Shown here in pieces: positions 1 to 54,744 of a stretch of DNA of 54,744 nucleotides (the first letter of the stretch is position 1; each line of letters begins with the position of its first letter). Both the position numbers and the translations under genes were made by a program. Location: the IMG/VR virus record IMGVR_UViG_3300028573_000021, positions 1-54,744 of that record; one strand, 5' to 3'. Below the pieces are notes generated by a model, which made no database searches, was not told where the DNA came from, and saw only the letters and a list, made by a program, of their open reading frames with translations. Origin of the DNA: a virus.

Positions 1-294
1 CCGACGGGCGACCCGGGAGCGGCCAGCGCGACGGGCGACCAGGGAGCGGCCAGCGCGACGGGCGTCCGTGGAGCGGCCAGCGCGACGGGCGACCAGGGAG
101 CGGCCAGCGCGACGGGCGTCCGTGGAGCGGCCAGCGCGACGGGCTACCGGGGAGCGGCCAGCGCGACGGGCGACCAGGGAGCGGCCAGCGCGACGGGCGA
201 CCAGGGAGCGGCCAGCGCGACGGGCTACCAGGGAGCGGCCAGCGCGACGGGCGACCGGGGAGCGGCCAGCGCGACGGGCGTCCAGGGAGCGGCC
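1..294 (+). repeat. 27-bp tandem repeat array, 3' part
   Basis: Units of 27 bp share an invariant 21-bp core (GGAGCGGCCAGCGCGACGGGC) followed by two variable codons. In order the residue pairs are DP, DQ, VR, DQ, VR, YR, DQ, DQ, YQ, DR, VQ. The first unit has two bases unlike all others (C at 1, C at 14), which may be an edge artefact. Confidence 0.95.
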
Positions 295-474
295 ATGGCC
301 TGCGGATATGCGGGCCGGGTCTCGGGCGCCGATGGCAATGCCCTCTTTCTCACCGAGCGTGACGACGACGGCAACATCATCGCCGTGTGGGCCGGCATCG
401 TCGGTCGCGACAGCATCAAGGCCGGCGTCTGGTATGTGCTCCAAGGCGGCAAGCCGACGGAGGTTCTGGCATGA
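1..474 (+). CDS. Repeat-array protein, C-terminal part (continues from the window end)
   Basis: The frame is open from base 1 to TGA at 472-474 and has no start of its own. It carries about 11 nonapeptide units (GAASATG plus two variable residues) up to about 294. A unique C-terminal segment of about 59 residues follows, containing ALFLTERDDDGNIIAVW. The N-terminal half is the gene starting at 54051, so this is one gene split by the window ends. The stop overlaps the next ATG (471), as in an operon. Such tails follow similar repeats in phage and bacterial proteins of unknown function. Joining base 54744 directly to base 1 breaks the frame, so some bases of the array overlap or are missing. 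Confidence 0.8.
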   Translation, partial: PTGDPGAASATGDQGAASATGVRGAASATGDQGAASATGVRGAASATGYRGAASATGDQGAASATGDQGAASATGYQGAASATGDRGAASATGVQGAAMACGYAGRVSGADGNALFLTERDDDGNIIAVWAGIVGRDSIKAGVWYVLQGGKPTEVLA

Positions 475-1343
475 CCCTGCCCGCCGGAATTCATCACGCT
501 GTCCCCGATGCGACCTACCGCAACGAGCCCGGATCGGTCCCCGCGCTATCTCAGTCGATCGCGAAAATACTCCTCGCCAAGTCGCCCGCGCATGCCTGGC
601 TGGCTCACCCTCGGCTCAACCCCGCGTGGGAGCCCGACGACGACATAAAGTTCGACGTCGGCAACGTCGTCCACAAGCTCATGCTCGGCCGCGGGCGCGA
701 GATAGTCGTGATCGACGCGGACGACTGGCGCACCAAAGACGCGCGCGCGGCTCGAGACGCCGCCCTGGCGGAACACAAACTCGCCGTCCTGCCGCACGCG
801 ATGGAACGCGCCGAGGCGATGGTGGAGGCGGCCCGCTCACAGTTGCGAGCGCGCGGATACGCGACGGACTGGGAGCCGGCGAAGGACTGCGGCGAGGTCG
901 TTGTCCGCGCTCAAGCCGAGGCAGGTCACTGGCTGACGGCGATGATCGACTGGCTGCCGTCGACCACGCGCATCTGGGACTGGAAAACCTCCGCCATGTC
1001 GGTGCACCCGGACAACCTCGGGCGGCTGATGGCGTCAGGCGACTGGCCGCTGCAGGCCGCGATGCACGAGCGTATTTTGAACATCCTCGATCCGGGCAAT
1101 ATCGGCCGGCGCGAGCATCGGTTCGTGGCGCAGGAGATCACCCCGCCATACGCGCTGAGTGTCGTGCGGATGACCGAGGCACACATGACGGTCGGCCGGG
1201 TGCAGGTGGCGCGCGCCGAGGCGATATGGGCGCGGTGCATGGCGACCGATACGTGGCCGCCTTATCCGGTCGAGGATCAGTTGCCGGAATATCCGGCATG
1301 GGCATTGGCGAGAGCGATGGAGGAACCGAGTGACACTGACTGA
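471..1343 (+). CDS. PD-(D/E)XK exonuclease, RecE/exonuclease VIII-like (DUF3799 type)
   Basis: A 290-aa protein with a conserved FDVGNVVHKLMLG helix (residues 61-73) and a nuclease core with D160 (AMIDWLP) and D170-W-K172 (WDWKTS), the order expected of the DUF3799/exonuclease VIII group. These enzymes resect dsDNA 5' to 3' and work with a single-strand annealing or RecA-like partner. The ATPase at 2280 in the same operon is the likely partner. The ATG was chosen because it overlaps the upstream TGA (ATGA). Probable role: recombination-dependent replication or end repair. The family is fairly secure; the partner is inferred. Confidence 0.85.
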   Translation: MTLPAGIHHAVPDATYRNEPGSVPALSQSIAKILLAKSPAHAWLAHPRLNPAWEPDDDIKFDVGNVVHKLMLGRGREIVVIDADDWRTKDARAARDAALAEHKLAVLPHAMERAEAMVEAARSQLRARGYATDWEPAKDCGEVVVRAQAEAGHWLTAMIDWLPSTTRIWDWKTSAMSVHPDNLGRLMASGDWPLQAAMHERILNILDPGNIGRREHRFVAQEITPPYALSVVRMTEAHMTVGRVQVARAEAIWARCMATDTWPPYPVEDQLPEYPAWALARAMEEPSDTD

Positions 1344-1647
1344 AGGCACAACACCTGCGCGCGAGATCGTGACGCCCGATCGCGTGATCCGGCCCGGCTA
1401 CGGCGAGCTGGTCATGCGCGACGTGGCGCAGGCCCACGGCACGACGGTTGCCGAACTGCGGTCCCGCCACAAGCCGGCGCGTCTGGTGCGCGCCAGGATC
1501 GACGCGGCTCGCCGGCTGACGGACTTGGGCTACACCCGCACGCTTGTCGGCCGGATCATGCGGCGCGATCACACGACGATATCGTGGTATCTCGGCGCTT
1601 GCCCGAACAAGCGGCAGCCGTTGGCGAAGAGGGGAGTGGAGATATGA
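1330..1647 (+). CDS. Small protein with a DnaA domain IV-like DNA-binding helix-turn-helix
   Basis: A 105-aa protein starting at GTG, overlapping the exonuclease end by 14 bp. Residues about 52-88 contain ARRLTDLGY, then GRIMRRDHTTISWYLG. This matches the signature of the DnaA C-terminal DnaA-box-binding domain, including the RDHTT core. The AAA+ ATPase domains of DnaA are absent. It could bind DnaA boxes or phage iterons, either recruiting or competing with host DnaA. The role is inferred; the DNA-binding fold is well supported by the motif. Confidence 0.75.
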   Translation: MTLTEGTTPAREIVTPDRVIRPGYGELVMRDVAQAHGTTVAELRSRHKPARLVRARIDAARRLTDLGYTRTLVGRIMRRDHTTISWYLGACPNKRQPLAKRGVEI

Positions 1648-1961
1648 GCAAGTTTTGCGTCGGCGACGAGATCGAACTGCGGGTGAGAGTGAAAAGCGTT
1701 GCCGGCGATGATGCTTATCGCGCTTATGTCGTCAGGGACGGAGAGACTGTCGGCGGATATATAGTGCTGTCCGAAGGCGCTCTTTCCGCCGGCCGCCTCA
1801 TCCCCCGCCCGATCAAGGTGGGGGACAGGGTGAGGGTGAAGGGGACGAGTAGAGGGCCGCTCACGGTTATAGCGATCGATGGAGCGGATGCTTGGCTCAA
1901 GTTCCCCGATGGCAGCTACTGGACAGTTAGCTTTGTGCATCTGGAGCCCGCCAATGACTGA
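1644..1961 (+). CDS. Unknown small beta-rich protein, possibly KOW/SH3-like
   Basis: A 105-aa protein beginning MSKFCVGDEIELRVRVKS, overlapping the previous stop by ATGA. The second half has KVGDRVRVKGTSRGPLTVI followed by DAWLKFPDG, the alternating pattern of small beta-barrels such as KOW or SH3-like domains. No catalytic motif is seen. The function is unknown; the operon position suggests an accessory early protein. A longer upstream extension is possible but lies inside the previous gene. Confidence 0.65.
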   Translation: MSKFCVGDEIELRVRVKSVAGDDAYRAYVVRDGETVGGYIVLSEGALSAGRLIPRPIKVGDRVRVKGTSRGPLTVIAIDGADAWLKFPDGSYWTVSFVHLEPAND

Positions 1962-2283
1962 CCGCGCAGCCATCATCGAGCGGGCGGCGAGGGCGCTGTG
2001 TACCGCCGAGTATGTGAGCCGGCCCGTTCGGCTCGTCGATCTTGAGGGATGGTATCTGCTGGCGGTGGACCACTGGCGTAGCAGGGCCGAAGCCGTCCTC
2101 AAAGCCGTCTGCCCCGGCCTGCTCGACGGCACCGCATGGCTGGCTCCGTGGGAGGCGACAGAGGAGATGTACGACGTCGGTTGCGATACGTGTGACAGGG
2201 TGTGTGCGAATGGTTGCGGCGTCAATCACATCTTCGCCGCCATGCGCGACGCTCATCTCGCCAAGCCAGGAGACAAGCCATGA
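1954..2283 (+). CDS. Unknown early protein, Cys-rich C-terminal half
   Basis: A 109-aa protein whose ATG overlaps the previous stop by 8 bp and whose end overlaps the ATPase start by 4 bp. The N-terminal half is helical (MTDRAAIIERAARAL). Residues about 70-90 hold four cysteines (VGCDTCDRVCANGCG), spaced like a small metal site. I do not recognise the family. Confidence 0.6.
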   Translation: MTDRAAIIERAARALCTAEYVSRPVRLVDLEGWYLLAVDHWRSRAEAVLKAVCPGLLDGTAWLAPWEATEEMYDVGCDTCDRVCANGCGVNHIFAAMRDAHLAKPGDKP

Positions 2284-3278
2284 ACGCCCCCGCCCGCGTA
2301 TTCAACGCCGTGCCTGCCGTGCGAGAGAGCGTACCGCTGCTTGTCGGACTCACCGGACCATCTGGCGGGGGGAAAACTTTCTCCGCCCTTCGCCTTGCAA
2401 CCGGAATTCAGACGGTGACGGGAGGCGACATTTACTGCGTCGATACCGAGGCTCGCCGGATGCTGCACTACGCGGACAAATTCAAGTTCCGCCATCTGCA
2501 ATTCGATGCGCCGTTCGGGTCACTGGATTACCTCGCGGCCATCCGATATTGCTCCGCGCAGGGCGCGAAAGTGATCGTGGTGGACAGCATGTCTCACGAG
2601 CATGAGGGGCCCGGCGGATTGCTCGACTATCAGGCGCGCGAGTTCGAGCGGATGGGCAGTCGCGAGTCCGTCAAGATGCTGGCATGGCAAAAGCCCAAGG
2701 CAGCACGCCAGGCGCTCCTGAATGGCATTCTGCAAATCCCGGCGAATTTCATCTTTTGTTTCCGCGCGAAAGAGAAGATCAAAATGAGCCGCGCGAGCGG
2801 CAAGACGGAGATCATTCCGCAGGGCTTCATGCCGATCGCAGGAGAAGAATTCGTATTCGAGATGACGGTGAATTGCCTTCTTCTCCCGCACGCGAATGGC
2901 GTCCCGACGTGGCAGAGTGACGAGCCGGGGGAACGCATGATGATGAAGCTGCCCGAACAATTTCGCGACGTGTTCCGCGAGCCGCGCCCGCTTGACGAGG
3001 ACATCGGCCGGCAGTTGGCGACATGGGCAGCGGGAGGCGCGACACCAGCCGCTCGGCAGTCGCCTGAAACCGTCGTCGACGAAGCCGCGATCCTTGCCGC
3101 CGCGCGAGATGCGGCGCGATCGGGGAAGGACGCGCTCCAGGCTTACTACAAGCCGCTGAGCAAGCTCGCCAAGGCGGCGCTGAAACCGCACTTCGCCGAG
3201 TTGACCGCGACCGCGACCGAGGCTGACGCCGTGAGGGCCGAGCCGGTCGCCGTCGAAATCGAGGGAGACGTGATTTGA
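2280..3278 (+). CDS. RecA-like P-loop ATPase, candidate Sak4-type recombinase or annealing factor
   Basis: A 332-aa protein with Walker A GPSGGGKT (residues 26-33) and Walker B VIVVD (98-102), in a compact RecA-like core, then an Ala-rich C-terminal region. Phage proteins of this type near an exonuclease are often Sak4-like recombinases. The DUF3799-type exonuclease lies just upstream in the same operon, which supports a two-part recombination system. The ATG at 2280 overlaps the previous stop (ATGA). A general AAA ATPase with another role cannot be excluded. Confidence 0.75.
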   Translation: MNAPARVFNAVPAVRESVPLLVGLTGPSGGGKTFSALRLATGIQTVTGGDIYCVDTEARRMLHYADKFKFRHLQFDAPFGSLDYLAAIRYCSAQGAKVIVVDSMSHEHEGPGGLLDYQAREFERMGSRESVKMLAWQKPKAARQALLNGILQIPANFIFCFRAKEKIKMSRASGKTEIIPQGFMPIAGEEFVFEMTVNCLLLPHANGVPTWQSDEPGERMMMKLPEQFRDVFREPRPLDEDIGRQLATWAAGGATPAARQSPETVVDEAAILAAARDAARSGKDALQAYYKPLSKLAKAALKPHFAELTATATEADAVRAEPVAVEIEGDVI

Positions 3279-3538
3279 ATGACGCGCCCGCACCCGAAAC
3301 CGCACCCGCGCCCGCGCCAATACCCGAGGTCGCCGCCCGCGCCGTCGAGGATCTGATGGACGGCATCATCCGCACGTCATGGCTCAACGGCGGCTTGGCG
3401 ATGCGGTTTCGCGTCATCAAAGCGCTCCTAGCGATGGGAGAGCGCGACCTTGCCGCGACGATCGGGCGGATGGACGTGCCGACGCAGCAGAACTGGAACG
3501 ACCGCGAGACGGTCATATCGGAGAGGACTGAAGCATGA
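3275..3538 (+). CDS. Unknown helical early protein (TTG start)
   Basis: An 87-aa protein. The only start fitting the frame near the upstream stop is TTG at 3275, with GGGAG about 7 bp before it. The N-terminus is rich in Ala-Pro (APETAPAPAPIPEV), then helical with RFRVIKALLAMGERDLAATI. There is no recognised domain. It overlaps the ATPase by 4 bp and the next ATG by 4 bp, so it is translated with the recombination genes and could be an accessory to them. Confidence 0.6.
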   Translation: MNDAPAPETAPAPAPIPEVAARAVEDLMDGIIRTSWLNGGLAMRFRVIKALLAMGERDLAATIGRMDVPTQQNWNDRETVISERTEA

Positions 3539-3759
3539 GACAGCACGGATACAGGGTGACGATCACCGGGTTCATTCCGGTCGACCCGAGGGACATCATG
3601 AGCCAGAAGGCGGCGATCGACGCCATCACTGGCGGGCCAGCGGCTGTGATCGCCGCTGCGGCGGACATCACCGTCGAACACAAGCTCACCAGCCGCGCCG
3701 TGGACGCGCCGACGCCAGCCCCGGCCACGGATGCTAGGACGGCGAAAAAGTCCGCTTAG
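3535..3759 (+). CDS. Unknown small early protein
   Basis: A 74-aa protein with a beta-type start (MRQHGYRVTITGFIPV) and an Ala-Pro-rich tail (PTPAPATDARTAKKSA). No family recognised. It is the last gene before a promoter; its TAG stop lies inside the first palindromic operator at 3752-3763. Confidence 0.55.
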   Translation: MRQHGYRVTITGFIPVDPRDIMSQKAAIDAITGGPAAVIAAAADITVEHKLTSRAVDAPTPAPATDARTAKKSA

Positions 3760-3792
3760 GCGGTTGACAGCGGTCCCGTTTAGGCGCATACA
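3752..3792 (+). promoter_or_regulatory. Rightward promoter with two TTAG-centred operators
   Basis: The -35 TTGACA (3764-3769) is followed after 17 bp by CATACA (3787-3792); a TACATA at 3789 is an alternative -10. Two related 12-bp sites flank and overlap it: CCGCTTAGGCGG (3752-3763) and CCGTTTAGGCGC (3776-3787), 24 bp apart. A reverse-complement relative lies in the promoter at 45895. It probably drives the small-gene operon from 3862. Confidence 0.6.
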
Positions 3793-3861
3793 TATCCAGA
3801 CGGTTGGCGATGGGCTGGCCGTCTGGATAGACCGGCACGACGCCGGATGGAGGACAGGCCG

Positions 3862-4023
3862 ATGAACACCCAGGAACTGCTCGCCGCCCTGAAGGCAGCG
3901 CTTCCCATCGTGCAGAAGGCGGCCGCCGTCGCGCCAACAACCCTCACGCGGCAGCAGAGACAGCGTGAGGCGGCTGAGGTCGCGCGGCGCATCCAGCTTC
4001 TTCTCGCAGAGGAGGCACGCTGA
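3862..4023 (+). CDS. Unknown 53-aa helical protein
   Basis: ATG at 3862, with GGAGG about 10 bp upstream, opens a 53-aa frame (MNTQELLAALKAALPIV ... RRIQLLLAEEAR) ending TGA 4021-4023, which overlaps the next ATG by one base. It is almost wholly helical and charged. It is the first gene after the promoter at 3764. No family recognised. Confidence 0.6.
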   Translation: MNTQELLAALKAALPIVQKAAAVAPTTLTRQQRQREAAEVARRIQLLLAEEAR

Positions 4024-4319
4024 TGGCTTGCCAAGAGTGCGGTGGCCCGATTGAATGCAAGCGGCCCGACGCGATCTTTTGCTCGCTGCCGTGTCGCCGC
4101 GTATTCAATAACCGCCGCATCCAGCGCGGCGGAGAGTTTTACGACCTGATCATGGAAATGCGGTTCGACCGCAAGCGCGCCGACGCGACGAAGGCGTGGT
4201 CGCTGCTATGCACGATCGCCGGCCGGTTTCGCGATGAGGACAAGACTGATCGCGCCGGTCGGCGGAGCTGGTCATCGTCGACGCGCATGGGGCGCGTCAA
4301 TTCGAGGCTTGGGAGGTAG
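4023..4319 (+). CDS. Small zinc-finger protein
   Basis: A 98-aa protein with MACQECGGPIECKRPDAIFC then SLPCRRVFNNRR: a CxxC pair and a CxxxC pair about 14 residues apart, typical of small treble-clef or zinc-ribbon fingers in phage proteins. The rest is basic and helical. It probably binds nucleic acid or a protein partner. The start overlaps the upstream stop (TGATG). Confidence 0.65.
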   Translation: MACQECGGPIECKRPDAIFCSLPCRRVFNNRRIQRGGEFYDLIMEMRFDRKRADATKAWSLLCTIAGRFRDEDKTDRAGRRSWSSSTRMGRVNSRLGR

Positions 4320-4320
4320 C

Positions 4321-4572
4321 ATGCCGAGAACATCATTCCTGCTCACGCTGGCCGGCATTGCCGCCGTCAGCACACCAGCTGCGGCGCATTACGTCACGCG
4401 GTGCGAGGCAATCGCCTGTAGTCGAGACATCAACTTGCTGACCGAGATCATGCGGAACCCGGAGGACGTATGCGCGCCCCAAGCGTTCGCGCGGTTCGTC
4501 GACCTGACCCAAGCATGGCAGCCAGGGTTGAGGGCTTTGTGTGCCGCCAGCAGCCCGGTGGATGCGTCATGA
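4321..4572 (+). CDS. Secreted small Cys-containing protein
   Basis: An 83-aa protein with a clear Sec signal peptide (MPRTSFLLTLAGIAAVSTPAAA, cleavage likely after AAA). The mature part of about 61 residues has four cysteines (RCEAIACS, DVCAP, RALCAA), suggesting disulfides in the periplasm. No family recognised. An early periplasmic protein could modify the envelope, for example in superinfection exclusion, but nothing in the sequence proves this. Confidence 0.6.
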   Translation: MPRTSFLLTLAGIAAVSTPAAAHYVTRCEAIACSRDINLLTEIMRNPEDVCAPQAFARFVDLTQAWQPGLRALCAASSPVDAS

Positions 4573-5042
4573 CCACACGAACGCCAGAGGACATCGCGCG
4601 GGAGATCGTGCGCGAGCACATCGACTGGCACCGTAACGGCCAGCCTCGGCCCAAAGGTGGATTTCCGCCCGAGTATTTTGCAGACGAATTGATTGGAGCC
4701 CTCACCGCCGCCCTTCGCGCCTATGCCGACGAGAGGCTGGAGGAGGCGGCGAAGAACTGCGCCACTCAGTTCGATGTTCCGCCCGAGTATGAGACGGAAC
4801 CGATGGTCTGGCACGCCGCATGGGAGACATGCTCGCGGGCGGCTGTGGTCGCTATCCGCGCCCTCAAGTCTCGCCCGCCCAAGTCGGAGGACGCACGGGA
4901 CGACGACATAGCCGTCACGTTGAGTTGCGGTTGCGTGTTCTGTGATCTGAACCTGACTCCCAAATATGACGGCTCGTGGTTTCACGAAGGTCCGAGGCGG
5001 ATACGCGTTCCATGCAACAAACCACGGGAGCCCACCCCATGA
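4569..5042 (+). CDS. Unknown early protein with a DVPPE-HAxWExC motif
   Basis: A 157-aa protein beginning MTTRTPEDIAREIVREHI. The central segment FDVPPEYETEPMVWHAAWE-TCSR is closely related to a segment in the gene at 5758 (FDVPPERDTEPLGYHAGWE-ACAR), so the two share a duplicated module. The C-terminal part has CGCVFCDL, a possible metal site. It overlaps its neighbours by a few bases. Function unknown. Confidence 0.6.
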   Translation: MTTRTPEDIAREIVREHIDWHRNGQPRPKGGFPPEYFADELIGALTAALRAYADERLEEAAKNCATQFDVPPEYETEPMVWHAAWETCSRAAVVAIRALKSRPPKSEDARDDDIAVTLSCGCVFCDLNLTPKYDGSWFHEGPRRIRVPCNKPREPTP

Positions 5043-5275
5043 CCACCTACGTCTGCGGCGCGATATTCGGGCCGGGGGGAGGGCTGCTGCACATTGCGAC
5101 AACCACCCAAGAACGAGAGGTGTGGGTGTGGTTTATCGGCTGGCCGCTCACGCACGTTGAGGAGAGTATTGAGGCGCTCAAGGCTCGCGGCTACCGCTAT
5201 GCGACTGTCACCGTCACCGAGCAGGCGCCCCTGCCCGCGCCGTCAACTACAAGGAGCCCACCCCATGACCACTGA
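5039..5275 (+). CDS. Unknown 78-aa early protein
   Basis: MTTYVCGAIFGPGGGLLHIA, then WVWFIGWPLTHVEESIEALKARGYRYATVTV: an alpha/beta pattern without a known motif. The start at 5039 overlaps the upstream stop, and the end overlaps the next gene by 11 bp. It belongs to the same translationally coupled small-gene run. Confidence 0.55.
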   Translation: MTTYVCGAIFGPGGGLLHIATTTQEREVWVWFIGWPLTHVEESIEALKARGYRYATVTVTEQAPLPAPSTTRSPPHDH

Positions 5276-5516
5276 GACGAAGTTCACGGCGGCTGATTTC
5301 GCGAAGGCCATACAGTACGTCGAAAGGCACGGCGTTGGCCCTGAGATTGAGTACGTCGTCCTCGATGCTCTCCGCATCGCCCAGAGGGTGATGACGCCGG
5401 GAGTGATCGGAGCCGCCTTGGCTGATCACTTGGGCTTCCCGCATGAGGAACGCAGCGATTTCAGCGAGGAAGAGGCCGTCATCCGAGACGCCCTCACACG
5501 CGAGGAAACACCATGA
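5265..5516 (+). CDS. Unknown 83-aa acidic helical protein
   Basis: MTTETKFTAADFAKAIQYVE, ending FSEEEAVIRDALTREETP. It is acidic and mainly helical, with no signal or membrane segment. Start and stop both overlap neighbouring genes. No family recognised. Confidence 0.55.
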   Translation: MTTETKFTAADFAKAIQYVERHGVGPEIEYVVLDALRIAQRVMTPGVIGAALADHLGFPHEERSDFSEEEAVIRDALTREETP

Positions 5517-5761
5517 GCACAACTTTATATGAATTGGTCAAGCGAGAACTTACCGACCCGAAACCCGGAGAGTTTTCCATGACAACGGCTGCCATGTGGT
5601 CTTGTGCGACGTGCGGAGAGGCCATCGCCGGTATGGGCGGTCCCGGAAATGGTGAAGTCTGCGTCAGGTGCGCGGAACTCATCAGAAGCGGCCGGGCGCG
5701 CGGCTGCATCGTTTGGTGGACAGACGAACCGGCCGCCCTCACACGCGAGGAGAAGGCATGA
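5513..5761 (+). CDS. Small zinc-ribbon-like protein
   Basis: An 82-aa protein with MWSCATCGEAIAG and then EVCVRCAELIRSG: two CxxC knuckles about 17 residues apart, as in a zinc ribbon. The C-terminus ends EPAALTREEKA, like the TREETP tail of the gene before. ATGA overlaps at both ends. It probably binds zinc; the partner is unknown. Confidence 0.6.
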   Translation: MSTTLYELVKRELTDPKPGEFSMTTAAMWSCATCGEAIAGMGGPGNGEVCVRCAELIRSGRARGCIVWWTDEPAALTREEKA

Positions 5762-6045
5762 ACGAGGACATGCATGAAATCTGGGGACCGTATCGCCCCG
5801 ATCCCGCTCGTGACGCCCGTATCGCCGCCCTGGAGGCCGAGGTCGCCCGGCTCAGGGAGGCGCTGACGAAGGAGCGGAAGGAGGTGGACACGGCATGCTC
5901 GGAGCGATTCGACGTGCCGCCCGAGCGTGACACCGAGCCACTAGGCTATCATGCCGGCTGGGAAGCGTGCGCACGGTCAATCGCGGATCGCATCCTCCGC
6001 GTCCGCGCCGCCCTCACGGCCCCCACACCACCACCGCAGCCATGA
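5758..6045 (+). CDS. Coiled-coil protein sharing the DVPPE module with the gene at 4569
   Basis: A 95-aa protein. Residues about 18-45 (RIAALEAEVARLREALTKER) form a heptad coiled coil, so it probably oligomerises. It is followed by FDVPPERDTEPLGYHAGWE-ACARSIADRI, paralogous to the segment in the gene at 4569. The C-terminus is proline-rich. ATGA overlaps at both ends. Confidence 0.6.
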   Translation: MNEDMHEIWGPYRPDPARDARIAALEAEVARLREALTKERKEVDTACSERFDVPPERDTEPLGYHAGWEACARSIADRILRVRAALTAPTPPPQP

Positions 6046-6359
6046 TCCGCATATTCTGGACCGATGCCGCTTACCGCGCAGACTGTCGCCGCACCCGCGA
6101 GGCCGCATTGTCGCGGGCTGGCGCGTGGTTTGATCCCGACGCGTTAGACCCGCACGCGGTTCGCATCGCCTGTGCCGCGTATCATGGCGTGGCCGTGTCC
6201 TCGATCCACGACGCGACGGTGCTGATCAAAGCGATGCGGAGGGCGCTCAAGACGTTCGGCGAGCACTGCATGCGACCCGCCCCGCAGACGCTGGACGCAA
6301 CTCGAGACGAGCCGTATGGCGACGGCGCATGGCCTATCGCGGTCTGGCACGATCAATAG
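6042..6359 (+). CDS. Unknown 105-aa protein, end of the rightward operon
   Basis: MIRIFWTDAAYRADCRRTRE with a helical middle (AVRIACAAYHGVAVSSIHDA). The segment resembles a small helix-turn-helix, but weakly. Its last 26 bp overlap the convergent minus-strand gene (6334-6582). No terminator hairpin with a T-run is visible at this convergence. Confidence 0.6.
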   Translation: MIRIFWTDAAYRADCRRTREAALSRAGAWFDPDALDPHAVRIACAAYHGVAVSSIHDATVLIKAMRRALKTFGEHCMRPAPQTLDATRDEPYGDGAWPIAVWHDQ

Positions 6360-6582
6360 CGCGACGCCCTGGCAGCGGATCGCCGCAGAGGATGCCCGTC
6401 ACGGTGCGCGTGTCTGGTGGAATTTCCGCCAGCCGGGCCGCGATGTCTTCGGCCGGAACGCGCGAATACGGATACACTGAATGCCCCGTCGCACCGCCTT
6501 CGTGGCCTAGCTCGCGCTGCCTGCGCTGGTAATTGCGCCGCCATCGCAGGCGCTCCTCCTCGGAGTGGTCCCACCGCGCCAT
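6334..6582 (-). CDS. Unknown basic small protein, end of the leftward late operon
   Basis: An 82-aa protein, MARWDHSEEERLRWRRNYQR, strongly basic, with a conserved-looking stretch VPAEDIAARLAEIPPDTRT. The start at 6582 was chosen over a longer form because it follows the upstream stop by 1 bp. It is the last gene of the long minus-strand run and overlaps the convergent plus-strand gene by 26 bp. Confidence 0.6.
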   Translation of the reverse strand: MARWDHSEEERLRWRRNYQRRQRELGHEGGATGHSVYPYSRVPAEDIAARLAEIPPDTRTVTGILCGDPLPGRRAIDRARPR

Positions 6583-6583
6583 C

Positions 6584-6961
6584 CTAGTACCCCGGTATAG
6601 GCGGCAAGAAACAATAGATCGTCCCATGCACGGACGATGTTTCAAACTCTGCGCCGCCGCCCATCGAGTTGCAAATGTACGCCTCGCCGTCGATAGACAA
6701 CGGCTTTTTCAGAACCTTGTCCGGAGGCACGTCAACCCATGCTTTGCCGGTGACGTCCTCCATGATCGCCTGCCAGTGGCCGTCTGCGGCTTGGCGGGCC
6801 TGCGTCGCGTGGCAGTCCGACACGTCGCAGCATGACGCACCGCCGTTCGGCTGCATGAGCGATTTGAACCACCGCGAGCGTGGTCCGTCAGGCCAGCTCC
6901 CGCCCGCGTGCGCCGCCGTGGCGACTAAGACCAGCACCACGCCGAGCCAGGCGCGGCTCAC
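6584..6961 (-). CDS. Secreted Cys-rich protein of unknown function
   Basis: A 125-aa protein starting at GTG 6961 (GTGA overlap). It has a signal peptide, VSRAWLGVVLVLVATAAHAG, and a mature domain with SCCDVSDCHATQAR, YICNSMGGG and TIYCFLPP, with five cysteines. It resembles small exported phage and alphaproteobacterial proteins of unknown function. It sits in the lysis region, so an envelope role is possible. Confidence 0.65.
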   Translation of the reverse strand: MSRAWLGVVLVLVATAAHAGGSWPDGPRSRWFKSLMQPNGGASCCDVSDCHATQARQAADGHWQAIMEDVTGKAWVDVPPDKVLKKPLSIDGEAYICNSMGGGAEFETSSVHGTIYCFLPPIPGY

Positions 6962-7449
6962 TTGCCGCTCTCCGCAGGTACGTCGACCGGGCCGAACAAT
7001 TGATGCACCCGCCAGCCGGGATGGCAATCGTAATGGATGCTCGCCCATATCGTCAGCGGCCCCTCGTCAAATGTCTGATCAGAAATGTCGGGCAGTGTCG
7101 CGAAATATGGACCGGTGTTTATTGGCCCAGCCGGGTATGTGACTGTGACCTCGTTACCCCTTGGGTAGGTCACCGCGATCGGCAGCACATGGCCTGCGGC
7201 AAACGCGTACCAGCCAACCCGCGAGATGGAACACGCGCGAGCTTTGTACGCGTCGATGTAGAACGATACCGACTTGCCTGCGCGATGAACGTCGTGCGCG
7301 TGCATGTTTGTCAAAACCGGGAACAATTCCGGTTCAACGCGCGGCCCAAGGCCGAAAAACAAGATGGCGATTGCCATCACGATGACAGCGTTTGTGAGAA
7401 ACGTGCCCGCCCTCCATGTGGCGTAGCAGATGGCGGCTCTAACCGTCAC
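6958..7449 (-). CDS. Membrane-anchored protein of unknown function
   Basis: About 163 aa if started at GTG 7449 (GTG 7458 is also possible; both lie at the end of the upstream gene). One membrane segment (NAVIVMAIAILFFGLG) near the N-terminus is followed by a soluble domain of about 120 residues with HVLPIAVTYPRGNEVTVTYP. The topology suggests a periplasmic C-terminal domain. It could be a spanin-like or signal-anchor lysis accessory, but no motif decides this. Confidence 0.55.
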   Translation of the reverse strand: MTVRAAICYATWRAGTFLTNAVIVMAIAILFFGLGPRVEPELFPVLTNMHAHDVHRAGKSVSFYIDAYKARACSISRVGWYAFAAGHVLPIAVTYPRGNEVTVTYPAGPINTGPYFATLPDISDQTFDEGPLTIWASIHYDCHPGWRVHQLFGPVDVPAESGK

Positions 7450-7768
7450 GGTTTCCACCGCTGCCGCTGCGTTTAGTTTTCCAAAAATCGATGACAATCC
7501 CGGCGACGCCGATCCCGCCGAGGCCGATCGCAAATCCGGAGAAAGTCTTGCGGCTGATTTCATCGATCACAAATGATCCAATCAAAGCGGTAATTGCCGG
7601 TTCCGCCAGTGGCCCCAAATAAATCGCGCTAAGACCCCCGACGATAATCATTAGCCCGCCATCCTGCCAAGGCGAACGGAGAGTGATCCACCTGACAAGA
7701 CCGCCGGCCGCCCCGGCAAGCGCCACTTGCACCGTTGGCCCCGCGATGAAGTCCGAAAAAAGGCTCAT
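7439..7768 (-). CDS. Holin-like integral membrane protein
   Basis: A 109-aa protein with three hydrophobic stretches (VQVALAGAAGGLV, LMIIVGGLSAIYLGPL, FAIGLGGIGVAGIVIDFW), a short N-terminus and a basic C-terminal tail (KTKRSGSGGNRDG). Size, topology and tail fit class I holins, and it lies near the amidase. The sequence alone does not prove holin function; the gene at 7859 is another candidate. Confidence 0.6.
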   Translation of the reverse strand: MSLFSDFIAGPTVQVALAGAAGGLVRWITLRSPWQDGGLMIIVGGLSAIYLGPLAEPAITALIGSFVIDEISRKTFSGFAIGLGGIGVAGIVIDFWKTKRSGSGGNRDG

Positions 7769-7858
7769 TTTTCACCGCGAGGCCCCTGCTACAAATGAGG
7801 AAGCCTATCATTTACGACACTGCAACTGCCACAACCGTCATACGATACCACTGGTTTA

Positions 7859-8164
7859 CTACGGGTTGTTCTGCGTCGGGATGGTCTGCGGATTCATGAT
7901 CCCGACTTGGTTTTGCGCGCCGGCAGAGATCGGCACAATATCGGCAGCACGCGCGACGGTCGCGGCCTTGGTGTGCGTCGCGAGCGACCATGCCCACGTT
8001 GCCAGCCCGACGATGATGCCGGCGAGGACCGTCACGGTGCTGGCGTCGAGCGTGATGCCAAGCGCGTGAGCGATTGCCGACCCCGCCGACGTGCCGGCGA
8101 GAAACATCAGAACGGTGCGGACCGTCGCGAGCAGCTGCGTCTGGTTCGGCGTTACCGTCGGCAT
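7859..8164 (-). CDS. Small membrane protein, alternative holin candidate
   Basis: A 101-aa protein beginning MPTVTPNQTQLLATVRTVLM, with two membrane helices (TVLMFLAGTSAGSAIAHALG and STVTVLAGIIVGLATWAWSL) and a polar C-terminus. Two-helix proteins of this size in lysis cassettes are often holins or antiholins. The 90 bp to the next gene hold no coding frame that I can support. Confidence 0.6.
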   Translation of the reverse strand: MPTVTPNQTQLLATVRTVLMFLAGTSAGSAIAHALGITLDASTVTVLAGIIVGLATWAWSLATHTKAATVARAADIVPISAGAQNQVGIMNPQTIPTQNNP

Positions 8165-8168
8165 GGCA

Positions 8169-8480
8169 TCACCGGACGAACTTGCCGTGGACGTGGACGC
8201 CCTGGACGGTCGCCGGCCCGACGCCCGGCCCGCGAGCCGTGGGACCGCCCGCACCGCCCTTGACGGTGACGGCAGCGCAGATGGCTTTGGCGATCTCAGT
8301 CGCGGTCGCCAGAACCGGCGAGTTGAGGTTGATGATGTCCTCAATGGTTGTCGCGGTGGGCAGAAACCCGCACGCAGCGACGACGGTTTGCTGGATGGTC
8401 GACACGCCACTGGTGGATACACACCCGGCGAGGGCTACCCCGCCGCACAGGGCGACGGCAATCAGTGTACGGCGGATCAT
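8169..8480 (-). CDS. Lipoprotein of the lysis region
   Basis: A 103-aa protein, MIRRTLIAVALCGGVALAGC: a lipoprotein signal peptide with lipobox LAGC (Cys20). The mature part is Ala/Thr/Val-rich (TTIEDIINLNSPVLATATEI). It lies among the membrane and amidase genes, so it may be an outer-membrane lysis accessory such as an o-spanin, though it lacks a proline-rich region. ATGA overlap with the gene upstream. Confidence 0.65.
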   Translation of the reverse strand: MIRRTLIAVALCGGVALAGCVSTSGVSTIQQTVVAACGFLPTATTIEDIINLNSPVLATATEIAKAICAAVTVKGGAGGPTARGPGVGPATVQGVHVHGKFVR

Positions 8481-8668
8481 TTGGCAGCTCCCTTGGTTGC
8501 GCCATCGCGCACCGCGTCGACGGCATCGACGATGGCGGCAGCGAGGTTGGTTTCTTCCTCGTCCGTCACATAGGACCGCGCCCAGAACGGGATTTTCGCG
8601 TTGACGAACGCCTTGATGGCCGCCTTGGCTGCGGCGAGTTCTGCGGAGATGGTTTTCGGATCGGTCAT
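8477..8668 (-). CDS. Small helical protein of the lysis cluster
   Basis: A 63-aa protein, MTDPKTISAELAAAKAAIKA, amphipathic and helical, without a signal or membrane segment. It is coupled to the lipoprotein by an ATGA overlap and lies 8 bp after the amidase. Function unknown. Confidence 0.6.
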   Translation of the reverse strand: MTDPKTISAELAAAKAAIKAFVNAKIPFWARSYVTDEEETNLAAAIVDAVDAVRDGATKGAAK

Positions 8669-8676
8669 GGTTACTC

Positions 8677-9399
8677 CTACGGTATGTTGAGCACTTGGCC
8701 ATGCATGATGACAAACGGCGAGCTCATCCCGTTAGCCATGGCGAGCGCCCCGTATGTCGTGCCGAATTTCAGCGCGATACGGTACAGCGTGTCGCCACGT
8801 TCGACGGTGTACGTGCCGACCGATGGCGACGGCGCCGGCCCGGAAAGCATCGTCATGTCGGCCCTGATTCGCGCCACCATCTCCGGCTTGCCGACGCCGC
8901 TGCCTGGGCAGTCGTGGTGGTCGGCGGAACAATCCCGGTGGAACACCAGATCGCGTTCCGGCGCGAGGCCGATCTTGGCCATCAGCACGGCGACCGCAAA
9001 CACGGCATTGTCGCGGACCATCGCACCGTCGCCGCTGTCAAACGGCTCCGAACCGGCCGCATAGTTGCCGATCATCTCAAGGCCGATGTGCGTGTGATTG
9101 AAGCACGTCGAGTGAATGCCCCACGCGGTCAACGGCGAAAACCCGTTGATGAACTGGCGCGAGATGAACGCGTGCGGCCCGGCGTGCCAGCCCATGCCCT
9201 CATAGTAGGCCCGCAGCCCATTAAGCCCGTTGATCCGCTGCGGATCAGTCTCCGTCCAACTGGCTATCGTCGGACGCCATGTGTTGTGGAGGCAAATGCC
9301 GAGCGGGCGTTTCGTCGCCGCCGAGAACGCATCCCACGTCAGTCCGTTGACGTGCGCCTGCCACTCGGCGCGGGTATAGGCGTGCGTGTCGATAATCAC
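8677..9399 (-). CDS. Endolysin: N-acetylmuramoyl-L-alanine amidase (Amidase_2) with C-terminal LysM
   Basis: A 240-aa protein. The amidase domain (residues about 1-175) has H38 (CLHNT), the WHAGPHAFI strand (71-79), and H154 plus C164 (FHRDCSADHHDCPG), which fit the T7-lysozyme-type zinc ligands. Residues about 195-240 form a LysM peptidoglycan-binding domain (YTVERGDTLYRIALKFGT). It removes stem peptides from glycan strands during lysis. There is no signal peptide, so release needs a holin. It is coupled by ATGA to the RlpA-like gene. Confidence 0.93.
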   Translation of the reverse strand: MIIDTHAYTRAEWQAHVNGLTWDAFSAATKRPLGICLHNTWRPTIASWTETDPQRINGLNGLRAYYEGMGWHAGPHAFISRQFINGFSPLTAWGIHSTCFNHTHIGLEMIGNYAAGSEPFDSGDGAMVRDNAVFAVAVLMAKIGLAPERDLVFHRDCSADHHDCPGSGVGKPEMVARIRADMTMLSGPAPSPSVGTYTVERGDTLYRIALKFGTTYGALAMANGMSSPFVIMHGQVLNIP

Positions 9400-9740
9400 G
9401 GCAGCACCTCAAGACTGACGCGCCCAAGGGTAAGTCCGATGCGCCGCGCCGTGCCCTGACTGAGGTCGATGATCCTGCCCCGCACGAATGGCCCCCTGTC
9501 ATTCACGACGCACACCTCAGACCGCCCGTTAGCCAGATTTACCACGCGAACGCGAGTTCCGAAAGGCAGCGTGCGATGCGCGCATGTGGACAGCGACGGG
9601 TTGAACACGGAACCGCTCGCCGTCCGATGGCCGGCAAAGCCCGGCCCGTAGTAGGACGCAAGCCCCGTCTGAGCGACGGCAGGCCCCGCGAGGCACGCCA
9701 GTATAGCCGCGACGATCAAGGAAACGTGGTTACGTTGCAC
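9396..9740 (-). CDS. Secreted RlpA-like (double-psi beta-barrel) protein
   Basis: A 114-aa protein starting at GTG 9740. It has a signal peptide (HVSLIVAAILACLAGPAVAQ), then an RlpA-type barrel with GLASYYGPGFAGHRTASG, CAHRTLPFGTRVRVVNL and NDRGPFVRGRIIDLS. The catalytic-type Asp in NDRG and the His in AHRTLP are present. The usual Glu after TASG is Ser here (TASGSVF), so activity is uncertain. RlpA enzymes cut glycan strands stripped of peptides, the product of amidases; the amidase gene is translationally coupled downstream. Confidence 0.88.
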   Translation of the reverse strand: MQRNHVSLIVAAILACLAGPAVAQTGLASYYGPGFAGHRTASGSVFNPSLSTCAHRTLPFGTRVRVVNLANGRSEVCVVNDRGPFVRGRIIDLSQGTARRIGLTLGRVSLEVLP

Positions 9741-11080
9741 TGTCCGTTTGCTCCTGCTTGGGATGATCCGCCGCCGCCCCCTGGCGCTGTCGGAAAACTG
9801 CTTCCGCCCCCTGCCCCGCCCCATAGGCTTGTTCCGGCCGAGCCGCAAGCGAAGACCGAACTCCAATAGCATCCGCCGCCGCCACCCCCGCCCCAGACTG
9901 ACGCGCCGCCGGGGCCGCCGCTTGAGCCGCCCCCGCCGCCACCCCCGCCGCCAAAGTACCCAGCCCCGCCGTTCACCCCGCCGGAATATCCGCCCGCGCC
10001 GCCGCTGATGCTTGGAGGGCCGCCGCCGCCGACTGACACCACGCTCCACGGTGCGCCGCCGTTACCGCCGAGCGTCGCTGTACCAGCCTTTCCAGGCCCG
10101 GCCTGACCGCCGCCACCGCCACCACCGAAACCGATGAACGCACCTTCGCCACCGCCACCGCCGTAAGCAGTCAGGAATGTGCCGAAACTGCTATTGCCGC
10201 CGACGCTGCCCACGTCGACGGTGCCAGCCGCGCCGCCGGCTCCAACCGTGACGGTAACAAGCGCGGGCAGAGTGCTCGTCGAAAACCATCGGTCGCTGTA
10301 GGCACCGCCGCCGCCGCCGCCCGATCCCTGGCCCGATCCTTTGCCGCCGGACACAAGCCCACCGCCACCGCCCCCTGCCCAGCACTCGGCATGAACGACG
10401 GAATTGCTCGTCACATTGGCCGGCTTGATCCATACCCCGGTCGCGGTAAACGACTGGAATATCGTCCTGTACGGCGGCCCGTTCAGTAGGTGGAAAACTT
10501 GGTTCGTGGCATCGTAAATCAGCGTCGTGACTTGGCTTGCGCTGATTTCGCCGCCGGTCAGAGACGTTGCCCCGCCGGCCACGTCCTTGAACACGTTCGC
10601 CGCCGCAAAATGCGACGTTTGCAGCGTCGTCGGACCTGTATTCGTCAGGCCGGCGACAAACGCGACCTCTTGTCCGTCCGCGCCCGTGAATTCATCGGCC
10701 GAGATGGCTTGCGCGTTGCTCGTCCCGTAGCTCGTCCCGCCCCACGACACCCCCGCGATGGCCGGGCTTGCGACGGTCTGGTCCCATACGATCGTGCCGG
10801 TGACATCCTTGAGGATTTGCCGATACGTGCCATAGCCGAAAATGATCCCGCAGCCGGCGCTATCGAGCGGCAGCGGATTGTTGTTGGCGACAAGATGATC
10901 CTTGTCCTGCCACGTCGATTTCGGCGTGACGGTTCCGGTTGCGTAGAACGTCACCGATCCATCGGCGAGCGGATATCCGGAGCCATCATAGAAGCAGTTT
11001 TTGCCGGGCGGCAGGAGTGACGCCGCGTCGGCGTGGCCGGCAAGCGCGCACAAAAGTAGGAGGGCAGCCAGCCACCTCAC
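9716..11080 (-). CDS. Glycine-rich fibre-like protein with signal peptide, copy 1
   Basis: A 454-aa protein starting at GTG 11080 (GTGA overlap). The signal peptide is VRWLAALLLLCALAGHADA. The domain that follows (DGSVTFYATGTVTPKSTWQD, then GTYRQILKDVTG) resembles fibre N-terminal domains. From about residue 220 it has WIKPANVTSNSVVHAECWAG followed by long polyglycine loops, the glycine-rich-domain type also seen in receptor-recognising adhesins. It is paralogous to the next gene upstream. A signal peptide is unusual for a tail fibre. Confidence 0.75.
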   Translation of the reverse strand: MRWLAALLLLCALAGHADAASLLPPGKNCFYDGSGYPLADGSVTFYATGTVTPKSTWQDKDHLVANNNPLPLDSAGCGIIFGYGTYRQILKDVTGTIVWDQTVASPAIAGVSWGGTSYGTSNAQAISADEFTGADGQEVAFVAGLTNTGPTTLQTSHFAAANVFKDVAGGATSLTGGEISASQVTTLIYDATNQVFHLLNGPPYRTIFQSFTATGVWIKPANVTSNSVVHAECWAGGGGGGLVSGGKGSGQGSGGGGGGAYSDRWFSTSTLPALVTVTVGAGGAAGTVDVGSVGGNSSFGTFLTAYGGGGGEGAFIGFGGGGGGGQAGPGKAGTATLGGNGGAPWSVVSVGGGGPPSISGGAGGYSGGVNGGAGYFGGGGGGGGGSSGGPGGASVWGGGGGGGCYWSSVFACGSAGTSLWGGAGGGSSFPTAPGGGGGSSQAGANGQCNVTTFP

Positions 11081-12465
11081 GGGAACACCGTCGCCTGGCA
11101 CTGGCCCGCGCCACCGGCTGCGTTGCGACCGCCGCCGCCACCAGGCTGCGAGCCGGCCGATCCACTGGCACCACCGGCCCCACCCCAGACACTGGTGCCA
11201 AGCCCACCGCCGCCGCTTGCTCCGGCCGCCGCGCCGCCGCCGCCACCCCATGTGGAGCCGCCGCCACTACCGCCTGCCGACGCGCCGCCGCTAGAGCCGC
11301 CACCACCGCCGCCGCCGCCAAAGTACCCAGCCCCGCCGGTTGCTCCAGTCGCCGCACCCGTTCCGCCGCCACCGCCAGACGGACTGGACGTTCCGGCCGC
11401 TACCAGCCAAGGTCCGCCACCCACGCCGCCCGCTGCCGCCGCACTTGCAGTTCCAGCCGCGCTTTCGCCGCCGCCACCACCGCCGCCCCATGCGGCTCCG
11501 TTACCGCCACCGCCACCGCCGTATGCGGTCAACCACGATCCAAACGTGGCATTGCTGCCTGTAGTGTTGATCGCACCACCGGCCGGAATGGTTACAGTCT
11601 CCGTCGACCCCATTGACGACGCGGCCAGCCAGCGATCGGAATAACCGCCACCACCGCCGCCGCCGCCCGTTGCACTTGCGCTGCCGCCGCCGCCCGCACC
11701 CCAGCACTCTAAATGTACACGCGAGTTCGACGTGGTGCCGCTCGGCTTCGTCCACGTCCCCGATGTGGTGAACGACTGGAAATTCGTCGTCGCCCCGGAC
11801 GCGCTGAGCGGGTTGACGATGTGGAAATGCCCGTCCGATGACGAGTAGACCATCTCCACGACATTGCTGGCGATGATCTCGCTGCCGGTCAGCGCCACCG
11901 GTCCCGACGTGGTGTCCTTGACTACTGTCGTCGCGGCGACGTTGGTTGTCGTGACCGTGGTTGCGCCGGAGTTTGTGTACCCAGCCACGAACGCGACCAC
12001 CTGACCGTCGATCGCCTGAAATTCCGACGCGGTAACGACCTGAGCGTTTGCCGAACCTGTGCTCGTGCCGCCCCACGACACGCCCGCGATCGACGGGCTC
12101 GAAACCACCTGATCCCAGATCAGATTGCCGAGGCTGTCCTTGACCTGCTCGCGGTAGCTGCCTGATCCGTAGATGACCGCGCAACCGGTCGTGCTGCTCA
12201 ACACCACAGGATTGGTGTTCGCCGTCGTCTGGTTGCTGTCCTGCCACGTCGTCTTTGGCGTCGTCGTGCTGACGATCGAAAACGTGACCGTGCCGGATTT
12301 CAGGCTCGCGCCGTTGGCGTCAAAAAAGCAGTTCTGTCCTGGCGGCAGCAAGCTCGCCGCCTCGGCCGTGGAAACCGTGAGCGCAACGATTGCCATCGCG
12401 ACCGATATGAGCCACGCTAGGGCGATGCTGCGGTTCATCATCTTCGGCCTGTTTTGTCTCGTCAT
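11077..12465 (-). CDS. Glycine-rich fibre-like protein with signal peptide, copy 2
   Basis: A 462-aa protein if begun at 12465, where AAGGGG lies about 5 bp upstream. ATG at 12540 gives an ATGA overlap and 25 more residues. A signal peptide (RSIALAWLISVAMAIVALTVSTAEA) is followed by ASLLPPGQNCFFDANG, the same junction as in the downstream paralogue (ASLLPPGKNCFYDGSG). The middle and the polyglycine C-terminal domain also match. Probably a tandem duplication that then diverged. Confidence 0.75.
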   Translation of the reverse strand: MTRQNRPKMMNRSIALAWLISVAMAIVALTVSTAEAASLLPPGQNCFFDANGASLKSGTVTFSIVSTTTPKTTWQDSNQTTANTNPVVLSSTTGCAVIYGSGSYREQVKDSLGNLIWDQVVSSPSIAGVSWGGTSTGSANAQVVTASEFQAIDGQVVAFVAGYTNSGATTVTTTNVAATTVVKDTTSGPVALTGSEIIASNVVEMVYSSSDGHFHIVNPLSASGATTNFQSFTTSGTWTKPSGTTSNSRVHLECWGAGGGGSASATGGGGGGGGYSDRWLAASSMGSTETVTIPAGGAINTTGSNATFGSWLTAYGGGGGGNGAAWGGGGGGGESAAGTASAAAAGGVGGGPWLVAAGTSSPSGGGGGTGAATGATGGAGYFGGGGGGGGSSGGASAGGSGGGSTWGGGGGAAAGASGGGGLGTSVWGGAGGASGSAGSQPGGGGGRNAAGGAGQCQATVFP

Positions 12466-12536
12466 GCGGCCCCTTCTCAACACGAGTTGGGATTTCGCGC
12501 TTGGCGTCGGTGTCGGCTGTTGGATCATGATCCTCG

Positions 12537-14573
12537 TCATTGATTGGCCTCGGCTCCGACAGGCATGGGCGGCGAGAGGTAATTCCGCGCCAGTGGCTGA
12601 GCCGATTGAACCAGAGCCGGCCAGCCGCCGCGAGCCGCCATTGAACCCATATTCGGCGGAGCACCGAGAACGCGGGTTACGGCGTTACCCGCACCAACTC
12701 GACCTTGGCCGAGAGCACTTCTCGCCACGCTTCTAGCGAGCCCCGGCCGCCGCAGCGTCCACCCCGCGAGACGGCCGGCAGCGCTCGGCAATGCCGCCAG
12801 CGCCGCGCCGGCAGGTCCAAGCGCGTGGAAGCCCGCACTGCCAGCCGCAGCCACCTCGGCCACGCGCCCGACACCATGCAGGATCGACCGCAAGTCTATC
12901 GCCGGCTTGCGTTCCGTCTTGAGAAACGCCGTCCCGATCTCCGCCAGTCGGCCAAGATCGCCGCCGCCGCCAGCCGCAAAATTGTTCGTGTTTTTCTCGA
13001 CGGCCCGATAGAACTCCTCGGGACTGAAATTGCCATCGTGGTGGTTTTTCAGCGCGTCCTCGACGGTGCGCATGGTCCACCACTTGCGTTTGGCATCCTG
13101 CCATTGAGCCGCTACGTCGGGCGGGGCCTGCCGCTCAAACAAACCTTCAAGCCGATCCTTCAACTCCGAAGCGTACTGCGCGACATTCGGGTCCGATGCA
13201 TTGGCGGCCTTATCGAGCCAGTTGTCGCGCTGCAGGAGGTTCTGCAGCATGTCGGGCTGGATTTCGCCCTTACCCTGCCGGAACGCGTCAATCACCTTAT
13301 CAAACAGGCCGTTGACGCGGTTCAGCGCGGGCGTGTCCATGCTGTGGTAGATCGGGTCGGACAGTTCGCCCGTTGCCCTCGCCCAATACTTCGCAAACGG
13401 CGCGTCAAATTGAAGCGGCGGCGCCTTGGACAGTGCGGCGTCAAACTGGCTGCCAATGCGCTTTTTCGCGCCGTCGATCACGTCGCTTGTGATCCTCGGC
13501 GCGTCCTCGCCCATCTGCTTGCCGATGGAATTGTACCACTGGTCCATCCGCTGAGCCTGTGCGGCGGCCGGGTTTTTGGCAAAGGGCATCGCGTGCTCGA
13601 AGCCGGCCACCGTCTTGATCAGCGGATTATTTGCGACCTGATCCGCGCCGAGATTGATGCCGAACCGGTTCATCGCATCGGACGCGAGCTGCGTCGTGTA
13701 TGGGATGACCTTGGTCTGCATTACCCGCTCAATTGCGTCACCGACGCCCGGCCCAAATCCGCCGAGGATTGATCCGATGACCGCAGCCGACTTCGGGTCT
13801 TCGCCGTTGGCAACCGCATCAAGCGCGCCAAGGCTGCCGTTGGCGAGCGCCGACACGCCCGCGCGGATCGCCATGGGAGCCTTGGCAAGCGCTCCACCGC
13901 CGAACAATTCCGGGGCCGCCACGCCAAGCGCCGCCGCCCCGCCGATGACGCCAGTGCCCGTGCCAAACGCGTGCTCGATCGGATGCTCGGCCGCCATAGC
14001 GCCCTCGGCCTGAGCCATCGCAGGCGCCTGATCGCCAAGGGCCGCATAGTCGAGCGCCTGCCGCAAATAGTGACCGGCTGGCAGTGCATCGATCACCGCT
14101 CCGACGAAATTGTTGACGTGCGCCGCCCAAGGATGCGCCGACATGGCGTAGGGAACGCCAGTCTTCGGATCGATTTCGGTCGGATCGGGCGGCGGTTCCT
14201 TGTCGACGTTTTTCAGATCGACGCCAAACTTTTTCGCAAACTCCGCCTGCAGCGCGGCTTCGTTCGGCGGCCCGGAAGGCTGAGCGGTACCCGGCGTGGC
14301 AGACTGGGTGTCATCCGATGCAGGCGGTTCGATCAGTTCGTAATTTGCACCTACGCGGCGATAGCGTAGGCCGGTCTTGGGGTCCTGGTAAATATCGGAC
14401 GGCACACCCGGAACCGCAGATGGAATGGCGGCTTGTTCCTGTGCGATCGTCGGCTGCCCGCCCGCAGGAGCGGCTTGGACGGGCGGCGGCAAGCCCATGT
14501 CCTGCGCGTCCTTGGCGGACATCGATCCGCCAAACTTCGCCGCAAATTCCGCCGCGTAGTCTGGTTCAGCCAT
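12537..14573 (-). CDS. Large internal virion / DNA-ejection protein (gp16 position)
   Basis: A 678-aa protein. It begins MAEPDYAAEFAAKFGG, and a related AEFAAKFG-like segment recurs as AEFAKKFGV near residue 110. Long Ala/Gly-rich helical regions (VIGGAAALGVAAPELFGGGA) suggest membrane interaction, and the middle is coiled and charged. By position and composition it corresponds to P22 gp16, which is ejected with the DNA. No enzymatic motif recognised. Confidence 0.7.
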   Translation of the reverse strand: MAEPDYAAEFAAKFGGSMSAKDAQDMGLPPPVQAAPAGGQPTIAQEQAAIPSAVPGVPSDIYQDPKTGLRYRRVGANYELIEPPASDDTQSATPGTAQPSGPPNEAALQAEFAKKFGVDLKNVDKEPPPDPTEIDPKTGVPYAMSAHPWAAHVNNFVGAVIDALPAGHYLRQALDYAALGDQAPAMAQAEGAMAAEHPIEHAFGTGTGVIGGAAALGVAAPELFGGGALAKAPMAIRAGVSALANGSLGALDAVANGEDPKSAAVIGSILGGFGPGVGDAIERVMQTKVIPYTTQLASDAMNRFGINLGADQVANNPLIKTVAGFEHAMPFAKNPAAAQAQRMDQWYNSIGKQMGEDAPRITSDVIDGAKKRIGSQFDAALSKAPPLQFDAPFAKYWARATGELSDPIYHSMDTPALNRVNGLFDKVIDAFRQGKGEIQPDMLQNLLQRDNWLDKAANASDPNVAQYASELKDRLEGLFERQAPPDVAAQWQDAKRKWWTMRTVEDALKNHHDGNFSPEEFYRAVEKNTNNFAAGGGGDLGRLAEIGTAFLKTERKPAIDLRSILHGVGRVAEVAAAGSAGFHALGPAGAALAALPSAAGRLAGWTLRRPGLARSVARSALGQGRVGAGNAVTRVLGAPPNMGSMAARGGWPALVQSAQPLARNYLSPPMPVGAEANQ

Positions 14574-14574
14574 A

Positions 14575-16800
14575 TCAAGCCGCCATTCTCATGGGCTGGC
14601 CCTGCTTCACCCGCAGATTGCCTTGTGGATCATAGTAATACTGCCCCGGCTGAAATGCCGCATACGCTTGCGGCGAATACACCTGCGGCGTAGCCAGCGC
14701 GACACTCGCGGGCTGTTGCGCCGGGATGGTGCCAGTTCCGGCCGGCTGCGACTTGTCTACGGGGACGCGCACACCCATCGGCGAGCCCGGCACCTCGGTC
14801 GGCTGCATCGGGGTCGGCTGAGTGACGGCCGGCTGCATGGTCGGCGTTTGACGCCACAGGGCCGCTTGCGTCGGGTCCACTGCGGGCGGCGTATACCCTG
14901 GCATCGCGCCCGCGTCGGCCTGGGCGACCTGAACACCTGCAGGGTTATCGCTAATTATGGTTCCCGGCGGCAAGCCCTTAAACGTCGGCTCAAGGTTGGG
15001 GGCGGGCCCTATCAGCGAACCATCTGGCAATACCGTTGCCGGCGTCCACCCGTTTTGTTTTCCGTCCGGACCCCATGTCGGAACCATGCGGGTAGACGGC
15101 CCCGGAGCGTATGGATTGCCAGCCGATGCCACCTGCAAGCCCGGTGGCCCACCAGCATCGCTCATCGGGCGCGGATTTACCTGCGGCACGAAAATCTCGG
15201 CCGGAGCGGGAGACTGCGGAGCTTCCGGGACATTCAGTGTCGCGGGAACTCTGTCCTGGCCCTTGCCGCCATCTGGTGCGCCGGTAACCACGGCCTTCGT
15301 CTTTTCGGAGGCGGGCGCACCAGAACTCGCCGCGCGGGCGGCTGCGGCTCGCATCTGCTCCGGCGTCGCCATTTGGCTGCCGTCAGAGGCAATGCCACGG
15401 TCGAGATTGGGCATGCCCCCCGGCTGACGAACGTCAATGCCGTAATCACCGGCTTTGACTGATCCTGCGGTAAACGTTTTTGGCAAAGACGTGTCTGCCG
15501 GCGTCGGATTGCTCGGCATTTTATTGCCGGCAAATACAAGGTGCGCGTAATCCATAACCGGAATACCAGCCGCCTGCGCCGCAGCCGCAAGACTGCCCGC
15601 GTCCTGATTGTTCAGCCACGTTCCGAACGGGTCGGCGGCCTGCGCTGCCGCAGTGACATCGGCCCCGGTCGGATGTAGCGAGACGCCGCCGCCGTATTTC
15701 GTGTCGACGGCCTTTTGCTCCGCCGGAGTGAGGTTGCCGTACAGATCTGCGCCGGCCCCGGTCGCATCGCCATACCCGGATGCCCCCGTCGCGGCGTTGC
15801 CGCTCATGGATTGCCGCACAAGCTGGTTTCCGGACGGCGCAGCATCGCCGGGCTGCGCAGGCCGCGCGCTCGGACGGGCTGCGCCGAGATTGGTCGGCCG
15901 CTCCTGCGGCGTCGGGACACCGCCGGCCGGGTAGTTCATCTCGAGATGCGCAATCGTGGCATTGTCGAGCGTCGCGCCCGGTCCGAGATTGTTGTCCGCG
16001 CGATATTTCGCGACCCCGCGCGCCGTGATCGGGCCGAACAGTCCATCAATGCCGTTCGTATATGCCCCGGCGCGAGCAAGCTGCGTCTGCAACTGTTTGA
16101 CCTGAGCATTTTCGTCGGGGTTTTTCGGATCGTAGCCTGCGCCGTATTTGAGCGCGATGGGCGCTTGCTGCATACCGTACTGTTCCGCAAGAAACGCTGG
16201 CGTGAGCGTCGGCAAGCCTGTCACCGGGTCAGTCTGCGTGTCCGGTCCGACACTCTCCGTACGCACGCGGATCGACTTGGCCGCAAGCGGATTGGCTGCG
16301 ACCTCCGGTGACACGCTGGCCGCAACGGCTTTGCCCGCGCCGTCACCCCAAATGACCGGTGTGCCCTTGACCATTTCGGGCATGCCGAAGCCCTGGCCGG
16401 CAAAGTGCGCGTCATAGGCAGTCCGCAGCACACTATCGAGCGACACGCCATTTTGCTGTGCGGCTGACTGGTATGCCTTCTTGGCGTAATCTGACTGGGA
16501 TTTCGCCCACTGCTCAAACGGAGGCGGAGCGGCGTCGATCGCCTGCGCTGCACTTGCCGCTTGCGACGCGGCGGCAACCTGAGACGCGCTCGCCTGCGGA
16601 GCGGCTTGCGCCGCCGACTGCGTTATGGGCGCGGCGGTAACGGCCTGCGCGGCAGGGGCCGCAGCGGCTGGCGCGGCGGCTGCAGCCTGAGACTGGCCCG
16701 CGCCGCCGGAACCGACGCCAGTGCCGCCACCGGCCGCAGCGTTCGGATCGGTCGGGATCGAACTGGCGACAAGCCCGTTATAGGTGGTCGCGTCGGCCAT
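14575..16800 (-). CDS. Internal virion protein with a peptidoglycan-binding domain
   Basis: A 741-aa protein, very rich in Ala, Pro and Gln. Residues about 228-290 match a PG_binding_1 domain: KQLQTQLARAGAYTNGIDGL, then FGPITARGVAKYRADNNL. The rest is low-complexity, with repeated NPxPxD segments. In the ejection block, a wall-binding domain would help the ejected proteins cross the peptidoglycan. No lytic catalytic motif is seen. Confidence 0.75.
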   Translation of the reverse strand: MADATTYNGLVASSIPTDPNAAAGGGTGVGSGGAGQSQAAAAAPAAAAPAAQAVTAAPITQSAAQAAPQASASQVAAASQAASAAQAIDAAPPPFEQWAKSQSDYAKKAYQSAAQQNGVSLDSVLRTAYDAHFAGQGFGMPEMVKGTPVIWGDGAGKAVAASVSPEVAANPLAAKSIRVRTESVGPDTQTDPVTGLPTLTPAFLAEQYGMQQAPIALKYGAGYDPKNPDENAQVKQLQTQLARAGAYTNGIDGLFGPITARGVAKYRADNNLGPGATLDNATIAHLEMNYPAGGVPTPQERPTNLGAARPSARPAQPGDAAPSGNQLVRQSMSGNAATGASGYGDATGAGADLYGNLTPAEQKAVDTKYGGGVSLHPTGADVTAAAQAADPFGTWLNNQDAGSLAAAAQAAGIPVMDYAHLVFAGNKMPSNPTPADTSLPKTFTAGSVKAGDYGIDVRQPGGMPNLDRGIASDGSQMATPEQMRAAAARAASSGAPASEKTKAVVTGAPDGGKGQDRVPATLNVPEAPQSPAPAEIFVPQVNPRPMSDAGGPPGLQVASAGNPYAPGPSTRMVPTWGPDGKQNGWTPATVLPDGSLIGPAPNLEPTFKGLPPGTIISDNPAGVQVAQADAGAMPGYTPPAVDPTQAALWRQTPTMQPAVTQPTPMQPTEVPGSPMGVRVPVDKSQPAGTGTIPAQQPASVALATPQVYSPQAYAAFQPGQYYYDPQGNLRVKQGQPMRMAA

Positions 16801-16803
16801 ATC

Positions 16804-17313
16804 TCACCCGCCCGGCGGCGTGGGTGCGCCGCCCTGTTGCTGATCTTGTTCGCCCGACTGGTGCAGCATCACGAGCAATTGGTCCAAGTTATTGTCTGCC
16901 GTCGTGGCGTGCTGCTGGACCCATTCCTTGATCTGCTCCGGGTCTTCCGGCATGTCGGACAGATACTGCGCCATCGCCTGCGCCGACATGACGCGCTCGG
17001 CAACGATCTCGGTCGCCACGGCAATCACGTCCTTGCGCTTGATCGGGCCATCCTTGCTCAACAGCCCACGCAATTTCGTGTCCACCTTGACCGTCTTGAG
17101 AAGGGCTTCCTCAATCTCCTGCGGTCCCGCCGGCTGGCCGGGCGCTGCACCACCACCGGGCCCACCGGCCGCACCGGTCGGCGGGGTTGGCGAAGCGGGC
17201 GGTGTCTTCATCGCTGCCGCGTTCACTTCCGGCCCCTGCGACGCGATCGGGCCGGCATCCGCGCCGGTTCCGGGGAGTGCGCCTGCGGCAAGTGCGTTCA
17301 TCGGGCCGGGCAT
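16804..17313 (-). CDS. Virion-region protein of unknown function
   Basis: A 169-aa protein. The first 70 residues are Pro/Gly/Ala-rich and the rest is helical (EEALLKTVKVDTKLRGLLSK, DPEQIKEWVQQHATTADNNL). It ends in a QDQQQGG low-complexity tail. It lies between two ejection-type genes with 1-3 bp gaps, so it is likely a virion or assembly accessory. Confidence 0.6.
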   Translation of the reverse strand: MPGPMNALAAGALPGTGADAGPIASQGPEVNAAAMKTPPASPTPPTGAAGGPGGGAAPGQPAGPQEIEEALLKTVKVDTKLRGLLSKDGPIKRKDVIAVATEIVAERVMSAQAMAQYLSDMPEDPEQIKEWVQQHATTADNNLDQLLVMLHQSGEQDQQQGGAPTPPGG

Positions 17314-17314
17314 G

Positions 17315-18712
17315 TCACTCGCCTCCGATCAGACCGTTGCCGCGCAAAAACGTCCACTGGTTCATCAGCGTCTTTTTGTCCGCGCCATGAAGCGAGCGCA
17401 TGATCGCAGCTTGCTCTTTCGGGTTATCCGACGCGCGCTCCAACTGGAACGGCAGCGGGCTGTTGCCGTTCTTGTCCCACAGCGTCGTGTAATACATGCG
17501 CACGGCCGGGTCTTGAATTTGCGCGACCTTCTGAAAATATTGCTGACGTGCAAGCTTGAGGTCTTCGACGCCTTCAAGCTTGTGGACAATCTGCCGAATG
17601 GCGGCGGCGGTTTGCTCCGGATTGGGATTGGCTTCGATCGTTTCCAGAGCCTTGAAATCTGAACTGTTAAACTGCGCCCCCGACGATTGCGCATACTGCC
17701 TCGCCGTCTTGGCGAACACGTCATAAGCGGTCGCGCCCTCGCTCGCGACATTCGCCCCAGTCAACTGATCAAACGTCTTGACCGCGTTGTAAATCTGACC
17801 GGCCGCCGGCCCCGATGAAAACTTGTCCGCAAACTGGTCCATCGTGTGAAGCAGCGTCATGCGCGGCCCCACGTCCGCGCCCGCATTCAGTTCGCTGGTG
17901 ATCCGCGCTTGAGTATTCTTCTCCACGTCGGACAAGCCCGACCGCATCGCGCCAACCGGTAGGTCTGCGCCCGCGACAGGAGGCGACTCGCCGGCCGGGA
18001 TGAATATCCCATGCGGTCGCTGCGGGTCGGCTGGGGGCGCGCCGGGTGCCGCAGGAGCGCCGCCGGCCGCTGCGGCAGGAGGTCCACCGCCGCCCTGCGC
18101 CGCGATCGCCGCATTCGGGGACGTGATGCCGGGCACGCCAGCGCCAGACGTGACTTGCACGGACGGCACCGCGCCGGCAGGCCCCTGCGCACGCACCATG
18201 TAGCTCTGTGCAATCTCGCGCATGCGAGCCGGGTCGCCCTCACTCTCCGCGATTTGCTGCAGGATGTCCTTGCCGACTTCCGGCGTAATCGCCTGCGACT
18301 GAATGCCCGACGTGATCGCCTTGCTCCACTGCACCGGGTCGACGTTGCCGTTGGCCGTCATCCCCGCGAGCGTCGGGCCGATGTAGTTGTAAGACTTTTG
18401 CTGCAAGTCCTGCCGAAGTTGCTGGATCGTGACTTGATTTTGCGCTGCGCGCTGAGACTCCTGGATAGCCCCCGGAGCGCCGAGCGGATTACCGCGTGCG
18501 CCGGCTGCAGCGATTGCGGCCGGATCAATCGTACCGTCCGGACCGATGCCGACCTGAGCGGCCTGCCCAACCGCCTGCTTTTCCGTGATGCCTTGCTGTA
18601 TCCGCTGGTTTTCAAGCAACCGGTTCTTATACTCAGCCCAGTTATTCGCCATATCCAGCGGATTGGCGGGCGCCTGCAGCTTGCTGTAAATCGACGCGTC
18701 GACTTCGGCCAT
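17315..18712 (-). CDS. Putative DNA-ejection / internal virion protein (gp20 position)
   Basis: A 465-aa protein beginning MAEVDASIYSKLQAPANPLD. It has a helical N-terminal third with many Gln, an Ala/Pro/Gly linker (AAAAGGAPAAPGAPPADP) near residues 215-235, and a helical C-terminal domain. Its start overlaps the stop of the gp7-like gene by one base. The assignment rests on synteny with P22 ejection proteins and on composition. Confidence 0.65.
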   Translation of the reverse strand: MAEVDASIYSKLQAPANPLDMANNWAEYKNRLLENQRIQQGITEKQAVGQAAQVGIGPDGTIDPAAIAAAGARGNPLGAPGAIQESQRAAQNQVTIQQLRQDLQQKSYNYIGPTLAGMTANGNVDPVQWSKAITSGIQSQAITPEVGKDILQQIAESEGDPARMREIAQSYMVRAQGPAGAVPSVQVTSGAGVPGITSPNAAIAAQGGGGPPAAAAGGAPAAPGAPPADPQRPHGIFIPAGESPPVAGADLPVGAMRSGLSDVEKNTQARITSELNAGADVGPRMTLLHTMDQFADKFSSGPAAGQIYNAVKTFDQLTGANVASEGATAYDVFAKTARQYAQSSGAQFNSSDFKALETIEANPNPEQTAAAIRQIVHKLEGVEDLKLARQQYFQKVAQIQDPAVRMYYTTLWDKNGNSPLPFQLERASDNPKEQAAIMRSLHGADKKTLMNQWTFLRGNGLIGGE

Positions 18713-19524
18713 CAGTACAGCCCTCCGGTCTGAGTGCTGCGCCCAAGCTGGTTCTGCAGCAACAGCGCGTTGACGAGCGAATTGCTCACTCCCGTCGCAG
18801 CGTTCGCGCCGGCAATGTCCGCGCCTGCCGCAGCGTTGCCCGCGCCAATGGCGTTACTGCCGATCTGACCGCCGACGCTGGTTGCAGCATTGCCCTGGCT
18901 GGCCGCCGCATTCTCGCCGAGCGACGCGCCGCCGATCAGCATGTTGTAGGCGTTCTGCTTGTTCGTAAGCGCGTTCTGAAATTGCTGCTGGTATGTCTGG
19001 CTCGCCAGCCCGGTTGCGTACTGCTCCGCGCCCTTGATCGCCGCGCCCGACTGCCCGAGGCCGCGCGCCGCAAGGCCATTCTCGACGGACTTTTCGCCCT
19101 GCCCAAGCGTCCACTGGTAGCCGGGAGTTTTCTCAAGCGTAGCCTGATCCATCGTAATCGGCTTGGTGAGGTCGCCGATGATCCCGGATGTGGCCTTGAC
19201 TGGTGCCTTGCCGGCCGTTTTGAGCGTCCACCCCTTGCCCGGCGACGCGGCATTGTAGGCCAGCGTTTTTGTCGCCCCGCCGGGACCAACCCATACGGAA
19301 TTCGAGCCGGCCTTGCCAGCCGTGCCAAACAAATCGCCGTATGCCGACTGCCCGCCCTGGATGAACGGAGCCAGTGATGCACGGGTAATGCCGAACATCG
19401 CAAGCTGTGCGTTCGTCGCCGCCGACGCGGCCTTTTCCTGCGCCGACGCGGCCGACTGCGAGCCGAAAATCTGACCGGCAGCAGACAGAACGCCGCCTCC
19501 GATGATACCCGCCGTCAAGCCCAT
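18712..19524 (-). CDS. DNA-ejection protein, P22 gp7-like
   Basis: A 270-aa protein starting MGLTAGIIGGGVLSAAGQIF, followed by GSQSAASAQEKAASAATNAQ and APFIQGGQSAYGDL. This N-terminus is characteristic of podovirus DNA-transfer proteins. The rest is rich in Ala, Gly, Gln and Asn (NAYNMLIGGASLGENAAASQ). In P22, gp7 is ejected first and helps form the channel across the envelope. Confidence 0.78.
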   Translation of the reverse strand: MGLTAGIIGGGVLSAAGQIFGSQSAASAQEKAASAATNAQLAMFGITRASLAPFIQGGQSAYGDLFGTAGKAGSNSVWVGPGGATKTLAYNAASPGKGWTLKTAGKAPVKATSGIIGDLTKPITMDQATLEKTPGYQWTLGQGEKSVENGLAARGLGQSGAAIKGAEQYATGLASQTYQQQFQNALTNKQNAYNMLIGGASLGENAAASQGNAATSVGGQIGSNAIGAGNAAAGADIAGANAATGVSNSLVNALLLQNQLGRSTQTGGLY

Positions 19525-19534
19525 GTGAGCCTCG

Positions 19535-19990
19535 CTACAGCCGCTTCTCGTGCCCGTACTCAATCAACGCATACCCACGTTCCTCCAACAGTCGCGCCAG
19601 ATGCGGGTGCTTGATCTTCGTCCGCATGTGGACGAACGAAAACCCCGCATCCCTCAGACTACCCTCGGCGAAGTCCATCAGCCCGTCGCCGAGCCGCTGA
19701 CCGCGCACGGTCGGGTCAACCCAGATGATATCGTTCAGCGCCCATCCGTGGTCGCGATAGTGCAGATGGCCCTTGCGAACGATGAACACGGCGTATCCGA
19801 CAAGACGCCCGTCGAGACGCGCCGTGTAGACCACCAGCAAGCCGGCCGCCGCCGCTGCATGGTAGAATTCGTAATCCGGATTGAGCGGCACGTCCGGATA
19901 GGTCGCGATTTCTCGCCAATGCCGCTCGAACAGCGGCTGCATTTCCGGCAGCGCGCGGGCGAACGGCTCGATGGCGAATTTCGCGGTCAT
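19535..19990 (-). CDS. GNAT-family N-acetyltransferase
   Basis: A 151-aa protein starting at 19990. The GNAT core includes LVVYTARLDGRLVGYAVFIV (beta4), WVDPTVRGQRLGDGLMDFAE (acetyl-CoA loop R/QxxGxG/A as RGQRLG) and FVHMRTKIKHPHLARLLEERG (C-terminal motif). The acceptor is unknown. It sits within the virion operon, between the tail-hub and ejection genes, so it may modify a virion protein or a host target. Confidence 0.85.
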   Translation of the reverse strand: MTAKFAIEPFARALPEMQPLFERHWREIATYPDVPLNPDYEFYHAAAAAGLLVVYTARLDGRLVGYAVFIVRKGHLHYRDHGWALNDIIWVDPTVRGQRLGDGLMDFAEGSLRDAGFSFVHMRTKIKHPHLARLLEERGYALIEYGHEKRL

Positions 19991-20157
19991 CAGTGCGCAA
20001 GCAGCCAGCGGTAAAACGCAGTCCGGACCGCGCCACGGATCGCAAGCCAAGCCGTGGGATATCCCATCTGAACACCATCGAACCCGCGAATGCGGTCCAC
20101 CACCCACGGCGCGGACCCGTTGTCAGTCACGTATCGCATCCTCATGTCCGCCCCCAT
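19990..20157 (-). CDS. 55-aa protein between coupled genes
   Basis: A short frame on the minus strand, MGADMRMRYVTDNGSAPWVV, ending RGAVRTAFYRWLLAH. Its ATG at 20157 overlaps the upstream stop by one base, and its TGA (19990-19992) overlaps the GNAT ATG by one base (TGATG at both ends). This exact fit, in a region otherwise uncoded, supports it as real. Function unknown. Confidence 0.65.
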   Translation of the reverse strand: MGADMRMRYVTDNGSAPWVVDRIRGFDGVQMGYPTAWLAIRGAVRTAFYRWLLAH

Positions 20158-20375
20158 CAGTTGGACAGAGACTTGGTTGCCACGATCCCGGCCACGACTT
20201 GCGACGTGAACTGGATCATGGGGTTGCCCATTTCGTCCTTCTGGCCGACGCGCTCAAACGCCGCCGTGATGATCAGGCGCGCGCGGATGGTCGACCCGTT
20301 CGCCAACCGAATTTCCATCACCGGCTCGTCAGCATGAATGATCTCGACCGGAACCAGCTTCACTTCCTCCGCCAT
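20157..20375 (-). CDS. Unknown 72-aa protein of the tail/ejection region
   Basis: MAEEVKLVPVEIIHADEPVM: a small, probably beta-rich protein (MEIRLANGSTIRARLIITAAF). Start 20375 was chosen because GGAGG lies 8 bp upstream; an ATG at 20396 would lack this. It lies after the hub and its accessory gene. No family recognised. Confidence 0.6.
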   Translation of the reverse strand: MAEEVKLVPVEIIHADEPVMEIRLANGSTIRARLIITAAFERVGQKDEMGNPMIQFTSQVVAGIVATKSLSN

Positions 20376-20392
20376 GTGCAATTCCTCCATTG

Positions 20393-20752
20393 TCATGCGG
20401 GATTACCGTTGGGAATGTACCACATAACCGGCAATCCGGAATAGGTGACGACAATCTGATCCCCCTGGCTCATCGGAAAAAACCCCGCTGTCTGGCCGGT
20501 CGGCGCGATCGTTTCACGGGCGCGGATCAAGTCCACCTCGCTCACGGTGCCGCCGACGATCAGGATCGCCCCCGGATGAACCGCCGTAAACGTGAACGGC
20601 GACGCGCCGACCGGCACGGCCTCATACGGCGTCGCGGCCGAGGTCAAATCGTAAAAGAAGCCGTACCATGCCGGCGACATGCGGCCGGTTTCCATGTCCA
20701 TGATCGGCTGCGACTGCGACGGGAGGTGAACTGGCGGCTTCTGGCGGGCCAT
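20393..20752 (-). CDS. Tail-region protein after the hub (gp26/gp14 position)
   Basis: A 119-aa protein, MARQKPPVHLPSQSQPIMDM, containing MSPAWYGFFYDLTSAATPYE and a C-terminal beta domain. Short proteins with a similar MSxxWYxFF element are common among phage tail or virion genes. The position after the gp10-like gene matches the needle or adhesin accessory slot of P22, but it is too short to be a typical gp26 needle. The start overlaps the hub stop by one base. Confidence 0.55.
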   Translation of the reverse strand: MARQKPPVHLPSQSQPIMDMETGRMSPAWYGFFYDLTSAATPYEAVPVGASPFTFTAVHPGAILIVGGTVSEVDLIRARETIAPTGQTAGFFPMSQGDQIVVTYSGLPVMWYIPNGNPA

Positions 20753-23004
20753 CACGCACCTGTCGGCGTGGCATCGTAGAAGATGCCGTTGAGCGCCGTG
20801 TTGATTGGCGCGGACCACGATAGCTCAAGCACGAAATCGCGCGCGAGGCCGAGGTTCGGCCACCATGGAAACTCGCCGTAGTCGCCCTCGGCCCCGAACC
20901 GCGCCGGCAGCGCGTCGCTGAAGCTGCCGCCGCGATCGTAGCTGATGCGCAGGAATATCTGCGGCTCCTGCAACAGCGGCGACGGCAATTGGTTGTTTGC
21001 GATCACCGCATTTGACAGCGCAGCCATCTGTGCCGATGTCAGCACGACACCCTGCCAGATGGTCATGAACGCCATCCGCGCGCCGTTTTGGAGCTCCAGC
21101 GCAGCGTTGCCGTCGCTCGCCAGATGCATGGTGAAGCCAGCTGCTCCGGCAGAGGCCCCCGGATAGCTCGGCGTGAGTGCCGACGCCACCCCGTTCACCA
21201 TGACAAACCCTGCGCCAGACGCAACGTCGAGGCTGATGGCAATCAGGTTCCACGCGCCGGCCACAACCGCGCCGGCAGAGAACTGGTAGATTGTCGACGA
21301 TCCGTTGAACACCTGAAACCGGACGAGACCGGCTGACGTGTACGCGATAAATCCCGCGTTCGACGCGCCGCCCTTACCGGTGCCGATGAACACGGCGGTA
21401 TTGGTGTTCGGGATGTAGAGGTTCGTAAAAATCGTGAACTGCGCGCCCGCCTGATGGATCGCGTTCATCCACGCTTCGTTGGCGCTATCGTAGGTGAACC
21501 ATTCCGTCCCGTTGAAGCCCCAATATTCGTTGAGCGACTGGCCGCCGAGCGTTCCGTTGAACGTTGGATCGTTCGATCCGGTCCCATCCGGCCCGAGATA
21601 GAAATCGTACCCGCCGCCGCTTTCGTCCTGCCACTTCTGCCCGACACCTTGCCACGACGGCAGGTTCCCAGCCTCCAGCATGAGTTTCAACCCAACGGTC
21701 AATGCCTGGCCTTGGACCAGCGCCTGGATCGACTGCGAATACGGTCCCGGCACCGATCCGGCCAGCGTGCCGCCCTGCGTGTCGGCAATCACTCGGTCCA
21801 GCCGAATGCGCTTGCCCTCGTTCAACAGATGCGGGATCGTCCGCAGCCGCGTGATCGGATTGCCGAAGTCAGTGAAGTTTGTCGGGTCAAGCTGATAGAT
21901 GTTCCCGTTCTGCCGGTCGCACGTCAGATTGAGCCCGTAGCCGAAACACCAGCTATTCGACCGGTGGCGCTCGAAACCGTTCGGCCCGGTGTAAGCCAGT
22001 TCGTGCCACTGGTTCGTCTTTAGCTCGCAAGCGAATGTGCGGTTCGCGGTTGGAAACGTCAGCACATAATAGCCGTGGCCGAGAAGCTGGTAGCAGCCGC
22101 CGATCGCATCCGAAATGACCGGAAAACCGGATATGATTGCCTCAATGCCCTTTGACGAAATCTCTTTAACCTGAAAGCTTGCATCGCCCCGCAGAACGAT
22201 CGCCTTGCCTTGCCGATCCTGCGCCAGCCAAAACACGGACAGGTCCGTTGTCGCGAGCGAATACGGCGCGGCACATCCGTGCTCGATGTAGACGCCCGGC
22301 AGCGTCGAGAACGTGAAATCCGCCGCGCCGGAATTGTACCAGACCTCCGTCGTCAGCGTTCCCGGCGTCCACAGGTTCCGGTGCATGCAGATGACGCCGG
22401 TTATCGGGTCCGGACTGCCGGTCTTGCTCGCCACGTCCAGCGGATCGAATGCCGCGTACAGGGCCGGCGCGGTGATTACGCCAGCGGTCAGATTTTCAAA
22501 CGTCACCAGCGATAGGGAAATCTGCCATTCGTTGAGGCCGGGCGTGTTGAAAATAAAGTACGTGTCCATATAGTCGACATACGTACCGCCGAGAAAATTC
22601 GGATCGTTGATCGGCGCAAACGAGTTGTCGGACATCTTGATCGCGTAGCCGACGCTCGTGCCGTCGACGATGACGATTGCCAGCCCGTTGTCTTTCATGA
22701 TGACGGGTGTCGTCTGCACCGGGATATTGCCGAGCAGCGTGTAAAAGTACGTGTTGTCGACGTAGTAGACCGCGCCGTCAACCACCTCGTAAACGTTGCC
22801 GTTCGATGCGCGGAACACGCAACGGCCGATGCCGGGCGTCGGCGGCGTGCCCTTGATCGTCAAGCCTGGCGTCGGAAAATGTGTAACCGGCGCGGGGGCC
22901 TGTTCGTCTTCATTGACTTCGGGGTAGAGATTGATCGACCGCTGCGCCGAGGCAATGATTGCGCGGGATTGGTATGCGCCGCCGAGGAGTGGAACACGTG
23001 GCAT
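20752..23004 (-). CDS. Packaged-DNA stabilisation / tail-hub protein, P22 gp10-like, with an inserted LamG-like domain
   Basis: A 750-aa protein. The N-terminus MPRVPLLGGAYQSRAIIASA followed by QRSINLYPEVN is typical of P22 gp10 hub proteins. The C-terminus PQIFLRISYDRGGSFSDALP with WWPNLGLARDFVLELSWS matches their end. Between about residues 470 and 690 lies an extra domain (GAQFTIFTNLYIPNTNTAVF, then NLIAISLDVASGAGFVMVNG) with a LamG/concanavalin-like pattern. P22 gp10 is about 470 aa, so the excess is the insertion. It plugs the portal and carries the tailspike. Confidence 0.85.
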   Translation of the reverse strand: MPRVPLLGGAYQSRAIIASAQRSINLYPEVNEDEQAPAPVTHFPTPGLTIKGTPPTPGIGRCVFRASNGNVYEVVDGAVYYVDNTYFYTLLGNIPVQTTPVIMKDNGLAIVIVDGTSVGYAIKMSDNSFAPINDPNFLGGTYVDYMDTYFIFNTPGLNEWQISLSLVTFENLTAGVITAPALYAAFDPLDVASKTGSPDPITGVICMHRNLWTPGTLTTEVWYNSGAADFTFSTLPGVYIEHGCAAPYSLATTDLSVFWLAQDRQGKAIVLRGDASFQVKEISSKGIEAIISGFPVISDAIGGCYQLLGHGYYVLTFPTANRTFACELKTNQWHELAYTGPNGFERHRSNSWCFGYGLNLTCDRQNGNIYQLDPTNFTDFGNPITRLRTIPHLLNEGKRIRLDRVIADTQGGTLAGSVPGPYSQSIQALVQGQALTVGLKLMLEAGNLPSWQGVGQKWQDESGGGYDFYLGPDGTGSNDPTFNGTLGGQSLNEYWGFNGTEWFTYDSANEAWMNAIHQAGAQFTIFTNLYIPNTNTAVFIGTGKGGASNAGFIAYTSAGLVRFQVFNGSSTIYQFSAGAVVAGAWNLIAISLDVASGAGFVMVNGVASALTPSYPGASAGAAGFTMHLASDGNAALELQNGARMAFMTIWQGVVLTSAQMAALSNAVIANNQLPSPLLQEPQIFLRISYDRGGSFSDALPARFGAEGDYGEFPWWPNLGLARDFVLELSWSAPINTALNGIFYDATPTGA

Positions 23005-23720
23005 TAGATCGAATTGTCGGTATAGATGTTGTAGAGTCCCGGCCTTACAAGTTCATTCGGAACCTGCAAGATCGGTATCTGAGCATTCGCGTTCCGGATG
23101 ATGTTCAGCGACGCCGCAGCGGCCATCTTCAATTCCGGAGTGACCGGCAATTTGTACGCCCGACAGAACCGGACCTCGAGATTGAACCGGATTGCCTCCT
23201 TGTATTCTTCCGGCATGTTGTAGACGGTCGACAGGTTCGCGAACGTCTGCAACACGGCCTTGGTGATGACGCGCCCGGTGTAGAGGCTCGACGGCAGCGG
23301 CCAGAAATACACTTTGCCGAGCGGAAAATCCGCGTCATAGAACACGAACCGAGGGAACGATCCGAGGTGCTGAAGGCGGATGTTATTGTACGCCTCCATC
23401 GACTGGACCAGTTCCATCGGCCAGCCCACGTCGTTCGGCGACGGCGGATTGTTCTGGATGATCCGCGCCGCCTCAAGCCGGTCGGGCCGCGCGACGTTGA
23501 AATTGCCGCCGGTCCCGATCGTGTAGAACGTCGCGCCGGTCATCGCGAGGTCGGTCGGGACGAGATGCCAGATCAGCCAGCGATTACGCTGCCACTGGCT
23601 GATCATGTCGTTGAGGCGGGTGAGTCCGTTGTTGATGTCCGTCGCGCCGGGCGACAGGCCTTGGCCGGTAATGCCGGCATCCTGCAGGGCAAGGGTGATC
23701 AGGTCGCGCGCTGTGGTCAC
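23004..23720 (-). CDS. Head-completion / tail accessory protein, P22 gp4-like
   Basis: A 238-aa protein starting at GTG 23720: MTTARDLITLALQDAGITGQ, SQWQRNRWLIWHLV, then FYTIGTGGNFNVARPDRLEA. This pattern is characteristic of gp4-type head-to-tail connector proteins. It is coupled to the hub gene by a one-base overlap. It would bind the portal after packaging. P22 gp4 is shorter (about 166 aa), but longer relatives are common. A TTAG-type motif lies 9-20 bp upstream of its start. Confidence 0.8.
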   Translation of the reverse strand: MTTARDLITLALQDAGITGQGLSPGATDINNGLTRLNDMISQWQRNRWLIWHLVPTDLAMTGATFYTIGTGGNFNVARPDRLEAARIIQNNPPSPNDVGWPMELVQSMEAYNNIRLQHLGSFPRFVFYDADFPLGKVYFWPLPSSLYTGRVITKAVLQTFANLSTVYNMPEEYKEAIRFNLEVRFCRAYKLPVTPELKMAAAASLNIIRNANAQIPILQVPNELVRPGLYNIYTDNSI

Positions 23721-23728
23721 GTCGTCAC

Positions 23729-23740
23729 CCGCCTAAACGC
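23729..23740 (-). promoter_or_regulatory. TTAG-type operator-like site upstream of the gp4-like gene
   Basis: On the minus strand this reads GCGTTTAGGCGG, 11 of 12 bases matching the consensus CCGTTTAGGCGG. It lies just upstream of the gp4-like start. No clear -35/-10 pair accompanies it, so it may be chance or a weaker regulatory site. Confidence 0.35.
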
Positions 23741-23796
23741 CGCCTTGCAGGCCGCCGCAGAGTGCTGCGACGGCCCCATTGCAAGGGATGCTGCCC

Positions 23797-24507
23797 TCAG
23801 ATTTCCGCCGTCTCCTTGGCGCGATCCTGCGCGCTGCGCACCTTCTCGCGGAGGGCCGGCGTCTTCATGCGGGCGTCGATGTGAATGCCGAGCTCGCCGG
23901 CAAGCTCGATCAGCGTCTGCCGGTCCAGTTCCTCGGATGCCGGCACGGCGGGCTTGCGGCCCGATGCGGCGGCCTGCGCTTCGTCGGGCTGGTCAAACCA
24001 GCCGTCGCCGAGCGCATCTTCCTCGCGGGCGTTGTTCACCAGCACGGGGCGCTTGGACGGGTGGAACTTCCATGCCGGGTAGAGCTTCGCCTCGCCCATG
24101 CCGTACTCGGCCTGCCAGCCGGCGCGGACGGCGGCTTCCTCGTTGGCATCCTGCACGACAATCTGCGGCGGCGTCATGCGGACTGGGTACTCGCGCTCGG
24201 CATAGTAGGCGCGGATGTACTCCTGCCCCTGCGGCTCGTTGCGCGGCCACGGCAGCGGATCGTTCCATTTGGTGCGCAGAGCGGCTTCCTGCTTGGCGTC
24301 GGCGACTTCGATTTCCGGCGGCGTGAGCGCCTTCGGATAGGGCTGGTACTCGTACACGTAGTCCGGGTTCACACCCCGGATCATGTTCTGCGGCAGCAAC
24401 CCCGACACGCGGTGCTGGCGCATCTGCGATGTCTGCGAAGCCAAAAAGGCCAGCGCCGCCTGGATTGCTTGCGGCGTCATACCGCTTGGCAAGTTCATCT
24501 GAACCAT
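23797..24507 (-). CDS. Virion-region protein of unknown function with tandem PxxIxVxDAxxEAA segments
   Basis: A 236-aa protein, MVQMNLPSGMTPQAIQAALA. It contains two related segments, LTPPEIEVADAKQEAALRTKW and MTPPQIVVQDANEEAAVRAGW, and a third (RPVLVNNAREEDALGDGW): a repeated short module of 45-55 residues. A C-terminal SAP- or HeH-like helix pair is possible (RQTLIELAGELGIHID). It lies between coat and gp4-like, where head decoration or completion proteins are common. Confidence 0.6.
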   Translation of the reverse strand: MVQMNLPSGMTPQAIQAALAFLASQTSQMRQHRVSGLLPQNMIRGVNPDYVYEYQPYPKALTPPEIEVADAKQEAALRTKWNDPLPWPRNEPQGQEYIRAYYAEREYPVRMTPPQIVVQDANEEAAVRAGWQAEYGMGEAKLYPAWKFHPSKRPVLVNNAREEDALGDGWFDQPDEAQAAASGRKPAVPASEELDRQTLIELAGELGIHIDARMKTPALREKVRSAQDRAKETAEI

Positions 24508-24567
24508 TTGTGTCTCACTCTCCCAAGGATGGTGACACGCAACCGTCGCCGCGTGTCACCGGCTGCT

Positions 24568-25788
24568 CTAGCTCGTGCTGTCGGCGATGACGCACGCCCA
24601 CTCGGGACGCACCGCGAGATAACCGTACAGCACATCGAGACGGTCGATGGCCTGATCGGTCTGCGGATTGTACGCGAGCACCGCCCGCATCGCCACGCCA
24701 TCGAACATCGAGCGAGACCGCTCCCACACGCCCTCGGGCAGTTCGAGGTCGGCCGTCGCCATCGTGACGGCATCGGGCTGCCATGCGATGTTCTTGATGA
24801 ACGTCGAGGACGCCGGGTTGACGAGCAGGATGGTCGCGCCATCCGCCGGAGACGCGTCGACGGTCTGGTACTGGACGCCGTTCGCACCGGACGGAGCCAC
24901 GAGCGCCGGGTAGATCGGGATCGCGGTTGCGCCGGAGGCCACAGCGGAGGTCACGACAAACTGCCGCAGCTTGCCGAGCGACTGGCGGGTCAGGCGGTTG
25001 ATCGCATTCACGCCGGCAAGCGTGATGAAGTCGCCAGCGGTCAGCGTGCCGGTGATGGCGTTGGTGACGAGCGTGCTGGTGCCCGTCTGGCCCGCGCCCT
25101 TGACGGTGCCGGTGGAAAACGTCCCAGTCACGTGGTTGATGGTCGTCTGGTCCTCGAACCATCGGAACCCGAGCGCGTCGTACATGGTGCCTTCCATGTA
25201 CTGCCGGCTGATCGCCGGAGCCGGGTTGAGCAGCCCGGACAGCGTGCTGACAACGCTCGCGGCAGTGCTTGGGCTCATCACGATCTTGCGCTGACCGGGA
25301 GGCGCGGACTGGTTCATCAGCGCGGCGCGGGCCTGCAGGACGGTGAACTGCGTCGGGTGAGTGATCGCGCCCGAGCCGTCGAGGTTGGCGACGTAGTTCG
25401 ACACGCCGCCCTCAAGACCGGCCATGATCGTGTAGGCGACATTCGCGGTCAGGAACGCGATCTTCGGCGCAAGAATGCGTTCAACGTAGTCTTCCAACTG
25501 CATCGTGCGCTCAACCGACGAGAACGACACGTCGACGCCCGACTGGGTAGCCAGCGTCATGACGATCTGCGTTTCGTTGGTGTCCTGCGGCTGCGCGGCC
25601 GGTCCCTGGCGAACCGTGTATTCGTTCGGCAGGCGGATGCGCAGGCTGGTGCCGATCTTCGCGCCGTCGCGGGCGAACTGATCGTCATACTGGGTGTTCA
25701 GGTTCTGGATGAAATAGTTGGTGTTTTTCCAGATCCGCACGGCAGCGCGCGTGATCATGGAAATGGTGAGAAGGCTGTTGCCGGCCAT
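24568..25788 (-). CDS. Major capsid (coat) protein, P22 gp5-like
   Basis: A 406-aa protein, MAGNSLLTISMITRAAVRIW. It has QYDDQFARDGAKIGTSLRIR, PAAQPQDTNETQIVMTLATQ and VSFSSVERTMQLEDYVERIL, all features of the P22 coat family (P22 gp5 is 430 aa). It forms the icosahedral shell with the HK97 fold plus a telokin-like insertion domain. It lies directly after the scaffold, with a 250-bp structured leader upstream. Confidence 0.9.
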   Translation of the reverse strand: MAGNSLLTISMITRAAVRIWKNTNYFIQNLNTQYDDQFARDGAKIGTSLRIRLPNEYTVRQGPAAQPQDTNETQIVMTLATQSGVDVSFSSVERTMQLEDYVERILAPKIAFLTANVAYTIMAGLEGGVSNYVANLDGSGAITHPTQFTVLQARAALMNQSAPPGQRKIVMSPSTAASVVSTLSGLLNPAPAISRQYMEGTMYDALGFRWFEDQTTINHVTGTFSTGTVKGAGQTGTSTLVTNAITGTLTAGDFITLAGVNAINRLTRQSLGKLRQFVVTSAVASGATAIPIYPALVAPSGANGVQYQTVDASPADGATILLVNPASSTFIKNIAWQPDAVTMATADLELPEGVWERSRSMFDGVAMRAVLAYNPQTDQAIDRLDVLYGYLAVRPEWACVIADSTS

Positions 25789-26037
25789 TGGGGGACAAGG
25801 CTCCGATCAGAGAAGGATCGCGCCGTCTTTGGCGGGCGCGGTGCTCCTCGGTGCTCGAGTCCGGAGGGAATTAACGAGCGCCTCGGCATATCCGCCGGTC
25901 GGACCCCGCTGCCCGAGTGCGGAGAATTTACGGGCCTCTCGGTGTTTAACGCCTACCGGTCGGCGGTCCGCATATCGCTGCGAACCGGCGGATTACACGG
26001 CAGAATACAATAACTGCCGCGAAACAGGCAACGGGGG
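25789..26037 (-). promoter_or_regulatory. Structured leader between scaffold and coat genes
   Basis: No coding frame is supported here. On the minus strand there are two copies of a related element, each bounded by CCGAG...CTCG arms: copy A at 25910-25942 and copy B at 25852-25886. They share TAAATTC/TTAATTC and TCCGNACTCGNGCA cores. A perfect 6-bp hairpin CGGCAG/CTGCCG spans 25998-26019, and TCCGCCGGT/ACCGGCGGA arms flank the region. It may set coat expression relative to scaffold. Confidence 0.45.
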
Positions 26038-26955
26038 TTAGTGCGCCCTCGGCTGCTTCAGAATTTTCTCGTCCATCATCCGGAAAAAGTCCTTGTCGGA
26101 CATCTCGTCGCGGAACGTATCTTCCACGCGTGACGCGCCCTTGACGGGGCGGATCGGGGCAGGCGGTTCGTCGTCATCGCTGCGTCGACCACGCGCAGGC
26201 GGATCGTCCTGCTTGCCCTTGGCCCGCGTTGTTGCGAGACGCGCAAGCGCCGCCGCCTGCCGGATGGGCGAGAGCTTGAGAAACGATTCGATCTCCGGCG
26301 CGTCTTCCTGGCCGAGTGTGTAAATCGCCTTGGCCGCATCGCGCTCGCTGCCGGTCGCCTCAATCGCGATCGCGATCAGGTTTGACGGGCCACCGACAAG
26401 ATCGGAGATTTTGTTACACGCGGCGTCGAACGCTTCCTTGGTGTACGTCGAGTTGCCCTGCGAGACAAAATTCTCAAGCTGAATTTCGAGCCGGGCGTCG
26501 GCGCGGGCCTGGGCGCGGATTTCTTCCTCGGTGCGCTGACGCGGTGCGGGTTTCTCTTCCGGCTTCGGCGGATTGGTGATCGCGTCCAGCCGCTTCTGCA
26601 TGTCCTCGATGGACTTCTCAAGCTTGCGGCGCTTGACGGCTTCCTCGTTCAGCCGCTCAACCGGGACCATGCGCGGAGAGGCAGCCTTTTTGCCCTTGGT
26701 TTTCTTCCCGGCATCTTCCTTTTCCGAAGCGTCTTCATCCACTTCGGAACCGGCAGTCTCCGCATTTTCTTCGGCGGCGGCGGCTTCAGCGGCCGATCGC
26801 TCGCCATCAGCGCCCTCCGCATCGGCACTTCCTGCGTCATCGGCAGCGCTCCTCGCAGCAGCAGGCTTGTCCGCAGCCGCAGCCTCGGCAGCGGCATCCT
26901 CGGCCGCAACCTCGGCCAGCAAATCAGCGATCGGACTGCGCAGTTCTTGAGCCAT
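26038..26955 (-). CDS. Scaffolding protein, P22 gp8-like
   Basis: A 305-aa, highly charged helical protein. The N-terminus is Ala/Glu/Asp-rich (AAEDAAAEAAAADKPAAARS). A coiled coil lies near residues 100-125 (EEAVKRRKLEKSIEDMQKRL). The C-terminal part is basic and acidic in turn (RVEDTFRDEMSDKDFFRMMD). Size, charge and position directly before coat fit P22 scaffold, which guides procapsid assembly and then exits. Confidence 0.78.
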   Translation of the reverse strand: MAQELRSPIADLLAEVAAEDAAAEAAAADKPAAARSAADDAGSADAEGADGERSAAEAAAAEENAETAGSEVDEDASEKEDAGKKTKGKKAASPRMVPVERLNEEAVKRRKLEKSIEDMQKRLDAITNPPKPEEKPAPRQRTEEEIRAQARADARLEIQLENFVSQGNSTYTKEAFDAACNKISDLVGGPSNLIAIAIEATGSERDAAKAIYTLGQEDAPEIESFLKLSPIRQAAALARLATTRAKGKQDDPPARGRRSDDDEPPAPIRPVKGASRVEDTFRDEMSDKDFFRMMDEKILKQPRAH

Positions 26956-26966
26956 CGTCGGTGTCC

Positions 26967-27359
26967 TCAGTAGGTCACATCAAGGCGGATGATGAATCTG
27001 TCTGACCAAATATTGTATCCAATGGCGCCGCGCACACCTACTCCAGACACGGTTTCTGCGGCTGCATCCCACACACCTTCTGGCTTGACCAGAGGTTCCC
27101 CCAACAGTCGAAACTGTCCCACCTTTTTGATAAGCGCGTCTGCAGCCGGCGAAAGCACGCGCCTTGAGAACTCCGAAAGGGGTAACACCATGTCGGCCGA
27201 ATTGTACGCAATATCCACGCCAGCCTGCGATACGTAGGGAGCAAAATGCGGGACAGCACCCTGCTTTTTGCTGAGCAAGCGAGCCATTTCCTTAGTTATT
27301 TCTTGCATAGTTAGCATGCGTAACGCAGCGGGGGTTGCATCAGGCTGCTCCCATTTCAT
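26967..27359 (-). CDS. Unknown protein of the portal-scaffold interval, Pro/Val-rich C-terminus
   Basis: A 130-aa protein, MKWEQPDATPAALRMLTMQE. The second half (VLPLSEFSRRVLSPAADALI, AAETVSGVGVRGAIGYNIW) appears beta-structured. Base composition is less GC-biased here than in its neighbours. The start overlaps the upstream gene (ATGA). No family recognised; possibly a head decoration or accessory protein. Confidence 0.55.
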   Translation of the reverse strand: MKWEQPDATPAALRMLTMQEITKEMARLLSKKQGAVPHFAPYVSQAGVDIAYNSADMVLPLSEFSRRVLSPAADALIKKVGQFRLLGEPLVKPEGVWDAAAETVSGVGVRGAIGYNIWSDRFIIRLDVTY

Positions 27360-27883
27360 GCGGCCTTCTCCTCCTTCATTCCCTTTTTCAGTTCGCGCAA
27401 ATGGGCGCGGTCATCTTCATCTTCGAACATTCGCAGGTCCAAATCGCGCGGGACGCGGCGCACCTTTTCGTGCTCGGCGGCCTTGATGTAGTCGTCCATC
27501 GCACCGCAATATTCTTTCCAGATCGGCCCATACTCGCGCTCAACGTATCGCCGCTCCTCGTGGTTGGCGACGCGGTGCGCGTCCTCATACTCTAGGCCGT
27601 CCTCCGTCATCAGAAGCCACTCGGTAGCCTCATGAACCGCCGTTGTGGCCCACGTATTGATCGACTTGCCCGCGATCTTGATCGTTTTCGGCAAGTCACG
27701 ATCGGGGTAGATGCGCGCGAAATTCGTCGACCGGCCGACAAGGTAGGGATTATCGAATCCGGGTACGAACTTCGCCTTCTTGATCAGGTCGCGAACGCGC
27801 GCGCGGAAAGTCGGCGTGACATACGCCAACAGCTTCTCGGGCAATCCGTCCTGATGACGGTGGCGCTTGTGGCCGGCTGACAC
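27356..27883 (-). CDS. Unknown protein with a zincin-like HExxE motif
   Basis: A 175-aa protein starting MSAGHKRHRHQDGLPEKLLA. It contains AVHEATEWLLMTEDGLEYED and then AHRVANHEERRYVER. The His/Glu pattern (HEATE, later H-x4-HE) is reminiscent of a metal site but is not a standard HExxH. The C-terminus is highly charged and helical. A virion protease cannot be claimed; related phage proteins are usually listed as hypothetical. Confidence 0.6.
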   Translation of the reverse strand: MSAGHKRHRHQDGLPEKLLAYVTPTFRARVRDLIKKAKFVPGFDNPYLVGRSTNFARIYPDRDLPKTIKIAGKSINTWATTAVHEATEWLLMTEDGLEYEDAHRVANHEERRYVEREYGPIWKEYCGAMDDYIKAAEHEKVRRVPRDLDLRMFEDEDDRAHLRELKKGMKEEKAA

Positions 27884-28173
27884 TATCCGCGACCTCGCCC
27901 GCCGGTCTTGAACCCGCCACCTAGCGCAGCGTCAATGCTCGCGGTGTGCTCCGCCGCGTGCTTCTTGACCGCGCTCATCATCGCCCGGTCGCGCTTGATC
28001 TCCTCGGCGCGCAAGATCGTGTCCAGCGCTGATCGGACCATGTGCGGGTCGAACGTGTCCTTGCCCGACTTGCTCATCGGACCGCCCATCTTGCTGGCCT
28101 CATCGGGTCGCGCGGGCTTCGGCGCGGCGGGAGACAGTTTCTTCGCCGTCTTTTTCACGAGATTGTTGACCAT
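27883..28173 (-). CDS. Basic small protein of the virion region
   Basis: A 96-aa protein, MVNNLVKKTAKKLSPAAPKP, strongly basic and Lys-rich, ending GGGFKTGGRGRG. It is mainly helical in the middle (DTILRAEEIKRDRAMMSAV). The basic composition suggests nucleic-acid contact or an internal virion role. The start abuts the next gene and the end overlaps by one base. Confidence 0.55.
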   Translation of the reverse strand: MVNNLVKKTAKKLSPAAPKPARPDEASKMGGPMSKSGKDTFDPHMVRSALDTILRAEEIKRDRAMMSAVKKHAAEHTASIDAALGGGFKTGGRGRG

Positions 28174-28174
28174 T

Positions 28175-28459
28175 TTACAGCCCTATCACGGAGTCGTTGA
28201 GTGCATACGTTGCGATTACCGATTTCTCAATTGAACCATGTTTGGCGATGCTCTTGGCGATATAGTTTGGATCGCGGAGCCCGGCGTCATGCAGATGATT
28301 GCACCGCTCGTCAAAATCGTCATACATGGCCCGCCCCAGCGCAAGCCACGCTTCTATCTTCAGCACGAACGAACGATCGAACCGACCACAGGCAATTTTG
28401 GCCGCCGCCCGATGATCAGGCTTTATATGCAGATACACTGGTTTCTTTAGCATCCTCAT
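28175..28459 (-). CDS. Unknown 94-aa protein
   Basis: MRMLKKPVYLHIKPDHRAAA, with helical RSFVLKIEAWLALGRAMYDD and ending SVIATYALNDSVIGL. ATG at 28459 overlaps the upstream stop (ATGA). No domain recognised. It lies in the small-gene cluster between portal and scaffold. Confidence 0.55.
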   Translation of the reverse strand: MRMLKKPVYLHIKPDHRAAAKIACGRFDRSFVLKIEAWLALGRAMYDDFDERCNHLHDAGLRDPNYIAKSIAKHGSIEKSVIATYALNDSVIGL

Positions 28460-28782
28460 GAGTGAAATATCTTCCTCTCCATCGTCCCCGGATGGTCCGG
28501 GCGAAGCATCAACGCGCCGCCGAGAGTGACCGGCCGGCGCGCCCGATCCTCGATCAGCGCCTCGTAAATCGCCTCTTTCTGATGCGGCGGCACTTCGGCA
28601 TCCGAGCGCCGCAGCATGTCGGTCAGGATCGTGCGCGCCGTTTCGATGTGCATCGGCCACGTCCGCGCGATGAACACCCGCACGTCGGGCCAGATCGCGC
28701 GGAACCGCTCCGAGCGCTTGGCGTCCTCGTAAAACTCGCCGGCAATCTCGCGGCAGACGTGCTGGATCATCTGGACGGTCAT
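28456..28782 (-). CDS. Unknown 108-aa helical protein
   Basis: MTVQMIQHVCREIAGEFYED, mostly helical (HIETARTILTDMLRRSDAEV), with a basic tail. The MTVQM start is shared with the next gene upstream (MTVQMRRFQERIA), including its DNA context, which hints at a copied start region. ATGA overlap at both ends. Confidence 0.6.
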   Translation of the reverse strand: MTVQMIQHVCREIAGEFYEDAKRSERFRAIWPDVRVFIARTWPMHIETARTILTDMLRRSDAEVPPHQKEAIYEALIEDRARRPVTLGGALMLRPDHPGTMERKIFHS

Positions 28783-28994
28783 GGACCGGATTTAACCTCA
28801 TACGATGTTGGAATCCGGATGCGAAGAATAGAACCTGGCTCGGGTTCTGGGTGGCCTAAAATGGACCACAGAGAAAGCTTTGGGACGCCGTTTGGATACA
28901 GTCTTTTCAAGCGCCGTCTAGCGCGTGCCATGCCCCGATACTCATTGCGTCGTGTCGCAATTCGTTCTTGGAATCGACGCATCTGGACGGTCAT
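28779..28994 (-). CDS. Unknown 71-aa basic protein
   Basis: MTVQMRRFQERIATRRNEYR, very Arg-rich in the first 30 residues, then PNGVPKLSLWSILGHPEPEP. It shares the MTVQM opening with the downstream gene. ATGA overlaps at both ends support translation. Function unknown. Confidence 0.5.
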   Translation of the reverse strand: MTVQMRRFQERIATRRNEYRGMARARRRLKRLYPNGVPKLSLWSILGHPEPEPGSILRIRIPTSYEVKSGP

Positions 28995-29275
28995 GACGGG
29001 TCCGACCCCTTATTGTCTGGGTTCGCCCGCGCCTGAGCCATGGAATGAAGTTGCATTTGCAGCATCATCCCGGAACACGCGCCGACTAACGCAGGAACCG
29101 TGGAAGACGATGACCATGTATGCGAACACGACACGCGGTCGGCGCGGACATAGGCGACGGCAACGGACGACACCTTTCCCTCTTTCGCCATATCGAGCAT
29201 GGTTTGCAGAACGCGAATAACGTCGATCTGCTCTTGTGTCGTTGCCGTCTGCAACTGGCGTATCTCTGCACTCAT
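28991..29275 (-). CDS. Unknown 94-aa protein after the portal
   Basis: MSAEIRQLQTATTQEQIDVI with helical RVLQTMLDMAKEGKVSSVAV, then a Ser/Thr-rich segment and a C-terminal helix (SGMMLQMQLHSMAQARAN). The start follows the portal stop by one base. Similar short proteins with the KVSSVAVAYV pattern occur in other phages with no known role. Confidence 0.55.
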   Translation of the reverse strand: MSAEIRQLQTATTQEQIDVIRVLQTMLDMAKEGKVSSVAVAYVRADRVSCSHTWSSSSTVPALVGACSGMMLQMQLHSMAQARANPDNKGSDPS

Positions 29276-29276
29276 C

Positions 29277-31514
29277 CTATGCTCCTGCCTCCGCTGGCTG
29301 CACGATCGGGTCTTTCGTGTAATCCTCGCCCGATGGCGTCGAGCCGGTGGGCGGCGTCGCCCCGTTCGCCGGCTTGACGATCGGGTCTTTAGTATAATCG
29401 CCACCGGCCGCAGCGCCAGCATTCTCACCGGGCAATCCACCGCCTGGCCCCATCATCTCCTTGAGCAACTGCGACACGATCGGGCGCAACACATCAGGGC
29501 CCAGATCAGCCTGTGCATTCCCAGCCTGCTTGAGCCGGTCGCTCTCGGCGCGGTAGCGGTCGATTTCGTTCCGCGTGTCCTTGTCCTTCAGGTCGAGTTC
29601 CTGCTTCGCCAGCTTCTCCGTCATGTCGGCGAGCAAGCCTTGCAGCGACTTCAACTGAGCCTGCGCCTCCACCAGCGCCGGGCTCGGATCGTCGCCGAGA
29701 ACCTGCGGCGGGACCATCCGCTTCAGCCGCTCCGCGATCTCCTCCGCGCCGGGAAAATCCGCATTGCGGAACATCAGGTCTCCGATGACGGTGACGAGCT
29801 GCTGGTTGGCCGTCGTGATCTGGACAAAAGCGTTCCACGCTTCCTGCCGCTTGGTGTCATAACTCGGCCCGACTTCGCTATCCACCCAGTAGCGGCCGAC
29901 TTTCGGATTGAAGATAACCCACGTTTTTTCTTGGTCATCCTTCTCTTCTGCGTAGGCGAAATCCGCTGACGGATCGATACGGATCAGCGTCTCGCTGCCA
30001 TCCTCGGCCAAAATCTGCTTCAACTGCCGCCGGCTGTAAATGTGCGGCGCAACGTCGAGGATCACGTTGCCAACCTGGCGCACGGCAATCGCCAGATTGT
30101 CAATGAAATGGTACGTCGCGTTGTCGCCCTGCCGCTGCCGCTCGTTGATCGCCCGGCCCGAGACGGCATTCGTCTGCTGCCCGAAATTCTCCTCGCGCTG
30201 GCCAGACGCCATCATCAACTCTTGCTGCGCTACCATCATCCCCTTGATGTACGCCTCAGCCATTTGCGGCGGCTCGATCGGCGTCGGAGCGGGCAGCGGG
30301 TCGCCATTCTCGTTGAACGCATTGTACGGGATGAACGGATAGTTCTGCGTATTCAGCGTCCGGTAATACGTCTCAAGGTTTTCGGTCGCGCCGACCGGGA
30401 TGAACCAGCGGGATTTTGTCTGCAACGCCACCTGTTCGACGGCGTTCGAAGTCCAGAAATTGTACATCCGCTGCGCGTCCTTGAGCGCGCGCGTGTGGCC
30501 CTTGCGGTCCATCTGGCCGGCGATGACGGTTTCCTCACCGATCACCGGAATGATCGGAATGTACCGGCCCGGCCACTTGCTGCGCTCAACGATCTTGTCG
30601 GCAGCGATCTTGTACCAGTGGATTTCGTTGTCCAGTATCTCGCGCTCTTTCAGGATCGTTTTCGGATCGATGAAATCACGGATTTTCGGCGGTATCTTCG
30701 ACCACCGCGCAACGATGTACTTTTTCTTTTCGTCGTCGCCCGCGTCCGGGTTTTCCATCAGCACGAGCTTGTCGCGCTTCTGCTTCTTGACGAAATACTC
30801 GACCACGCGGACGTGATCTTGATCGATGATGCCGCCGGCCTGCGAGTTGTTGCCGAGCGTCGTCAGCGTCAGCTTGTCCTTCATCTCCGGGTATTCTTCA
30901 AGGAACTCGGTTCGCGGAACGTCGTCGAACGCAAACGCGAACCGGCTGTCAGAGCCGTCAATCTCGCTGTGATCCGGATCAAGGAAGATATTCAGCGGGT
31001 TTTTCACCCGGCGAATGAAAATCTCCTGATCGAAACTGTCGTCCGACACATAGTCCGTAACAAGGCGGATGTAGCCAAGGCCCGATTGCGTCTGAAAATC
31101 CGACGCGGTGCCGTACGCCTGCGACGCCTTGCTGATGCGCTCGATGTGGCGGACCAGCCCCTCCCAAATCTTCGCGGCCTCGAACGTCGCCTCGTCACCG
31201 ACCGGCCGGATGTGGACCGAAGGCTTGTTTTGCTTCGCGTCGTTCGTGATTTGCAGATTGTGCTGGCGAACCTTGTTGACCGTCAGGCGCGGCTTGTACC
31301 CGTTCGGATCGTCGCGCCGCTGTGACCAGAGATAGTTCGGCCACTGCCAGCCGTTGTCCGGGTCCGCGTTGGCGAACTTGGCGTCATCGATCCACCGGGC
31401 CTGCGCCGTGCTCTCCCAACTCTGGCAGCGCTGCCAGCGGGCCTTCGCCAGTTCGATGATTTTCTCATCGCCGGTGTAAAGCTCGATGGCGTTCTGTTCG
31501 GGGGTGTCGCTCAC
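29277..31514 (-). CDS. Portal protein, P22 gp1-like
   Basis: A 745-aa protein starting at GTG 31514 (GTGA with terL). The portal core includes RWQRCQSWESTAQARWIDDA, KPRLTVNKVRQHNLQITNDA, NPLNIFLDPDHSEIDGSDSR and a long coiled stem (RQGDNATYHFIDNLAIAVRQ). The size fits P22 gp1 (725 aa). It forms the dodecameric DNA gate. The C-terminus ends with two copies of DYTKDPIV about 26 residues apart, in a flexible Gly/Pro-rich tail. Confidence 0.9.
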   Translation of the reverse strand: MSDTPEQNAIELYTGDEKIIELAKARWQRCQSWESTAQARWIDDAKFANADPDNGWQWPNYLWSQRRDDPNGYKPRLTVNKVRQHNLQITNDAKQNKPSVHIRPVGDEATFEAAKIWEGLVRHIERISKASQAYGTASDFQTQSGLGYIRLVTDYVSDDSFDQEIFIRRVKNPLNIFLDPDHSEIDGSDSRFAFAFDDVPRTEFLEEYPEMKDKLTLTTLGNNSQAGGIIDQDHVRVVEYFVKKQKRDKLVLMENPDAGDDEKKKYIVARWSKIPPKIRDFIDPKTILKEREILDNEIHWYKIAADKIVERSKWPGRYIPIIPVIGEETVIAGQMDRKGHTRALKDAQRMYNFWTSNAVEQVALQTKSRWFIPVGATENLETYYRTLNTQNYPFIPYNAFNENGDPLPAPTPIEPPQMAEAYIKGMMVAQQELMMASGQREENFGQQTNAVSGRAINERQRQGDNATYHFIDNLAIAVRQVGNVILDVAPHIYSRRQLKQILAEDGSETLIRIDPSADFAYAEEKDDQEKTWVIFNPKVGRYWVDSEVGPSYDTKRQEAWNAFVQITTANQQLVTVIGDLMFRNADFPGAEEIAERLKRMVPPQVLGDDPSPALVEAQAQLKSLQGLLADMTEKLAKQELDLKDKDTRNEIDRYRAESDRLKQAGNAQADLGPDVLRPIVSQLLKEMMGPGGGLPGENAGAAAGGDYTKDPIVKPANGATPPTGSTPSGEDYTKDPIVQPAEAGA

Positions 31515-33088
31515 GACATCAGCCACGCGTCGTTGCGGCCCGGCACGACCATCGGCGGACGCCATTCCTCAACCGGCGGCAGGCCGGCGACCTCGGCCTT
31601 GTTTCGGCGGATCGATGCGGCGCGCCGATGCCATGCCATCACAATTGCGTCCCCGTCATCGGTTGAACCGCCCGTCCGCTTGCGAATTTCATCCTTGTCT
31701 TCGATCAGTATATCAGTCCCCCGCACAAGGTAGCGAGCCGTGGTCAACTGCGCCAGCAATCGCGGATCGGGCGGTAGGCAAATCCCCTCGCCGCTGTCGG
31801 GGTTGAGCGCCTCGCGAAACCGCCAATACATCTCTGCCCGCAGGTTTCGAAACCCGAGCTTGCCGTCCTTCGCCTTGTGCTCCGACTTGCGGCTGAACAC
31901 GAGTGCCGCCGCGCTGATGCCATGCTGGTGCTTCAGGTGCGACACAACACCGGTCCCCCATCCGCCCGTGCCGTCGACGGAAATATCCGCCTCGTCCCGC
32001 CGCGTTTGCACCAGCAACGCCGCGTGCTGCGACGGATCGTCCATCGCCACGCCTTTGCGTTTGATGATCGGCGCGAACCAAGCGTCCTCATGCAACGCCG
32101 CAATCGTCGTGTCGTCCGAGCCGCCCATTGCCACGTCCATCGCGAGCGCGATCATGGTCCGGTGCTTTTCGGGCGCGGCCCGCCAGCGGGACTGAGCGGC
32201 TTTCACCCACGCAGTCGGGATGACCTGCCACTCGTGATCCTCTCGGCCGGCGAGGAAATCGCCATACAGCAACTGCGACCGCAACGGCTCCGGCATGTTC
32301 TCCAGGCGCGACCGATAGCCGGTATCCTTGAGGTACGGATTGCTGTCCAGCTTAGCCGGGATGAACGTGCGGCTTTCGTGGGTGTATTTCTCGCCGTCGA
32401 CCACAGTCGCGCCAGGCCCGTTCACCCAACGCGTGCGCTGCTGCACCGTGATGCACCAGCGAAGCTCGCCCGGTCGCGCTGGATTGGGATAATCCGGGTT
32501 GAGCCAGGGGGCGAACCACTCCATCAGCCATTCGCCCTCACCACCCATCGGCGGGTTTGTGGCAATGACGACGCGCTTGCGCACTTTCGGATCGGTCGAC
32601 CGCAGCCAGCCGCACACATAGGATACCTTGTCGGCCGACAACTGCGCGCCCTCGTCAAACCCGATGAAGTCGTGCGGGCGGCCCTGCCATGTGAACTCCG
32701 CACCGGGCTTGTCCAGCGCGCCGAACTCGAGCATCCGGCCCTTGGACTTGTAAACCATATCCTGGCCGTTGTAGCCGTCGCGGGTCTTGACGATTTCAAT
32801 CAGCCGGTCCTCTGCGCCGCGCAAGTCGACATACGCGCGCCTGAAAATCACCGATCTCCGCTGCGTCGTCAGCGCCAGCCCGAGAAGCAATTCAGTCTTG
32901 CCGCCACCGGCCGCGCCGCCATACAGGAGCACGTCGGCATTCGAGATATACGCCTGCGCCTGCGGCCCGGGGTTGGGCAGCCACGCCTGGCGGAGCTTAT
33001 GCTCAGCGATGCGGGCGAGCTCCTTCCGCCGCGCCGGGTCCATTCCCGCGATCAGGTTCTCCAGATCGGCGAGGAGGTCGCCGCTCAT
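31511..33088 (-). CDS. Terminase large subunit
   Basis: A 525-aa protein starting at 33088 (ATGA). ATPase: Walker A GGAAGGGKT (residues 57-65), then RGAEDRLIEIVKTRDGYNGQ, and Walker B with DFIGFDEGAQL. RNase H-like nuclease: IALAMDVAMGGSDDTTIAAL, ISVDGTGGWGTGVVSH, and DDGDAIVMAWHRR. It drives packaging at the portal and cuts the DNA. Unlike in P22, the small terminase gene lies about 9 kb away, beyond the fibre cassette. Confidence 0.95.
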   Translation of the reverse strand: MSGDLLADLENLIAGMDPARRKELARIAEHKLRQAWLPNPGPQAQAYISNADVLLYGGAAGGGKTELLLGLALTTQRRSVIFRRAYVDLRGAEDRLIEIVKTRDGYNGQDMVYKSKGRMLEFGALDKPGAEFTWQGRPHDFIGFDEGAQLSADKVSYVCGWLRSTDPKVRKRVVIATNPPMGGEGEWLMEWFAPWLNPDYPNPARPGELRWCITVQQRTRWVNGPGATVVDGEKYTHESRTFIPAKLDSNPYLKDTGYRSRLENMPEPLRSQLLYGDFLAGREDHEWQVIPTAWVKAAQSRWRAAPEKHRTMIALAMDVAMGGSDDTTIAALHEDAWFAPIIKRKGVAMDDPSQHAALLVQTRRDEADISVDGTGGWGTGVVSHLKHQHGISAAALVFSRKSEHKAKDGKLGFRNLRAEMYWRFREALNPDSGEGICLPPDPRLLAQLTTARYLVRGTDILIEDKDEIRKRTGGSTDDGDAIVMAWHRRAASIRRNKAEVAGLPPVEEWRPPMVVPGRNDAWLMS

Positions 33089-33894
33089 TTGCCCATCGCC
33101 GTCAGTTTGTTGAACGATTGCCGTATCTGCCCGAACGTGCCCACAGCGATATCGACCGAGTAGAATGTCTTCCCGGCCGGCGAGGGCTTCGCGCCGTGCC
33201 ACACGGACCACTTCGCGACCGAACCATAGTAGCCAATCGCATACGTTGTCGCCGGGTCGGAAGATCGGATGCCCATCGTGCGCGATCCGTTCGTGATCGC
33301 AATCGGGACCGTCTTTGCGGCCATCGCTGGGGGCGGCTGCGGCTCAAGATGCCAGCCGGTCGGCGTCATGGTGTAAAACCACTTGAACGTCGCGGGCATG
33401 TACCCGGTCAGCGCCTCAAGCGCCATCTGCGAGTGCGCACCGGGCGAGTTCAGCGTCACGTCCACATGCACCACATTCGGCAGACCCTGCCAATTCATCG
33501 TGTAGGTCTGGTCAACTAGCGTATCGGACAGGACGCGGCCCTGGAATGGTTTCCAATACGCCATCTGCGTCTCGACACTGTATGCGCCTGGCGCGGTATG
33601 AGCCGACTTGACGACGCTGCTAGACAGGCCCGCGTCGGCGGCCGAGCCCGCCTGTGTCGGGTTCTCCGCCTCGCCCAGCCCGTCCCACTGCACCGCCGTC
33701 TGCATCTCGCGCCCGTGGTCGGTGGCGTCGAGGAACTGGACCCCGGCATAGGTCAGGGAGAAAACCGCGCCGCCGTACCGCGACGATGCCGTGATTTTGA
33801 TCTGGTTTGCGCCTCCGCTCGTGGCCTGCCAGAGCGTTTCGGCCGATGCGGGCGTGGCGAGCGCCAGCGCAAGGATGACTGCGATAATCCTCAC
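33085..33894 (-). CDS. Secreted beta-rich protein of the fibre cassette
   Basis: A 269-aa protein starting at GTG 33894 (GTGA overlap). A signal peptide (VRIIAVILALALATPASA) precedes ETLWQATSGGANQI. The mature part has FSLTYAGVQFLDATDHGREM, then AVQWDGLGEAENPTQAGSAA, a pattern I associate with secreted bacterial proteins of unknown function. It may be carbohydrate-related. No catalytic motif is certain. It is coupled to terL downstream. Confidence 0.6.
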   Translation of the reverse strand: MRIIAVILALALATPASAETLWQATSGGANQIKITASSRYGGAVFSLTYAGVQFLDATDHGREMQTAVQWDGLGEAENPTQAGSAADAGLSSSVVKSAHTAPGAYSVETQMAYWKPFQGRVLSDTLVDQTYTMNWQGLPNVVHVDVTLNSPGAHSQMALEALTGYMPATFKWFYTMTPTGWHLEPQPPPAMAAKTVPIAITNGSRTMGIRSSDPATTYAIGYYGSVAKWSVWHGAKPSPAGKTFYSVDIAVGTFGQIRQSFNKLTAMGK

Positions 33895-34307
33895 GGCACC
33901 CATGCCCCGAACGGATAGTCGGCCCCCTCCCACACTGGCGAAAACCGCAAATCTTGCAGCAACGCCAGCGATACGTTCGACTTGACCACCATTCCCGACG
34001 TGCGCGCCGATGCCTTGTCCCGGTTAACGCATACCTGCACCGCCGCGTGGTTGATGAGCGCAGCCGGCAGGTTCTCGCCGGAGACGGTGAAAAACCTCCC
34101 CGGCAGAAACGTGTGCGTCACGGTCGGGTTGCCGTCTGCATCCGTGCCGGCAACGTCCTGGCTGGCGCGCCACACCTGCACCTGCCCCACGACGTGATCT
34201 GCCATGAACTGGCGTACACCCTGATCGTCCAACTGCGTGTGCGCGAGGGCTTGCGCGTCCGCGAGCGCAGCTGCGAGCGAAGCGAACTTGAGGAAACAGT
34301 CTATCAT
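33891..34307 (-). CDS. Unknown protein within the fibre cassette (no signal peptide)
   Basis: A 138-aa protein, MIDCFLKFASLAAALADAQA, with GQVQVWRASQDVAGTDADGN and TFLPGRFFTVSGENLPAALI. The opening is helical and the remainder appears beta-structured. Unlike its neighbours it lacks a signal peptide. ATGA overlaps on both sides. Possibly a fibre chaperone or accessory, by position only. Confidence 0.55.
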   Translation of the reverse strand: MIDCFLKFASLAAALADAQALAHTQLDDQGVRQFMADHVVGQVQVWRASQDVAGTDADGNPTVTHTFLPGRFFTVSGENLPAALINHAAVQVCVNRDKASARTSGMVVKSNVSLALLQDLRFSPVWEGADYPFGAWVP

Positions 34308-35695
34308 GGCGTCGTCCCCGCGATGAGGCCGGCATTACTGATGCGCGTCGATGCCCAGATGGCGAGTTCTGTGATGTAGCCGTCGAATGGCTGCGTCGCG
34401 GTTTGAGCGCCAGCGCCGACATCTATTTGGGTGGGCGCCGCTGGAAGCGAAGCCGCTGCCGCCGTGACGACCGCCGCGCCGTTCAGGCTGAGAGCCTGAT
34501 CCCCGGCCGCGAATGCGCCGGCAAGCTTGAACGACGCAGACTGAGCGATGACTGCAACCGAAGTGCCGGTCGTCGCTGACCCGCTGAAGACGATCAGTAT
34601 TCCTGCGTTTCCCGTGCCCGAAATGCGGCGCAACCCGACGCGGTTGTTGGTGCTGCCATCATCGATTGTCACGATACCCTGTTGATTGGCGTAAGACGTG
34701 GGCGCGGTTGGAATGGCGTTCACATAAAGCGAATATGCTTTCCCGAGGACAGGAAACGTCGTCACCGTCACCACATCCGCCGCCCGCGTCGCCGCTGCGC
34801 TGGTCGTGCGGATCGGAGACGTGGCGAACGCGCCTAGCTCTAGCTGTGGCCAGCCGATGCGGATGGTGAAATTGATCGCCGACGTATTGTTCACCACAAA
34901 CGTCAGATTTGGCGTGGCGAATGCCGTCGTTGCCCCACCAGAAAGCGTCGGAGTCCAGGTAAACCGGGTCAACGTCGCATTGACGGATGAAACGATATTT
35001 GATCCGTCGTCGTTCTGGACCAGCGTCCCGGTATTGGTTCGTTCGGACACGCGCTGGACAAACGATGTGACGTTGGTGAAATCCCCGCCCACCAACGCAA
35101 GGAATACGCTTTGGGTCCACGTTTGCCCGGTAGTTGCGGCGATGGTCGTATTGTTGTCCATCGCTATACCAATCGCAGTTCCGGCTGACGTCCCGGAAAT
35201 CTGGATGTCGATATAGTCGATGCCGTTTTGTGTGCCTGTCCCGACGATCGTTTGTGTCAGGCCGCTCAAGGTGAGCGCCTGCCAGAAGTTCGGCCGCGTC
35301 CCCGGCGTGCCCGCCACCGCGCCCTGCATCGAGTTGTTGCGGATGCTGTTCGTCCGCGACTCCTCGATCAGCGCGCCCTTGTTCGTGACCCGCAGTTGTC
35401 CCGATGTGAACGGATACCAAGTGCCGGAATTGTCATCCTCATACGCCGTCGACGCGCGCGACACGGTGAGGAACGATTGCGGGCTGCCCGATCCAAGCCC
35501 CTGCTGCCACGCGCGCCCGTTCGCGAACTGCAGTGCCGGGCTCGGCGTCGCGCCAAACTTGCCGTAGCTCGATTGCACCCATCCCGGCACCTGCGAGGAC
35601 AGGAGCGCCCGGCGCGGGCCGACATCCGCGCCGGCAAGCGCCAGAACCGCCGCAAGCCAGAGGACGATCAGCCCTACAAGGCGCGGGAATTTCAT
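34304..35695 (-). CDS. Fibre/adhesin-like protein with signal peptide
   Basis: A 463-aa protein. The signal peptide MKFPRLVGLIVLWLAAVLAL ends near AGA-DVGPRR. The middle, FLTVSRASTAYEDDNSGTWY with GALIEESRTNSIRNNS, is the hallmark of phage fibre/head-spike domains. The C-terminal part (FKLAGAFAAGDQALSLNGAA, then FDGYITELAIWASTRIS) resembles a concanavalin/LamG-like carbohydrate-binding domain. Probably an adhesin, but the export signal is unusual. Confidence 0.7.
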   Translation of the reverse strand: MKFPRLVGLIVLWLAAVLALAGADVGPRRALLSSQVPGWVQSSYGKFGATPSPALQFANGRAWQQGLGSGSPQSFLTVSRASTAYEDDNSGTWYPFTSGQLRVTNKGALIEESRTNSIRNNSMQGAVAGTPGTRPNFWQALTLSGLTQTIVGTGTQNGIDYIDIQISGTSAGTAIGIAMDNNTTIAATTGQTWTQSVFLALVGGDFTNVTSFVQRVSERTNTGTLVQNDDGSNIVSSVNATLTRFTWTPTLSGGATTAFATPNLTFVVNNTSAINFTIRIGWPQLELGAFATSPIRTTSAAATRAADVVTVTTFPVLGKAYSLYVNAIPTAPTSYANQQGIVTIDDGSTNNRVGLRRISGTGNAGILIVFSGSATTGTSVAVIAQSASFKLAGAFAAGDQALSLNGAAVVTAAAASLPAAPTQIDVGAGAQTATQPFDGYITELAIWASTRISNAGLIAGTTP

Positions 35696-35698
35696 CGA

Positions 35699-36487
35699 CT
35701 AGAGATCCTGCAAGATTTTGATGCAAACCTGAACGTCAGTCGTCGAACCGAACTGGTTCGTCAATGACGCATTGCTGAGCAAGATGCCGTACAGCGTTGT
35801 CGCGGCAGGAGCCAGCGGCTCGCCGAGGCCGTTCGAGTAGGCCGCCGTCATCGTCCCGAGGCCGGAGTACGCGGACAAAGACACCGGGCCGCGCACCGCG
35901 AACACGTCGGCCGCGTTAATGTTTGCCGCCGCCGCATCCGTCCATGTCGTGTTACTTGGATTGCTGATGAACGGGATAAACGTAAACCCGGACGTTTCGA
36001 CCTTCTTGATGTCGACCTCGACGCCTTGGAGAATGCCCGTCCCGGTCGACGTGAAGGCGTTCGAGAACGTCAACAGCCCGCCGACGACGTAATTCGTACC
36101 GTAGCTGTTCGAGGCCGTAACGGTCGGCGTGGCACAAACGGAGACAGTCTTGCCTCCGACGTTGCCGATGTTCGCTGATCCGGCGACAAGCCCAACCGTG
36201 CTGTCATTCGAAACGGTGACGCGCGGAATGCCCGCCCCGCCCGTTCCAGTGCCAGTAACGACATTCGATCCGCCGAACTGCGATACGTTTACCGCGTTGC
36301 CGCCCGACGCGAACGTGACCGGTAAGTTGCCCGAACTGTCCGGCGCCGCACAGTGGGTGGGCGACCCCGGATCGCACACGGCGACGTAGCTGTTGATCAC
36401 ACCCGGAGCTGCAGCCCAGGCGACGGCCGCAGCGATCACCACCCCGAGGAGGCCGAGCACCGGCCAGAGTTTTCGCGCCAGTTTCAT
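35699..36487 (-). CDS. Secreted fibre-region protein
   Basis: A 262-aa protein with a signal peptide (RKLWPVLGLLGVVIAAAVAW). The mature part begins APGVINSYVAVCDPGSPTHC and has Gly/Thr/Asn-rich beta segments (NAVNVSQFGGSNVVTGTGTG), ending TDVQVCIKILQDL. Composition and position fit a fibre or adhesin. It has several cysteines, unusual for cytoplasmically assembled fibres and consistent with export. Confidence 0.6.
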   Translation of the reverse strand: MKLARKLWPVLGLLGVVIAAAVAWAAAPGVINSYVAVCDPGSPTHCAAPDSSGNLPVTFASGGNAVNVSQFGGSNVVTGTGTGGAGIPRVTVSNDSTVGLVAGSANIGNVGGKTVSVCATPTVTASNSYGTNYVVGGLLTFSNAFTSTGTGILQGVEVDIKKVETSGFTFIPFISNPSNTTWTDAAAANINAADVFAVRGPVSLSAYSGLGTMTAAYSNGLGEPLAPAATTLYGILLSNASLTNQFGSTTDVQVCIKILQDL

Positions 36488-36510
36488 CGGTCACTCCATT
36501 CTGTAATGCA

Positions 36511-36550
36511 GCGGGCGGCGGATGGGATGATGGGGTCTACCGCCGCCCGC
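36511..36550 (-). other. Intergenic hairpin
   Basis: Perfect 11-bp inverted repeat GCGGGCGGCGG (36511-36521) and CCGCCGCCCGC (36540-36550) with an 18-nt loop, between two secreted-protein genes. No T-run follows on the minus strand, so it could be an attenuator, a processing site or mRNA-stabilising structure rather than a simple terminator. Confidence 0.6.
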
Positions 36551-36587
36551 GCCTTCCGCAGCCGTGTGGTACCAGCCGCAGGTTCAG

Positions 36588-37631
36588 TTATCCGCCCGAC
36601 CGGGCGACGCAAACATAGTCGGCAAGATTGCCCGACGTGGACGTCTGCGTCAGGGTCAGCGCCGTATTGCTCACCGTGTAGGACTGCGAGGCCAGCGGCG
36701 TCGCCCGCCAGGTCACGAGACAGATCGGCGCTGTGACGAATGCGTATGCCGCGCCTGTCGTCGCAAACGTCAGCACGCAACCGGTCGCGGTCGTGCCCAT
36801 CGTCACGGTTCCGGCCGTGTTCGACCCGACAACAGTCGGCGATCCGCCGCCGCACGACGTGAGGACAGGCGGAACCGCTCCGCCGCCGATGTGAGCCTCA
36901 CCCGCGTTGATGATGCCAGAGCCCTTCGGCGTCAGAGCCAGCGCGATATTCGTATCGGTCCCGACCGCCGAGACAGTGACCGTGCCGGGGGTGCCCGTGA
37001 CGCCGCCCGCAATGTTGACCTGATCGACCTGAGACGCGGCAGTCGTGACCTTCAGCGACGAGGTTGCGGCAGTCGTGCCACCGACCGAAACGGTCCCGGT
37101 CCCGGTGACGCCGACTTCAAGCCCGAGATTGCTGTCCGCGCCCGACCCACCGCTGCTGATGGTCGGCACGGTTCCGGTCGCCTTGCCAGTCACGACGACA
37201 TGGTTGACCGCGCTCGCCGTGGTCGGAGCCTCGAGACTGGCCGTCGCGCAAGTCGTGCCGCCAAGGCAGGCGCCACCAGTGCCCTTGCCGGCCATAACGA
37301 TACCGATGTTCGTATCGGCACTCGCGCCACCAACGGTCTGCGTCGGCTCCACACCGGTTGCGCCAGCCGTGAGGACCATGGCGTTGACGTTGGGAGCCGC
37401 GCCGCCGATCGTCTGCGGGCTGCCGACAGGCGTGGTCCCGGCCGCTTGGTCAATCAGCGTATTCGTCGCCGTGACCATGACGTTGAGGTCAGTGCCGTCG
37501 ATCAGGCGATAGCCCGGCAGAAACGCCGCCCCGGTGGAAAAGCTCATGTGCGCGGCGAGGGCCACGCCCCCGACCATCGCAATAGCGAGCGCCGCAAGGC
37601 CGGCGCGACTGAAAAGACGAGAGATGTTCAT
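36588..37631 (-). CDS. Secreted repetitive fibre-like protein
   Basis: A 347-aa protein with a signal peptide (FSRAGLAALAIAMVGGVALA). The mature part has degenerate beta repeats: ADTNIGIVMAGKGTG, ADSNLGLEVGVTGTG and TDTNIALALTPKGSGIINAG. Such DTNIxLxLxPKG repeats are typical of phage fibre shafts. The C-terminus has cysteine pairs and ends NLADYVCVARSGG. Likely an exported fibre. Confidence 0.68.
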   Translation of the reverse strand: MNISRLFSRAGLAALAIAMVGGVALAAHMSFSTGAAFLPGYRLIDGTDLNVMVTATNTLIDQAAGTTPVGSPQTIGGAAPNVNAMVLTAGATGVEPTQTVGGASADTNIGIVMAGKGTGGACLGGTTCATASLEAPTTASAVNHVVVTGKATGTVPTISSGGSGADSNLGLEVGVTGTGTVSVGGTTAATSSLKVTTAASQVDQVNIAGGVTGTPGTVTVSAVGTDTNIALALTPKGSGIINAGEAHIGGGAVPPVLTSCGGGSPTVVGSNTAGTVTMGTTATGCVLTFATTGAAYAFVTAPICLVTWRATPLASQSYTVSNTALTLTQTSTSGNLADYVCVARSGG

Positions 37632-37656
37632 GGCGTCAGCCTCTTGGGTTTGGGAG

Positions 37657-37721
37657 GGACGGCGGCAAGGGGAGGAAACTCACCGCCGTCCCGATCGTGG
37701 CCTAGGGAGGAAGCTTAGGCC
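37657..37721 (-). other. Two intergenic hairpins
   Basis: GGGACGGCGG (37657-37666) pairs with CCGCCGTCCC (37683-37692), a perfect 10-bp stem. GGCCTA (37699-37704) pairs with TAGGCC (37716-37721). Both lie just after the fibre gene at 37728 and before the one at 36588, as seen also at 36511. They may act as partial terminators or processing sites between the secreted-protein genes. Confidence 0.55.
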
Positions 37722-37727
37722 GCCGAA

Positions 37728-38963
37728 TTACAGGTCCGAACTCAGCTTGATCACGCCAGAGCCGCCATTGTCGATCAGCGCGGTCGCGTTGCCGGCGGTC
37801 AGGTTCGCCGACACGGTGCAATCGACCGTGATGCTGTTCGTGGTGCCCGACGAAGTGACGGTGCCGAGCGCCGTGCAAGCCTGCGCCGTGCCGTCCGACT
37901 TGGCCGCCGCAAAACCCGCCGTGTAGGTGCCGGTCGGCGCGGCCCGCATCGTCACAGGAAGCTTGACGAAGATGCGCGCGTTCGTGGTCGTGGTCGCCTC
38001 GCCGGTCGCCCGCATCGGGCCGGCGGCACCCTCATCGAACTCGATGTAGTAGCGCTGGGCGCGGAGGGTTTCGAGTTCGATCGGCAGCCGCTGATAGCCC
38101 GGTCCCAGAGTGGGCTGGCCGTTCAGGGCCGACGCGGACAGGATCGTCTTGGTGAGCGTCACACCCGCCAGTTCGAGCCAGTCATTCGCACCGGCAGTGC
38201 CCACCGGAGTGTAGCAGAACTTGACGCCGATCTGCTTGGCCGTCGCCGGAACCGCCACCGCGACGGTATAGCGAGTCCAGGTCGTGCTGATCGCCGTGTT
38301 GGCCTGGTACGTGTTCGCGTATCCGGTCCATCCGCCGGCAAACAGGTTCGTGGTCGAACCGTCGACGCCGGTCCCGGTCGCGATCGTGACCTGCACGTTG
38401 TTCGACGCGGCGGAGAAGTTCGCGCCGGCCAGAGCGTGGAACGAGAGAACCGCAGTCCCACTCTGGAACTGATAGCTGTCGGCACTCTCGATCGTCTGTG
38501 CCATGCAGATCGCGTTGATGTCCGCGTTGCTGGACTTGCGCTGGAACCGCAGCGACGCCCCGTAGCCGGCAGTCACGTCGGTGGAGCCCGTCTGGCGCGA
38601 CACGTTGATTGCCGAACCGGCCGCACCGAGGTTCGCCCACCGGTCGGCCCAGTAGGTGACCGTGCTGCTGATGTCGCCCGAGGTGCCGGTGCCGCGCTGC
38701 CATGGGCAGGTGCCGAAGTCGCCGCACACCAGCACGTTGTTCACCGCCGCAGCCGACGACTGCATCTGCGCCGTGGTGATGTACTCGGTCGCCGGATTGA
38801 TGCCCTGCGACGCCTGCGTGTCGGCCGGCATGCTTTCGAGCCCGGTCAGCGGCAGGGTCGCGGTCGGAAGCCCGTAGAACAGGCCGATGGCCGACGCCTG
38901 CGAGACGGCAGCCAGAGACAGAAGCGCCGCCACCGCGACAGCGCCGAAATGACGGAGTTTCAT
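37728..38963 (-). CDS. Fibre-like protein with signal peptide and carbohydrate-binding-type domain
   Basis: A 411-aa protein with a signal peptide (VAVAALLSLAAVSQASA). Then LTGLESMPADTQASQGINPA, an N-terminal motif common in phage structural proteins, and NNVLVCGDFGTCPWQRGTGT with YWADRWANLGAAGSAINVSR. This resembles CBM-like fibre domains (the N-G-D-F-x-x-W-Q-R-G pattern). The C-terminal segment is beta-rich. Likely an adhesin. Confidence 0.7.
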   Translation of the reverse strand: MKLRHFGAVAVAALLSLAAVSQASAIGLFYGLPTATLPLTGLESMPADTQASQGINPATEYITTAQMQSSAAAVNNVLVCGDFGTCPWQRGTGTSGDISSTVTYWADRWANLGAAGSAINVSRQTGSTDVTAGYGASLRFQRKSSNADINAICMAQTIESADSYQFQSGTAVLSFHALAGANFSAASNNVQVTIATGTGVDGSTTNLFAGGWTGYANTYQANTAISTTWTRYTVAVAVPATAKQIGVKFCYTPVGTAGANDWLELAGVTLTKTILSASALNGQPTLGPGYQRLPIELETLRAQRYYIEFDEGAAGPMRATGEATTTTNARIFVKLPVTMRAAPTGTYTAGFAAAKSDGTAQACTALGTVTSSGTTNSITVDCTVSANLTAGNATALIDNGGSGVIKLSSDL

Positions 38964-38995
38964 GTGTGCTTGTCCTTGTTGGAGATCATCGACAC

Positions 38996-39349
38996 TCAGG
39001 CTTTCGGCTCGCGGCTCGACGCCTTGAACGGAGGCTCGCCGATGCCGGAACCGCCGCCGAATTGGGCCGCTGCCTCGCGGGCCGCCTTGGCGCGCTGCTC
39101 GGCCAGTTCCACCGCACTCGGCTGAGCCGGCTTCGGCGCATCGGCCGCCTCGCGCATCGCCTTGGCATGGGCCTCGGCCTCTTCGGCGACCTTCTGCAGC
39201 CGGGCGGCCTCGGCAGCCTCGTAACCGATGTCATGGTCGGCAGCCAGTTCGGCCGGAACCGGACCGTGCATCGAGTACCAGTGCCGGAGGTGCTTGCGCA
39301 GCACGTCCACCTGCGCCGCCAAGTCCTGAGTATCGAAGATTTTGGGCAA
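38996..39349 (-). CDS. Unknown helical protein
   Basis: A 117-aa protein, MPKIFDTQDLAAQVDVLRKH, with a long charged helix (EAAEAARLQKVAEEAEAHAK) likely to be a coiled coil and a Gly-rich tail. No signal peptide. It precedes the fibre gene at 38963 with a 32-bp gap and may be a structural or chaperone-type partner; this is positional only. Confidence 0.55.
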   Translation of the reverse strand: MPKIFDTQDLAAQVDVLRKHLRHWYSMHGPVPAELAADHDIGYEAAEAARLQKVAEEAEAHAKAMREAADAPKPAQPSAVELAEQRAKAAREAAAQFGGGSGIGEPPFKASSREPKA

Positions 39350-39387
39350 GGGAAACTCCAGTTCCGAGGTTCGAGGGTGAGGGCCGG

Positions 39388-39609
39388 TTATTTCCCGGCC
39401 ACGGCGTTCGACAGAGAGGACGAGGCGGCGTTGAGCTGATTGACCAGCGTTGCGATTTCGTTCTGCAGCGCACCGCCATTGGCGTACTGGATATCGCGCA
39501 ATGCCGCCACGACACCAGCGATCAGAGCAGCAGCCTTGGCCGTCGTGTCCGACCCGGCAATGATGCCGGTCTTCGTCTTCTCAACGTCGAGGACGGCAAC
39601 GCGGGCCAT
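39388..39609 (-). CDS. Unknown 73-aa Ala-rich protein
   Basis: MARVAVLDVEKTKTGIIAGS, then helical KAAALIAGVVAALRDIQYAN and LVNQLNAASSSLSNAVAGK, a heptad-like C-terminal pattern. The start at 39609 overlaps the stop of the upstream gene by one base. Possibly oligomeric; function unknown. Confidence 0.55.
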   Translation of the reverse strand: MARVAVLDVEKTKTGIIAGSDTTAKAAALIAGVVAALRDIQYANGGALQNEIATLVNQLNAASSSLSNAVAGK

Positions 39610-39812
39610 CAGTACATTTTCCCGCCGCGCTTCGGCGGGTGCTTGTCCCACGCGTCGAGACACTCGACGGCGCGCTTGGGATTGTGGGCCATGCCACCGC
39701 CCTTGCCGACGCTATCCATCGGCTTCGGCGGCAGACCGCCAGGGCCGTGCGGCGTGGTCGACTTGCCCTGAGACATCAGGTCTTTCGCGGCACCGGCCGG
39801 GGAATATTTCAT
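39609..39812 (-). CDS. Unknown 67-aa Gly/Lys/Pro-rich protein
   Basis: MKYSPAGAAKDLMSQGKSTT, with a Gly-rich centre (DSVGKGGGMAHNPKRAVECL) and a Lys-rich end. Start and end overlap the neighbouring genes by 1-4 bases. Similar small Gly-Lys proteins are scattered in phage virion operons with no known role. Confidence 0.5.
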   Translation of the reverse strand: MKYSPAGAAKDLMSQGKSTTPHGPGGLPPKPMDSVGKGGGMAHNPKRAVECLDAWDKHPPKRGGKMY

Positions 39813-40288
39813 CGCGGGCTCCTGTTGGCAGCGTCAAGCGTGTCCAGATAATCCGAGCGCGGCACGGACGACGACGCGGGCAAATCTGGGTAGGCATTAT
39901 CCATGCGCTCGTAGAAGGTCGCAAGCGCGTGCTTGATCGCGCGTCCATCCGACCGCTCCGACGCGAGAAATTCGGACGCGAGCATGTCGAGACGCGCATC
40001 GAACGAAAGCCCCGCCGTGGGATCGTCGACGGGCTCGCCGGTGACAAAACGGAAGTACCGATCGGCGGTCTCGTAAACGTTCGCGACAAGGCCGAGCTTG
40101 GCAACGTCGGCGGCCACGCGGAGGCACGATAGACGGGTGTCGCGGTCGGTCGCACGGCCGTCAGGCTCTGGCTCCGCCTCTCGCAAGTCGCGGAGAAAAT
40201 CCCGTCTCTCGTGAATGATCTTGTCGAGTTCTTCCCTGATCTGCCCCGCCACGCTCTTGCCGTTCATCATCCTCACCTGTGCTGACAT
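39809..40288 (-). CDS. Unknown 159-aa helical protein
   Basis: MSAQVRMMNGKSVAGQIREE, an acidic/basic helical N-terminal region (DKIIHERRDFLRDLREAEPE) and two further helical segments (VAADVAKLGLVANVYETADR). It contains no recognised domain. ATGA overlap with the next gene. It sits between the fibre cassette and the small terminase. Confidence 0.55.
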   Translation of the reverse strand: MSAQVRMMNGKSVAGQIREELDKIIHERRDFLRDLREAEPEPDGRATDRDTRLSCLRVAADVAKLGLVANVYETADRYFRFVTGEPVDDPTAGLSFDARLDMLASEFLASERSDGRAIKHALATFYERMDNAYPDLPASSSVPRSDYLDTLDAANRSPR

Positions 40289-40401
40289 TTGCCGCCGCAG
40301 CCGACGTGGCCCACGGTCGACGGAACGTTGTGGTGACGCTCAGGCGGCCACGCGAATATCAGCGCCGCGAGGATCACGCTATGCAGGAGCGTCAAGGTCA
40401 T
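40273..40401 (-). CDS. Small membrane peptide
   Basis: A 42-aa frame from ATG 40401 (MTLTLLHSVILAALIFAWPP): one membrane helix, then a short polar tail with CGGKC. A purine-rich GGGGGGAGG lies directly against the ATG, which is too close. A TTG at 40395, six bases further on, would have proper spacing and gives MTLLHSVILAALIF. The frame overlaps both neighbours by about 20 bp. A tiny membrane protein is plausible but not certain. Confidence 0.45.
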   Translation of the reverse strand: MTLTLLHSVILAALIFAWPPERHHNVPSTVGHVGCGGKCQHR

Positions 40402-40585
40402 CCTCCCCCCATCCTCGCTGAACGTAACTTGTGTGCATGCCAACGTCTGTCGCTCCCAACAGCCAGCGACGCGCCTCTTCGGCGTCAATGCGTTTCATCA
40501 TGCGGACCATGATTGGATTTGGCGTCATGATATGGCGAGCAATCGCCTCCATTTGCTCGCGCCTGAAGCTATCCGACAGCCGCAT
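40379..40585 (-). CDS. Small protein with EDDLDA tail
   Basis: A 68-aa protein from ATG 40585 (MRLSDSFRREQMEAIARHIM), with GGGAGG 9 bp upstream; ATG 40594 is an alternative. It ends GWGEDDLDAPA. The gene just upstream ends WFREDDLDAAVG, so the two share a C-terminal EDDLDA motif. It carries a helical MVRMMKRIDAEEARRWLLGA. Function unknown. Confidence 0.5.
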   Translation of the reverse strand: MRLSDSFRREQMEAIARHIMTPNPIMVRMMKRIDAEEARRWLLGATDVGMHTSYVQRGWGEDDLDAPA

Positions 40586-40781
40586 CGAGGTCATCCTCCC
40601 GGAACCACCTCGGCGAGCGTCCGCGCCCATGGGCCGCGGCGTGCTCCTCGGCCGGCACGCAGCGATACATGACGCCCCGCTCGATCGCCAGGCGGGCGTC
40701 CACATCGGTCACATCCATGACGAGGCGGCGCTCGCGTCGGGCGACCACGCGGTCGCCGGGATGGAAGCGGGGGTCAGACAT
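40569..40781 (-). CDS. Small beta-rich protein with EDDLDA tail
   Basis: A 70-aa protein, MSDPRFHPGDRVVARRERRL: a KOW/SH3-like opening (HPGDRVVAR), then VTDVDARLAIERGVMYRCVP and the tail REDDLDAAVG. The sequence around its stop (GGGAGGATGACCT) is copied almost exactly at the stop of the next gene, indicating a small internal duplication. Function unknown. Confidence 0.5.
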   Translation of the reverse strand: MSDPRFHPGDRVVARRERRLVMDVTDVDARLAIERGVMYRCVPAEEHAAAHGRGRSPRWFREDDLDAAVG

Positions 40782-41142
40782 TGCCGCCCCACACAAACGC
40801 GAGCACGATCAGCGCGACACCCGCCACGGCCATCAGCCCGATCAGGATGTAATCCGCAACGCGGTCGTTCTGCCACGGAGGACCAGCGTCCAGGCGCTCG
40901 CGCTGCGTCTCGTGCCACCGGCGCATCGCGGCGATGACCGGCGCGTCGTCATCCTTGGCAAGTTCGTCAGCGCCGACTGGGCTAGACACGGTTGCCTGCG
41001 ATTGCGGATCGGGATCAGCTCGGCCACGATGACCGCCGAGCAATCCGCCGTCGTCGAGCAAGTACGGATACACCTGCGCTGCCATCGCACGCTCTACGTT
41101 CGGGTGCACATCCACCCTCGGCCATCCCCGCGTGTCGCTCAT
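40774..41142 (-). CDS. Tail-anchored membrane protein
   Basis: A 122-aa protein, MSDTRGWPRVDVHPNVERAM, soluble and charged up to about residue 95, then one C-terminal membrane helix (YILIGLMAVAGVALIVLAFV). Tail-anchored topology with the bulk in the cytoplasm is likely. It overlaps the neighbouring genes by a few bases. Function unknown. Confidence 0.55.
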   Translation of the reverse strand: MSDTRGWPRVDVHPNVERAMAAQVYPYLLDDGGLLGGHRGRADPDPQSQATVSSPVGADELAKDDDAPVIAAMRRWHETQRERLDAGPPWQNDRVADYILIGLMAVAGVALIVLAFVWGGNV

Positions 41143-41270
41143 GCGATCACCACGGCGGCAAGCGCAAGCGTGACCACCACAGCCCAGATGAACACCACCA
41201 CGAACAGCCAGTCTCTCCCCGCCATCGGCGCACCCATGTCGTTGTTTGCGTCAGGCCAGCCTGTAGTCAT
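41139..41270 (-). CDS. 43-aa membrane peptide
   Basis: MTTGWPDANNDMGAPMAGRD, then a membrane helix (WLFVVVFIWAVVVTLALAAV). The start at 41270 overlaps the upstream HNH gene stop (ATGA) and the end overlaps the next start. Small membrane proteins of this kind are hard to assign. Confidence 0.55.
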   Translation of the reverse strand: MTTGWPDANNDMGAPMAGRDWLFVVVFIWAVVVTLALAAVVIA

Positions 41271-41548
41271 CCCATCACCTCCATCAACAGCCGGCGCAAT
41301 GCCGACCCGTTCTCCAACTCCCGCCGCTTCCACCAGTCAGGCACGGCGGCCCGAAAACTCGCCCACTGTTCCCGGCTCATGCAACCCTTGACGTGGTTGC
41401 AGGCCCAGCAACTCCACACCCACTGTGTCCCGCCCTGAAATCGCGGCTTGACGTGATCGCGCGTCGCCCTGAGCCTGGACCGCGAGCGCGGGTGATCCAG
41501 ACGCCGCCGACAGTAGTAGCACGGCTCGCCCTCACCCGTCGCCGACAC
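41267..41548 (-). CDS. HNH endonuclease
   Basis: A 93-aa protein from GTG 41548, with GGGAGG 6 bp upstream. Zinc site CYYC at the start and CWACN later. The HNH core is TRDHVKPRFQGG, then WSCWACNHVKGCMSREQW. In many phages an HNH enzyme next to the terminase genes takes part in packaging-linked DNA cleavage, and this one lies one gene after the small terminase. A free-standing homing endonuclease is the other option. Confidence 0.85.
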   Translation of the reverse strand: MSATGEGEPCYYCRRRLDHPRSRSRLRATRDHVKPRFQGGTQWVWSCWACNHVKGCMSREQWASFRAAVPDWWKRRELENGSALRRLLMEVMG

Positions 41549-41987
41549 CGGATGCCTCCCGCTCCGGCGCAGCCTTGTCCTGGCCGGCGAGATGATCGGC
41601 AGCGGCTTGCGCGAGGCCGCCAGCGCGCGGCTCCGGGTTGAGCCGGTCCAGAACCGTGCGCGCGTCACGCGCGATCATCGCGTTGGCTTCCTTGCCGATC
41701 ATCGCCACGAGTTCGTCAATCGCCCTGGCCGTCGCGATCCGATCGTACTTGTGTCCCGCCAAGCCGTTGACGATCGCCGTAACCCTATCTCTCACCGTGT
41801 CCATCGGATCTCCGTCAATCTCCACGCTTAGCGCGCGACCCAAAGCCGTCTCATCGAACCTTTGTTTGATCCGCGCCTGCATTTGCCGCCAAAACTCCCG
41901 CGTCTCCGGCGACCACTCTGGCCGATCCGGTCGGAAGGCCCGCGCCGCCACAGGATTAGCCGCAAACGATCGGGCGCAGTTCGTCAC
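41532..41987 (-). CDS. Unknown helical protein next to terS
   Basis: A 151-aa protein, MTNCARSFAANPVAARAFRP, mainly helical and charged (EFWRQMQARIKQRFDETALG, ATARAIDELVAMIGKEANAM). ATGA overlap with the small terminase upstream; its end overlaps the HNH gene by 17 bp. No recognised motif. Placement suggests a packaging accessory, without direct evidence. Confidence 0.55.
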   Translation of the reverse strand: MTNCARSFAANPVAARAFRPDRPEWSPETREFWRQMQARIKQRFDETALGRALSVEIDGDPMDTVRDRVTAIVNGLAGHKYDRIATARAIDELVAMIGKEANAMIARDARTVLDRLNPEPRAGGLAQAAADHLAGQDKAAPEREASGVGDG

Positions 41988-42517
41988 ATCACGTCTCCTT
42001 CCGGCGCATCGGCCAGCGTCCCCTCGATCTGCCGCGCGCGCAGCTCCTCCACGATCAAGCCGAGTGCCTTGCTCATGTCTCGGGGATTGGCTTCGACCAC
42101 GAGCGGATTATCGCGATCGCCCGAAAGCTCAAGCCGGTCGCCAAACTGCTTCGGCAGCATCTTGCTGAGCAGCCATTTACGCGCGTCAACGCGCAAACGC
42201 GATCGGTTGATGTGCTCGTGATTGGCAACCGGAGTGATTAGTCCCGCCTCGGCCTGGCGCTCCATCCAGTCGTTGCTGCCATCGTCGGCAATCTCAATGA
42301 TTTCCTCGGCCCAACGAAGCGCGCGAGCCTGGTTGGCTTGCGCGTAAAGGGCAGCAAAACCGCCCTCGTTGACGATCGACCACCGCCTGATTGTCGGAGG
42401 CGGAGGCATATCCTTGTCGCGACTGATTTCGCGGAGGCTCAGTCCGGCGGCAATCTGCTCGCAGATTTTGGCGGCGATTTCCGGAGTGTAAGTGAGCGGT
42501 CGGCCGCGAGAGGCCAT
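41984..42517 (-). CDS. Terminase small subunit
   Basis: A 177-aa protein, MASRGRPLTYTPEIAAKICE with IAAGLSLREISRDKDMPPPP and TIRRWSIVNEGGFAALYAQA. This helix-turn-helix and the following AEEIIEIADDGSNDW, with a later DARKWLLSKMLPKQFGDRLE, match phage small-terminase proteins. It recognises the packaging site. It is the first gene of the leftward late operon, about 100 bp from the promoter at 42621-42649, and lies about 9 kb from terL. Confidence 0.88.
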   Translation of the reverse strand: MASRGRPLTYTPEIAAKICEQIAAGLSLREISRDKDMPPPPTIRRWSIVNEGGFAALYAQANQARALRWAEEIIEIADDGSNDWMERQAEAGLITPVANHEHINRSRLRVDARKWLLSKMLPKQFGDRLELSGDRDNPLVVEANPRDMSKALGLIVEELRARQIEGTLADAPEGDVM

Positions 42518-42620
42518 CGGTCTTTCTGGCGTGTTGTCGCCGGGTCGGAGATAGCCGGGGGACCGTTGGCGTCTTCCCCGACCCGGCGATGGTGGCGTGG
42601 TGACTGAACCCCACCACGCG

Positions 42621-42649
42621 AGAATGGCGGCGTTTGGCGGTTCTGTCAA
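42621..42649 (-). promoter_or_regulatory. Leftward promoter of the small-terminase/late operon
   Basis: On the minus strand TTGACA (42649-42644) is followed by a 17-bp spacer and CATTCT (42626-42621), a good sigma-70-type match. The plus-strand spacer contains GCGTTTGGCGG (42630-42640), close to the TTAG-type operators but one base shorter. The transcript would start near 42614, about 100 nt before terS. Confidence 0.6.
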
Positions 42650-42690
42650 TCGGCACGACACAAGGGCGCGTGACTGATCCGGGGATATTC

Positions 42691-43009
42691 CAACGACCTC
42701 AGCAACGGTCTCGCAACGGTTCCGAAGCGATTTCGGCGGAATTCCGCCATTTGCAACGGTCTCCGACGGTCTACAGTCTTTTTTCCAAAACTCCTATGTT
42801 TTTACCGCCGACATTTTTTCGCGATATGTCCAGTGATCACATTCGCCAACCGACCAGAATGATTTCCATATATGTCTATAAAAACTGTTGTAGACTGTTG
42901 AACTGTTGTTGTTGTTGTTATTAAAGGGAAATTTTAGCAACGGTTAACAACGGTCTCCAACGGTTATGTGGCAAAAGGATCGGGTTTCGCTTCTAGGAAG
43001 TGACTGTTG
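42691..43009 (+). other. Iteron-like repeat cluster, candidate replication origin
   Basis: Copies of CAACGGT(C/T)T begin at 42703, 42714, 42754, 42764 (CGACGGTCTA), 42938, 42948 and 42958, with a degenerate CAACGACCTC at 42691. The last three form a perfect 10-bp-spaced tandem. ACTGTTG, one base from the reverse complement ACCGTTG, occurs at 42884, 42894, 42902 and 43003. Between them lies an AT-rich stretch with a TTG run (about 42780-42935). Helical 10-11-bp spacing, opposite orientations and AT-rich DNA fit an origin or a multi-site operator. Confidence 0.6.
42735..42748. promoter_or_regulatory. 14-bp perfect palindrome
   Basis: GGCGGAATTCCGCC is perfectly palindromic and lies between the CAACGGT repeats. 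It could be a dimeric protein-binding site or a cruciform element of the regulatory region. Confidence 0.5.
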
Positions 43010-43035
43010 ACTACATCTCACACTCATGCCAATAT
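43007..43035 (+). promoter_or_regulatory. Possible rightward promoter for the replication operon
   Basis: TTGACT (43007-43012), 17-bp spacer, CAATAT (43030-43035). The match is moderate. It overlaps the last ACTGTTG repeat (43003-43009), so a repeat-binding protein could block it. The transcript would begin near 43042, just before the HTH gene. Confidence 0.4.
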
Positions 43036-43071
43036 CAGTCGCATTCGGCCTGATTTGTGACTGGTGTACGC

Positions 43072-43299
43072 ATGGAATTCGCCATGGACTACCTTCCGAT
43101 GAGTGGTGCGGATATGCGAACGACGCGTCTGCGGATGTGTCTTACGCAGACGGAGTTCGCTCAGGCGCTCGGTTGCAGTCGGGAATACATTTGCCGCTTG
43201 GAGCGAAAGCGGGTCATTCCGAAGATTGTGACCCTTGCCGTTCTCTACGCCGCGCACATGCGGAACGCAGACCTGCGGGCGGTGGATGACGCCGCTTGA
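43072..43299 (+). CDS. Cro/CI-type (XRE) helix-turn-helix regulator
   Basis: About 75 aa from ATG 43072 (GTG 43057 and ATG 43084 are also possible; no strong ribosome site decides). The HTH is LTQTEFAQALGCSREYICRL followed by ERKRVIPKIVTLAVLYA, the XRE pattern. It is the first gene of the replication operon, after the repeat cluster, so it may autoregulate or bind the CAACGGT sites. It overlaps the primase-helicase by 14 bp. Confidence 0.8.
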   Translation: MEFAMDYLPMSGADMRTTRLRMCLTQTEFAQALGCSREYICRLERKRVIPKIVTLAVLYAAHMRNADLRAVDDAA

Positions 43300-45526
43300 G
43301 GCTGCGCTGGCCTACGCCAAGCGCGGATGGCCGGTGTTCCCCATTGCCGTCGACCTGAAGACGCCCGCAACGAAGAACGGGCTCTATGACGCCACTGTCG
43401 ACGCGGCGCAGTTGACGAAATGGTGGACGGCGCGGAAAGGCTTCGCGGACCGGAACGTGGCCGTCGTCACGTCGCGCAGGTCGGGCATTTGGGTACTGGA
43501 CTGCGACGTTGACACGCGGACTGGCGAGACGGTTGGCGAAACGACGCTGGCTGATCTCGAGGCCAAGCACGGCAAGATGCCGGCGCATCCGATCGCGACC
43601 ACGCCGAAGGGCGGCAAGCATCATGTGTTTGCGTACCCGGACGATGGCATTGACCTGCCGCGCCGGATCAAGTTCGCGCCGGGCCTTGATGCGCTCGGCA
43701 GCCGCATGGAAGAGGATATCGAGCGGGCGGGATATTTCCTTGTGTTCCCGTCGCGCGTCCAGGGCGGGCGGTATTCATGGGACGTTCCGCCGAGCGCGGT
43801 GAAGCCGGCGATCCCGCAGGCCCCGCGCTGGCTTGTGGACATGGTGAGGGCGTCAGCGCCACCGCCGCAGGTGGAACGGACCGCACCGCGACCACAGCCG
43901 ACTGACGGCACGACACCTTATGGCCGCAAGGCTCTCGACGACATTTGCGCCGAGATTGCGGCATGCCCGCCGGGCTCGCAGGACGACACATTGTTGCGCA
44001 AGTCGCGCCGTGTCGGCCGGATGGTCGGTGGCGGCCAGATAGACGAGCGTGAGGCATATGCCGCGCTGGTCGACGCCGGCATGCGGATGGTCAACGGCGG
44101 CAAACCGTGGACGCACGCCGAGGTGGAGAAGAAAGTTCGGCGCGGCATGGCGCACGGCATCAATGAGCCGCTGGTGCCGAAGCCTCGCGAAAGGCCGGAG
44201 ACGGCGGAGCCCGCACCGCAGACGGCCACGATTGATCCGCCGAAGCCGACCGAGCGTCCGAAGCCGCAGCTAATTGTCAGCAACCCCCTCAAGCCGGCCC
44301 CGCAGCCTCCGCCGGATTGGATGACCGGAAAACGGTGGATCACCGACAACGAAGGCAACCTGAAGCCCAAGGAGGCGATCAACTGCCAATTGATGATCGA
44401 ACATCACCCGGAACTGCGGGGCATGTTCAGTTACAATTCATTTACCGATCGGGTGATGGTCAACCGGCCGCTGCCAGGGTACGAGCGCGACACATTTCCG
44501 AGGGCGGTCAACGATCAGGATGAGGCGGCCCTGTGGGCGTGGCTGAACTGGCACAAGATCAGCCCAAGTCTGGCGACGGTTGGCGTGTTCATGCGCGAGG
44601 TAGCATTCCGCGCGGCGTATGATCCTCTCAGCGATTACCTGACTTCGCTGAAGTGGGACGGGAAAGATCGAATTAGTAACTGGCTCACCTATTACGCCGC
44701 AGCTGAGGATAACGAGTATACGCGCATGGTGGGCAGAAAGTTCCTGATCGGGGCAGCGGCCCGTGCGCTAGATCCCGGATGCAAGGTTGACACGATGCTG
44801 ATTGCCGAGGGGCCACAGCGGCTTGGCAAGTCGACCATGCCGCGCGCGTTGTTCGGCGCGGAATTTTTCAGCGATCAGATCGGGGACATCACGAGCAAGG
44901 ACGGAGCCGAGCGCATCCAAGGGACATGGTGCGTCGAGATTGCCGAGATGGACAAGTTCAGCCGGGTTGAGGCGAACGCCATCAAAAGCTTCATGAGCCA
45001 GCGGGATGACCGCTACCGCGCCGCCTACGCGCGCAACACTGTAACGCGGCCGAGGCGGTGCGTGTTCTTTGGGACGATCAACCCGGATGGCGTTGGCTAC
45101 CTCAAGGACAGCACTGGGAACACACGGTTCTGGCCGGTTGCCGTCAAGCACATCGACTTGGAGGGCATTGCGGCCGACAGGGACCAGATATGGGCCGAGG
45201 CCGTCGCGGCCTATCGCGGCAAAGAGCGATGGTGGCTGTCCGCCGAGGAGGAGGAGGCGTTCGCGGCTCCTGAACAAGACGCCCGGCGCGACGACGACGT
45301 GTGGGAGCCGAGGATACTGGACTGGCTGAAAAGCCGCGATCCGACCGCGCCGAGGATCGTGTTTACATCGGCGGACTGCCTTGTCGGGATCGGCGTCGAC
45401 GCGCCCCGGCAGGGCCACCGCGAGAAGATCAGGGTGGCGAAGATTTTGAAGATGTTTGGCTGCGAGCCGGGCAATGCCGTGAATGGCGTCCCCGGCCGCT
45501 CATGGGAATACAGGAGAGGAAAGTGA
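43286..45526 (+). CDS. Primase-helicase: PrimPol domain plus VirE/VapE-type P-loop domain
   Basis: A 746-aa protein. The N-terminal bifunctional primase/polymerase domain (residues about 1-205) has LDCDVD (D72xD74) and KGGKHHVF (108-115). A Pro-rich linker covers about 290-350. The C-terminal helicase-like domain has Walker A GPQRLGKST (509-517), WCVEIAEMDKFSR (Walker B) and RRCVFFGTINPDGVGYLKDS. It would open and prime DNA at the origin. No DNA polymerase gene is visible, so the host enzyme probably extends. Confidence 0.9.
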   Translation: MTPLEAALAYAKRGWPVFPIAVDLKTPATKNGLYDATVDAAQLTKWWTARKGFADRNVAVVTSRRSGIWVLDCDVDTRTGETVGETTLADLEAKHGKMPAHPIATTPKGGKHHVFAYPDDGIDLPRRIKFAPGLDALGSRMEEDIERAGYFLVFPSRVQGGRYSWDVPPSAVKPAIPQAPRWLVDMVRASAPPPQVERTAPRPQPTDGTTPYGRKALDDICAEIAACPPGSQDDTLLRKSRRVGRMVGGGQIDEREAYAALVDAGMRMVNGGKPWTHAEVEKKVRRGMAHGINEPLVPKPRERPETAEPAPQTATIDPPKPTERPKPQLIVSNPLKPAPQPPPDWMTGKRWITDNEGNLKPKEAINCQLMIEHHPELRGMFSYNSFTDRVMVNRPLPGYERDTFPRAVNDQDEAALWAWLNWHKISPSLATVGVFMREVAFRAAYDPLSDYLTSLKWDGKDRISNWLTYYAAAEDNEYTRMVGRKFLIGAAARALDPGCKVDTMLIAEGPQRLGKSTMPRALFGAEFFSDQIGDITSKDGAERIQGTWCVEIAEMDKFSRVEANAIKSFMSQRDDRYRAAYARNTVTRPRRCVFFGTINPDGVGYLKDSTGNTRFWPVAVKHIDLEGIAADRDQIWAEAVAAYRGKERWWLSAEEEEAFAAPEQDARRDDDVWEPRILDWLKSRDPTAPRIVFTSADCLVGIGVDAPRQGHREKIRVAKILKMFGCEPGNAVNGVPGRSWEYRRGK

Positions 45527-45855
45527 CCGACACGACCGGACCGACGATCGTCTGCACCCGCTGGCGCGCGATTGAGCGAAACACGCTGCGAGGCTTCTGC
45601 GACCTCTACATTGCGCGGATGCACATGACCATACGGGACTGCAGTTATCACGAGGGCGGCGACGGCAAGGCATGGGTAGGGCTCCCGTCTAAACCGAAAA
45701 TCAGGGATGGGGCCGTAGTAAGCGAAAACGGCAAGGTCGCATACGAGCCGCCGATCGTGTCGTTCGACGAGGACATGCGCGAGCGGTTCCGCGAGGCGGC
45801 AGTTGCGGCGGTGCGCGCGAAGATCGCGGAGACAGCGGGGGCGGCAACGGAGTAA
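45523..45855 (+). CDS. SpoVG-like protein
   Basis: A 110-aa protein from GTG 45523 (GTGA; AGGAGAGGAAA upstream). It has LRGFCDLYIARMHMTIRDCS, WVGLPSKPKIRDG and PIVSFDEDMRERFREAAVAA, in the same order as SpoVG (strand, MPSK motif, C-terminal helix). SpoVG proteins bind nucleic acid. Directly after the primase, a role in replication or regulation is plausible. The match is by eye and moderate. Confidence 0.55.
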   Translation: MTDTTGPTIVCTRWRAIERNTLRGFCDLYIARMHMTIRDCSYHEGGDGKAWVGLPSKPKIRDGAVVSENGKVAYEPPIVSFDEDMRERFREAAVAAVRAKIAETAGAATE

Positions 45856-45894
45856 GCTGCGACACCCCGCCGCACCCGCCGCGTCACAGGGCCG

Positions 45895-45923
45895 TTGACG
45901 ATCCGTCTAAACGGATGTACGGT
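45895..45923 (+). promoter_or_regulatory. Rightward promoter with inverted TTAG-type operator
   Basis: TTGACG (45895-45900), 17-bp spacer, TACGGT (45918-45923). The spacer contains ATCCGTCTAAACGGAT (45901-45916), with perfect 6-bp arms. Its reverse complement core CCGTTTAGACGG matches the sites at 3752 and 3776. It drives the small genes from 45951. Confidence 0.55.
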
Positions 45924-45950
45924 GTCTGTATCGAAACGGGAGACACGGAC

Positions 45951-46148
45951 ATGGAACGGACCTACGAAATCAGCGACATCGACGGCAGCAACAAGCGCAC
46001 CGTTACGCTGGCTCAGTTCAAGGCGGCTCACGAAGCCCGCAAGGCCGCAGCGGCCCCGATCATGGAAGCGATCCGCCGCGGTGATCTGGCCGGCGCTGCC
46101 AAGGCTCAGGCCGCGATGCGCGCCAAGTTCCCGCGCGCTGGCATCTAG
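45951..46148 (+). CDS. Unknown 65-aa helical protein
   Basis: MERTYEISDIDGSNKRTVTL then AQFKAAHEARKAAAAPIMEA, helical to the end. First gene after the promoter at 45895. Its leader GAAACGGGAGACACGGAC is nearly identical to the leader of the next gene. Function unknown. Confidence 0.6.
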   Translation: MERTYEISDIDGSNKRTVTLAQFKAAHEARKAAAAPIMEAIRRGDLAGAAKAQAAMRAKFPRAGI

Positions 46149-46177
46149 TCGCAACTACAGAAACGGGAGATACGGAC

Positions 46178-46423
46178 ATGACCACCACCGCCAAGAACCT
46201 CGCCGACCTCTTCGCCCAAATGAAGTTGCGCTCGCTTGACAGCGAGGACTGGACCAGCCTGCCGACTTTCGGCGGCCACGAGCCACTCGACACCGCCGGC
46301 ATCTGGTCTTGGGACGCGACGCATGTCCTGACCGGCACTTGCGCCGATGATCTCGCCATTGAGCGCCGTGAGGATGTCAATATCGACACCCACGGCCACA
46401 CCGCAGCCGACGCGCACTATTAG
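46178..46423 (+). CDS. Unknown 81-aa acidic protein
   Basis: MTTTAKNLADLFAQMKLRSL, then GHEPLDTAGIWSWDATHVLT and an acidic tail. The 18-base leader before it differs from that of the previous gene at one position (C/T), suggesting copied leaders with the same translation signal. Function unknown. Confidence 0.6.
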   Translation: MTTTAKNLADLFAQMKLRSLDSEDWTSLPTFGGHEPLDTAGIWSWDATHVLTGTCADDLAIERREDVNIDTHGHTAADAHY

Positions 46424-46435
46424 GAGGACACCCCC

Positions 46436-46744
46436 GTGACCACCCCGCTCCACAATTACTCCCCCGCGCAACTCGCCGACATGCTCGGCGCACTCGATTG
46501 CGAGATCAAGGCCGCCGAGGCACGCGCTAAGGAGATCAAGGACGCGATCGCGGCGCTTGGCGTCGATATCGCAGAGGGCGAGATGTTCCGCGTGTCGAAG
46601 GTCGAGACGGTACGCCAGACGATGGACACGGCGGCAGCCAAGGGGGCTCTGGGCGATGCGTGGGTACTGAAGCACACCCGCTACACCCCCGTGACGAGCT
46701 TCCGGATCGCGGTCAAGCGCGAGGCGTTGGCGGACGCCGCGTGA
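46436..46744 (+). CDS. Unknown 102-aa early protein
   Basis: GTG start with AGGAGG upstream: MTTPLHNYSPAQLADMLGAL, then EIKAAEARAKEIKDAIAAL, a helical pair, and MFRVSKVETVRQTMDTAAAK with VTSFRIAVKREALADAA. The RQTMDTAAAKGALGDAWVL pattern recurs in small phage proteins of unknown role. Expression fits the early rightward operon. Confidence 0.6.
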   Translation: MTTPLHNYSPAQLADMLGALDCEIKAAEARAKEIKDAIAALGVDIAEGEMFRVSKVETVRQTMDTAAAKGALGDAWVLKHTRYTPVTSFRIAVKREALADAA

Positions 46745-46780
46745 CACGGCCACTCATCTCACCCCCATCAGGAGGACACC

Positions 46781-47011
46781 ATGCACACCATCCGCTCAAT
46801 CCAGCATCTCGACCGTGCGGCATCTCCAATCGGCATCCCCGCGACGCCCGGCTATTGCTGGTATCGCGTGACTGCGCCGGGATACGTCCTGACATGTGAA
46901 CTGCCCGACGATGGATGCGCCCGCGACGCCAGCCAGCGGGACCAATGGTCGACGTTGGCGGCCATAGCTGCGGCGCAGAACGTTACGGTCGAGCGACGGA
47001 CGCACACCTGA
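46781..47011 (+). CDS. Unknown 76-aa protein
   Basis: MHTIRSIQHLDRAASPIGIP, YCWYRVTAPGYVLTCELPDD, then a polar C-terminus. AGGAGG lies directly upstream with good spacing. Two cysteines are spaced too widely for a standard finger. Function unknown. Confidence 0.55.
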   Translation: MHTIRSIQHLDRAASPIGIPATPGYCWYRVTAPGYVLTCELPDDGCARDASQRDQWSTLAAIAAAQNVTVERRTHT

Positions 47012-47012
47012 T

Positions 47013-47258
47013 TTGCACCACGATTTCCGCTGCGTTACCTGCGACGCTCCCGCCAGCTTCGGCGAGGGCGTTTCGCTGCTCAAGGGGAAGTCTGGCCGCT
47101 GGTACTGTCACGCGCATCGGCCGGATGGGTTTCCCGGCGTGGTGGCCGCCCCAGCCACGCCCGCAGCGCCGCCACCGCATCCCCCACTCCCCGCGCCACG
47201 GTCGAAATCCCGCCCGCCTCCGCCACCCGAGCAAGGAAGTTTGTTTGATCTTCCGTGA
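47013..47258 (+). CDS. Zinc-binding protein with C-terminal clamp-like QGSLF motif
   Basis: An 81-aa protein from TTG 47013. MHHDFRCVTCDAPASFGEGV and GRWYCHAHRPDG give a CxxC...CxH metal site. A Pro-rich linker (PATPAAPPPHPPLPAPRSKS) leads to EQGSLFDLP at the end, which resembles the bacterial sliding-clamp-binding motif QxxLF. The last 179 bp overlap, on the opposite strand, the end of the VRR-NUC gene. TTG is the only start that leaves both genes sensible. Confidence 0.5.
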   Translation: MHHDFRCVTCDAPASFGEGVSLLKGKSGRWYCHAHRPDGFPGVVAAPATPAAPPPHPPLPAPRSKSRPPPPPEQGSLFDLP

Positions 47259-47547
47259 CGGCGGTGCGCCCGCATTTCAATTCGATCGCTGTGAACACCG
47301 CCACCGTAGAGCCGACCATCTCCGGCGTCACGGCGACGGGCGTCCACCCGATCAGGTCCGAGCCGCCCGTACACAGGCCCATGCGGATCGGACGCGCGTC
47401 ACGGATGAATACTGCCGTGCCGTAGGTCTCGACGCGGCCCGTCCACGCGAGCCCGGTATTGACTCGGAACAAGCGCGCGCCCATGCCCGACGCGGCCTTG
47501 AGCACGGCGTTGCGGAGATGGGTCTCGGCATGCGCGTTCGTGCTCAT
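47080..47547 (-). CDS. VRR-NUC domain nuclease
   Basis: A 155-aa protein from ATG 47547 (ATGA with the winged-helix gene). It has GGSDLIGWTP, VAVFTAIELKCGRTAVTEDQ then TNFLARVAEAGGISTVARGV. The D...ExK pattern and the following Q-x-x-F-x-x-x-V helix are typical of VRR-NUC (PD-(D/E)XK) nucleases, which cut branched DNA. Its 3' third runs antisense to the gene at 47013. Confidence 0.85.
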   Translation of the reverse strand: MSTNAHAETHLRNAVLKAASGMGARLFRVNTGLAWTGRVETYGTAVFIRDARPIRMGLCTGGSDLIGWTPVAVTPEMVGSTVAVFTAIELKCGRTAVTEDQTNFLARVAEAGGISTVARGVGDAVAALRAWLGRPPRRETHPADARDSTSGQTSP

Positions 47548-47885
47548 GTCTCCAGCCACCTAACCCTCGCCAAACTCACCGGCACACGACTGAGTGCGCT
47601 TGTGTTCCCGAGCGATGTCCGATCCGGAACCATCCATGTCGCGACATTATCGGGCTGCACATACGCCGCGACCGGCGTCAGTACGTGATACACCGGGTTC
47701 GCGTTGCCGGCCTGTTGTCGCGTGAGCAGCCCGTCATGGATCATCCCGGCGATGCGCCTCCGAACGAGCGTCACGGACATCGCCAGCGTGCCCGCAATCT
47801 CGTCCACCGTGACGTCCGTCACCACGCCGTGTGCATCCGCGTGCGCGGCGATGTATGCGAGTACCGCGTCGTGCGATCGTGTCAT
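47544..47885 (-). CDS. Winged-helix DNA-binding protein
   Basis: A 113-aa protein from ATG 47885. MTRSHDAVLAYIAAHADAHG, VDEIAGTLAMSVTLVRRRIA and GMIHDGLLTRQQAGNANPVY form a winged-helix pattern (helix-turn-helix, then wing and strand). It may regulate the operon or load the neighbouring helicase, as DnaD-like proteins do. ATGA overlap with both neighbours. Confidence 0.7.
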   Translation of the reverse strand: MTRSHDAVLAYIAAHADAHGVVTDVTVDEIAGTLAMSVTLVRRRIAGMIHDGLLTRQQAGNANPVYHVLTPVAAYVQPDNVATWMVPDRTSLGNTSALSRVPVSLARVRWLET

Positions 47886-49279
47886 GCAGATAGCCTCCGG
47901 TGATGACCTTCGCGAGCCTTGAGCACATGGCGCGCCCATCCGGCCGGAGATTTGTACCCGCGCATGGTCCCGACGCGGATCAAATCCTCCATCGTCCGCG
48001 CCCGCTGCACCTCGCGATGCCGGGCGGCCTGGAGCAAGTCGCGATCAATCTCTGCCAGGTCCGCGTCGACTTCCTCCACCTCGCGCGCCGCGATCTCGGC
48101 CTCGTGCCCGCAGTACGGACACGTCCGAGTTCCAGCGCCGAACACGCCATAGCAGCGCTCGCACATGCGGACGGGCGGGCCGTTATCAGCTGACCGCGCC
48201 TTGCGGTCGATGCCGTCGAGCGACCACTCGCGATCGTCGTCGGGCAGTCCGTGGCGCATCAAATTGCCAGCGTGGTCGAGAATAATCGCCGGCTCTGGCT
48301 TGGGGCGAAGCGCGCGGCCAATCTGTTGCAGGTGTAGCGCTAGGGACTGAGTAGGTCGGCAGAGCCCGACGCACTCGATTGTGGCACCAGGCGCGAGGGC
48401 TGCGAGGTCGAATCCTTCGCCGAAAAGCTCGACATTCGCGATGACAGAGATTTCTCCCGATGCGAGAGCATGTGCTGCAGCAATTCGAGTGTCCGCACCA
48501 TCGTTCCCGTCGAGATGGCGGGACCGGATGCCTGCCGCCTCGAACGACGCCGCAAGGTGCTGCGAGTGGGATATGGAGACCGCATAATAGATCGCCCTCT
48601 TGCCGTTTGCTCTGGCCTTGTACTGGCCGACGATATTCCCGGCGATGGTCGACGTATCCATGACGCCAGCCAGCTCGCTCGTCACGTAATCGCCGGCTCG
48701 CGAGTGAACGCGGCCGAGGTCAGGAGACGACGGCGCGAACGCGCGGTAGCGGGACAGGTAGCCGTCAGCGATGAGGGTCGCGACGGACGGGCCGCGCACC
48801 ATTGCGGCAAAAAAGTCTCCCAGTCCTCGCCCGTCGAGCCTAGCAGGTGTGGCGGACAGACCGACATGGTGAGCGCCTGATGCCCAACGAAAAATGCCAG
48901 CCCAGGTCTTAGCAGCGACATGGTGAGCCTCATCCCAAACGATCAAGTCGGGCGGCGTGAGCTTGTGCAGCCGCCGCGCCAGTGTGCCGACGCTCGCAAT
49001 CTGTATCGGCTGATACGGGTTGGCCGGCATACCCGCCGCGATGTAGCCATACGGCACGCCAACCGCGTCGAATGCACCGGCCGTTTGTGTCAGAAGAAAA
49101 TCGCGATGGCAAACGAACCACGCGCGCTTGCCCTTGGCTGCGGCCGACGAAATCATGAACGCCGCGAGCGCTGTCTTGCCCGCGCCGGTGGGGGCCTGCA
49201 CAAGCACAGACCGATGCGTCCGCAACTCAAGCCTCGCGAGGTCGATCAGGTCGGACTGGTAGTCACGCAGAGCGAACAT
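47882..49279 (-). CDS. SF2 DEAD/DEAH-type helicase with zinc ribbon
   Basis: A 465-aa protein. Motif I APTGAGKT (29-36), DEAH (LIVWDEAHHVAAK), SATPARLDG, and QQIGRALRPK (motif VI). The C-terminal part has a four-Cys ribbon, RMCERCYGVFGAGTRTCPYC, then a long charged helix. This is the UvrB/RecG-like SF2 group common in phages. The operon with VRR-NUC and a second SF2 helicase suggests DNA repair or branch processing. Confidence 0.9.
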   Translation of the reverse strand: MFALRDYQSDLIDLARLELRTHRSVLVQAPTGAGKTALAAFMISSAAAKGKRAWFVCHRDFLLTQTAGAFDAVGVPYGYIAAGMPANPYQPIQIASVGTLARRLHKLTPPDLIVWDEAHHVAAKTWAGIFRWASGAHHVGLSATPARLDGRGLGDFFAAMVRGPSVATLIADGYLSRYRAFAPSSPDLGRVHSRAGDYVTSELAGVMDTSTIAGNIVGQYKARANGKRAIYYAVSISHSQHLAASFEAAGIRSRHLDGNDGADTRIAAAHALASGEISVIANVELFGEGFDLAALAPGATIECVGLCRPTQSLALHLQQIGRALRPKPEPAIILDHAGNLMRHGLPDDDREWSLDGIDRKARSADNGPPVRMCERCYGVFGAGTRTCPYCGHEAEIAAREVEEVDADLAEIDRDLLQAARHREVQRARTMEDLIRVGTMRGYKSPAGWARHVLKAREGHHRRLSA

Positions 49280-49512
49280 CAGGCGTCACGCCGGCCGCGC
49301 GAATGCTGGCGGCATCGTGCCTCGGCCGCACCGAATGATGGAAAAGGATTCTCGGGAAAGTGGCGCGGCGTCCGGTCCATTGGTCCCTTGCACGACGCCC
49401 GATATCCTAACTCTTCGCCGCGCAAGTCCCGGCTGATGACATAAGAATAGTCGCCCGATCGGCATCCCCACATCTCGCAATCCATCTGCGTTGTAATCGG
49501 CTGAAATTTCAT
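49279..49512 (-). CDS. Unknown 77-aa Cys-containing protein
   Basis: MKFQPITTQMDCEMWGCRSG, SYVISRDLRGEELGYRASCK, then a basic end with ARCRQHS. It is coupled by a one-base overlap to the SF2 helicase downstream. Four cysteines could bind zinc, but their spacing is irregular. Function unknown. Confidence 0.55.
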   Translation of the reverse strand: MKFQPITTQMDCEMWGCRSGDYSYVISRDLRGEELGYRASCKGPMDRTPRHFPENPFPSFGAAEARCRQHSRGRRDA

Positions 49513-49691
49513 TCCACTTTTACCGTATCCAGATCGGCCACCGGTCGCGGCCCTTCATCACGCCAGCGGAGCTCCGTCGCGTTGATCGGATCGGCGATCC
49601 CCTCGCGCACGGCCCGCTCGCGCATCGCGGCAATGGCAATCTCCCAGCATCCGTAGCTGTTGCGGATCGCGTCATAATCATCGGCGCTCAT
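49509..49691 (-). CDS. Unknown 60-aa protein
   Basis: MSADDYDAIRNSYGCWEIAI followed by AAMRERAVREGIADPINATE: a small acidic helical protein. ATGA overlaps with both neighbours, including the methyltransferase, support translation. Function unknown. Confidence 0.55.
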   Translation of the reverse strand: MSADDYDAIRNSYGCWEIAIAAMRERAVREGIADPINATELRWRDEGPRPVADLDTVKVE

Positions 49692-50572
49692 GCCGTCGCG
49701 GCGAACAGATCACCGGCCCTCACCTGCTCGCCATGTCTGAGGTTGCGCACCGCCTGCTCGAAATACGACGGCTTGAGTTCCACGCCGACGCCCTTGCGAC
49801 CCATCTCGACTGCGACGTAGACCTCGCTCCCGATACCGGCAAATGGCGTCAGCACAATGTCGCCTGGCGCGGACCAGAGTTCGACGCATCGGCGGATAAC
49901 CTCAAGCTGCAGCGGCGCGATGTGCCGCTCGTCATTCTCGTCGCGGGCAGCGCGAAATTGGAGTGTGTCGGACGGGTTGATGTCATCCCAGATCGGCGAG
50001 GCGATCTTCTGCCACCGGTCGACGGGGTACTCGTCACCGTGCGGGATCGGGCGCGGATTGTCTCCCGGCTTGCGAAGCGTCACCACGCGATCGGGGATGC
50101 CCATGCGCGACATGCTGGAGTCGTTGCGGATCGTCTTGTGCAGCAGGCCGAGGGCCTTGGTGCGCTGCATCGCCGTCACCGGGTCTTTCCAGATCACGAC
50201 CGAAGAATGGTAATAGAACCCGGCCGTCTCACCAGCGCGGATGATGTCTCCAGGGAAATCACGCAAGCCGATGTGGCCGTGCATCACCTTGCTGGTCGGA
50301 ATATCCATGCAGTGCATTGACCATGAACGGCCGGGCATGAGAACGCGATACAGCTCCTTGAGCAAAAACCCGAAGTGAGTGAAGAATTGCTCATCTCCTG
50401 AGCAATTTCCAAAATCGCGATCCGAATTTGAGTAGGTGAAGAGCGACGAAAAGGGCGGGCTGCACACACTATACCCGACGCTATCATCGGGCAGCCCGGC
50501 AATCACTTCGACGCAATCACCGTTGTATAGCGTCCAGTCTTGACCCTCGGCAAACGCGATAGCTTCCGGCAT
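49688..50572 (-). CDS. DNA methyltransferase, SPPF-type (possible N4-cytosine)
   Basis: A 294-aa protein. Motif IV CSPPF (S38-P39-P40-F41) comes before motif I TPFAGIGSEVYVAVEMGRKG, the beta-type order. Many phage and restriction enzymes with DPPY make N6-methyladenine; SPPF is more typical of N4-cytosine enzymes such as PvuII-type. A PxxR/K target region is not obvious. It is adjacent to the SF2 helicase, a common phage pair. No restriction partner is visible. It probably protects phage DNA or marks host DNA. Confidence 0.85.
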   Translation of the reverse strand: MPEAIAFAEGQDWTLYNGDCVEVIAGLPDDSVGYSVCSPPFSSLFTYSNSDRDFGNCSGDEQFFTHFGFLLKELYRVLMPGRSWSMHCMDIPTSKVMHGHIGLRDFPGDIIRAGETAGFYYHSSVVIWKDPVTAMQRTKALGLLHKTIRNDSSMSRMGIPDRVVTLRKPGDNPRPIPHGDEYPVDRWQKIASPIWDDINPSDTLQFRAARDENDERHIAPLQLEVIRRCVELWSAPGDIVLTPFAGIGSEVYVAVEMGRKGVGVELKPSYFEQAVRNLRHGEQVRAGDLFAATA

Positions 50573-51976
50573 CTATGCGACCTTTCCCATGAATGACGGC
50601 AATGGCACAGGCTGCGCCCGATATCCCGTCTTGTCCCTGACTGCGCCACGCAATTCCGCCGACGATATGTCCGCCATGTGGAGGACCATCTGCTCGGCCA
50701 TGTGTTCGGCGTCCGCTTCCTTGCGGCGGATATTCGCGACCACCGCGCCTTCTAATTCGCTGGCGATGAAATGCGCCGTCACCGGCCGCGTCTGGCCGAA
50801 TCGCCAGCATCGGCGGAGTGCCTGATAGACTTGCTCAAAACTGTCGTTGAGACCGACGAAAACCATGTCGGCGCAGTGTTGCCAGTTCAATCCGAACCCG
50901 GCGATGGACGGTTTAGTGACCAGGACGCGGATTTCGCCGCGCGAGAACTGGCGGAGTTTCTGTTCCTTTATTTCTTCCTTGTCCGATCCGACAAGCTCTA
51001 CCGCGCCCGGTATCGACCGGCACAGGTCGGCGCTCTCTTGGTTGAGGTTGCACCATATGATCCATGGCCGATCAGTCTTGCTCGCGACGATATCGGCCGC
51101 AGTCTGAACGCGGTCGCCGACGCTCGACTTCCGCGCGCCGATCCGCTCACGCATGGTCCGCGCCTCGATCGGAAACAGTGTGCCGGCGTCGATGTCAGGC
51201 CGGTACTCTACCGCAACGGCGTGCTGTTGCGTCACAAGTGGCGGCAGATCATATCCATCGTTCGGGTAGCCCAGATCGGACGGCTGGCGCAGCATCACGG
51301 ACCACGTTGCCATCCATCGCCAGAACTCATCCCGAGCGTGACCCTTAAGCCGCCACTTTTGCGTTTCGCCGCCATCGTGAACAAAAAACATCGCCAGCAT
51401 TTCGCTGTACGTCATCACCCCGAGAAATTCAGCGTGATTGCCCAACTCCATAAAATCGTTAGGGGCAGGCGTGGCCGTGGCGCAAAGCCTGAACGGGATC
51501 TGGTTGCACGCCTCGATCAGCCGGGCGCGTGTCTTGCCGTCATGCGCCTTGAGGATTGAACTTTCGTCGAGGATAACGCCGCCAAACCGGCTTAGATCAA
51601 AACGGTCGAGCTTGGCGTAGTTCGTGACGCCCGCGCGCTCAATCGGATCGGCCGACGATCGCACGATGCTCACGCCCGGAACGCCCCATTTCTGCGCCTC
51701 GGCAACGTGCTGAGCCGTTACGCCAAGCGGCGCGAACATGAGGACCGGCTTGCCAGTGTGCTCGGCCACGCGATCGGCCCAGACGAGTTCCATCGCCGTC
51801 TTGCCGAGGCCGGTCCCGGCAAAGATCGCGGCGCGGCCTCGACGGAGCGCCCACCGGGTAATGTCGCGCTGATGCGGGCTCATGAACTCGGGCATCGGCG
51901 GCGGTTCGGCCAGCCCGGTCGACGGGTCGGATATGCGCTTCGCCGCGAGAAACTCCGCATACGTTAACGCGGCCAT
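50573..51976 (-). CDS. SNF2-like SF2 helicase
   Basis: A 467-aa protein. Motif I GTGLGKT (54-60), motif II FGGVILDESSILKAHDGK (DESS), motif III ATATPAPND and motif VI ALRRCWRFGQTRPV. DEAQ/DESS plus the Q/R-rich motif VI are typical of phage SNF2-type translocases often paired with DNA methyltransferases. The gene lies immediately upstream of the methyltransferase with no spacing, so co-translation is likely. Confidence 0.9.
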   Translation of the reverse strand: MAALTYAEFLAAKRISDPSTGLAEPPPMPEFMSPHQRDITRWALRRGRAAIFAGTGLGKTAMELVWADRVAEHTGKPVLMFAPLGVTAQHVAEAQKWGVPGVSIVRSSADPIERAGVTNYAKLDRFDLSRFGGVILDESSILKAHDGKTRARLIEACNQIPFRLCATATPAPNDFMELGNHAEFLGVMTYSEMLAMFFVHDGGETQKWRLKGHARDEFWRWMATWSVMLRQPSDLGYPNDGYDLPPLVTQQHAVAVEYRPDIDAGTLFPIEARTMRERIGARKSSVGDRVQTAADIVASKTDRPWIIWCNLNQESADLCRSIPGAVELVGSDKEEIKEQKLRQFSRGEIRVLVTKPSIAGFGLNWQHCADMVFVGLNDSFEQVYQALRRCWRFGQTRPVTAHFIASELEGAVVANIRRKEADAEHMAEQMVLHMADISSAELRGAVRDKTGYRAQPVPLPSFMGKVA

Positions 51977-52158
51977 GTCTCAACCTCGTCCATGATCGCG
52001 GCGGCAAGCTTGGGCACGTCGACGGTGATGGTGATGTCCTCTTCAACATCATCCTCAAACACCAGTATCGCCTCTCCGGTTTCTTGATCAATGCGCCACC
52101 CGTCGCGGGCGAGAAACTCCATGATGACGTTCTCGATCAGTCGCACTTTCGTGGTCAC
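51964..52158 (-). CDS. Unknown 64-aa acidic protein
   Basis: MTTKVRLIENVIMEFLARDG, WRIDQETGEAILVFEDDVEE, DITITVDVPKLAAAIMDEVE: small, acidic and alpha/beta. It overlaps the repressor end by 4 bp and the SNF2 gene by 13 bp. It could be a DNA-mimic type protein because of its acidity, but this is only a guess. Confidence 0.6.
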   Translation of the reverse strand: MTTKVRLIENVIMEFLARDGWRIDQETGEAILVFEDDVEEDITITVDVPKLAAAIMDEVETWPR

Positions 52159-52361
52159 GGATAGAACTCCTTTGCCTTGACCTTGCCCTCGGTCGCTCGC
52201 TCGAGACTGGCCGGCAGATCATGTGGCGCCCACTGAACGCGGCCAGCGAGCCACCGGCTGATGGTCGCCTGGTTGACGCCGACGGCGCGAGCTGCGGCGG
52301 CCTGGCTGCCAAGGATTTCGACGCTTTTGCGGAGCGCTTCAACGAATGGATTTTTGTTCAT
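52155..52361 (-). CDS. YdaS/Cro-like repressor
   Basis: A 68-aa protein from ATG 52361. MNKNPFVEALRKSVEILGSQ, AAAARAVGVNQATISRWLAG and RVQWAPHDLPASLERATEG match the YdaS/Cro HTH family. It heads the leftward operon and faces the rightward early operon across 138 bp containing three 14-bp operators. No ribosome site precedes the ATG, which lies about 4 bp after the predicted transcript start, so translation may be leaderless, like lambda cI from PRM. Confidence 0.85.
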   Translation of the reverse strand: MNKNPFVEALRKSVEILGSQAAAARAVGVNQATISRWLAGRVQWAPHDLPASLERATEGKVKAKEFYP

Positions 52362-52371
52362 GGTCGCGAAA

Positions 52372-52399
52372 GATATGCACGGCCGCATGAGGTCGTCAA
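52372..52399 (-). promoter_or_regulatory. Leftward promoter of the repressor operon
   Basis: On the minus strand TTGACG (52399-52394), 16-bp spacer, CATATC (52377-52372). The operator ATGC-N6-GCAT at 52375-52388 overlaps the spacer and -10. The transcript would start near 52365, just 4 bp before the repressor ATG. Confidence 0.6.
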
Positions 52400-52470
52400 T
52401 CCCTGTCCGCGAAAATAATCATGCGCGCCTGCATCATTTTTCGGTTGCCAAGCATCATGCGCGCGTGCAT
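52375..52470. promoter_or_regulatory. Three 14-bp operators of the divergent switch
   Basis: ATGCACGGCCGCAT (52375-52388), ATGCGCGCCTGCAT (52421-52434) and ATGCGCGCGTGCAT (52457-52470). Each has ATGC and GCAT arms around 6 bp. The outer two overlap the -10 boxes of the leftward and rightward promoters with mirrored geometry; the middle one sits between. A dimeric YdaS/Cro-type protein is the likely ligand. Confidence 0.7.
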
Positions 52471-52473
52471 ATT
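52445..52473 (+). promoter_or_regulatory. Rightward early promoter
   Basis: TTGCCA (52445-52450), 17-bp spacer, CATATT (52468-52473), a good sigma-70-type match. The operator 52457-52470 fills the spacer and overlaps the -10. The transcript would start near 52480; AGGGAGACC then precedes the ATG at 52500. Confidence 0.6.
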
Positions 52474-52499
52474 GGCGTCACCAGCAAGGGAGACCCGAC

Positions 52500-52694
52500 A
52501 TGGCCAACCGATACATAGCCCGAGTTCAGATTGGCCGGAAGGTTGTCACAACTGCTGAATTCGACACGCGCGAGGACGCTGCGAAGGAAGCGTTCCGCAT
52601 CAATCCGAAGGCGAAAAGCGTAGCAACCGGATACGGCTACAATGGCAGCTTTGATATTCGGTTTCATCGCCCCGCCGACATTCTGGCTCAGTAG
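52500..52694 (+). CDS. Unknown 64-aa protein, first gene of the rightward operon
   Basis: MANRYIARVQIGRKVVTTAE, FDTREDAAKEAFRINPKAKS, then a Tyr/Gly-rich segment. Alpha/beta, basic. Strong ribosome site (AGGGAGACC). Directly controlled by the three-operator switch, so expressed early. Function unknown. Confidence 0.6.
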   Translation: MANRYIARVQIGRKVVTTAEFDTREDAAKEAFRINPKAKSVATGYGYNGSFDIRFHRPADILAQ

Positions 52695-52706
52695 GGAGAC
52701 CACCCG

Positions 52707-52949
52707 ATGACCGCACTCCGCATTTCCCGCCAACTCCCGTCGCACGCGCGGACGTGGCTGGCGTACATCGACGCCGCGATGATCGAGCGCGTTGGCGATG
52801 ACGCCGCGAACCGCGCCGCCGAGGCTCGCCGGTCCATCGTCGCGAACAATGGCCGCGACGGAAACGTGCATTATTTTCTCGGGCTGTATGCCGAGATGGT
52901 GGACCCCGACCGCGATGGGCGCAGCGTCATTCAGCCGGTGAGCACATGA
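52707..52949 (+). CDS. Unknown 80-aa early protein
   Basis: MTALRISRQLPSHARTWLAY, helical ARRSIVANNGRDGNVHYFLG and a Ser/Thr tail. GGGAG upstream; ATGA with the next gene. No family recognised. Confidence 0.55.
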   Translation: MTALRISRQLPSHARTWLAYIDAAMIERVGDDAANRAAEARRSIVANNGRDGNVHYFLGLYAEMVDPDRDGRSVIQPVST

Positions 52950-53272
52950 GCGCGACCAAATTCACGCCGGGGCCGTGGCACCCAAAGGCAGCCAAGCACT
53001 CGACAGACGGCGAGATAGATTGGGGAGTTGGCGCTGATATCGACGGCCAGCGATATTGCATTGCCGAGGCTTTCGGCCGCGTCGCCTACACGACCAAGAC
53101 ACCGGCTGAAGCCAACGCCCGCCTAATCGCCGCCGCGCCCGATCTGTATGAGGCGCTTCGGGCGGTGCTCGACTTGGACAACAGGCAAACCACAAGTCTG
53201 CTCACAAGTCTGCCGCTTGAAATGATCAGTCGCATTCGCGCCGCTCTCGCCAAAGCCGAGGGCCGCACATGA
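52946..53272 (+). CDS. Conserved phage protein with ANARLIAAAPDLYEAL motif
   Basis: A 108-aa protein, MSATKFTPGPWHPKAAKHST. It has PAEANARLIAAAPDLYEALR. This KFTPGPW ... ANARLIAAAP pattern is a widespread, uncharacterised family of small phage proteins. ATGA at both ends. Function unknown but the family match is strong. Confidence 0.7.
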   Translation: MSATKFTPGPWHPKAAKHSTDGEIDWGVGADIDGQRYCIAEAFGRVAYTTKTPAEANARLIAAAPDLYEALRAVLDLDNRQTTSLLTSLPLEMISRIRAALAKAEGRT

Positions 53273-53487
53273 CCCGACCCTGCTTCGTTCCCTGCCCGGC
53301 ATGCGGCGGCGAGGGCCTGATCGTCTGCGAGACGGGCATTGACCGCACGACAGGGGCGCTGATGGAGCGGTTCGAGCGCTGCGACTACTGCGACGGTCGT
53401 GGCGAAATTGAGGAGACGGCGCAGCCGATCGACTGCGCCGACATTGATGGGATGATCTGGCCGATGGAGTGTCTGACATGCGACTGA
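53269..53487 (+). CDS. Small zinc-finger protein (DnaJ-type CxxCGGxG)
   Basis: A 72-aa protein, PCFVPCPACGGEGLIVCETG and FERCDYCDGRGEIEE: two CxxCxGxG-type knuckles as in the DnaJ zinc domain, then MECLTCD at the C-terminus. Probably binds zinc and a protein or RNA partner. The next gene begins inside its end. Confidence 0.65.
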   Translation: MTRPCFVPCPACGGEGLIVCETGIDRTTGALMERFERCDYCDGRGEIEETAQPIDCADIDGMIWPMECLTCD

Positions 53488-53666
53488 CCCGCATGCACAT
53501 CATCCTTGCCGCCGTTCTTGCGGCCGAGATTGTCGCCGCGTCGGCTCACGACGCGCCGAGCACGTCCGCGAAGCCGCGACACGCGAGCATGTACGATTGC
53601 GTCGTCCGCGTCGGCGACAACTGGCTGCCGTGCCGGGAGTTCCCGTGGCTGTCGAGGCGGGCATGA
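53478..53666 (+). CDS. Small secreted protein
   Basis: A 62-aa protein from ATG 53478, overlapping the previous gene by 10 bp. MRLTRMHIILAAVLAAEIVA is a short signal peptide or anchor; cleavage near ASA-HD is possible. The mature part has YDCVVRVGDNWLPCREFPWL with two cysteines. Likely periplasmic and small; function unknown. Confidence 0.55.
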   Translation: MRLTRMHIILAAVLAAEIVAASAHDAPSTSAKPRHASMYDCVVRVGDNWLPCREFPWLSRRA

Positions 53667-53752
53667 CCCTACCGCCCGACAGCATTGAAACTGTAACAAT
53701 GTCGCCAAAGAGATATTGGACGCACACGATCCAAGGATATGTGCGTCCATAG
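53663..53752 (+). CDS. Possible 29-aa peptide
   Basis: ATG 53663 overlaps the previous stop (ATGA) and opens MTLPPDSIETVTMSPKRYWT ... GYVRP, ending TAG 53750-53752. The second half lies in a perfect 10-bp inverted repeat (53717-53749), so the peptide could be an incidental leader. Confidence 0.35.
   Translation: MTLPPDSIETVTMSPKRYWTHTIQGYVRP
53717..53749 (+). other. Perfect 10-bp hairpin before a Shine-Dalgarno site
   Basis: TGGACGCACA (53717-53726) and TGTGCGTCCA (53740-53749), loop 13 nt. AGGAGGG follows right after (53751-53757), then the GTG start at 53770. No T-run, so it is more likely an mRNA structure influencing translation than a terminator. Confidence 0.55.
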
Positions 53753-53769
53753 GAGGGACGCTTCTTTTG

Positions 53770-53889
53770 GTGAGCATCGTTGGCACCAGCCACGGATGGG
53801 ATGACGCTCACCTCAAGCTCAACGCATCAATCGACGAAATCCGCAGCAAGCTCGCAGATTACTTTGCCCACGGGAGGGGCACGCCATGA
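53770..53889 (+). CDS. 39-aa early peptide
   Basis: GTG 53770 (TTG 53767 also fits) opens VSIVGTSHGWDDAHLKLNAS ... YFAHGRGTP. TGA 53887-53889 overlaps the next ATG (ATGA). AGGAGGG lies about 12 bp upstream. No family recognised; likely a real small gene because of its coupling. Confidence 0.5.
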   Translation: MSIVGTSHGWDDAHLKLNASIDEIRSKLADYFAHGRGTP

Positions 53890-54050
53890 CCATCCTCGTC
53901 GCCTACCGCCATCGCGGCTGCCCCATGTGGACGCATCATTTCCGCGTCCGCGCGCTCGACTGGCGGGCGTTCTATCGACACGTCCGCACATGCCGGCAGA
54001 CGATGGATTACGCCATCGTTCGGCGCGGCGAATATCGAGAGGTACTATAA
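53886..54050 (+). CDS. 54-aa basic protein before the repeat-array gene
   Basis: MTILVAYRHRGCPMWTHHFR ... YAIVRRGEYREVL, ending TAA 54048-54050, directly before the next ATG. It is strongly basic with two cysteines. ATGA overlap with the previous gene supports translation. Function unknown. Confidence 0.55.
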   Translation: MTILVAYRHRGCPMWTHHFRVRALDWRAFYRHVRTCRQTMDYAIVRRGEYREVL

Positions 54051-54744
54051 ATGGCATGCAAGAAGAAGACCGAGACCGTTGCCGAGGCCGCGCCGGCTCA
54101 GCCCGCGATCCTCGCAATCAAGGGCTTTGGGCCGGACTGGACCTGTCGCGGGTTCCAGTTCGAGATCGGCAAGACCTATCGCCACGAAGGCAAGGTCGCC
54201 GCCTGCGAATCCGGCTTCCACTCGATCGAAGGCCACCCGCTTGAGGTCTTCGACTACTACGCCCCCGGCCTGAGCCGCTACGCCGAGGTTGAGGCCTCGG
54301 GAGAGATCGCGCGGCATAACGGCGACAGCAAGATTGCCAGCGCTCAGATCACCATCAAGGCCGAGCTACACATTCCCGAGATCGTAGCGCGAGCCGTGAA
54401 GTGGGTGTTCGATCGCGCTCTGCCGACAGAGGGATCCAGCGCGACGGGCGACCAGGGAGCGGCCAGCGCGACGGGCGTCCGTGGAGCGGCCAGCGCGACG
54501 GGCTACCAGGGAGCGGCCAGCGCGACGGGCTACCAGGGAGCGGCCAGCGCGACGGGCGACCAGGGAGCGGCCAGCGCGACGGGCGACCGGGGAGCGGCCA
54601 GCGCGACGGGCGACCAGGGAGCGGCCAGCGCGACGGGCGACCAGGGAGCGGCCAGCGCGACGGGCGACCGGGGAGCGGCCAGCGCGACGGGCGACCAGGG
54701 AGCGGCCAGCGCGACGGGCGTCCGTGGAGCGGCCAGCGCGACGG
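54051..54744 (+). CDS. Repeat-array protein, N-terminal part (continues at base 1)
   Basis: ATG 54051 follows the upstream TAA directly. The N-terminal domain of about 125 residues ([40 protein letters not shown], then [20 protein letters not shown]) resembles a small domain found in phage and bacterial proteins of unknown role (DUF7666-like). At least 11 nonapeptide units GAASATG+2 follow. The gene continues past the window end to 474, giving at least about 380 residues. Probably one of the most extended proteins of the early operon. Confidence 0.8.
54438..54744 (+). repeat. 27-bp tandem repeat array, 5' part
   Basis: Eleven units with variable residue pairs in order: DQ, VR, YQ, YQ, DQ, DR, DQ, DQ, DR, DQ, VR. 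The 21-bp core is identical to that at 1-294. Pairs use a small codon set: GAC, TAC or GTC first; CAG, CGG or CGT second. VR is always GTC CGT. The real copy number is probably greater than the 22 units seen. Confidence 0.95.

Follow-up and report, generated by a model that had tools for sequence, protein, structure and literature searches.

The fibres of tailed phages are taken to fold and attach in the reducing cytoplasm. Among phage proteins that use the host export route are SAR endolysins, spanins, Lom and the Llp/Cor exclusion lipoproteins, and in filamentous phages the adsorption protein pIII leaves the cytoplasm through Sec, acquires its disulfides in the periplasm and stays anchored in the inner membrane, the site of its assembly. 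The literature searched gave no description of exported phage fibres, nor of a two-compartment assembly route for tailed phages. In RcGTA the head-spike fibre is a spike of the virion that binds the capsule (PMC7296036, PMC10218006); its hydrophobic N-terminus (residues 2-10, IALGLGLGL) plugs into the spike base pentamer (PMC7296036). Phage 7-7-1 has genes for virion proteins, confirmed by mass spectrometry, in the interval between terS and terL (PMC3517404).

The window analysed here is a viral record in full (54,744 bases, G+C 64%) from an uncultivated, tailed, P22-like phage. This phage and dozens of relatives carry a predicted cleavable export signal ahead of fibre-type (receptor-binding) proteins, so these fibres should fold in the host periplasm with disulfides. 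Cassette protein 34304 (named, like the others below, by the lower coordinate of its ORF) shares the domain of the RcGTA head-spike fibre Rcc01080 (NF048003) above cut-off; unlike Rcc01080 it has a Sec signal and lacks the IALGLGLGL peptide. The 7-7-1 interval proteins have no signals, unlike the cassette proteins, and we know of no homology between the two sets. Compared with pIII, which the window proteins resemble in their predicted export route, they look soluble and come from a tailed dsDNA phage. Unlike SAR endolysins, spanins, Lom and Llp/Cor, the cassette has cleavable AxA sites and fibre-type domains, with no lipobox and no lytic domain.

Predicted signal peptides and fibre-type domains in the window

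On the minus strand, read from right to left, terS is followed by small genes that include an HNH endonuclease. Next come the cassette (38963-33085) and terL, and then portal, scaffold, major head protein, Ad3, Hc3, ejection proteins, fib1 and fib2. The best TerL matches in named phages share 40-43% identity (Acidovorax AP1, Bordetella BPP-1 and Caulobacter phages). The cassette consists of six contiguous ORFs directly upstream of terL, five of them with a Sec-type signal peptide.

Features of the window, in minus-strand order; SP, signal-peptide score; ↓, predicted cut.
Feature	Coordinates	Strand	Length	Signal	SP	Cut	Cys	Remarks
terS	41984..42661	-						phrog_1482; upstream of cassette
Exported fibre protein 1 (37728)	37728..38963	-	411 aa	codons 1-25 (38889-38963)	4.88	ASA↓IG	6 in mature part	
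Exported fibre protein 2 (36588)	36588..37631	-	347 aa	37554-37631	4.60	ALA↓AH	6	
Exported protein 3 (35699)	35699..36487	-	262 aa	36413-36487	5.07	AWA↓AA	4	VAVCDPGSPTHCAAP module
Exported head-spike-fibre-like protein (34304)	34304..35695	-	463 aa	35627-35695	5.23	AGA↓DV	0	
Protein without signal peptide	33891..34307	-	138 aa		1.75			overlaps both neighbours
Exported orphan protein (33085)	33085..33933	-	272 aa from ATG 33903	33841-33903	5.23	ASA↓ET	0	
terL	31511..33211	-						phrog_979; directly downstream of cassette
fib1, exported fibre-like protein	11077..12438	-	453 aa from ATG 12438	12358-12438	4.89		4	
fib2, exported fib1 paralogue	9716..11080	-	454 aa from GTG 11080	11024-11080	4.91		6	

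Signals were scored with a home-made scorer (not SignalP) based on n-region charge, the hydrophobic core and the -3/-1 rule. Calibrated on 96 E. coli proteins at a threshold of 4.2, it recovered 15 of the 26 known to be exported and none of the 70 cytosolic ones. Thresholds differed between scripts (3.8 to 4.4), and start codons are inferred throughout. A sequence-only reading had ascribed N-terminal Sec signal peptides with AxA-type sites to five proteins of the cassette, and both claims were borne out: all five are predicted to be exported by strong Sec-type signals, with a charged n-region, a hydrophobic core and an AxA-type c-region (ASA, AGA, AWA, ALA and ASA), and score 4.60-5.23, where no cytosolic protein of the 70 reaches 4.2. 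Predicted mature N-termini in the set include IGLFYGLPTATLPLTGLESMPADTQ..., AHMSFSTGAAFLPGYR and DVGPR. No internal 45-residue stretch of the five proteins scores as high as the protein's own N-terminus, and shuffled N-termini reached the real score 0, 0, 6, 53 and 10 times per 2000 trials. The 53 belong to 36588, whose signal is therefore the weakest taken alone; it is backed by signal-bearing homologues. With neither a lipobox Cys at +1 nor another surface anchor in any of the five, Llp/Cor-type exclusion lipoproteins were ruled out, and SAR endolysins were ruled out by the AxA-type sites and by the lack of any significant Pfam domain, lysis-enzyme domains included.

At least three cassette proteins carry fibre-type domains by computational comparison, in line with the earlier description of three of them as fibre- or adhesin-like. 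Protein 37728 is built from an N-terminal module, LTGLESMPADTQASQGINPATE, a CBM-like domain and a fibre-tip C-terminus that matches the tail fibre C-terminus family phrog_4492 (E 1e-23). An AF2 model of this WQRG protein (pLDDT 73) models as a CBM-like fold, matching CBM folds in the PDB and CenC-like and tail fibre proteins in BFVD. Protein 36588 has a PGYRLIDGTDLN module and three DTNIxLxLxPKG-type fibre repeats readable in its sequence (DTNIGIVMAGKG, DSNLGLEVGVTG and DTNIALALTPKG). Protein 34304 contains the motifs GPRRALL and RASTA/IEESRTN, matches the tail protein family phrog_5939 (E 1e-17) and has an NF048003 GTA_spike_fiber domain at residues 109-306 (NCBIfam, 58.9 bits against a cut-off of 36). 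Its N-terminus reads MKFPRLVGLIVLWLAAVLALAGA↓DVGPRRALL, and since the Leu-Gly docking peptide from residue 2 is absent we file it as a carrier of the domain and not as a GTA spike fibre. The phrog_4492 and phrog_5939 families and fibres found in BFVD, such as those of BcepNazgul and cyanophages, match the distal domains of 37728 and 34304; there such domains mostly end long fibres, and in the window they sit on short proteins that begin with a signal peptide. Protein 35699 is linked to fibres only by its place in the cassette. Fibre-domain homology was found for 34304, 37728 and fib1/fib2, and as S74 in relatives, and not for 33085.

Scanning every start codon of every ORF in the window with the scorer brought out two further fibre-like proteins, fib1 and fib2, at the canonical tail-fibre locus. 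The sequence-only reading was thus right about the five ORFs and too narrow in confining export to them, because canonical-position fibres of the same phage (9716-12438), which it had missed, are predicted to be exported too. The first, fib1, has a SLLPPGQNCFFDANG module and a Gly-rich C-terminus and matches phrog_863 and phrog_26190; fib2 is about 47-50% identical to it across the aligned part, and in both the signal precedes SLLPPG.

Signals and fibre modules among related phages

Single-protein searches returned L001, a near-identical contig, and L002, with a signal-bearing homologue of 37728 at 46% identity. A degenerate DNA pattern for ExIPADTxxxxGxxP then gave 66 viral contigs, with 45 of 51 distinct proteins scoring as signal-bearing; the other six include L037, which bears a signal when the full gene is read, and L023, with a signal-like start and a neutral n-region, leaving four without one (L003, L022, L038 and L041). 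Additional relatives came from patterns built on the modules of 35699 and 36588; one contig fetched by the 36588 pattern, L101, has no ORF of the family and was judged a chance match. All patterns were fixed after the first homologues had been seen, and since motifs guided the sampling and many loci are incomplete, the frequencies given here are not population estimates. Portal or head genes at most relatives' loci resemble those of the window, which marks most relatives as probable P22-like podoviruses; at least two types of terminase occur among them, and these uncultivated phages have similar cassettes upstream of terL. Among named phages we found neither a close relative of any cassette protein nor a match for 36588, 35699, 33085, the TNGLP module, L049 1113-1994 or L058 5841-8939. 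Genome contigs yielded nothing in a profile search with alignment A1 and, in a DNA-pattern scan, nine matches judged to be chance.

The comparison with homologues that the sequence-only reading had suggested turned up members both with and without signals, and the starts of the latter lie near the predicted cut. Four families occur in both forms: TNGLP, PGxRLIDGTxLN, the head-spike family of 34304, and LLPNG. TNGLP proteins without the signal begin with M-[AS]-G-[FIMW], about one residue from the predicted cut of the signal-bearing ones (e.g. A↓AG[LFY]); for the other three families the agreement is to within several residues. Homologues of 36588 bear a signal in L040, L056, L092, L098 and L104 and have none in L003, L086-L091, L093-L097 and L099. 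Signal-bearing homologues of 35699 are found in L049, L055, L064 and L083-L085. A signal also precedes the GTA head-spike fibre domain in the phage of L050, and homologues lacking one are known for 34304 (L004 9974-11281) and, at the same locus, for fib1 (L093 1672-3423). These comparisons show computationally that the predicted signals are grafted onto modules that occur without them too, and they do so in several families, across phages with two terminase types.

Position follows the signal in the 36588 family. Where a marker gene is present, 3 of 3 signal-bearing copies lie upstream of terL or portal, and 13 of 15 signal-less copies lie between Ad3 and Hc3, a virion-assembly block running from head-tail adaptor to head-closure genes; the remaining two are upstream of terL/portal or terS. 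The rule is weaker for TNGLP, with 32 signal-bearing and also three signal-less copies upstream of terL/portal, and it is broken by LLPNG, where fib1 and fib2 are exported from the canonical fibre locus and the L093 copy there has no signal.

Cysteine parity

The earlier remark that cysteines in the mature parts fit export can now be put in numbers. Every signal-bearing protein with cysteines in the TNGLP, 36588 and 35699 families has an even number of them in its mature part (57 of 57), counts that are not independent events because the members are related. After TNGLP was collapsed at 60% identity, all 25 clusters were even, and 22 of them contained cysteines. Even counts were found in 117 of 255 signal-less phage genes at the same loci (46%), in 2 of 7 signal-less members of the 36588 family and, in an E. 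coli reference, in 13 of 13 exported and 33 of 56 cytosolic proteins. In an alignment of 19 members of the 37728 family, Cys153 and Cys250 are invariant, some cysteine columns are gained and lost as matched pairs, and column shuffling never reached 19/19 even in 20,000 trials. Odd counts occur outside the three families, in the signal-bearing LLPNG proteins of L036 and L059 (3 Cys each) and in 6584-6961 (5). The cysteine signature is hard to explain without export, and signals, graft pattern and even cysteines together strongly suggest real export and oxidative folding of the signal-bearing proteins.

Proposed destination of the exported proteins

The sequences give good support to export and oxidative folding, and none to a particular destination. 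Our main reading, to which we give a probability of about 0.45, is that the cassette encodes Sec-exported, periplasm-folded fibre-type adhesins that dock on virions at lysis; a shade more tentatively, the large uncultivated podovirus group as a whole may make its virion fibres beyond the cytoplasm: after export they would acquire disulfides in the periplasm and join finished particles only at lysis. The host Sec pathway would export the adhesins of this P22-like phage, signal peptidase would trim them where the virion-type N-terminal module begins, and they would fold in the periplasm, those with cysteines forming disulfides. Opening of the envelope at lysis would then bring the folded fibres into contact with completed virions, to which they would dock through their N-terminal modules, and the particle would gain polysaccharide-binding fibres or spikes. 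Folding in the periplasm, docking upon lysis and polysaccharide as the target are inferred steps of this reading. We favour docking over action on the envelope because modules, domains and chaperones are of virion-fibre type and because export extends to the fibres of the canonical locus, which would otherwise leave a virion without recognisable fibres. Also in favour are the GTA spike-fibre domain of 34304, the place of most signal-less 36588 homologues in the virion-assembly block and the virion proteins encoded by the same interval in phage 7-7-1. Against docking, capsids assemble in the cytoplasm, so that it must wait for lysis, and we found no virion proteomics for any member and no cultured member. 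Fibres joining virions at lysis would constitute a new assembly route and a means to carry disulfide-stabilised adhesins.

It is less probable, though not far-fetched, that the adhesins act on the envelope: staying periplasmic, reaching the surface or shed at lysis, they would mask or saturate polysaccharide receptors, serving superinfection exclusion or freeing progeny from debris as fibre-derived proteins that are no longer virion parts, a new class of exclusion or decoy proteins. Export combined with lectin- or CBM-type C-termini suits such a role. O-antigen ligase-like Wzy_C matches in 9 of 40 records (five above cut-off), eight of the nine, judged by their coordinates, in the vicinity of the TNGLP gene, also hint at it, and Tat-like signals on some cassette proteins (L092 2272-2937, L104 4872-6029, L110 17101-17514 and L042 4216-4791) suggest that export itself is selected. 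Two phages (L109 and L110) have both a signal-less 36588-type gene in the virion block and a signal-bearing TNGLP-type gene upstream of terL. Yet the exported proteins share their N-terminal modules with proteins of the virion-assembly block, exported members retain Peptidase_S74, the intramolecular chaperone of fibres (L056 3149-4063 and L054 10822-11739), the window's canonical-locus fibres are exported as well, and the five have no lipobox or other surface anchor.

That the genes are morons, coding for secreted adhesins useful to the host cell and standing outside the lytic programme, is improbable. Allele exchange at 33085 and its lack of a phage-family match would fit, but the position between terS and terL and the homology to phage fibres argue against it, as does the TNGLP family, for which a query that found 20 of 20 viral records gave no match across 385 genomes of a single bacterial class (that of L075, drawn around a Sphingomonadaceae MAG). 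Least probable of all, the hydrophobic N-termini could be virion-docking peptides like that of the RcGTA head fibre (PMC7296036), a reading that the GTA spike-fibre domain of 34304 would fit. The segment is dispensable in signal-less homologues, and the even-cysteine rule needs export. In TNGLP, moreover, net charge before the core is +2 or +3 in 42 of 44 members and Ala stands at -1 in 43 of 44 (sites that the scorer itself favours), and likeness within the signal region (0.44) is barely above that of shuffled controls (0.35), against 0.56 for the module.

The orphan 33085 may start at ATG 33903 rather than GTG 33933. Its DNA identity to L001 falls from 100% to 63-85% just past the signal-peptide codons, which marks it as a probable allele-exchange locus: the mature part differs from that of L001 through exchange, and the break lies close to where the signal ends. 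It has no family in Pfam, PHROGs, NCBIfam or PADLOC and no PDB sequence match, two weak matches in the 385 bacterial genomes were judged chance, and an AF2 model from two sequences reached pLDDT 31; it may resemble a mutarotase-like protein.

Some observations sit less easily with docking at lysis. The 33891-34307 protein has no signal although its gene and the one for the exported 34304 overlap; its counterpart, of 122 aa (L004 11278-11646), follows the signal-less 34304 homologue. In about eight phages, Wzy_C genes stand beside the cassette. An extra region of the head-closure protein 20752-23004 (residues about 410-680), with no family match, looks lectin-like and could be a cytoplasm-built adsorption domain. 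Further candidates for export in the window are an RlpA-like transglycosylase (9396-9740), a lipoprotein (8169-8480) and a small Cys-rich protein (6584-6961); the remaining scores of at least 4.2 fell in plus-strand or overlapping frames, taken as non-genes.

Sequence divergence at 33085

Between the window and its near-identical relative L001, DNA identity across 33085-33850 is 63-85% inside the mature part of the exported orphan gene 33085, against 100% upstream, and L001 carries an additional 89-aa ORF ahead of terL. Judged from this alignment, the identity drop and the additional ORF represent a local allele exchange.

Neighbours of the exported genes

A multi-membrane Wzy_C (O-antigen ligase-like) gene adjoins the exported gene of the TNGLP family, which includes 37728, in L039, L062, L067, L071, L110 and L112; it could alter host O-antigen or glycosylate exported fibres. 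In the window, the RlpA-family gene directly follows fib2, the fibre-like paralogue at the tail-fibre locus, and possibly acts in lysis or wall remodelling.

Other candidate proteins

Coordinates of the features discussed
Feature	Location	Strand	Family or motif
Lytic transglycosylase, RlpA family, predicted Sec-exported	window 9396-9740	-	TIGR00413, PF03330
Head-closure protein	window 20752-23004	-	
Predicted exported protein, outer-membrane beta-barrel look	L109 2465-3331	-	
Small predicted lipoprotein	window 8169-8480	-	LAGC lipobox
Cys-rich predicted exported protein, WFKSLMQPNGGASCC	window 6584-6961	-	

The head-closure protein has a long additional region of lectin-like look (residues about 410-680), for which no family match was found. 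The beta-barrel-like protein, for which no Pfam family was found, was placed in the virion-assembly interval of L091's phage. The lipoprotein and the Cys-rich protein have look-alikes in L063 and L109.
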